From positions 1 through 30,717 of the IMG/VR virus record IMGVR_UViG_3300010370_006882: a stretch of DNA of 30,717 nucleotides; one strand, 5' to 3'. The position numbers and the translations under genes were made by a program. This DNA comes from a virus. Shown in pieces: positions 1-30,717 of this stretch. Below the pieces are notes generated by a model, which did no database searches, was not told the origin of the DNA, and saw only the letters and a program-made list of their open reading frames with translations. Each line of letters begins with the position of its first letter. Positions within the stretch are counted from its first letter, which is position 1.

Positions 1-106
1 TAGACCATACCGTACCACGATATTCACCGTTATACCACACTGACCACTTATTCGTCCGAACTTGACGATGCTTGTAATTACGATTCGAAACCATCTGCCT
101 TTTCAT
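1..106 (-). CDS. Partial hypothetical protein (N-terminus only)
   Basis: An open minus-strand frame enters from the left edge of the window and shows only its first 35 codons. The chosen ATG at 106 has an AAAGG ribosome-binding site eight bases upstream; in-frame ATGs at 133 and 136 are alternatives with poorer spacing. The visible peptide is basic and aromatic-rich (it contains NKWSVWYNGEYRG) with no stop. I do not recognise it. It points the same way as galE and DUF1501 and lies downstream of them, separated by about 220 non-coding bases, so it may belong to the same leftward arm. It could also be a chance open frame, because only 106 bases are seen. Confidence 0.4.
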   Translation of the reverse strand, partial: MKRQMVSNRNYKHRQVRTNKWSVWYNGEYRGTVWS

Positions 107-195
107 TTTTCTATCCTTTTCTTTCGTTTCCATCATCCTACAAATATTATCGGCAATTGCAAGAGAAAAAAATGAGAGAAAAAAAAGATTTTTTG

Positions 196-211
196 TGGCA
201 CAGTATTTGCT
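196..211 (+). promoter_or_regulatory. Sigma-54-type (-24/-12) promoter-like sequence
   Basis: TGGCAC, five bases, then TTGCT matches the -24/-12 consensus of RpoN promoters exactly. Predicted transcription would begin near 222, inside the hairpin at 221-246, and no plus-strand gene follows, so a working promoter here is doubtful. A chance match somewhere in a window this size has a probability of a few percent. Confidence 0.25.
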
Positions 212-220
212 CAGGCGTTT

Positions 221-246
221 CCCCACCTATGGGGGGTTTTTTCATT
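221..246 (+). terminator. Rho-independent terminator-like hairpin
   Basis: CCCCA/TGGGG forms a five-bp GC-rich stem with a CCTA loop, followed by GG and a run of six T (237-242), then CATTTTTT. The T run makes it a plus-strand terminator. No plus-strand gene is seen upstream, so the transcript it would end is unknown; it may be a short RNA or a barrier between regions. Confidence 0.5.
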
Positions 247-327
247 TTTTGACGATATTGAGAATCAGTCTCAAAAAACCGCCGGTGGTGCTCACACAAT
301 CGACCCACCATTATCTAATTGGCCAGT

Positions 328-1329
328 TTAATAGCCTTTTTTATTTAAATATTGTTGCCAGACCCAAGCATCACTTAAACTTTTTTCTAGCGTTGTACAG
401 CAACTAATACCTAATTCATTCTTAACCTTAGTAGTATCAGCAAAAACACTCTCAACATCTCCACATCGTCTTGGTCCCACCTTATACTCTATCTTTTTAC
501 CAATAACTTTTTCTAAAGATCCTATTAGTTGCTTCACACTAATCCCATTACCAGTTCCCACGTTGTATATTTTAAAAACCCCACTATCTAGCATGTATCT
601 TTTTAAAATGCCCACATGACAGTTTGACAAATCATTAACATCCACATAATCTCTAACTGCCGACCCATCAAAAGTGTTATAATCATCTCCATGCAACATA
701 AAATTATCTTTGTTACTAACATAGTTTAATAAACGACTCATTAAACTTTCAGGAGTTTTTTTAGCACACTCTCCTATAGGAATTTTTATATTAGCTCCTA
801 TAGGATTAAAGTATCTTAGCATCACACAATTCAAATCTTTATTTTGATTATAAAAATCACTAATAATTCTTTCACACATTATTTTAGTTTGTCCATAAAC
901 GCTAGACCCACTATCTACATTTTTACTCTCGTCCACAATTCCCCCAGCCTCTCCATAAACTGTACAACTAGATGAAAATATAAAATTGCTGACTCTATAC
1001 TTTTCTATAAATTGTAAAATACTAAATAACGATCCAATATTATTAACATAATAATCCAGCCCCCTCTTCGAACTCTCCCCCACACTTTTATGTGCTGCAA
1101 AATGAATAATTCCATCAATATAATAATTTATGTTAAATATTTCATTACAGCTCCCATTCAAAAATACGCAACAATCTTCTCCATAATAATTTTTAATATT
1201 ATCCACTATCCATTTATAACTATTAACATTATTATCTAGTATAATAGGCTTCATATTGTTTTCTATCAAAGAACAAACAGTATGAGATCCTATATATCCA
1301 CACCCACCAGTTACTAAAATTTGTTTCAT
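328..1329 (-). CDS. galE: UDP-glucose 4-epimerase (GalE)
   Basis: An NAD-dependent short-chain dehydrogenase of the extended type that interconverts UDP-glucose and UDP-galactose, supplying sugars for glycan or polysaccharide synthesis in the cytoplasm. The 333 residues match the usual GalE length (about 338). Visible motifs are the Rossmann GGCGYIGSH at 8-16, FAAHKSVGES at 77-86, FSSSCTVYG at 118-126, the catalytic Y145-x3-K149 pair (YGQTK), RYFNPIGA at 172-179 and RDYVDVND at 226-233. The start ATG overlaps the DUF1501 stop in an ATGA, so the two are probably translated together. A related nucleotide-sugar epimerase specificity (for example GlcNAc) is possible. In a phage setting it could feed glycosylation of virion or host surface; that is inference. 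Confidence 0.93.
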   Translation of the reverse strand: MKQILVTGGCGYIGSHTVCSLIENNMKPIILDNNVNSYKWIVDNIKNYYGEDCCVFLNGSCNEIFNINYYIDGIIHFAAHKSVGESSKRGLDYYVNNIGSLFSILQFIEKYRVSNFIFSSSCTVYGEAGGIVDESKNVDSGSSVYGQTKIMCERIISDFYNQNKDLNCVMLRYFNPIGANIKIPIGECAKKTPESLMSRLLNYVSNKDNFMLHGDDYNTFDGSAVRDYVDVNDLSNCHVGILKRYMLDSGVFKIYNVGTGNGISVKQLIGSLEKVIGKKIEYKVGPRRCGDVESVFADTTKVKNELGISCCTTLEKSLSDAWVWQQYLNKKGY

Positions 1330-2597
1330 ACTATAATCTCTTTGATAATATTTCCCCCATCAACAATCTTTACTGGTCTTTCACCAGGAGCATACAATAC
1401 TTTCTCTTTATCTATGCCTAATAAATAATAAACTGTACTAGCCCAATCTTCAACTGTTACAATATTATCATCAATATCAGTACTAGTATCATTACTTTTA
1501 CCATAAACCACCCCACTCTTTAATCCTCCCCCACCCATAACCACACTAAATACTCTTGGCCAATGATCACGACCAGCAGTAGGATTAATCTTAGGAGTTC
1601 TTCCAAATTCTGTCATAACCATAACCAGAGTACTATCTAAAAGCCCCCTATCACTCAAATCACTAATAAGAGCCCCAAAACCCTGATCAAAAGGAGGCAA
1701 ACTATTTTTCATATTAGTCTCAATATTATCATGATGATCCCACCCACCATAAACCATACTAACAAATCTAACGCCCGCTTCTACTAGTCGCCTACACATT
1801 AACATTCTCATTCCTGCACTATTTTTCCCATAAGCTTCTTTGGTAGCTTCACTTTCTGCTGCTAAATTAAAAGCCTCATTAGCACTTTTAGAACTAATCA
1901 TACTATAAGCATCTTGATAAAAAGAATTCATAGAATCTAATGAGTCGGATCTTTGCTTATCATTAAATTCTTTACTAATAATTTCTAACATAGCTTTTCT
2001 TTTATTAAATCTATCCACACTAATATTATCGGGCAAAACTAAATCTTTAACTTTAAAGTTGGGATTTTCAGGATTATCACCCAAACCAAACGGAGAATAA
2101 CTGTGGCTTAAATATCCTGAACCACTAAATTCATTGTGCAAAGATGGAACATTAATATAAGCGGGCAAATTGTTTCTATTACCATATTGTTGACTAACTA
2201 TACTACCAATACTAGGATACTGAAGAGCCGGACTGGGCCTATATCCTGTAAAGATATTGTGGGTGCCTCTTTCATGAGCACTTTCACCGTGGGAAAATGA
2301 TCGTATAGTAACAATTTTATCAGCTATATTTGCTGTGGACTTTAAAAATTCACTATATAATACGCCGGGAATTTTAGTAGCTATACTATTAAGGGGGCCT
2401 TTATATTCAGCAGGAGCATACGGTTTAGGATCAAAAGTTTCTTGAGCGGAAAAACCACCGGGTAAGTAAATATAGATTACTGACTGGGCCTTAGCATTTT
2501 TAACACCATCATCAGCGCGGGCTAAAGATAAATAATCTCCTAAATTAAGATTTAATCCGGCTATAGTACCCAAGCTTAAAAAATGTCGTCTATTCAT
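1326..2597 (-). CDS. DUF1501 family protein with twin-arginine signal
   Basis: A full-length (423 aa) member of the DUF1501 family, which belongs to the sulfatase/alkaline phosphatase-like superfamily and is expanded in Planctomycetota. The N-terminus MNRRHFLSLG carries a twin-arginine motif (R3, R4), a short hydrophobic stretch and an Ala-Arg-Ala site near residues 26-28, so Tat export is likely. Family motifs seen are HGESAHERGTH at 103-113, GGWDHHDN at 284-291, TEFGRTPKIN at 329-338 and GRDHWP at 342-347; the Asp/His residues are plausible metal ligands. The substrate of the family is not established. A strong AAGGAG site precedes the ATG. It sits between a terminator upstream and galE downstream. 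The reading is firm for the family, unknown for function. Confidence 0.92.
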   Translation of the reverse strand: MNRRHFLSLGTIAGLNLNLGDYLSLARADDGVKNAKAQSVIYIYLPGGFSAQETFDPKPYAPAEYKGPLNSIATKIPGVLYSEFLKSTANIADKIVTIRSFSHGESAHERGTHNIFTGYRPSPALQYPSIGSIVSQQYGNRNNLPAYINVPSLHNEFSGSGYLSHSYSPFGLGDNPENPNFKVKDLVLPDNISVDRFNKRKAMLEIISKEFNDKQRSDSLDSMNSFYQDAYSMISSKSANEAFNLAAESEATKEAYGKNSAGMRMLMCRRLVEAGVRFVSMVYGGWDHHDNIETNMKNSLPPFDQGFGALISDLSDRGLLDSTLVMVMTEFGRTPKINPTAGRDHWPRVFSVVMGGGGLKSGVVYGKSNDTSTDIDDNIVTVEDWASTVYYLLGIDKEKVLYAPGERPVKIVDGGNIIKEIIV

Positions 2598-2616
2598 ATT
2601 CTTCTCCTTGTATAAT

Positions 2617-2655
2617 AAAAAAAGGGCGTGAGACTAATCCCACACCCTTTTCTAA
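2617..2655 (-). terminator. Rho-independent terminator after the 75-aa gene
   Basis: On the minus strand, AAAAGGGTGTGG pairs with CTCACGCCCTTTT (seven outer pairs, one mismatch, then three more pairs) around a small loop, and is followed by a T-rich tail leading to TATTATAC. It lies between the stop of the 75-aa gene and the DUF1501 ribosome-binding site. DUF1501 and galE would then depend on read-through or on their own unseen promoter. The stem is partly symmetric (A run on the other side), so it could also act on plus-strand transcripts. Confidence 0.8.
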
Positions 2656-2675
2656 GCTTTATTTTTTAAATATTA

Positions 2676-2903
2676 TCATTCGCCCACAGGTGTAGAGCTA
2701 ATAACCTTATTTACCCTGCGACCCCTAGTTTTTGCAATATTTAGCTTGCGCCTTTGACGACGAACCATAGCCACAGTAATATCGCTAGATCCAGTAATTC
2801 TGTTAATATTCATGGCCAAATCTTCATCCTTCATGGATCCGGCATTTTCCTTAATAAACTGAATTTCTGCATCATTCCACTTCTTGTATGATCCTTTTCT
2901 CAT
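2676..2903 (-). CDS. Small putative DNA-binding (HTH/Myb-like) protein
   Basis: A 75-residue basic protein starting at the ATG at 2903, chosen because AAAGGAG lies eight bases upstream; an upstream ATG at 2939 would add 12 residues but has no such site. Residues about 6-50 (YKKWNDAEIQFIKENAG, then MKDEDLAMNINRITG) look like a Myb/SANT or HTH domain, and the rest is rich in Arg and Lys (VRRQRRKLN). The same pattern (DEEKFIRDN, MTIEEMSVVLNR) opens the 271-residue protein at 3759, so the two share a domain. It is first gene of the leftward arm, directly behind the divergent promoters, a usual place for a regulator that also controls its own promoter. Repressor or activator role is inference. Confidence 0.7.
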   Translation of the reverse strand: MRKGSYKKWNDAEIQFIKENAGSMKDEDLAMNINRITGSSDITVAMVRRQRRKLNIAKTRGRRVNKVISSTPVGE

Positions 2904-2932
2904 TTTAATATCTCCTTTATAAAGGTTAATTA

Positions 2933-2960
2933 TTGCCAAGGGTGTAACTCTATCTATAAT
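2933..2960 (+). promoter_or_regulatory. Rightward sigma-70-type promoter
   Basis: TTGCCA (2933-2938), a 16-base spacer and TATAAT (2955-2960) form a good host-type promoter, with a start expected near 2967. It would drive the 55-aa ORF, the sigma-like factor and genes beyond. Its -10 box overlaps the -10 box of the leftward promoter. Confidence 0.65.
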
Positions 2961-2984
2961 AACTTATATCCCCTAAACGGTCAA
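2956..2984 (-). promoter_or_regulatory. Leftward sigma-70-type promoter
   Basis: On the minus strand TTGACC (2984-2979), a 17-base spacer and TATTAT (2961-2956) make a near-consensus promoter with a start near 2949, giving a 46-base leader before the 75-aa gene. The -10 shares five bases with that of the rightward promoter. Confidence 0.65.
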
Positions 2985-2994
2985 GAAAAAGATT

Positions 2995-3162
2995 ATGAGC
3001 AAACATATTACACAATCAGTATTACATGTTGTGGGTTGCGAAAACTTGCTAACCCCTGATGAATTATGCAAAAAGGACAATAAAACCATATCAGAGCTAC
3101 TAAATGAGCAAAAAGAAAAAGAAAGTGACCAAAAAGAATCGACCAATACCAAACCAGAATAA
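2995..3162 (+). CDS. Small hypothetical protein, 55 aa
   Basis: An open frame of 55 codons from ATG 2995 to TAA 3160-3162, containing LTPDELCKKDNKTISELL and a charged C-terminus. It starts about 28 bases after the predicted rightward transcription start and overlaps the sigma-like gene by 59 bases in another frame. The ribosome-binding site is weak (AAGAAAAAG). If real it would be the first gene of the rightward operon and could couple translation into the sigma-like gene, which itself lacks a clear ribosome-binding site. It could also be a chance frame within a leader. Confidence 0.45.
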   Translation: MSKHITQSVLHVVGCENLLTPDELCKKDNKTISELLNEQKEKESDQKESTNTKPE

Positions 3163-3766
3163 TTTGTATGGTGTTGATGAAACCGAATTCTTAAAAGCTG
3201 TTGATAAAATTAGCAAAAAATTAATCTACAAATTTAAGTTTGGATATCACGAAGCAGAAGATATGAGGCAACAAGCCACCATCTTCGCTCTTCAAGGACT
3301 TAAAAATTATGACAAAAAAAGACCCTTGGAAAATTTCTTATGGACCCACGTTCGTAATAGACTATTTAATTACAAAAGAGATAATTATCAACGACCAGAT
3401 AAACCATGTTTAACGTGTCCATTCTTTAAAAAACAATCTACCGATCCTGATAACGATTGTAGCAAATATACTGATAAAAATGATTGTTCTTTGTTTTCTA
3501 ACTGGCTAGAGAAAAATGCCGCCAAAAAGAATATTATGAAACCCCTTCATATAGAAAATGACAACGATCACTATGCATCAACCAACTTCTTAGATACTAT
3601 TAAAAATAAGGAAATTTTTGATAAAATAGATAAGCATATTTCGGTTAAGCATAGACAAATTTATTTGAGCGTTTTACACGGATCCAAAGTATCTAAAAAA
3701 GATTTTGAAAATTTAATAGCAGCTATTAAAAATATTCTTAATATACCAGAGGATAAAGATGGGTAA
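3104..3766 (+). CDS. Sigma-70-like transcription factor with zinc-type insert
   Basis: Residues 28-92 resemble sigma-70 region 2, the part that binds core polymerase and the -10 box: AEDMRQQATIFALQGL followed by YDKKRPLENFLWTHVRNRL is the recognisable core. After it comes a cysteine cluster (C102, C105, C119, C128) that could hold a zinc ion, and then a C-terminal helical segment (171-212, with VKHRQIYLSVL) in the place of region 4. At 220 residues it is short, like phage or ECF-type factors. The frame has a stop immediately before ATG 3104, fixing the start. It overlaps the next gene by eight bases. The likely job is directing polymerase to late phage promoters; the cysteine insert is unusual. 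Confidence 0.72.
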   Translation: MSKKKKKVTKKNRPIPNQNNLYGVDETEFLKAVDKISKKLIYKFKFGYHEAEDMRQQATIFALQGLKNYDKKRPLENFLWTHVRNRLFNYKRDNYQRPDKPCLTCPFFKKQSTDPDNDCSKYTDKNDCSLFSNWLEKNAAKKNIMKPLHIENDNDHYASTNFLDTIKNKEIFDKIDKHISVKHRQIYLSVLHGSKVSKKDFENLIAAIKNILNIPEDKDG

Positions 3767-4574
3767 AAAACGCGGACAATTAGCTCTTGATGAAGAAAAA
3801 TTTATAAGAGATAATCTTAAAAAGATGACTATAGAAGAAATGTCTGTGGTTCTTAATAGACATACTAATCCTATAAAAAGATACATTAACGAAAACAACC
3901 TATTAGCTGATAATACTGATAATAGCGAATACGAATATTTAAAACACAAATTACATAAAAAAACATTCTGGCAAGAAATTACCAGACAGTTTGATGCTGA
4001 TAGTGGTGAGTTAGTATACTTTGAAGATACTTGGGTAGGATTAATAAAGCAGTTTAGAGAAGACGTTTTACCAGCAGAAGAACTTCAGATTAAACAATTT
4101 ATAACCATAGATATTTTAATTAATAGAAGCATGAAAGAACGTAAACGACATATTACTGATACTGAAAAATTACAAAAATTAGTAGACAAAGAATATGCTA
4201 AACCAGAAGAATCTAGAGATACAGCTTATTTAATGAATTTAGAAACACAATTAAGTTTTGCAAGAAATAGCATAGCAAGCTATACTAACGAATATACTAA
4301 ACTTTTAGCAGAACAACAAAAAATTAGCAAAGACCTTAAAGCTACTCGTGAACAGCGTATTAAAAGAATAGAAGATGGCAAAAGCTCTTGGGCGGGACTA
4401 ATACGAATGCTGGAAGATGAACAAATCAGAGAAGCAGAAGGTCGTCAAATGGAAATTATTAATATGAGCACATCTAAAATGAAACAACAACTTATGGAAT
4501 ATCATCAATATCAGGACAATTCAATAGACATTCCTTTGTTAACACCAGAATCGGTACTATCAAAAGAAAATTAA
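3759..4574 (+). CDS. HTH and coiled-coil protein, possible small terminase
   Basis: Residues 1-45 form an HTH-like domain (DEEKFIRDN, then MTIEEMSVVLNRHT) related to the 75-aa protein encoded on the opposite strand. Residues 85-125 look folded (TWVGLIKQFREDVLP), and about 130-235 are strongly charged and helical, probably a coiled coil (TEKLQKLVDKEY, KLLAEQQKISKDLKATREQR). A DNA-binding head followed by an oligomerising coil is the general plan of small terminase subunits, and the large subunit lies about 4 kb downstream with no other candidate between. A transcription regulator is the alternative. AGAGGA precedes the ATG inside the end of the sigma-like gene. Confidence 0.55.
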   Translation: MGKKRGQLALDEEKFIRDNLKKMTIEEMSVVLNRHTNPIKRYINENNLLADNTDNSEYEYLKHKLHKKTFWQEITRQFDADSGELVYFEDTWVGLIKQFREDVLPAEELQIKQFITIDILINRSMKERKRHITDTEKLQKLVDKEYAKPEESRDTAYLMNLETQLSFARNSIASYTNEYTKLLAEQQKISKDLKATREQRIKRIEDGKSSWAGLIRMLEDEQIREAEGRQMEIINMSTSKMKQQLMEYHQYQDNSIDIPLLTPESVLSKEN

Positions 4575-4669
4575 TGTGTATTAAATTGTATTGCAATACT
4601 AATACTGTTGTCAACCAGGATACATTAGCAGACACATCGCCAAAAAGACGGGTAAATTATGAGTTATAA
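4574..4669 (+). CDS. Micro-ORF, 31 aa, bridging two genes
   Basis: The ATG begins at the last base of the 271-aa gene stop (TAATG) and the TAA at 4667-4669 lies 11 bases inside the next gene, so it fills the 84-base gap exactly. The peptide starts MCIKLYCNTNTVV. It has no clear ribosome-binding site. It could couple translation across the gap or be chance. A 12-bp perfect palindrome GTATTGCAATAC lies inside it at 4588-4599. Confidence 0.25.
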   Translation: MCIKLYCNTNTVVNQDTLADTSPKRRVNYEL

Positions 4670-7433
4670 TCCTGCTTTTTTAAGTACAGATAGCTTTGGC
4701 GACAGAACTTTCTTAACCAATCTTGAAAATAATATGAAGTTATTTCTGGATTGGGGATTTTTAAATATTGGTGCATACCAAAATGTGTCTATTCCTTCAA
4801 CTAATATACACAATTTTAATTTGCATCTTTTACGGCCAAAAAAGGATGCTACTCAATTATCGTATAAAGTATGGATTTCTCCAAAGAAGGACTGGGTTCA
4901 TGAGAGTGGGGTTTGTTTTAAAAATGAATCACCATTAGCTTTTAGTGGTCTATATATTAATAATGTTTTTTATCCTGGTCCAACCGGTAATAATACTATT
5001 GGATACAAGGTGGATTATCCTAATGGTCAGATACTTTTTAATTCAGCAGTGCCACCAACATCAATAGTAGCTGCTGATTATAGCTACAAAATTGTTCAAG
5101 TATATAAATCTAATAGTTTTCCTCAGTGGAAAGAGATTCAATTAGATTCTAGCTTAAATTCATTTAATCAGTTTCAAAAATATGATACGGGCGATTTTGC
5201 TTTAGATGCTGAACATCGAGTACAATTACCATCCATAATTATTGATATTGATAGTAGAAGTACCGCTAAACCATTTAGACTTGGTGATAGATCTCTGATT
5301 ATATCTCAAGATATATTATTACACGTTTTATCTGATAATAAAAATGATAGAAATACTATCTTAGATATTGTTAGACTACAAAAAGATCGTTATGTATGGT
5401 TATTTGATACTAATAAAGTTATAGCGGATAAAAAATACGAATTAAATTTTGATGGATCAATTAATACTAATGGAAATAATTATCATTCGTTAGTTAATAA
5501 TCCAACATATCGTTGGAAATTAAGCAGAATAACTGATGTTAGTTTTTCTGATATTACTTTTTATCATATGAATTTATTTGGGTCTACTATACGATTAACC
5601 CAAGAAATTATTTATGAAGACTTTTCATCTACATGTTTTGTAGAAGATGAAAGTTCTGGATTTAGTGGTGTTGAAAGTATTAGTTTAAGTAGTAGTTCTT
5701 CTAGTTCGAGTAGTGGTAGTAGCGAAAGTAGCGGACCTAGTGTTAGCGAAGGTAGTAGTGCTCCTAGCAGTAGCGAAAGTAGCGGACCTAGTGTTAGCGA
5801 AAGTAGCGGACCTAGTGTTAGCGAAGGTAGTAGTACTCCTAGCAGTAGTGAAAGCAGTAGCGCTCCTAGCAGTAGCGGCAGTAGTAGCGCTCCTAGCAGT
5901 AGCGGCAGTAGTAGCGCTCTTAGTAGTAGTGAAAGTAGTAGCGCTCCTAGCAGTAGTGAGAGTAGCAGTGGAAGTAGTAGCGCTCCTAGCAGTAGTGAAA
6001 GCAGTAGCGCTCTTAGTAGTAGTGAAAGTAGTAGCGCTCCTAGCAGTAGTGAGAGTAGCAGTGGAAGTAGTAGTGCTCCTAGCAGTAGTGGAAGTAGCAG
6101 TGGAAGTAGTAGTGCTCCTAGCAGTAGTGGAAGTAGCAGTGGAAGTAGTAGCGCTAGTAGCGGAACTACTAGTAATAGCACAAGTGAAAGTAGTAGTGCT
6201 AGTAGTAGCACTAGCGATAAATGTAATGTAGTAGGATGTCCAGATGCTGATGAAAATGCTAATATAATTGATTGTGGTTTAGTTGATCCTAATTGTTATT
6301 TTGATTGTAATATTTGCGATTGTATATGCTCTAGTAGTAGCGAAAGTTATATTAGCGAAGGTACAAGTGGTAGTAGTGGAGCAACCAGCGGTAGTAGCGG
6401 AACTACTAGTGGTAGTAGCGGAACTACTAGTGGTAGTAGCGGACCTACCAGCGGAAGTAGTAGCAGCACATCCGAAGCATGTACAGATTGTTATGCATGG
6501 GCGGCTGGTTTAGATGGAAGTAAGATAGGAGTATATATCGCTAATTCAATGGGACTTGTATGTGGTACCAAACTAATGACACTACAATCGAATGGAGGTA
6601 CTTGTGTATCCGGATCAGTAACAATATGTGGTGCCACAGCTGTTGCGGATAGATGCTGTATTCCAGAATGCGACGATTATACAGACTGTAGTTGTTGGCC
6701 AGATAATAGTACTTTATCTTGTGCTACTGGCAGTAAAGTTCGATCTGGGTGCGGATGTAATTATGGTGGAACTGTTATATTTTTACCATCCGAAGCAGAA
6801 GAAGGATGCGAATGTTGTGGATGTGAGGTTGGTACATGTATAGCGTGGGGACCCAATCTTCCGGGTGGTTATTCATGTGGTTGTCCAAGTTCGGATGCAA
6901 CTTGCTGTGGAGATGCTGATAATTTTTGTATTCATACTGTTCCAGGAGATCCTAATCAATCATGTATCGATGGACTAGAAGGAATACCAGGAGGAAATAC
7001 TGGAGATTGTGGTGATTGTGGAGTAACTATTGTAGATCAAACTACATATGATAATACAGGAGAGGTGGTATGTAAAGAAACGTATCTAGCATGTGGTCCA
7101 ATTCTTGCTAGTCCACCACCAATTGAATGCGAAGGAGGATCAGGAAATTGCTTATTTGTTACACAATACCATTGTGCTCTTAAACAAGAATGGATTTGTG
7201 ATTTTATTCCCGATAATCAAGGAGATGATCAAGATTCGTGTGCGTGTTACATTGCTTCTGAAAATTATGTTCCTTGTTCAGAGTGTACTAATACGCCACC
7301 ACCAATGTCTCAACCTGGCGATGATCAAACGCCTGAAGGTTGTCGCAATTTTACATATTGTCAGTATTATGACTGCAATGGAGTATGTGGTGAAGGCGAT
7401 GGATGTGGCCCAGCCAAAACAGTAAATTTTTAA
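4659..7433 (+). CDS. Large Ser-rich and Cys-rich putative virion surface protein
   Basis: This 924-residue protein has three parts. Residues 1 to about 330 are an ordinary globular region with beta-type sequence (for example VDYPNGQILFNSAVPPTSIV), probably the part that fixes it to the virion. Residues about 338-520 and 561-604 are low-complexity Ser/Gly/Pro/Ala/Glu tracts built from SSS, SES and APSSS or GSSGTTS units, likely an extended stalk. Residues 526-560 and 605-924 hold about 49 cysteines, often as CxC or CC, suggesting many disulfides or metal sites. No signal peptide or membrane segment is evident. Position ahead of the packaging genes fits a structural role such as a head or neck fibre. 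The Ser tract is a plausible glycosylation target; adhesion is inference. I do not recognise a named family. Confidence 0.75.
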   Translation: MSYNPAFLSTDSFGDRTFLTNLENNMKLFLDWGFLNIGAYQNVSIPSTNIHNFNLHLLRPKKDATQLSYKVWISPKKDWVHESGVCFKNESPLAFSGLYINNVFYPGPTGNNTIGYKVDYPNGQILFNSAVPPTSIVAADYSYKIVQVYKSNSFPQWKEIQLDSSLNSFNQFQKYDTGDFALDAEHRVQLPSIIIDIDSRSTAKPFRLGDRSLIISQDILLHVLSDNKNDRNTILDIVRLQKDRYVWLFDTNKVIADKKYELNFDGSINTNGNNYHSLVNNPTYRWKLSRITDVSFSDITFYHMNLFGSTIRLTQEIIYEDFSSTCFVEDESSGFSGVESISLSSSSSSSSSGSSESSGPSVSEGSSAPSSSESSGPSVSESSGPSVSEGSSTPSSSESSSAPSSSGSSSAPSSSGSSSALSSSESSSAPSSSESSSGSSSAPSSSESSSALSSSESSSAPSSSESSSGSSSAPSSSGSSSGSSSAPSSSGSSSGSSSASSGTTSNSTSESSSASSSTSDKCNVVGCPDADENANIIDCGLVDPNCYFDCNICDCICSSSSESYISEGTSGSSGATSGSSGTTSGSSGTTSGSSGPTSGSSSSTSEACTDCYAWAAGLDGSKIGVYIANSMGLVCGTKLMTLQSNGGTCVSGSVTICGATAVADRCCIPECDDYTDCSCWPDNSTLSCATGSKVRSGCGCNYGGTVIFLPSEAEEGCECCGCEVGTCIAWGPNLPGGYSCGCPSSDATCCGDADNFCIHTVPGDPNQSCIDGLEGIPGGNTGDCGDCGVTIVDQTTYDNTGEVVCKETYLACGPILASPPPIECEGGSGNCLFVTQYHCALKQEWICDFIPDNQGDDQDSCACYIASENYVPCSECTNTPPPMSQPGDDQTPEGCRNFTYCQYYDCNGVCGEGDGCGPAKTVNF
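5671..6215 (+). repeat. Imperfect tandem repeats encoding Ser-rich stalk
   Basis: Short units of AGT/AGC serine codons interrupted by GAA, GGA and GCTCCT make an imperfect array of 15-30-base blocks; one longer block around 5925-5995 recurs almost unchanged around 6018-6090. The array keeps the reading frame of the 924-aa gene throughout. Long open frames on the other strand and in the next frame across it are by-products of the repeat. Confidence 0.9.
6334..6470 (+). repeat. Second Ser/Gly/Thr repeat tract
   Basis: A run of GGTAGTAGCGGAACTACTA-type units (15 bases, encoding GSSGT and T/S) repeats about four to five times between two cysteine-rich segments of the 924-aa protein. Confidence 0.85.
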
Positions 7434-7448
7434 TATACTAATAAATTT

Positions 7449-7736
7449 ATGAGAAACTTTAAAGATCCATTATATAAAATATGGAGAAAACAAATTTACT
7501 CTAGAGATAATTTCGTTTGTCAATGGCCTAATTGTAATAATAAACAACGCTTAAATGCTCACCATATTTACAAATGGAGCGATTTTCCTGGTTTAAGATT
7601 TAGCCTTAATAACGGAATAACCTTGTGTAAAAGGCATCATGATCTTATTAAAAATAATGAGGATAGTTATTCTGAGTTTTTTACCAAACTAATACTGAAT
7701 AAAAGGACAAATAATGATCATAGAAAAAAAGATTAA
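7449..7736 (+). CDS. HNH endonuclease
   Basis: A 95-residue nuclease of the HNH type. Visible residues are a zinc-binding pair C24-x4-C29, the AHH signature (H38, H39) in LNAHHIYKW, N54/N55 in SLNNGITLC, C60 and H63/H64 in CKRHHDLI. Small HNH proteins next to terminase genes are known in HK97-like phages to work with the packaging motor in cutting DNA at the cos or pac site, and the large terminase lies 1.3 kb downstream. It could also be a homing nuclease, but it is not inside an intron or a split gene. There is no strong ribosome-binding site; the gap from the preceding gene is 15 bases and it overlaps the next gene by 23. Confidence 0.9.
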   Translation: MRNFKDPLYKIWRKQIYSRDNFVCQWPNCNNKQRLNAHHIYKWSDFPGLRFSLNNGITLCKRHHDLIKNNEDSYSEFFTKLILNKRTNNDHRKKD

Positions 7737-8289
7737 TCTTAAAAGATATCCATATACTGATCCTAAAAGTAAACAAATAGTATATCCTGATCCGTTAGTA
7801 CTAGATAATTTAGAAATTAGTTTTGAGGATAGACCAAAACAAAAAATGATACTAGCCAAAATTGAAAATATCCCTATGCCATTAGTGCTATATCATGGTA
7901 AGGATTATGATAATTTAGGGGATTGGACTAAAAAACAATTAGAGGAAAAGATTACGACTTTATTAGGAGACGATCCTGAAGCTGTATTACAAAGATATTT
8001 TCCAAAAACACTAGAATCTCATCCTAATGGACCAGGAACCCAATTAAGCAATATGTTAAGTAGTATTGGTATAACAAGTTCTCCAACATGTTCATGTAAG
8101 CAAAGAGCTATAACCATGAATGAGAATGGACCAGAATGGTGTGAAAATAATATGGATACTATTATTGGATGGTTAAAAGAAGAAGCTACTAAGCGAAAAT
8201 TACCATTTGTTGAAACTGTGGCTCGACTAATGGTCAAAAGAGCTATTAGTAAATCTAAACGACTATTAAAACAACAAAATAATGGATAA
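7714..8289 (+). CDS. Conserved-looking hypothetical protein with CxC cluster
   Basis: A 191-residue protein of unknown function. Residues 1-100 look like a folded domain with beta and helical sequence (MILAKIENIPMPLVLYHG), including an acidic segment LLGDDPEAVLQRYFP. Residues 120-165 carry the most distinctive part: C126-x-C128 in TCSCKQRAITMNENGP, then EWC at 141-143 and a helix NNMDTIIGWLKEEATKR, which suggests a small metal site. The C-terminus is basic (KRAISKSKRLLK). AAGGA lies nine bases before the ATG. It overlaps the genes on both sides, so it is translated with the two nucleases and probably takes part in DNA processing or packaging. I do not assign a function. Confidence 0.75.
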   Translation: MIIEKKINLKRYPYTDPKSKQIVYPDPLVLDNLEISFEDRPKQKMILAKIENIPMPLVLYHGKDYDNLGDWTKKQLEEKITTLLGDDPEAVLQRYFPKTLESHPNGPGTQLSNMLSSIGITSSPTCSCKQRAITMNENGPEWCENNMDTIIGWLKEEATKRKLPFVETVARLMVKRAISKSKRLLKQQNNG

Positions 8290-8755
8290 TAATTTTACAA
8301 TCATTGTTGATACACGAGAACAAAAACCTTGGCAGTTTAATGAATATGCAACTGCTGTTAGAAAATTAGATACTGGAGACTATAGTGTAGAAGGTTTGGA
8401 AAACATATTATGCATAGAAAGAAAAAGAAGTGTTAGTGAAATTGCTAATAATATAACGGAGAGCAGATTTAAAGATGTTTTATCACGAATGTCTAAATAT
8501 AGATTTCCATTTATATTGTTAGAATTTGATCTACAAGACGTTTTAAACTTTCCTGTTGGTTCTGAAATACCAAAAAGTGTTTGGTCAAAAATTAAAATTT
8601 CTCCAAAGTATATATTAAAAATGATACTAGATATGTCTTTAACATATAATATATATGTTATATTTTGTGGAAATAAAACTAACGCAGAAACTTACGCAAC
8701 ATCAATTATGAAAAAAATATATGACAAATACGGAAATCAACAAGAAATTATTTGA
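8282..8755 (+). CDS. ERCC4 (XPF/Mus81-type) nuclease
   Basis: A stand-alone 157-residue nuclease domain of the ERCC4 family, which cuts branched or flapped DNA. Seen are VDTREQKPW at 9-17, LDTGDYS at 29-35 and the catalytic IERKR at 45-49 (E46, K48 in the E-R-K triad), followed by helices ending in a YKFIL-like core (YRFPFILLEFD at 73-83). There is no helix-hairpin-helix domain, unlike the cellular XPF and Mus81 proteins, which is typical of phage versions. The gene overlaps the large terminase by 35 bases. A likely role is removing branches from replicated DNA before packaging, like other phage resolvases; a role in recombination is equally possible. Confidence 0.88.
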   Translation: MDNNFTIIVDTREQKPWQFNEYATAVRKLDTGDYSVEGLENILCIERKRSVSEIANNITESRFKDVLSRMSKYRFPFILLEFDLQDVLNFPVGSEIPKSVWSKIKISPKYILKMILDMSLTYNIYVIFCGNKTNAETYATSIMKKIYDKYGNQQEII

Positions 8756-10757
8756 TGATGCTTGGCTTGGATTAGGGGATATTAGTCTAATAAATATTCC
8801 TAAAAATCCAATGATAGGACGATCAGAAGAAGATATAGAAAATCCAGATATTCATTTATTGCGCTTAATGACTAATCCAATTTATTTTGGATTTACTGTT
8901 AAAGCACTATTTAATATAGAATTACATCCTATACAGATTGCTATTTTACAAGAATTTTGGAACAGACCATTTCCAATGTTTATCGCTAGTCGCGGTTTTG
9001 GTAAGAGCTTTTTATTAGCTCTTTATGCTACTCTTAAATGTATATTCGTTCCTAATACTAAAATTGTGATTGTGGGTGCTGCATTTCGTCAGAGTAAAAT
9101 CATTTTTGAATATATGGAAAATTTATGGAGAAACAGTCCAATATTACGCAGTATATTTAATGGTAATGATGATGGTCCACGACGAGATGTTGATAGATGT
9201 ACGATTAGACTAGGAGATAGTTGGGCTATTGCTATTCCTTTGGGAACAGGAGAAAAAATTAGAGGTTTACGTGCTCATATTATTATCGCAGACGAATTTG
9301 CATCTATTAGTCCAGATATTTATGAAACAGTAGTCTCTGGTTTCGCTGCTGTATCTGCTAGTCCCATACAAAATGTTAAGGCAGAAGCCAAGAAAAAGGC
9401 CATGAGAGAACAAGGATTGTGGAGCGACGAATTAGAAGAATTAAGCATTAGTAAAAGTAATCAGGCAATTATATCTGGAACAGCAGATTATTCATTTAAA
9501 CATTTTGCTAGTTATTGGAAAAGATATAAAGCTATTATTAATAGTAAGGGTGATACAAAAATTTTAGAAGAAATCTTTAATGGCGAAGTACCAGAAAATT
9601 TTAATTGGAAAGACTACTCTATAGTTAGAATTCCTTATGAGTTAATACCCAAGGGATTTATGGATGACAAACAAGTAGCTAGAGCTAAAGCTACTATTCA
9701 TAGTGGTATATATAATATGGAATATGCCGCTTGTTTTACAGCAGATAGCGAAGGATTTTTTAAGAGAAGTTTAATAGAAAGCTGTACGGTTAATGATGAG
9801 AATCCAATCATAGGAAAAGATGGTCCAATTATTTTCGATCCTTGTATTAGGGGAGACTTAAATAAAAAATATGTTATGGGAGTTGACCCCGCTAGTGAAC
9901 AAGATAATTTTAGTATAATAATACTGGAAGTTAATCCTGATCATAGACGAATAGTATATTGTTGGACTACTAATAGAAGTAATTTTAGAGATAGACAAAA
10001 AATGGGTTTAGTTAAGGAACATGATTTTTATGGATTTTGTGCTAGAAAGATTCGTAATTTAATGAAGAGCTTTCCATGCCTAGCCATAGGCATGGATGCT
10101 CAAGGCGGTGGTGTTGCCGTAGAAGAAGCCCTTCATGACCCGTCAAAAATGGAAGAGGGAGAACAATTTATTTGGCCGATTATTAACTATGACAAAGCTA
10201 AAGACACAGACCATCAAATTGGTTTACATATTTTAGAATTAGTTCAATTTGCTAGAGCAGAATGGGTAGCTCAAGCTAATCATGGTTTAAGAAAAGATTT
10301 TGAAGATAAAATAACTTTATTTCCACATTTTGATTCATTAACAATAGGCTTAGCACTAGAAAACGAAGGAAAAAATATTCTTGAGGCTGATCTGAATCCA
10401 CTGTATGACAGTTTTAGCGAATGTATAGTAGAGATAGAAGAATTAAAAAATGAGCTTACAACCATTGTAATGACGCAAACAGGACAAAGCTCAGGATCAC
10501 GAGATCGTTGGGATACTCCAGAAACTAAAACTCCTAATGGTAAAAAGGGAAAATTAAGAAAAGATAGATATAGCGCATTAATTATTGCTAATATGATAGC
10601 AAGACAAATGACTAATCAACTACAGCCTCAAAGATATGATATTATAGGAGATAGTACAAAAAATATGGTCGATGCTAGAGATAAACAAATGTATAGAGGA
10701 CCATCATGGTTTACTGATGCAGCAAATGATGATATATACATGGGAATTCAAAAATAA
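8721..10757 (+). CDS. terL: Terminase large subunit (ATPase and nuclease)
   Basis: The DNA-packaging motor, which hydrolyses ATP to drive DNA into the prohead and cuts genome units. In 678 residues, the ATPase shows an adenine-type PIQIAIL motif near 70, Walker A at 89-96 (ASRGFGKS) and Walker B at 187-192 (IIIADE). The RNase H-like nuclease shows D389 in MGVDPASEQDNFS, D459 in AIGMDAQGG and D615 in RKDRYSALI. Residues 218-245 form a charged helical stretch between the ATPase core and the linker. The first ATG is inside the ERCC4 gene with no clear ribosome-binding site; coupling is likely. Length and motifs are complete. Confidence 0.96.
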   Translation: MTNTEINKKLFDDAWLGLGDISLINIPKNPMIGRSEEDIENPDIHLLRLMTNPIYFGFTVKALFNIELHPIQIAILQEFWNRPFPMFIASRGFGKSFLLALYATLKCIFVPNTKIVIVGAAFRQSKIIFEYMENLWRNSPILRSIFNGNDDGPRRDVDRCTIRLGDSWAIAIPLGTGEKIRGLRAHIIIADEFASISPDIYETVVSGFAAVSASPIQNVKAEAKKKAMREQGLWSDELEELSISKSNQAIISGTADYSFKHFASYWKRYKAIINSKGDTKILEEIFNGEVPENFNWKDYSIVRIPYELIPKGFMDDKQVARAKATIHSGIYNMEYAACFTADSEGFFKRSLIESCTVNDENPIIGKDGPIIFDPCIRGDLNKKYVMGVDPASEQDNFSIIILEVNPDHRRIVYCWTTNRSNFRDRQKMGLVKEHDFYGFCARKIRNLMKSFPCLAIGMDAQGGGVAVEEALHDPSKMEEGEQFIWPIINYDKAKDTDHQIGLHILELVQFARAEWVAQANHGLRKDFEDKITLFPHFDSLTIGLALENEGKNILEADLNPLYDSFSECIVEIEELKNELTTIVMTQTGQSSGSRDRWDTPETKTPNGKKGKLRKDRYSALIIANMIARQMTNQLQPQRYDIIGDSTKNMVDARDKQMYRGPSWFTDAANDDIYMGIQK

Positions 10758-10775
10758 GTGTAATTAATATATAAT
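10747..10775 (+). promoter_or_regulatory. Sigma-70-like promoter ahead of portal
   Basis: TTCAAA (10747-10752), a 17-base spacer and a perfect TATAAT (10770-10775) sit over the end of terL and the 46-base gap before the portal gene. The -35 matches four of six positions. It would give the head genes their own start independent of the packaging genes. Confidence 0.4.
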
Positions 10776-10803
10776 ACTATTACAATCCTTTTAATAAAAC
10801 TAT

Positions 10804-12996
10804 ATGGCTAAAAAATATCCAAAAAGCGATGCTATTCAAGATGCTACCCAAATAGGCCAAGAGGCTTATGTTACATGGGGAGATGATCTATCAAGCAAAA
10901 CATCAGCCCTAAATAAATCATCAGAGTCGTTAGACGAATACGCCGGTATACAGCACTCTATTGCATCAAATTATTTAAGAAATGATTTTTCTAACATTTT
11001 ACCCAATAATATTTCTGGACGACCAGGATTAAGTCGTAGTGATTATGACTATTTTAGACCACAAGAGGCTGTACCAGATAGAATCAAAGATATTATCAAA
11101 AGAGCGGATACTATTTATCAAAGAATAGGTTTAGTTAAAAATGTTATTGATTTAATGGGTGATTTTTCATCTCAGGGTATTCGTATAGTTCATCCCAATA
11201 AAAGAATAGAACGATTTTATAGAAATTGGTTTAAAAAAGTACGAGGCAAAGATAGAAGCGAAAGATTTTTGAATAATATTTATCGTACAGGTAATGTTGT
11301 AATCTCTAGACAAACAGCCAAACTAGGATTACGAACAGAAACCAAAATGTATAAAACTACTGCTGCTGATTTTAATGAACAAAATTTACAAGACGAAGAA
11401 ATTACACTAGGACGAAAAGAAATTCCTTGGAAATATACTTTTATAGATCCTTTCTTTGTTGATATAGCAGCAGGCCCACTATCTTCATTTGTGCAAAAGA
11501 AAGTATATAGTTTATTATTACCAGCAAATATTCGTAAACTAATTAATTCACCAAAAAATGAACAAGAAAAATTAGTGGTTTCAAAACTACCCTTAGAAGT
11601 AATAGAAGCTGCTAAAAGTAAAAAACCATATATGTTAGATAGTTCTAAAACATTGGTATATCATTACAAAAAAGATGATTGGCAGATATGGGCATATCCA
11701 ATGATATATGCTATTATGGATGATATAACAGTACTAGAAAAACTTAAACTAGCAGATATGGCAGCGCTCGACGGTGCTATTAGTAATATCCGCATATTTA
11801 AATTAGGTAATTTAGAACATAAGATTGCCCCAACCAAAGCTGCTGCTGCTAAATTAGCATCAATATTACAAAACAATGTTGGTGGTGGAACAATGGATAT
11901 TGTGTGGGGGCCAGATATAGAATTGTTAGAAAGTAATACTAATGTTCACCAATTTTTAGGAGAGGGTAAATATACTCCACATTTAAATAATGTATATGCT
12001 GGTCTTGGTATTCCTCCAACTCTCACAGGAACATATGGAGCAGCAGGAACAACTAATAATTTCATTAGTCTAAAAACACTCACCCAAAGATTACAATATG
12101 GTCGTGATGTTCTAATTCAATTTTGGGATAACGAAATAGAATTAGTTCAAAAAGCTATGGGTTTTAGATATCCTGCTAGAATAGAATTTGATAGAATGGA
12201 TTTAAGTAATGAAGAAGCTGAAAAAGCACTACTAATACAACTAGCAGATAGAAATGTTATTAGCGATGAATTCTTACAGAAACGTTTTGGTGCTGATCCT
12301 GAGATGGAAAGAGTTCGTCTTAATAGAGAGTCGAAGGATAGAACAGCAGAAAGAATGGTTCAAAAAATGGGACCATATAATAATATCGATAATGATATGA
12401 AGAAAATAGCATTACAACTAGGACTAGTTTCTCCAAGTGAAGTTGGTTTAGATTTAATGGAGAAAAAAGCAGGACAAAAAACTTTGTTAGAAATTAGAAA
12501 TGAATTGGAAATTAAAAAAGCTAAAAAAATTCCGAAAGCCGCCCCACAACCGGAACAACCAGCGGGTAGATCTGGTCAGGGTAGACCACCAGCTAAAAAA
12601 GATAGCTCAAAAAGAAAAACCAAACAATTTGCTCCACAAACAGGAGCCTCCCTAATACTATCAGCAAATACTCTTCAAGATAGAATAAATACAATTGCTA
12701 ATCCTATTCTGCTTAATTTTTATAGCAAAAAAAATATGAGAAGTCTATCTAATGAAGAATATGCTGAAGCAGAAATTTTCAAAACCAAATTACTATTTAC
12801 TATAAGCCCAAAGGAAAAATATGATGATCAAGAAATTATTGATAATATTCAAGCTGTTAATACTATTAATCCCATATACGGCCAATATAATAGGTTTATA
12901 AAGAATTTAGAAAAAAGTTTGGGCAAAAAATTATCTATAGAAGAAAATAAGCAAGCTAAGGCCTATTTTTATTCATTGGTGTATTCTGAAGTTTAA
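10804..12996 (+). CDS. Portal protein
   Basis: The ring at the special vertex of the capsid, through which DNA enters and to which the tail attaches. The call rests on position just after terL and on sequence: a helical N-terminal wing (VPDRIKDIIKRADTIYQRIGLVKNVIDLMG), the GNVVISRQTAKL segment near 162, a clip/stem-type region, and PTLTGTYGAAGTTNNF near 407-422 followed by the helix LQYGRDVLIQFWDNEIELV, as in many portals. The last 170 residues after ISDEFLQKRFG include a Lys/Pro/Gln-rich linker (about 575-615) and a separate helical domain. At 730 residues it is long for a portal. The ribosome-binding site is weak. Confidence 0.9.
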   Translation: MAKKYPKSDAIQDATQIGQEAYVTWGDDLSSKTSALNKSSESLDEYAGIQHSIASNYLRNDFSNILPNNISGRPGLSRSDYDYFRPQEAVPDRIKDIIKRADTIYQRIGLVKNVIDLMGDFSSQGIRIVHPNKRIERFYRNWFKKVRGKDRSERFLNNIYRTGNVVISRQTAKLGLRTETKMYKTTAADFNEQNLQDEEITLGRKEIPWKYTFIDPFFVDIAAGPLSSFVQKKVYSLLLPANIRKLINSPKNEQEKLVVSKLPLEVIEAAKSKKPYMLDSSKTLVYHYKKDDWQIWAYPMIYAIMDDITVLEKLKLADMAALDGAISNIRIFKLGNLEHKIAPTKAAAAKLASILQNNVGGGTMDIVWGPDIELLESNTNVHQFLGEGKYTPHLNNVYAGLGIPPTLTGTYGAAGTTNNFISLKTLTQRLQYGRDVLIQFWDNEIELVQKAMGFRYPARIEFDRMDLSNEEAEKALLIQLADRNVISDEFLQKRFGADPEMERVRLNRESKDRTAERMVQKMGPYNNIDNDMKKIALQLGLVSPSEVGLDLMEKKAGQKTLLEIRNELEIKKAKKIPKAAPQPEQPAGRSGQGRPPAKKDSSKRKTKQFAPQTGASLILSANTLQDRINTIANPILLNFYSKKNMRSLSNEEYAEAEIFKTKLLFTISPKEKYDDQEIIDNIQAVNTINPIYGQYNRFIKNLEKSLGKKLSIEENKQAKAYFYSLVYSEV

Positions 12997-13007
12997 GGAG
13001 ATTATTT

Positions 13008-14486
13008 ATGCAAATTTATGCTCAAGAAATTAAAGACGGTTTAGCAGAACAGATTCAAGCAAATGCTTCTGTATCGTATGCTTCCGTTGTAACTCCATCT
13101 TCTGCATCTTCACACAATATTAAACATATCAAGGCATTAGCCTCTGTTGGAGATGATGATTTATATTATGTTCAGTCTATTCTTGTAACATCTTCATGGA
13201 ATAAAAATGATGATATCTTTGATAAAGAAGAAGTTTGGGCAGCTAAAAATACTCCAGAAGATAAACCAACAAATCTTAATCATGATGAAAATACTATAAT
13301 CGGCCATATAACTTCTAATTGGCCAATTACAGATGATGGATTACTAATTGATCCCGATACTCCCATAGAAAATTTACCAGATAAATTTCACATATTAACA
13401 GGTTCTGTAGTCTATAAAGCCTATATTAGCGAAGAATTAAAATCACGCACTTTAGCTCTTATAGATGAAATTGAAAATGGTACAAAATATGTTAGTATGG
13501 AGTGTTTTTTTAAGGGTTTCGACTATGGTTTATTAGATAAGAGTTCTGGTACATATAAAATTTTAGCCAGAAATGAGGATACTTCTCATCTTACCAAATA
13601 TTTGAGAGCATACGGCGGTTTGGGCGAACATGAAAACTATAAGATTGGTAGAGTATTAAGACATATTACATTTAGTGGTAAAGGATATGTTGATAAGCCA
13701 GCTAATCCAGACAGTATTATATTAAACGGAATTAATAGTATAAATACTAAAAAAACTTTGTCTGTACAAAGTGACAATGATACTACTATAAAAAATGTAG
13801 AAAAAAATCATTTTTCTACAAATAGTGGTGTAATTGCTAATAACACCGATAGCATTCATACGGAGACAAATCAAATGAGTGAAGAAGCAAACCAAATGAG
13901 TCAACTAGAAGCTAGTCTTCAAGCTAAAGAAAATGACCTACAATTAGCTTTATCAAAATTGACTCAATGCGAAGCAGAAGCTGCTGAAAAAATGAAATAC
14001 AAAGACGAAGAAATGAAGAACAAAGAAGAAGAAATGAAAAAGATGAAAGCTAGCTATGATGAACTTAGCGAAGCTGTAGCAGCTTACAAAATGAAAGAAG
14101 AAGAGATGGCCAAGAAAGAAAAGAAAAATAAAAGAATGGCATCTCTATTAGAGGCTGGTATAGAATTAACAGAAGCAGAATCAACAATCGATAGATTCGA
14201 AACTGTTGACGACGCCACTTTTGATGCTATGACATCCTTGCTTGCTGCTCAAAAAACTAAAAAAGAAACCAAAACAGAAGATCCCAAGAAAGAAAAAGCA
14301 TCAGAAGATAATGTAGTTACAGCATCTGAGGTTGCTGACGAATCATTATTAGACAATGCTGAAGAAGATACTTCTGCTATTGATCTTGCTGTTGGTGGCT
14401 CAGACGATTCACAAGAATCAACCAGAGCAGCATTAATTGATTTTGTATATTCCAGACTCGGCAAAAAACTCAATAAGGGAGAATAA
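13008..14486 (+). CDS. Prohead protease fused to scaffold domain
   Basis: A 492-residue protein with an N-terminal protease (about 40-240) and a C-terminal scaffold. The protease part shows a candidate catalytic His at H92 (LNHDENTIIGH) and Ser at S163 (YVSMECF), and ends in GYVDKPANPDS, a phrase typical of capsid maturation proteases. Residues about 285-375 are a charged coiled coil (repeats of KDEEMKNKEEEMKKMK), followed by an acidic, Ser/Asp/Glu-rich tail, as in scaffolding proteins. Such fusions direct prohead assembly and then cleave themselves and other head proteins. AAGGAG precedes the start. It is followed after three bases by the decoration gene. An internal in-frame start may give the scaffold alone. 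Confidence 0.88.
   Translation: MQIYAQEIKDGLAEQIQANASVSYASVVTPSSASSHNIKHIKALASVGDDDLYYVQSILVTSSWNKNDDIFDKEEVWAAKNTPEDKPTNLNHDENTIIGHITSNWPITDDGLLIDPDTPIENLPDKFHILTGSVVYKAYISEELKSRTLALIDEIENGTKYVSMECFFKGFDYGLLDKSSGTYKILARNEDTSHLTKYLRAYGGLGEHENYKIGRVLRHITFSGKGYVDKPANPDSIILNGINSINTKKTLSVQSDNDTTIKNVEKNHFSTNSGVIANNTDSIHTETNQMSEEANQMSQLEASLQAKENDLQLALSKLTQCEAEAAEKMKYKDEEMKNKEEEMKKMKASYDELSEAVAAYKMKEEEMAKKEKKNKRMASLLEAGIELTEAESTIDRFETVDDATFDAMTSLLAAQKTKKETKTEDPKKEKASEDNVVTASEVADESLLDNAEEDTSAIDLAVGGSDDSQESTRAALIDFVYSRLGKKLNKGE
13875..14486 (+). CDS. Internal in-frame scaffold protein (nested start)
   Basis: The ATG at 13875 is codon 290 of the protease/scaffold gene and has GGAG nine bases upstream (13862-13865), so a separate 203-residue protein beginning MSEEANQMSQLE could be made, containing only the coiled coil and acidic tail. 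Lambda Nu3 and the Mu scaffold are made the same way from nested starts. A second in-frame ATG at 13896 (codon 297) lacks such a site. Confidence 0.55.
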   Translation: MSEEANQMSQLEASLQAKENDLQLALSKLTQCEAEAAEKMKYKDEEMKNKEEEMKKMKASYDELSEAVAAYKMKEEEMAKKEKKNKRMASLLEAGIELTEAESTIDRFETVDDATFDAMTSLLAAQKTKKETKTEDPKKEKASEDNVVTASEVADESLLDNAEEDTSAIDLAVGGSDDSQESTRAALIDFVYSRLGKKLNKGE

Positions 14487-14489
14487 AAC

Positions 14490-14939
14490 ATGGCTCTAAA
14501 ACCAGATCGTGTAGAACTATTAACAGATATCTCTTTTTTCATGAATACAGTGGCAACAAGAGGCGGTGTTGTTTCCGCTGTCACTGCTGGTTCGGGCGTT
14601 GCTATGGACGATGCTAATGCTGTTGTGGCATATGCTGCTAATCCTTCTGGCGCCAAACCACTAGGTATCTTGCTAAATGATGTTGTTAATCTTGATTTAA
14701 CCCGTCAACATATCAATTGGCACAAAGACGAAATGCAATTGGGTGGCAAAGTAACACTACTTCGTCAAGGTCAAGTAACAACTAATCTTGTTGCTGGATC
14801 ACCAACTGCTGGTGCCGACGCCTATGTTGCTGCTAGTGGTTATATTAGTACAGCCCAAGCTGCTGGCGCTGTTAAGATTGGTCAGTTTCTTAGTGCAACA
14901 GATGCTGACGGCTACGCAAAAGTATCAGTTAACCTATAA
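14490..14939 (+). CDS. Head decoration protein
   Basis: A 149-residue protein directly before the major capsid gene, with a strong GGGAGA site. It is Ala/Gly/Val-rich with alternating beta-type sequence (GGKVTLLRQGQVTTN at about 86-100, AAGAVKIGQFLSATDADGYAKVSV at the end) and no cysteines. Small beta-rich proteins in this place bind the outside of the capsid shell and stabilise it. Codon use, rich in GCT and GGT, suggests strong expression like the capsid gene. It may instead be a minor head protein, but size and place favour decoration. Confidence 0.75.
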   Translation: MALKPDRVELLTDISFFMNTVATRGGVVSAVTAGSGVAMDDANAVVAYAANPSGAKPLGILLNDVVNLDLTRQHINWHKDEMQLGGKVTLLRQGQVTTNLVAGSPTAGADAYVAASGYISTAQAAGAVKIGQFLSATDADGYAKVSVNL

Positions 14940-14961
14940 TTAATTAAGGGAGAAAAATAAT

Positions 14962-15972
14962 ATGTCATCTAATACCGTTAAATTTCAACCAACACCAGAA
15001 CTAACAGATCTTTTGGTTCGTTCTGGTTCATTAAACAAAGAGCAAGCTCTTGCTGCTAACTCAGAGTTTGCTAAAGCCTTGGAATTACCTTTGCGTCAAG
15101 GTATTCTTAATGGTGATATTCTAGATGGCATTTTTGAGCCAATCACACTTGCTCAAAGCGCTACTCCAGAATTTCCATTAGACTTTTTGGCTCCTGGCAC
15201 CGAAAAGGATTTCGTTGCTTATACTATTCCTAATCACGGATATATTCCAGAGCGTCATGTTGAGGGTGATTACGTTATGGTTCCAACATATGATGTTGGC
15301 GCCAGTATCGATTATCTCCTAAAGTATGCTCGTGATGCTCGTTGGGATGTTGTTGGTCGTGCTATGGAAGTTCTAGAAGCTCAATTCGTCAAGAAGATGA
15401 ATGATGATGGTTGGCATACTCTCTTGGCTGCTGGTGTTGACCGCAATATCGTTGTTTATGATAGCGATGCTGATGCTGGTCAATTTACCAAGAGACTTGT
15501 TAGTCTCATGAAGACCGTTATGCGTCGTAACGGCGGTGGTAACTCCACTTCAGCTAATCGTGGTATGTTAACTGATCTTTATGTTTCTCCAGAAGCCATG
15601 GAAGACATTCGCAACTGGGGCATGGATCAAGTTGACGAAATGACTCGTCGTGAAATCTACACCGCTGCTGATGGTACTCTTAATAGAGTATTCGGTGTTA
15701 ATCTTCATGATCTAGACGAGTTGGGTGAAGGCCAAGAATATCAACTATTCTTCAGCAATCAACTAGGTGCTTCATTAGCTGCTAGTGACGTTGAACTAGT
15801 TGTTGGTCTTGATCTTCGCAAGAGAGATAGTTTCATAATGCCAATTCGTGAACAAGTTCAAATTTTTGAAGATGATACTCTTCATCGTCAAAAACGAGCT
15901 GGATTCTATGGTTGGGCAGAACAAGGCTTTGCTGTTCTTGATAATCGTAGAATTATCCTTGGCAGTCTATGA
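14962..15972 (+). CDS. Major capsid protein (HK97 fold)
   Basis: The shell subunit. The 336-residue protein shows capsid features of the HK97 group: an N-terminal helix (PELTDLLVRSGSLNKEQALAANS), a VEGDYVMVPTYDVG segment, a long spine-helix region (ARWDVVGRAMEVLEAQFVKKM at about 127-147), LYVSPEAMEDIRNWG near 206, and the C-terminal IREQVQIFEDDTLHRQKRAGFYGWAEQGFAVLD. There is no long N-terminal delta-like domain; the separate protease/scaffold gene supplies that function. Arg is mostly CGT here but AGA in most neighbouring genes, a sign of high expression. GGGAG precedes the start and a strong terminator follows the gene. Confidence 0.95.
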   Translation: MSSNTVKFQPTPELTDLLVRSGSLNKEQALAANSEFAKALELPLRQGILNGDILDGIFEPITLAQSATPEFPLDFLAPGTEKDFVAYTIPNHGYIPERHVEGDYVMVPTYDVGASIDYLLKYARDARWDVVGRAMEVLEAQFVKKMNDDGWHTLLAAGVDRNIVVYDSDADAGQFTKRLVSLMKTVMRRNGGGNSTSANRGMLTDLYVSPEAMEDIRNWGMDQVDEMTRREIYTAADGTLNRVFGVNLHDLDELGEGQEYQLFFSNQLGASLAASDVELVVGLDLRKRDSFIMPIREQVQIFEDDTLHRQKRAGFYGWAEQGFAVLDNRRIILGSL

Positions 15973-16003
15973 TATTTAATTATCATTAAAACCAAAAACA
16001 ATT

Positions 16004-16029
16004 AAGGCTGGCTTTTGCCAGCCTTTTTT
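16004..16029 (+). terminator. Strong rho-independent terminator after capsid gene
   Basis: AAGGCTGGC (16004-16012), a TTTT loop and GCCAGCCTT (16017-16025) make a perfect nine-pair stem running into a T run to 16029. It lies 31 bases after the major capsid stop and separates the abundant head proteins from the connector and fibre genes. Confidence 0.95.
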
Positions 16030-16036
16030 GTTATGG

Positions 16037-16048
16037 TGTATATAAATA
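16037..16048 (+). promoter_or_regulatory. TATAAATA late-promoter-like element
   Basis: GTGTATATAAATA (16036-16048) follows the terminator and lies 25 bases before the connector start. TATAAATA equals the T4 late promoter box and a similar GTGTATAAATA stands before the tail-tube gene. No -35 box fits. In AT-rich DNA the octamer is not rare. Confidence 0.35.
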
Positions 16049-16073
16049 TAAACTCTTTTGTGGAGATACCAAT

Positions 16074-16610
16074 ATGGCATGGGATACAGAAATTATTCGT
16101 ATTGTTAGAGTTTTAATTAATGATTTAACTTCTCCTTATGAATATAGCGATAGACGATTAACACAAACCATAACAGTAGCAGCTAAATATGTACAATTTG
16201 ATGTGGTATTAGATACAACTTATGAAGTTGATGTTATTAATAACACTATTACTCCTGATCCAACAACCAATAATGATAGTATATTTGTAAGTTTATTGGG
16301 CTTAAAAACAGCTTGTATTATAGATCAAAGTAATTTAAGAACCAAAGCTAGTTTAGAAGGTATTAAAACTGCTCTTGGTCCCGCATCCTTGTCAGTTTCT
16401 GGATCATTGGTTGGATGGAAACATATTATTGATACTGGTGCATGTAAATTATATGGTGATCTAACAGAGCACTGGGACGTTATGAATGCTACTGCTATAG
16501 CATCTGTTCTTAGTCCATTTATTGGTAACAAATTTGATCCCCGCTTAACTAATGCTAATTTAGGGTCTTTTTATAGACATAACGAAGGTTTTAATGGCTT
16601 TTTTAGTTAA
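16074..16610 (+). CDS. Head-tail connector/adaptor protein
   Basis: A 178-residue protein just after the capsid gene, the usual place for the adaptor that binds beneath the portal. It begins with helical sequence (TEIIRIVRVLINDL), then YSDRRLTQTITVAAKYVQFDV, the pattern of gp6/gp15-like adaptors, in which a short helix with Asp-x2-Leu is followed by a long helix. The middle (LVGWKHIIDTGACKLYGDL) is another helix and the C-terminus is irregular. GGAGAT precedes the ATG. The assignment is by pattern and synteny; a tail-completion role is the alternative. Confidence 0.7.
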   Translation: MAWDTEIIRIVRVLINDLTSPYEYSDRRLTQTITVAAKYVQFDVVLDTTYEVDVINNTITPDPTTNNDSIFVSLLGLKTACIIDQSNLRTKASLEGIKTALGPASLSVSGSLVGWKHIIDTGACKLYGDLTEHWDVMNATAIASVLSPFIGNKFDPRLTNANLGSFYRHNEGFNGFFS

Positions 16611-16627
16611 CAAAGGTTATATCCATT

Positions 16628-17032
16628 ATGCCAGCATCACAATATGATTTTAGTATAGAACAAGGGTCATCATTTAAGCTATCATTAATATACAAAAATA
16701 ATAGTCAGGTTCCTATAGATCTAACTGGTTGGTGCGCCCGATTAATTTGGACAACTGATGAAGGATCAGTACAAACATTTAGTACCACAAATATTGATTA
16801 TTCAGTATATAAATTTGAAATATTTGGTAGTGAGGGTAAATTACTCTTACAAATTCCAGCCACCACAACAAATCTATTCACATTTGCTACTGCAAAATAT
16901 GATTTGGAAATTGAAAGTCCGAACGAAATGTACACTGGGGGTGGTAATGAAATTATAAGACTATTATATGGTACTATAAAAATGGCTATTAGATATAGCG
17001 AACAAAATAATATATTGGATTGTCAACCATGA
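16628..17032 (+). CDS. Small beta-rich structural protein, paralog A
   Basis: A 134-residue beta-rich protein. It shares its plan with the 135-residue protein at 22164: an opening (S/T)xFKLSL stretch, a P-I-D-L-T-G-W or L-A-D-L-S-G-Y turn, an RLIW or RSSIK strand, a central LLLQIPA or IDLYIPE strand, then KYDLEIES or VYDIEIIN and GTIKM or GTITF. This pattern is common in small phage proteins near fibres, where such domains bind neck or baseplate parts; the exact role is not established. It ends in an ATGA overlap with the next gene. Confidence 0.75.
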   Translation: MPASQYDFSIEQGSSFKLSLIYKNNSQVPIDLTGWCARLIWTTDEGSVQTFSTTNIDYSVYKFEIFGSEGKLLLQIPATTTNLFTFATAKYDLEIESPNEMYTGGGNEIIRLLYGTIKMAIRYSEQNNILDCQP

Positions 17033-17268
17033 GCGAACCATTCACAATAGTTATAGAAAATAGCGAGCCTAATATTATATCATTAGAAACTAGTTTTATA
17101 GATAATGTTGGTGTTGTAGAAATAGAAAGATTTAGCGCTCCTAGTGTAAATATACTTATGGGATTAAGTCCTATTAGTATTAGCGATATTCCTGATATTC
17201 CAGTTTCTAAAATTATTGGACTTGATGATTATTTGAATAGTTATGAATTTGACTGCGGAACACCATAG
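17029..17268 (+). CDS. Small hypothetical protein upstream of fibre genes
   Basis: A 79-residue protein. I start it at ATG 17029, which overlaps the preceding stop as ATGA; an in-frame TTG at 17020 exists but has nothing to favour it. The sequence is acidic and beta-prone, ending SDIPDIPVSKIIGLDDYL, a phrase like those in fibre shafts that precede a coiled coil. It may be a fibre-attachment or adaptor protein for the two fibre genes that follow. Function not recognised. Confidence 0.65.
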   Translation: MSEPFTIVIENSEPNIISLETSFIDNVGVVEIERFSAPSVNILMGLSPISISDIPDIPVSKIIGLDDYLNSYEFDCGTP

Positions 17269-17311
17269 AAATACCACCATAAATTCCTTTATTTAAAATG
17301 GAGAGCATATA

Positions 17312-18628
17312 ATGCCAGTTCAAACACTTATTCAAATTCGTAGAGGATTAGCAGCAACATGGGCATCAGCAAATACAACACTGAGTGCTGGCGAATGGGG
17401 ATACGAGACTGATACTGGGCGTTATAAAATTGGTGATGGTATAACAGGATGGAATAGTTTAGATTATGCTGCTGTTACACCAGATAGTTTTAGTGGAAAT
17501 AGTGGTATATTAGTTACTCAAGGAGCTAATGGATCAACAATAGGAATTTCTGTTAGTGGTATAACCTCAAGTCAAATCAATGATTTTGAAAGTGCTGTTA
17601 GTGGTATAGTTACTAGTATAAGTATTAGTGATGAAGAAATTATGGATATTGTTGGTACCGGAATAATTGGTGCTAGCGGCATAGGAGTAGATTATCAAGA
17701 TGCTTCGAATCAGATAGTTATTAATGTTACTGGAATAACATCAAGCCAAATTAATGATTTTAATAGTAGTGTTAGTGGACTATTACCCAGTGTTAGTGGC
17801 GGAAGTGGAATAAGTGTTAATTTTAATAGTAATACTTATACTGTGAGTTTGAGCGATCCTACCATTCAAGTAGCGGATATTACAGACTTTGTTGATGGTG
17901 TTAATGATAGAGTTGCTGATTTACTAACAGCAGGATCTAATATTCAATTAACCTATACTGATAATAATAACGATACTAGTACACTAGCAATAGCTGTTAC
18001 AGGAGTTAGTTTAAGTGGTCATACACACATATTAACAGATATTACAGACGTATCTGCTAGTGCCACAGAAGTTAATTATCTTGATGGTAGTACTCCTGGT
18101 ACTGGTGTTGCTGGTAAAGCTGTAGTATTAGACAATAATCTAAGCGTTACTAATATTGGTAGCATAACCACTACTGGTAATGTTACTGTTGGTGGAGATT
18201 TAGTTGTTCAAGGAACAACAACAACTGTTAATAGCACCACAGTAGATATTGGTGATAATATTATACGAGTAAATACTAGCGGATTAACTACTGGTGGTTT
18301 TGAAGTTTATACTGGAACCGATTATAAGCAATTAGTATGGAATGTTAGTAATAATAGATGGGAATTCTCTGGTGGAAATGTTTATACTAGTGGTAATTTT
18401 ATTGGTAATCTAAATGGTAATGCTGATACTGTTACTAGTGGAGTATATACTTATCAAACTGGTACTGTTACAAGTACTATGATTTTAGATGGAACTATAC
18501 TAGATGCTGATATTAATAGTAGTGCTAATATTAATGTGCAAAAACTAGCTAGTGGATCTACTGGTCAGGTTTTGCAAGTTAGTAGTACTGGTATAATATG
18601 GGGAGGTATTGACGGAGGAAGTCCATAA
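17312..18628 (+). CDS. Tail fibre protein with Mtd-like N-terminal domain
   Basis: A 438-residue fibre. The first 55 residues (LIQIRRGLAATWASANTTL, then SAGEWGYETDTGRYKIGDG) match the N-terminal domain of phage fibre and tropism-determinant proteins, which fixes them to the tail. The rest is Ser/Gly/Thr/Asn-rich with repeated phrases such as ITSSQINDF and SVSGLLP, LSGHTHILTDIT, and VVQGTTTTVNSTTVDIGDNII, as in trimeric beta-helical shafts. No chaperone or enzyme domain is seen at its C-terminus. It shares its N-terminus and several shaft phrases with the 980-aa fibre downstream. GGAG lies eight bases before ATG. Confidence 0.85.
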   Translation: MPVQTLIQIRRGLAATWASANTTLSAGEWGYETDTGRYKIGDGITGWNSLDYAAVTPDSFSGNSGILVTQGANGSTIGISVSGITSSQINDFESAVSGIVTSISISDEEIMDIVGTGIIGASGIGVDYQDASNQIVINVTGITSSQINDFNSSVSGLLPSVSGGSGISVNFNSNTYTVSLSDPTIQVADITDFVDGVNDRVADLLTAGSNIQLTYTDNNNDTSTLAIAVTGVSLSGHTHILTDITDVSASATEVNYLDGSTPGTGVAGKAVVLDNNLSVTNIGSITTTGNVTVGGDLVVQGTTTTVNSTTVDIGDNIIRVNTSGLTTGGFEVYTGTDYKQLVWNVSNNRWEFSGGNVYTSGNFIGNLNGNADTVTSGVYTYQTGTVTSTMILDGTILDADINSSANINVQKLASGSTGQVLQVSSTGIIWGGIDGGSP

Positions 18629-18662
18629 ATCTAATATAAAATAGTTTTTAGTAGGATAATAT

Positions 18663-21605
18663 ATGCCAGTTAATAATCTGATACAACTACGCAAAGGAAA
18701 TTCGTCTACGTGGTCTAGTCAAAATCCGATATTAGCCAGCGGTGAACCAGGATATGATTTAACTAATAATATACTTAAAATTGGTGATGGCATAACTAAT
18801 TGGAATAATTTAACTGGTATTTATCCTGATCTAAATACATCTTTAAGTTCTGGTAGCGGTATTATATTTTCATATGCTGATAGTACTCTTACTATTAGTA
18901 CTAGTGGATTTTTAACAAATATTGTAGAAGATCTTACTCCTCAATTAGGTGGTAATCTAGATCTTAATAGTTATTCTATCAATGGAACTGGTAATGTTAG
19001 TATTAGTGGTAATATTATTGCTAATACTGGTAATTTGGACGTATTATCCTTTAATATCAATAATGAATCAATTCTCACTAAAGGTCAACTTAGCTGGGAC
19101 GATACTGAAGGCACTTTAGGTATTGGCCTTACGGATAATACTACTATTCATATTGGTGAACATAGATATTTTAGGATACGTAACGAAACCGGAGGAACAC
19201 TATATAAAGGTCAAGTAGTTTATGCTAGTGGTGTTCATGCTAATGGTATTATAGAACCCGCCCTTTATGTTGCTGACGGAACGGTTCGTGAAGTAAGATT
19301 TATGGGGGTTGTACTAGAAAATGTTAACCATAACAATAATGGTTATGCCATAGATTTTGGTCATCTAGAAAATATGGATCTTGATGGTAGCGCAACTAAC
19401 TATGCGGTGGGTGACGAAACTTGGAGTGCTGGCGATATTCTTTATGTTCATCCAACAGTTGCTGGCAAGTTAACTAACAATGAACCTAAACACAGTATTG
19501 CTGTTGCTATTATTTTAGATGCCGGAAATGGCAATGGTAATGGACGTATGTTTGTGCGGTCCACCAGTTATGGTCATCTTGATGATAATCATGATGTTGA
19601 TGTTAGTGGGGCCACAAATGGTCAATTTTTACAATACAATTCTGCTACAGACTATTGGGTTCCTAGTTCTAGTGGAAATTTTACTACTCTTCAATTAAAT
19701 GGAACAACTGTTAGTGTTAGTGGTCATACACATGTTAGTAGTGATATTACTAATTTTAATAGTAGTGTCAGCGGTTTGCTACCAACAATAGCTAATAGTG
19801 GTGATAATAGAATACTTACTAGCACTGGAAGTACCGTTGGAATTAATGCTGAGAGTAATTTGACCTTTAATGGAAGCACCCTTGGTGTTGTTGGTGGTGG
19901 ATCTTTTAGTTCTCAAACGGTTTTCGCCTCTGGAACAGCAGCAGCACCGGGAATTAGTATACTTGGAGATACTGATACTGGATTATGTCAGATTAGTTCT
20001 GTTGGTACAAATTCATTATCAATAAGCACTAGTGGTGTTGAAAGAGTAAGATTTACATCTGATGGAACAACACAAGTTCGTGCTAATTCGTCTAATATTA
20101 GTACATTATTTACATATAATGAAAATGGTGGCGAGCTTGTACATTATGATGATGCTCAAGCTGCTGCTACATTATTAGATCAATGTAATAATCAGACACG
20201 TTTATTAGAACTAATTAATGGTAGTGATTTGTTGCTTGGTCTTGGAGGTAGTAATACTACCGGTTCTGTTAGATTTATGAGAGCCGGATTTAGCGAAATC
20301 ATGCGAATTAATAGTAGTGGTAATATTGGTATAGGTTCTAGTACTAATAATGATAATATAAGAACGAGACTACAAGTTTGTGGACCAGATGCTGATGATG
20401 ATCCTTCTCTCGGAAGTGGCACAGGGGCTTTATTAGTTACAAATAGTGATAATACCTATGGAATACAGTTTGGAGTTAGTGCCGATGGAGTTGGTTGGAT
20501 TCAACAGGGAAGGGTTGATGGAACAGCAACAGCATATAGCTTATTGTTAAACCCTGTTGGTGGAAATGTTGGAATAGGAACAAGTAGTCCACAGCAAAAA
20601 TTTGTTGTTAGTAATGCTGGTGCTGAAGGCATGGAGATAATTCCAGCTTTAAATGCCAATGAAAGCCGTATTCAAACCTATAACAGATCAACTTCAGCTT
20701 GGAATAAATTTTCAATTAATTGTGGCACTTTTGAATTATTTACTAATGGTGGTACAACAACCATATTTGGAAATACTAGTGGAAATGTTGGAATAGGAAC
20801 AAGTTCGCCAAGTACAAAGTTACAAATAAATGGACAAACCAGAGTTACGGATGGCACAACCAATATTGATTTTGTAAGCTCTAGCGCAGTTGGATATATC
20901 GGAACGCAAACAAATCATACTTTGGTATTGCGTACTAATGACACTGAAAGAATAAGAATAACTGCTGATGGAAATGTTGGAATAGGTGGAACAGGAGCGG
21001 CAACCCCTCCAGAACTATTGTCAGTAATGCAAGATAACAACGGTGGACGAACTAGTATTCTTATTGATAATCTTGACCAAAGATTAAAAATGAGTTGCTA
21101 TTATCAAGCTGGTGTTGGTCAATATGCTGAAATACAAGGATTCGATAATGCAGAAACTGGTTACCATAATATTGTACTTCAAAGACAGGGTGGCGAGGTA
21201 TTGATCGGCACTGCAACCGACAACGGTGCGTACAAACTTCAAGTTAACTCACAGATATACGCTACTAATGCAACTATAGCAACATCAGATGCTAGATTTA
21301 AAACTAATATTGTTTCTATAAATAATGCTACATCAATAATACATTCATTACGACCAGTAAGTTTTGATTTTATACCTCAAACTGATCGAAATTTTAGCAC
21401 TGATCGTCAGATAGGATTAATAGCACAAGAAGTAGCAGAAGCATTATCAAATATCGACTATAAAGATAGCATAGTTGCTCGGTGCGGAGATCATTTCGGT
21501 TTAGCATATGAAAAATTAGTTCCACTTTTAATTAAAGCATTACAAGAAACAAATCAAGAATTACAAAATATCAAAAATAGATTATCAGTTTTAGAAGGAG
21601 AATAA
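18663..21605 (+). CDS. Large tail fibre with S74 self-cleaving chaperone
   Basis: A 980-residue receptor-binding fibre. The N-terminus (LIQLRKGNSSTWSS, SGEPGYDLTNNILKIGDG) is the same attachment domain as in the fibre upstream. The shaft carries repeats of GNVGIGTSSP and VSGHTHVSSDITNF, typical beta-helix fibre sequence. The last 106 residues are a peptidase S74 intramolecular chaperone: S875-D-A-R-F-K880 gives the Ser/Lys cleavage dyad, followed by LRPVSFDF, IGLIAQEVAEAL, LAYEKLVPLLIKAL and a closing coiled coil. The chaperone trimerises, folds the fibre and then cuts itself off before S875. Host attachment is the likely role. AGGA precedes the ATG. Confidence 0.92.
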   Translation: MPVNNLIQLRKGNSSTWSSQNPILASGEPGYDLTNNILKIGDGITNWNNLTGIYPDLNTSLSSGSGIIFSYADSTLTISTSGFLTNIVEDLTPQLGGNLDLNSYSINGTGNVSISGNIIANTGNLDVLSFNINNESILTKGQLSWDDTEGTLGIGLTDNTTIHIGEHRYFRIRNETGGTLYKGQVVYASGVHANGIIEPALYVADGTVREVRFMGVVLENVNHNNNGYAIDFGHLENMDLDGSATNYAVGDETWSAGDILYVHPTVAGKLTNNEPKHSIAVAIILDAGNGNGNGRMFVRSTSYGHLDDNHDVDVSGATNGQFLQYNSATDYWVPSSSGNFTTLQLNGTTVSVSGHTHVSSDITNFNSSVSGLLPTIANSGDNRILTSTGSTVGINAESNLTFNGSTLGVVGGGSFSSQTVFASGTAAAPGISILGDTDTGLCQISSVGTNSLSISTSGVERVRFTSDGTTQVRANSSNISTLFTYNENGGELVHYDDAQAAATLLDQCNNQTRLLELINGSDLLLGLGGSNTTGSVRFMRAGFSEIMRINSSGNIGIGSSTNNDNIRTRLQVCGPDADDDPSLGSGTGALLVTNSDNTYGIQFGVSADGVGWIQQGRVDGTATAYSLLLNPVGGNVGIGTSSPQQKFVVSNAGAEGMEIIPALNANESRIQTYNRSTSAWNKFSINCGTFELFTNGGTTTIFGNTSGNVGIGTSSPSTKLQINGQTRVTDGTTNIDFVSSSAVGYIGTQTNHTLVLRTNDTERIRITADGNVGIGGTGAATPPELLSVMQDNNGGRTSILIDNLDQRLKMSCYYQAGVGQYAEIQGFDNAETGYHNIVLQRQGGEVLIGTATDNGAYKLQVNSQIYATNATIATSDARFKTNIVSINNATSIIHSLRPVSFDFIPQTDRNFSTDRQIGLIAQEVAEALSNIDYKDSIVARCGDHFGLAYEKLVPLLIKALQETNQELQNIKNRLSVLEGE

Positions 21606-21606
21606 A

Positions 21607-21930
21607 ATGTTACCCAATATAGAACCTATTGAACCAAGTATAGTTCCAGCAAAAACTTATGACAAATATTGGGTAGAAGAGGTAAATATATCTGCGCCTA
21701 ATGTTAATGGAGATGCTGTGGCGCGTGTTAAATTAAGAAAATTTGGAGTATTTGATGGAGTAGCAGAATTTATGCCCGGCGATAATGGTACTAATATGTT
21801 TATTAAGAATATTTTAAGCCAAAGTGCTGAAGATAACGACCTTGCAAATATAGTACAATCATTACTATTATATATAAGGAAGGCCGGAATAGAACAGGGG
21901 CTGGTTGCTCCTCCACCTTCTGGAGTTTAA
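21607..21930 (+). CDS. Hypothetical protein downstream of fibre
   Basis: A 107-residue protein starting one base after the fibre stop, with AGAAGGAG upstream. The first half is beta-type (YWVEEVNISAPN, ARVKLRKFG), the second half helical (NDLANIVQSLLLYIRKAGIEQGL) and the end Pro-rich. It holds no cysteines or recognisable motifs. Gene order suggests a fibre-associated protein or fibre-assembly helper; I cannot tell which. Confidence 0.75.
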   Translation: MLPNIEPIEPSIVPAKTYDKYWVEEVNISAPNVNGDAVARVKLRKFGVFDGVAEFMPGDNGTNMFIKNILSQSAEDNDLANIVQSLLLYIRKAGIEQGLVAPPPSGV

Positions 21931-21944
21931 TTAGGAGAAATATT

Positions 21945-22106
21945 ATGGAATTAAATAAGAATGATTTAGCTAATTTAGCTACTATTATTGATTTAGCAAC
22001 TCAACGAGGACTTTTTAAAGCTTCTGATTTAACTGCTGTTGCTCAGCTTTACGAAAAACTCAAAAACTTGATCGGCGAGCCAGTAGAACAAACTGATCAA
22101 AAGTAA
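21945..22106 (+). CDS. Small helical protein, 53 aa
   Basis: An ATG at 21945 with TTAGGAGA seven bases upstream opens 53 codons ending TAA 22104-22106. The peptide is two amphipathic helices (NDLANLATIIDLATQRG; ASDLTAVAQLYEKLKNLIG) joined by a short FKASDL turn. Small helical proteins of this shape are common between fibre and neck genes in phages, with unknown role. The strong ribosome-binding site and phage-like codons support it. Confidence 0.85.
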   Translation: MELNKNDLANLATIIDLATQRGLFKASDLTAVAQLYEKLKNLIGEPVEQTDQK

Positions 22107-22163
22107 TAATATAGCACTATACTTTGGTGTAATTTAACATAAGTCCATAAATATGAGGATACT

Positions 22164-22571
22164 ATGTCTTTTTGTATCACCAATTTTAATGCTATTAATA
22201 ATCCATCAGTTAGTGATGAGTGTTTCGCTACTGCAACAAGAAATTTGATAATTAATAAAGGAACAACTTTTAAATTATCTTTTGTATTAACTTTAGATGG
22301 TAATTTAGCTGATCTTAGTGGGTATTCTGTACGAAGTTCTATTAAGAGTAATTATTCTGATACTACTGATTTAGTCTATTTATCTTCTGGTAATGGATTA
22401 ATTACTATTAATAATAGCACATCTTCTATAGATTTATATATACCAGAAAAAATTACACGACGCATAAATGTGCCAGTAGGAGTTTATGATATTGAGATTA
22501 TAAATTCTAATGGGGATACTACCAGAGTTGTTCAAGGCACTATAACTTTTAGCGAACAAGTTAGTACATAA
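22164..22571 (+). CDS. Small beta-rich structural protein, paralog B
   Basis: A 135-residue protein that repeats the layout of the 134-residue protein at 16628 (TTFKLSFVL, DLSGYSVRS, IDLYIPE, VYDIEIIN, GTITFS), with an added N-terminal leader of about 25 residues containing two cysteines. The two copies stand on either side of the fibre cassette. GAGG lies five bases before the ATG. The upstream gap (22107-22163) has CATAAATA but too close to the start to serve as a promoter. A neck or fibre-attachment role is inference. Confidence 0.75.
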   Translation: MSFCITNFNAINNPSVSDECFATATRNLIINKGTTFKLSFVLTLDGNLADLSGYSVRSSIKSNYSDTTDLVYLSSGNGLITINNSTSSIDLYIPEKITRRINVPVGVYDIEIINSNGDTTRVVQGTITFSEQVST

Positions 22572-22573
22572 CT

Positions 22574-23077
22574 ATGATTACAGCTCAACATAAAGAACTA
22601 TATAAGGCTATGATAGATTCTTTATTTAATGATAATAGTTTAGCTTTGAACTGTACTTTGATATATGAGAATAGCGATAAAACACAATGTTCCAATTGTG
22701 AGATTGATCCGTTAAGTGGTAGATCAGCTAACCTATATAAAGCTGGCGGATCAGTACCATTTATAGATGGTCAACAGTGTCCTTTTTGTCATGGAGATGG
22801 TTATCTGTTTGATAAAAAAGAAGAAGACATAAAATTACTGGTATTATATGATTATAAATACTGGATTAATTTTAACACTAATGTTGGTATACAGGATGGA
22901 GTTATTCAAACTATAAATAAAGTTGATATCTTAACCAAAATAAAAAATACTAATAGATTAATTGTAGATAAATCTTTAAATGGTTTATCTCGCAATTTAT
23001 TTAGTCGCACATCAGAACCAGAGCCTGCTGGTTTAGGTGATAATAGTTATTTTTTTACGTTTTGGAAAAAGATATGA
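22574..23077 (+). CDS. Neck protein with Cys4 zinc-type motif
   Basis: A 167-residue protein with two Cys pairs (C39-x2-C42 and C69-x2-C72) in QCSNCEIDPLSGRS and QQCPFCHGDGY, an expected zinc knuckle between which PLSGRSANLY and VPFIDG form turns. The second half is beta-rich (KLLVLYDYKYWINF). Small Cys4 proteins of this kind occur between capsid and tail-tube genes in other tailed phages, and the place fits a head-closure or neck function. The start follows the previous stop by two bases and no ribosome-binding site is evident, so coupling is likely. It ends in an ATGA overlap with the next gene. Confidence 0.7.
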   Translation: MITAQHKELYKAMIDSLFNDNSLALNCTLIYENSDKTQCSNCEIDPLSGRSANLYKAGGSVPFIDGQQCPFCHGDGYLFDKKEEDIKLLVLYDYKYWINFNTNVGIQDGVIQTINKVDILTKIKNTNRLIVDKSLNGLSRNLFSRTSEPEPAGLGDNSYFFTFWKKI

Positions 23078-23721
23078 GATTACAAATAGATATATTAGAA
23101 TCTGACTCTTATATTAAAGACCAAATATTAGAAGCTTTAGTTAAAGGTATCAATAAAAAATTACCACCACTATTCAATAATGCTAAAGAATCTATAAAAA
23201 ACACAGTAATAAGTAGTTTAAAAAACCAACCAGAGTATTCATCTTTATTAAATGGACAGCTCAAATATGAATTTGGACTTCCTGATCCTCAACAAAGACT
23301 AGATAGAATCTTAACGGTTTTAGAAAATAGTATGGTGTCATCTTTGGACAAAGTGAGTATAAGTGGCAATTCTTTAAAAAGCGGCTTTAAGATAGAATTT
23401 ATTCGTAGTGACTATAGTGATATTTTACCATTACTAGCATCATCTTTTATTACAGAAAAAGGTTCGAAATTAGAATGGTTAAATTGGTTATTATTACAAG
23501 GAGATAGCGCTATAGTAATGGGGTATTCTTTCGTATTGGGTGGATTTAGATTTTCACGAACTGGCGGCGGTATTATGAAAAGTAATGAATCTGGCCTATG
23601 GAGAGTACCAACACAATTTGCCGGATCGGTTGATAATAATTGGATCGTAAGAGGTATTTTGGGGTGTTCTGATGAGATACAACAAATATTGAACTCTATA
23701 ATCAAAAAATTAGACTCATAA
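23074..23721 (+). CDS. Putative neck/tail-completion protein
   Basis: A 215-residue protein. I use ATG 23074, which overlaps the preceding stop (ATGA), rather than an upstream TTG at 23062. It starts with an amphipathic helical region (about 10-80) and later carries WLNWLLLQGD, RTGGGIM and WRVPTQFAGSVDNNWIVRGI, a spaced Gly/Trp pattern that looks conserved. Between the Cys4 protein and the tail tube it is well placed for tail completion, joining tube to neck. I do not recognise a named family from sequence alone. Confidence 0.65.
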   Translation: MRLQIDILESDSYIKDQILEALVKGINKKLPPLFNNAKESIKNTVISSLKNQPEYSSLLNGQLKYEFGLPDPQQRLDRILTVLENSMVSSLDKVSISGNSLKSGFKIEFIRSDYSDILPLLASSFITEKGSKLEWLNWLLLQGDSAIVMGYSFVLGGFRFSRTGGGIMKSNESGLWRVPTQFAGSVDNNWIVRGILGCSDEIQQILNSIIKKLDS

Positions 23722-23745
23722 AAAACTATAAATTTCATATTGTTT

Positions 23746-23756
23746 GTGTATAAATA
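23746..23756 (+). promoter_or_regulatory. TATAAATA late-promoter-like element before tail tube
   Basis: GTGTATAAATA lies 36 bases before the tail-tube start in a 71-base gap, followed by a GGGAGA ribosome-binding site. It repeats the element at 16036-16048. No good -35 box is present. Confidence 0.35.
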
Positions 23757-23792
23757 AGATAACACAATACACCTTATATACGGGAGACTAAT

Positions 23793-24683
23793 ATGGCTAA
23801 TCGTGTATTTTATGCTTCACAAGGAGTTGCAATCTCTGGAGTAACAGTAGCTGGCGCTCAAAGCGTTGGTGTCCAAAGCAACTTTAATCTAGAACAAGCT
23901 TTCCAATTAGGTCGTCTAGGTATTTATGATAACATTGTTACTAATCCAGAAGTAACAGTAACGGTTAGCAAAGTATTAGATGGCGAAAATACCATTTACA
24001 AAATGGCTACAGGTGGTGGTACACTTATTAGTAATGCTAATGATCAATGTGATATTCTTATTGGTGTTGGTTCTGATACCGCTGCTGCTCTTAGTGGCAC
24101 AGCAGCTATTGAAATGACAGGTATGTATGTTACATCAGTAAGTTATACTTTACCTGTTGATGGCAACTTTACAGAAGAAGTAAGTTTCGTTGGAGATAAC
24201 AAATCAGTAAGCACTGGTGTTGTAACAGCTCCAACCGCTAGTGGTAACACAGTATTGCGTCGTCAACACTATAAAACAGATAGCGTACTACCAGTAGAAG
24301 TTAGTGGTCAAAATATTACTAATATTACTATTAATGCTGACCTTGGTCGTGAAACCATGTTCAAACTAGGTCAGTTCGGGCCATTCCATCGCTTTGTTAA
24401 CTTCCCATTAGAAGTAACTTGCGAATTTGAAGTTAGTGCCACAGGTTTAGATGGTGTTGAAGTTAGTCAAGATGTAGTTTGCACAGGTGGTAACCTACCT
24501 GCTATTCAGCCCATTACTATTAATTTGTGTGATCCAAGCGATGGTACTACATCCTATTCATTTAACCTTGGCCCAAGTAATCGTTTAACTAGTGTTAATT
24601 ATCAGGGTGGTGACACTGGTGGTGGTAATGCTACTATCACATATAGTTATACCACTTATAATGATTTAGATATTAGCGGCTGA
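23793..24683 (+). CDS. Major tail tube protein
   Basis: A 296-residue beta-rich protein with a strong GGGAG site and capsid-like codon choice (CGT for Arg, GCT, GGT), fitting an abundant structural protein. The N-terminus RVFYASQGVAISG and the ordered beta strands ending ITYSYTTYNDLD fit tail tube folds, and it lies ahead of the tail-assembly and tape-measure genes, the normal order. Notable segments are LRRQHYKTDSVLPVEVSG near 155-172, NITINADLGRE near 176-186 and YQGGDTGGGNATITYSY near 271-287. A divergent copy follows directly. It would assemble into the inner channel of the tail. Confidence 0.82.
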   Translation: MANRVFYASQGVAISGVTVAGAQSVGVQSNFNLEQAFQLGRLGIYDNIVTNPEVTVTVSKVLDGENTIYKMATGGGTLISNANDQCDILIGVGSDTAAALSGTAAIEMTGMYVTSVSYTLPVDGNFTEEVSFVGDNKSVSTGVVTAPTASGNTVLRRQHYKTDSVLPVEVSGQNITNITINADLGRETMFKLGQFGPFHRFVNFPLEVTCEFEVSATGLDGVEVSQDVVCTGGNLPAIQPITINLCDPSDGTTSYSFNLGPSNRLTSVNYQGGDTGGGNATITYSYTTYNDLDISG

Positions 24684-24702
24684 TATTTAAATAGGATTCC
24701 TA

Positions 24703-25650
24703 GTGGGAAACAATAGAATTTATTACGGATGCTTGGGCGTAGCTTTGTCTACGCCCTCATCTTTTCCATCAGCACTATTACCGGGTGTTCAATCTGTTGG
24801 TGTTAATACTACCAATAGAACAGAATATATATTATCTCCTGGTATTGCTGTTCCTCAAGCATATTATACTTTATTATCAGATGTTACTTTTACTTTTTCG
24901 GAAGCTTTTCAGTCTTTAGAATCATTATCATCGATTTCTGGTGCTAATAATTATATCGATTTATATATGCTGGTTGGTGAAGATGATGTTGAATGTATGG
25001 ATGCTAGAAAATATATTAGATGTAAATATATATTATTACAAAATTTAGTTTACAATCTTAATATTAATGGTATTTTTAATGTAGAAAAAACATATACTGG
25101 ATTTTCCCGATATATATGTTCTACATCTTCATCTATTACTATTCCTAACTGTGGATCCCCCATTCCAAATTATAGTGTTGTTGGCTCTAGACGACATTTT
25201 AATATTAGTGGTAGTTCATTACCATCATTATTAACATCAGATAATGTTTTACAAACAGTCACTATAACCCAGTCTATAAACAGAGAGAATATTACTGAGC
25301 CAGCCACAAGAACCCCATATGGAAGTATGGTATCATTTCCCATAGAAACTAAACTAACTTTTAATGTGGTCTCAAAAGATTTAGATTCATATACAAATAA
25401 CTATAACACCTCTATTTGCAACAGTATTTCTAGTCATATAGAAGATATTACAATTTCTGTTTGTGGTATTGGTGGTAGTGGTAATACTAGTTCACTATCT
25501 TTTAATGATGCTTATTTAGAGAGTATTAATTATAATGGTGGAGATACAACAGGAGGAAATCAGGAAATTAATATAGAATATGTTTGTTATAGTGTGAGTG
25601 GGATCAATAGTTTAGTGGAATTTCCTAATGTTTATAGCACAGGATGTTGA
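24703..25650 (+). CDS. Second tail-tube-like protein (divergent paralog)
   Basis: A 315-residue protein that parallels the tail tube before it: RIYYGCLGVALS and GVQSVGVNTT at the start, SRRHFNISGSSLP, TITQSINREN, GSMVSFPIETKLTFNV and a closing YNGGDTTGGNQEINIEYV match RVFYASQGVAIS, GVQSVGVQSN, LRRQHY, TINADLGRE, VNFPLEVTCEF and YQGGDTGGGNATITYSY in order. It has more cysteines and lacks the CGT-rich codon use, so it is probably made in smaller amounts. The start is GTG with AGGA six bases upstream. A specialised ring at the tail tip or at the head-tail joint would fit. It overlaps the next gene by 23 bases. Confidence 0.78.
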   Translation: MGNNRIYYGCLGVALSTPSSFPSALLPGVQSVGVNTTNRTEYILSPGIAVPQAYYTLLSDVTFTFSEAFQSLESLSSISGANNYIDLYMLVGEDDVECMDARKYIRCKYILLQNLVYNLNINGIFNVEKTYTGFSRYICSTSSSITIPNCGSPIPNYSVVGSRRHFNISGSSLPSLLTSDNVLQTVTITQSINRENITEPATRTPYGSMVSFPIETKLTFNVVSKDLDSYTNNYNTSICNSISSHIEDITISVCGIGGSGNTSSLSFNDAYLESINYNGGDTTGGNQEINIEYVCYSVSGINSLVEFPNVYSTGC

Positions 25651-26689
25651 TGAGATAGATATTTTATTATACAGAATAATATGTGGATATTATCATGTCG
25701 AATATAATAATGAAAAATTAAAAATTATCTATCCATCTATAGAAATCAAATACCAAGCAGAACAACTATATTTCTCTATTCTGGACGATCACAAATTTGA
25801 TACCGAATGGTATAGTGATCTAGATCTGAAAATGTTTCTAGAAAAAAATCAGATATGGAATAATGAAAAAGAAAATTCACTCAAAAATCAACAGTTATTA
25901 CTAGAAAAGGCTAAGATAGATCTATATAAGGATTTTACCAATAATGATCTGAAAAAACGACACAAAAAATTAATATCTTCATTATTTACTGTTATTAATA
26001 ATTTGTCAATAGAAAAAGAATCTTTTAATTATTTAACCCTACCATTTTTTGCTAGTACTATTAAACATGAATATATACTTATGAATACTGTATATAATCA
26101 TTGTGACCAATTATTTTTGAGCCACAATAGTGATTATAGAACTATGCAAGAAATATCATTATTAGTACTTAAAAAACAAATTAATATGAATATGCTAAGG
26201 AAAATAGCACGATCAGACATTTGGAAGTCATATTACTATGATAATAGTATGTATCCTAATGGATCATTAAATACTAACGATGATTATAGAAATTTGATTA
26301 ATTTAACCAAAATGTACGAATCAATTAAGCAACACCCGGAATGTCCCACAGAAGAAGTTATAGCGGATGATGATGCATTAGATGGGCGGTTCTTAGTACA
26401 AAAACAAAAAAGTACAAAAGAGAAACAAAAAAACCAGGTTCTTGATAGAGTTAGGGGTAATAAAATTAAGGATGCAAAAGAACTATTTGTTATCACTCAG
26501 GACACTCAGGAAACAGACCAAATTTTCGGACTTAATGATCCTAAGACCATGAGAGATATCAAAACCTCTATTGATATCGCTAAGCAAAAAGGAAAAGTTG
26601 CATGGACAGATTTGGAACACGTTATAGAAGAAAAACTTATGGAACAAGGCAAGGGCGGTTATAATAAAATAAAGGAGAATGTTAAGTGA
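25628..26689 (+). CDS. Hypothetical tail-assembly gene, 353 aa
   Basis: A helical, charged protein of 353 residues starting inside the end of the tube paralog. It has no clear enzymatic motif. Blocks seen are a helical N-terminal region to about 210 (DFTNNDLKKRHKKLISSLFTV, LLVLKKQINMNMLRKIARS), an acidic-to-basic linker (EEVIADDDALDGRFLVQKQK), and a C-terminal part with DIAKQKGKVAWTDLEHVIEEKLMEQGKGG. Its place between tail tube and tape measure is that of tail-assembly chaperones, which coat the tape measure before tube polymerisation. It ends in GTGA, coupling to the next gene. The chaperone role is inferred from synteny only. Confidence 0.6.
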   Translation: MFIAQDVDEIDILLYRIICGYYHVEYNNEKLKIIYPSIEIKYQAEQLYFSILDDHKFDTEWYSDLDLKMFLEKNQIWNNEKENSLKNQQLLLEKAKIDLYKDFTNNDLKKRHKKLISSLFTVINNLSIEKESFNYLTLPFFASTIKHEYILMNTVYNHCDQLFLSHNSDYRTMQEISLLVLKKQINMNMLRKIARSDIWKSYYYDNSMYPNGSLNTNDDYRNLINLTKMYESIKQHPECPTEEVIADDDALDGRFLVQKQKSTKEKQKNQVLDRVRGNKIKDAKELFVITQDTQETDQIFGLNDPKTMRDIKTSIDIAKQKGKVAWTDLEHVIEEKLMEQGKGGYNKIKENVK

Positions 26690-26979
26690 GCAATCTAATT
26701 ACCAAAAATATTAAAAAGCGATTTCAAACCAGTATGATAGGATCAATCGCTAGAATAGAAGATTATTTTGGATTTTTATGGGGCTTTAACAAAAATAATC
26801 TCAACAGAAACGAACAAGAGAATTTGGATCTATGGGAAGAATTAAGAACAGAAATTCTTAACCATTGTAATAATCAAATGAGATTAGCTATGGATGAACT
26901 AGAGGATTTTTTGGAAAAACAACATAATTATTATGAGTATAAATTTATTATCAATCAAAATAAAAAGGAGAACCAATGA
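26686..26979 (+). CDS. Small tail-assembly protein, 97 aa
   Basis: A 97-residue helical protein starting at GTG 26686 (overlapping the previous stop as GTGA) with AAAGGAG upstream. It reads RFQTSMIGSIARIEDYFGFLWG, then LWEELRTEILNHCNNQM and a closing helix. The pattern looks conserved (aromatic FGFLWG followed by a helix with paired Asn), as seen in small proteins before the tape measure in other phages. It ends in an ATGA overlap with the 300-aa gene. The exact role is unknown; a tail-assembly partner of the tape measure is the best guess. Confidence 0.7.
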   Translation: MSNLITKNIKKRFQTSMIGSIARIEDYFGFLWGFNKNNLNRNEQENLDLWEELRTEILNHCNNQMRLAMDELEDFLEKQHNYYEYKFIINQNKKENQ

Positions 26980-27878
26980 TAACAGATACCTTTACTATAA
27001 CACTCAACTCTAAGGATGTAGACTTTTTAATCAAATCACCATCTTTGGTTGAACAACGAGAGGCCCAAAAAGTTTATAACCAAGCATTTTCTGATGCTGT
27101 AAAGTCTGGTTGTATAGTTAGGGGGCGCCTAGAAGATCTTCTTAAAGAACAAGGATTGTGGGACGATAACAAACAACTAAAGATGACCACTTTGCAACAA
27201 GAAATATTAGATGGAGAAAAATCGTTAGCAAAAGGTGGTATTAGTATAAATGCGGCCAAACAGATTGCTGTAAAGATGAAAAATTTAAGAGAAGATCTTA
27301 GAGATCTTATTTCTGTTCGTACTAATTTGGATAATCATACAGCAGAAGGACAGGCAGATAACGCTAGATTTAATTATTTAGTATCATCTTGTTTGGTGTA
27401 TAAAGATAGTAAGAAAAAATACTTTGACAATTATGAAGACTATTTGAATAGAGCATCAGAACCAGTTGCTATAAGAGCAGCTCAGGTTTTGGCCAATATG
27501 CTATATGGTTTGGATAATGATTATGAAAAGAAATTGCCAGAAAATAAATTTTTGCTTAAATATAAATTGGTTGATGAAAATTTGAGATATATCAACAAAG
27601 ATGGCAAGTATGTTGATATTGATGGTAGATTGGTTGATGAAAGTGGTAGATATATTAACGACAAAGGACAGTTCGTTGATAAAAATGGAAACTTGGTTGA
27701 TGATAATGGTGAATATGTTACAGACTTTAAACCATTCACAGATGATGATGGAAATCCTATTGTATTGGAAACTGATAATGAAACAAAAAATAGTGTTGGA
27801 ATTCCTAGTCCGTCTCCAGAACCAGAAATTCCCCAACCTATTCCTACCCCTCTGCCAGAAAGTAATGTTGTTGAATAA
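26976..27878 (+). CDS. Tail-assembly protein with heptapeptide repeats
   Basis: A 300-residue protein with AAGGAG before the ATG. Residues 1-190 form a helical domain (TFTITLNSKDVDFLIKSP at the start; AAKQIAVKMKNLREDLRDL at 93-111). Residues 198-250 are seven consecutive 7-residue repeats of the form [LYF]-[VI]-[DN]-x-x-G-[polar], such as YVDIDGR, LVDESGR and FVDKNGN, a pattern with DxDG-like loops that could bind calcium or form a beta solenoid. The last 25 residues are Pro-rich (PSPSPEPEIPQPIPTPLP). It precedes the tape measure and a terminator. Tail-assembly chaperone or tail-shaft accessory protein are both possible. Confidence 0.7.
   Translation: MITDTFTITLNSKDVDFLIKSPSLVEQREAQKVYNQAFSDAVKSGCIVRGRLEDLLKEQGLWDDNKQLKMTTLQQEILDGEKSLAKGGISINAAKQIAVKMKNLREDLRDLISVRTNLDNHTAEGQADNARFNYLVSSCLVYKDSKKKYFDNYEDYLNRASEPVAIRAAQVLANMLYGLDNDYEKKLPENKFLLKYKLVDENLRYINKDGKYVDIDGRLVDESGRYINDKGQFVDKNGNLVDDNGEYVTDFKPFTDDDGNPIVLETDNETKNSVGIPSPSPEPEIPQPIPTPLPESNVVE
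27567..27716 (+). repeat. Seven 21-base repeats encoding heptapeptides
   Basis: Seven units of 21 bases, each starting with a TTG/TAT/TTC codon for an aromatic or Leu, then GTT/ATT, GAT/AAC and ending GGT/GGC plus one codon, lie in frame in the 300-aa gene. DNA units differ more than the peptides, which suggests selection on the protein pattern. Confidence 0.85.
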
Positions 27879-27909
27879 AATTAGTTATAATTTTTATACT
27901 CTAGAAAAT

Positions 27910-27934
27910 GGCGCTACTAGACTAGCGCCTTTTT
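27910..27934 (+). terminator. Rho-independent terminator before tape measure
   Basis: GGCGCTA (27910-27916), a CTAGAC loop, TAGCGCC (27923-27929) and TTTTT form a perfect seven-pair hairpin. It lies 31 bases after the stop of the 300-aa gene and only 17 bases before the tape-measure ATG, so the tape measure must be read through it or start from an unseen promoter. Confidence 0.92.
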
Positions 27935-27951
27935 CATTATAGGAAACTATT

Positions 27952-30717
27952 ATGGCATCAGCATTTAACCTTACTGCACAATTAAATATAGTTGGTCCTA
28001 ATAATTTAAGACCTGTTATAAATAATCTTAGACAACAATTACAAGGACTAAATACTAATGTTAATGTTGGTATTGATCCTAATACATCTCGTAATATACG
28101 AACTGTTACTGCTGATTTGGTAAGATTGAATGGCATATTGTCTCAAACAGCAAGTATTTCTCAACAAGTTAATGCTAATTTAAATAGTATTACCACCTCT
28201 TTTAATAATGCACAAAGAGCAACAAATAATGCTACTGGAGGTATTAATAACGTTAATAATGCATTAAATAATGTTAATAATAATTTACCACAAGCAACTA
28301 ATTCTATGGAACAATTTGGTCGTCAAAGTGCATTAGCGGTTAGACGCTTTGCTGCTTTTGCTGGTGCTACTAGTGTTATTTATGGTTTAACAAGAGCATT
28401 TACATCAGCTTTTGATGAGTTTGTTAAGTTTGATAAAGAACTTATAAGACTAGTACAGGTTACTGGACAAAGTGCTCAATCACTCAAAGGATTAACTAGT
28501 GAAATTAGTAGATTATCAGTATCATTTGGAGTTAGTTCTAGTGAATTGATTAATGTATCTAGTACTTTAGCACAAGCTGGTTTAACTGCAAATCAAACTA
28601 AAACTGCTTTGGAAGCATTAGCTAAAGCCAGCTTGGCTCCATCATTTGATGATTTAAGCAGAACAGTTGAAGGTAGTATTGCTGCTATGAGACAGTTTAA
28701 TATTGGTGCTAATCAACTAGAAAGCGCATTAGGTAGTATTAATGCTGTTGCTGCTGCTTTTGCTGTTGAAGCTGGAGATATTATTTCTGCTATTCAGCGT
28801 ACTGGTGGTGTGTTTGCTGCTGCTAGTAATGGGGTTAGTCAAGGTACTGATGCTTTGAATGAATTCGTAGCAGTATTTACTAGTGTTCGACAAACAACAC
28901 GCGAAAGTGCAGAAACTATCGCTACTGGTTTACGAACTATCTTTACTAGACTACAACGTGGTAGTACTATTAATTTCTTAAAAGAATTAGGAATTAATCT
29001 TACAGACTTAGAGGGTAAATTCGTTGGTCCTTATAAAGCTGTTGAGCTTTTAAATAGAGGATTACGCAATCTTGATCCACGAGATTTAAGATATAGTCAA
29101 ATAATCGAAGAACTTGGTGGATTTCGACAAATCGGTAAAGTGATTCCATTAATTCAACAGTTTGCTGTTGCACAACAAGCATTAAAAGTTGCTCAATCTG
29201 GTAGTGCTAGTTTAGCAAAAAATGCGGCCGAGGCCCAATTAAGTTTAGCAAATCAATTTACAAAAGTTAGAGAAGAATTTTTGAGTTTTGTAAGATCACT
29301 AGGGGAATCTCGTACTTTTAGAACTTTTACTAGTTTAGCATTAGGACTAGCAAGTTCTTTGATATCTGTAGCTAATGCTTTTAAGCCTATTCTTCCTTAT
29401 TTAGCTATACTAGGAACTATACGAGGAACCCAAGCGGCTATGTCATATGGAAGAGGATTTTTGGGTTCTTTTGGTGGAGGAGGTGGCGGAGCAGGAGGAG
29501 GAGGAACAACACCAAATACTCCTGCTACTGGTGGTGGCGGTACTGGTGGTGGAGGTAGGCGTGGTGGTGGTGGAACTCAACAAAATGTTTTAAATAATGC
29601 TACTGTGGTTGCTAATACAACTGCTATTACTAATAATATTACATCGTTAAATAATAATACAACAACACTTAATTCTTTAATAAATGCTGTTAATAGTTTA
29701 TCTAGAGGACTAAATAGTGCAATAAATATTTTTGCAAGATTATCAACTCAAAGAGGAGCATTTGGTACTGGTGGTAGAGTTTTAGGTTTTAGTAGCGGTG
29801 GAAGTGTTCCTGGAAGTGGAAATGGAGATAGCGTATCGGCCATGTTGGAGCCGGGCGAGTTTGTTATTAACAAACAGGCTAGCAAAAAATTAGGATCTAG
29901 AAATCTTGAAAAATTAAATAAATACGCTAAAGGAGGACCAGTAAAAGCATCTGATCTTAAAAATGTTCCTACTCTTAGAAGTAGGATTAAATCTGCTAAT
30001 TCTAATATTGATGAAAAAGAATTTTTATCAGGATATTATTTGACAGATAGTGATTTAATTACTTTTAATAAAAATGAATACTCTGTTAAGGCTAATCCAA
30101 ATATAGGATTTAGTAAATTTGAAGAAAAAGTTCATAATATTATTGGGGGAACATTAAAAGGAGGTAATTATCCAATAGATATTATTGATAGCAATTTAGG
30201 ACTAGTAGAAGTAAGGAATAGACAAAAAACCACTAAAGATAAAATCTTATTGAGTAAATTATTAAGACATAAACTTTTAACTGGACAAAATTTAATTAGT
30301 AATAGAAAAGGTAAAGATATTAATTTAGATGCTGGTTCTATAGGAGTAGCATATAATTCTGGTAAATTACAAAGATCTCGTTTCGAATCTTTAGATAATA
30401 AAAATTTAGGAGGTTTAATACAAGCTTTTGCAGAAGGTGGTGTGGCAAGTCTAGCACAAGAAAAAGGACAGTCTTTAACTGATGCTATATTAGAACAGAT
30501 AACTGCACTAGGAGGAATTAAAGGTGTTAAACAATTAGTTGGATCTTCAGCCGGAGATAGAAAACTAGATGCTCTATTAAGAGCTGGTAACATTAAAGCT
30601 TCTAGAAATATAGATCAGGTTACAGCTATTGTAGATAGAGCACTAAGCAAATCTGGTACAACAAATGCCGCAGAAAGAAACAGAGTAGCTAAATTAAAAA
30701 AGGTTGGAGTAGCAGGA
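27952..30717 (+). CDS. Tape-measure protein (N-terminal 922 codons, partial)
   Basis: Open to the right edge with no stop. It sets tail length. The TP901-type core lies from about residue 164 to 420 (LVQVTGQSAQSLKGLTSEI, SRLSVSFGVSSSELINVSSTL, then AVFTSVRQTTRESAETIATG and LGGFRQIGKVIPLIQQF). A Gly-rich linker is at about 507-545. The phrase GGSVPGSGNGDSVSAMLEPG at about 616-635, then EFVINKQA, is typical of tape-measure proteins. Residues about 723-775 (FEEKVHNIIGG, YPIDIIDSN, LGLVEVRNRQ) resemble a nuclease-type fold, described under findings. The start ATG at 27952 has AGGAAA nine bases upstream. C-terminal parts, which often include lysozyme or peptidase domains, are outside the window. 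Confidence 0.93.
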   Translation, partial: MASAFNLTAQLNIVGPNNLRPVINNLRQQLQGLNTNVNVGIDPNTSRNIRTVTADLVRLNGILSQTASISQQVNANLNSITTSFNNAQRATNNATGGINNVNNALNNVNNNLPQATNSMEQFGRQSALAVRRFAAFAGATSVIYGLTRAFTSAFDEFVKFDKELIRLVQVTGQSAQSLKGLTSEISRLSVSFGVSSSELINVSSTLAQAGLTANQTKTALEALAKASLAPSFDDLSRTVEGSIAAMRQFNIGANQLESALGSINAVAAAFAVEAGDIISAIQRTGGVFAAASNGVSQGTDALNEFVAVFTSVRQTTRESAETIATGLRTIFTRLQRGSTINFLKELGINLTDLEGKFVGPYKAVELLNRGLRNLDPRDLRYSQIIEELGGFRQIGKVIPLIQQFAVAQQALKVAQSGSASLAKNAAEAQLSLANQFTKVREEFLSFVRSLGESRTFRTFTSLALGLASSLISVANAFKPILPYLAILGTIRGTQAAMSYGRGFLGSFGGGGGGAGGGGTTPNTPATGGGGTGGGGRRGGGGTQQNVLNNATVVANTTAITNNITSLNNNTTTLNSLINAVNSLSRGLNSAINIFARLSTQRGAFGTGGRVLGFSSGGSVPGSGNGDSVSAMLEPGEFVINKQASKKLGSRNLEKLNKYAKGGPVKASDLKNVPTLRSRIKSANSNIDEKEFLSGYYLTDSDLITFNKNEYSVKANPNIGFSKFEEKVHNIIGGTLKGGNYPIDIIDSNLGLVEVRNRQKTTKDKILLSKLLRHKLLTGQNLISNRKGKDINLDAGSIGVAYNSGKLQRSRFESLDNKNLGGLIQAFAEGGVASLAQEKGQSLTDAILEQITALGGIKGVKQLVGSSAGDRKLDALLRAGNIKASRNIDQVTAIVDRALSKSGTTNAAERNRVAKLKKVGVAG

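Follow-up and report, generated by a model that had tools for sequence, protein, structure and literature searches.

A putative tail terminator with a stalked, cysteine-rich C-terminal arm in an uncultured phage group

What does a phage do with a protein that joins a virion-type domain to serine-rich repeats and a segment crowded with cysteines, and where on the particle would such a protein sit? The stretch of DNA analysed here (the window; IMG/VR virus record IMGVR_UViG_3300010370_006882, 30.7 kb) contains a block of head and tail genes and, upstream of the terminase gene, a single-frame ORF at 4659-7433 (+), running from an ATG at 4659 to a stop codon ending at 7433 and encoding 924 aa. A preliminary description of the DNA had given exactly these coordinates and a layout of a 330-residue virion-type domain (residues 1-322 in our delimitation) followed by two Ser/Gly stalks and a Cys-rich end, which our analysis bears out (Table 1). 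The CC and CxC runs that it mentioned were also recovered, the tip containing three and six of them, respectively, together with five CxxC motifs and only two His. Its figure of about 49 cysteines is correct for the part of the protein beyond residue 520, but the total is 51 (residues 86 and 326, eight within 522-557 and 41 within 608-916). It put the density at roughly one Cys in seven to eight residues, where we count about one in eight, and gave the Cys-rich segment about 350 residues where we find ~317, and "giant" overstates a protein of 924 aa. Genes of the window are referred to below by their start position (w23062 is the gene at 23062..23721).

Table 1. Features of the ORF at 4659-7433 and of the surrounding genes in the window.
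Feature	Position	Strand	Evidence or remark
Conserved gene, left neighbour of cargo slot; possible small terminase or regulator	3759..4574	+	71-79% identical in relatives
Putative tail-terminator domain, residues 1-322	4659..5624	+	homologues, AlphaFold, Foldseek; complete relatives end at same point
Short linker with Cys326, motif [ST]xTC[FI]V common to L082	5625..5669	+	pairwise alignment
Ser-rich stalk 1, residues 338-520	5670..6218	+	63% Ser, tandemly repeated DNA
Inter-stalk segment with 8 clustered Cys, residues 521-557	6219..6329	+	Cys positions
Ser/Gly/Thr stalk 2, residues 558-607	6330..6479	+	composition, repeats
Cys-rich tip, residues 608-924, 41 Cys	6480..7430	+	composition; homologue searches empty
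HNH endonuclease, right neighbour of cargo slot	7449..7736	+	
ERCC4-type nuclease	8282		
Terminase large subunit (TerL)	8721..10757	+	
Large gene, portal by position	10804		position
Gene in head and tail block	13008		
Virion protein	14490		
Major capsid protein (MCP)	14962		distant match to Bacillus phage G head protein
Fibre genes	17312, 18663		
Conserved gene of ~215 aa, immediately preceding the terminator gene in relatives	23062..23721	+	
Empty canonical terminator slot, 71 bp	23722..23792	+	also empty in L002
Putative tail tube protein	23793..24683	+	position and weak PHROG virion-protein match
Tape measure protein, cut by window end	27952..30717	+	PHROG 28, E 1e-25

The composition of the extension is exceptional within its own genome and among related phages. 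Cysteine accounts for 12.7% of residues 601-924 (41 of 324), compared with 0.84% across the other window proteins (binomial P ~2e-34), and the densest 300-aa stretch holds 39 Cys, against a maximum of 30 among 585 proteins of at least 300 aa from 15 related phage contigs. The same 324-aa C part contains 23 aromatic residues (Y13, F6, W4). Serine makes up 116 of the 183 residues of stalk 1 and 24 of the 50 residues (48%) of stalk 2, and the stalk-coding DNA is spanned by tandem repeats with units of 12-93 bp (5718-6155 and 6362-6460). Codon statistics favoured the frame of the ORF over the other five in each of the N-domain, stalk, middle and C-terminal segments (for the stalk after allowing for a one-base offset of the segment), and when the C part was shuffled 5000 times by mononucleotide, no stop-free sequence arose.

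The N-terminal domain provides the handle on where this protein belongs. Homologues of residues 1-322 were detected at 89 loci, with identities of 35-59%. At 86 of these the domain is a stand-alone protein encoded directly downstream of a homologue of w23062, a gene of the neck region, and there it is followed by a w23793 homologue in 81 cases and by an unassigned gene in five; the order w22574, w23062, N-domain, w23793, ahead of the tape measure gene, is found at 81 of the 89 loci. Among the others, one covers the downstream part only and one contig ends right after the domain. Of 32 related records, 30 carry the N-domain once. The identity of w23793 as the tube protein is itself taken from its position and one weak match.

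An AlphaFold model of the N-domain built from 52 aligned sequences reached a pLDDT of 84.3; an earlier model from 9 sequences (pLDDT 42) was too poor and was discarded. When the model was compared with the PDB using Foldseek, the best match was T5 p142 (E 7.9e-4), accompanied by the P1 tail protein, T4 gp15, lambda gpU and several neck terminators. Nearly all of the top matches were terminators (E 8e-4 to 1e-2, probability ~1.0), and the matching viral proteins carry names such as tail completion or sheath stabiliser. TM-scores, at 0.18-0.29 by query, were low, the alignment being confined to the core. The domain had no sequence match in the PDB and none in Pfam or PHROG, including the profiles of known terminator families. 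Terminators diverge beyond profile detection, and the missing profile match was therefore not counted as excluding one. Since the fold matches and the gene position agree, we identify the N-domain, with high confidence, as a tail terminator. Like T5 p142, T4 gp15 and lambda gpU, it has the core fold according to Foldseek, neighbours the putative tail tube gene in relatives and occurs in single copy; it differs from them in lacking a sequence-level match, in its move upstream of the terminase gene and in the stalked, Cys-rich extension of ~600 aa. It is the only terminator found in the window, and since this core tail gene has no second copy there, the 924-aa protein is very probably present in the virion. 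A terminator match in another related genome (G019:C1:30748-31686) contains a TAA inside the aligned stretch.

The gene has left the place where its relatives are found. The canonical terminator slot between w23062 and w23793 is empty in the window and in L002, whose MCP is 98% identical to that of the window, and only the window and L082 have an N-domain gene in the place flanked by w3759 and the HNH gene. This upstream position is a variable cargo slot. In relatives it is empty at 15 loci, and most of the others carry an epimerase/GDP-mannose-dehydratase-like gene there, for example L013 2057-3046 (28 loci with one unassigned gene, two with a match to the window's own epimerase and two with two genes). 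The ~600 extra residues begin exactly where the stand-alone relatives end. In moving to a cargo slot, an essential tail gene illustrates how such additions may come about.

L082, a separate IMG/VR contig, carries the closest terminator (59% identical) at the same new place, in the order w3104, w3759, N-domain with Ser stalk, HNH, a 7714-like gene, ERCC4-type nuclease and TerL. Its protein continues from a short linker with one Cys into a 77-aa Ser stalk and a 28-residue tail devoid of Cys, and there is no Cys tip. Because L082 shares the place and the stalk but not the tip, either relocation and stalk predate the tip or L082 has lost it. The two sequences make the variation in repeat length proposed in the preliminary description plausible, with a stalk of 77 aa in L082 compared with 183 + 50 aa here. 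That description had also tied its idea of a displayed fibre to conservation of the cysteines among homologues, and here the outcome is divided: the closest homologue has the stalk without the Cys-rich part, and the tip is therefore, to judge from these sequences, an exchangeable accessory module, while the idea of display itself stands.

Searches for the tip returned no homologue in IMG/VR, phage records, the PDB or Pfam, and for this reason conservation of its cysteines cannot be shown. Within all proteins of the 15 related contigs and the other loci the tip matched only itself, and a search of IMG/VR with the whole 924-aa protein found no relatives. Among annotated phages, a match in Gordonia phage Nodigi (E 7) was discarded. 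Similar architectures nevertheless occur in the group: a 208-aa protein of G001 with a Ser/Gly stalk and 25 Cys, a 221-aa protein of L007 with a Pro/Ser stalk and a Cys-rich domain, a 419-aa protein of L047 with a Thr/Pro stalk and a Cys-rich end, and a 690-aa protein of G005 in which TP-rich stalks are joined to Cys-rich domains. All place a low-complexity stalk beside a Cys-rich domain as in the window, but on other anchors or none and with no significant sequence similarity to the tip; the G001 protein was tried as a relative of the tip and rejected (E 0.93). G007 carries FGE-sulfatase-like (C-type-lectin-like) domains on long TPTP stalks (L322 10686-13208 and 14833-16122 (-), from G007). 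These proteins point the same way, namely that phages of this group carry exchangeable modules on low-complexity stalks, and it appears that stalked Cys-rich modules are exchanged between proteins among its members, which would be a source of new disulfide-rich binding domains. Furthermore, the terminators of L098 and L112 bear ~150 extra residues of a different domain at the N-terminus (L098 5518-5970; L112 5506-5970), showing that the ring protein tolerates additions; a lectin identity suggested for this domain by eye was not upheld by Pfam, the PDB or PF07828 (PA-IL).

Other Cys-rich proteins were noted along the way. The L047 protein (14182-15441) has no Pfam match and contains a GDPHM motif that recalls von Willebrand D, G025 (71828-74031) encodes two adjacent related proteins of 377 and 366 aa whose ends reach as many as 18 Cys per 100 residues, and G004 (58-1482) encodes one of 474 aa that contains 44 Cys. 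Neither the window nor G001, both incomplete, yielded a redox helper gene. Thioredoxin is encoded by 7 of 18 relatives, although by neither of these two, and a search for Erv1/Alr was empty, as were its controls.

The reading that we favour, and hold to be reasonably probable, is that the protein is a tail terminator with a C-terminal arm of ~600 residues, and that it exposes disulfide-rich modules on stalks at the neck, where they would serve in secondary attachment or protection. According to this model, the terminator domain would assemble as a ring, presumably of six copies, at the head-proximal end of the long tail, where it would stop growth of the tail tube and join tail to head. From each subunit a flexible Ser-rich stalk, the eight-Cys cluster, the second stalk and the 41-Cys tip would project outward into the medium. 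The tip, synthesised under the reducing conditions of the cytoplasm, would form its disulfides after lysis, and in oxidised form it could decorate the neck as an accessory that binds host or surfaces or that gives protection. The outward display proposed in the preliminary description remains plausible, but the terminator anchor would place it at the head-tail junction rather than at the tail tip. This neck location is well supported, and the arm is probably sticky or protective on the outside of the particle. Because the tail is long, the arm would act far from the tail tip, and tethering to cells or particles fits better than primary receptor binding. A bolder version, conceivable but doubtful, makes the terminator a neck-mounted adhesive: six tips, reduced and flexible in the cell, would become disulfide-rich binding heads by oxidation at lysis (or form cross-links to other thiols of host, matrix or virion), such that release itself would switch on secondary attachment at a distance from the tail tip.

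Decorated necks have precedents. Lactococcal phages carry binding modules on neck collars (PMC6669499), an Alteromonas phage has neck whiskers (PMC8265664), and in Agrobacterium phage Milano the terminator-tube, collar and neck, as well as the tail, are cross-linked by disulfides (PMC10491603). The neck passage structure of the lactococcal 936/TP901-1 phages resembles the proposed arrangement in having stalked accessory modules at the head-tail junction with variable tips and a conserved N-terminal anchor. Its parts differ, however, with a BppU-like beta-sandwich anchor, a coiled-coil stalk and a carbohydrate-binding tip in place of the terminator ring, Ser-rich stalk and Cys-rich tip of the window (PMC6669499); these lactococcal features are absent here, where the N-domain matches terminators, the stalk is Ser-rich and the tip has no Pfam domain. 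Milano shares Cys-rich neck virion proteins and shows that phage virions can carry disulfides (PMC10491603), but its cysteines are scattered and form inter-subunit bonds in ordered proteins, whereas those of the window are packed into one module carried by a flexible stalk. Our literature search turned up no comparable phage virion protein rich in Ser and Cys. As far as these sources show, stalked neck decoration (neck whiskers, collar decorations) is a known kind, while the relocated terminator anchor and the Cys tip are new to described systems. Tail terminators are usually viewed as plain assembly rings; if the proposal is true, a core assembly ring is also a display platform.

The tip could act through its thiols in other ways. 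Binding of metal ions (Zn, Cu, Fe) by thiolates, with metal rather than disulfides providing cohesion or function, would suit the CC and CxC motifs and synthesis in a reducing cytoplasm, yet it is unlikely given the two His, the 23 aromatic residues in the C part, a Cys content that is low for a metallothionein and the absence of a match to any metal-binding family of Pfam. A metallothionein-like protein was rejected on the same Cys content and aromatic count and for want of a Pfam family profile. Equally improbable is a tip that mainly stabilises the particle, with disulfides among the six tips, or to tail or capsid, locking the head-tail junction as in Milano. The neck location, the cross-linked Milano neck (PMC10491603) and the odd number of cysteines beyond residue 520 agree with this, but staples would hardly be expected at the end of low-complexity stalk exceeding 230 residues, and L082 has the stalk without the Cys-rich part.

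It could also be asked whether the arm has any function. In a cargo slot where other members keep epimerase genes, a recent accidental fusion with a cargo gene could be translated to no purpose, and both the lack of a tip homologue and the restriction of a similar extension to one relative are compatible with this. We consider such a fusion very unlikely: about 600 codons are free of stops with genome-typical codon use in frame, the stalk is kept in L082 at 59% identity, and similar stalk-plus-Cys proteins exist elsewhere in the group. That metagenome assembly joined the N-domain to unrelated DNA is hardly credible. The protein does come from a single contig and its stalk DNA is repetitive, but the separate L082 contig encodes a 59% identical protein in the same gene order and the frame is kept over all junctions.

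The phages concerned are large, abundant, uncultured and aquatic, with more than 600 stretches in IMG/VR matching the MCP, some of them on contigs of at least 200 kb. The host is likely a member of the Planctomycetota, because the DUF1501 protein of the window (1326-2597) matches proteins on four Planctomycetota MAG contigs (57-59% identity; 53-67% GC). This protein has a Tat-like signal and lies with a nucleotide-sugar epimerase at 328-2597 (-). Two PHROG 1084 members (16628-17032 and 22164-22571) flank the fibre genes of the window. The tape measure of G001 has 3894 aa, from which a tail of roughly 0.6 micrometre would be expected at 1.5 A per residue (our own estimate). Tape measure ORFs of 5078-7733 aa, each a single ORF in a fragment, occur in G005, G013, G014, G008, G007, G025 and G020 and would imply tails of ~0.8-1.2 micrometres on the same scale; the longest are those of G014 (7733 aa), G013 (6929 aa) and G005 (6454 aa).
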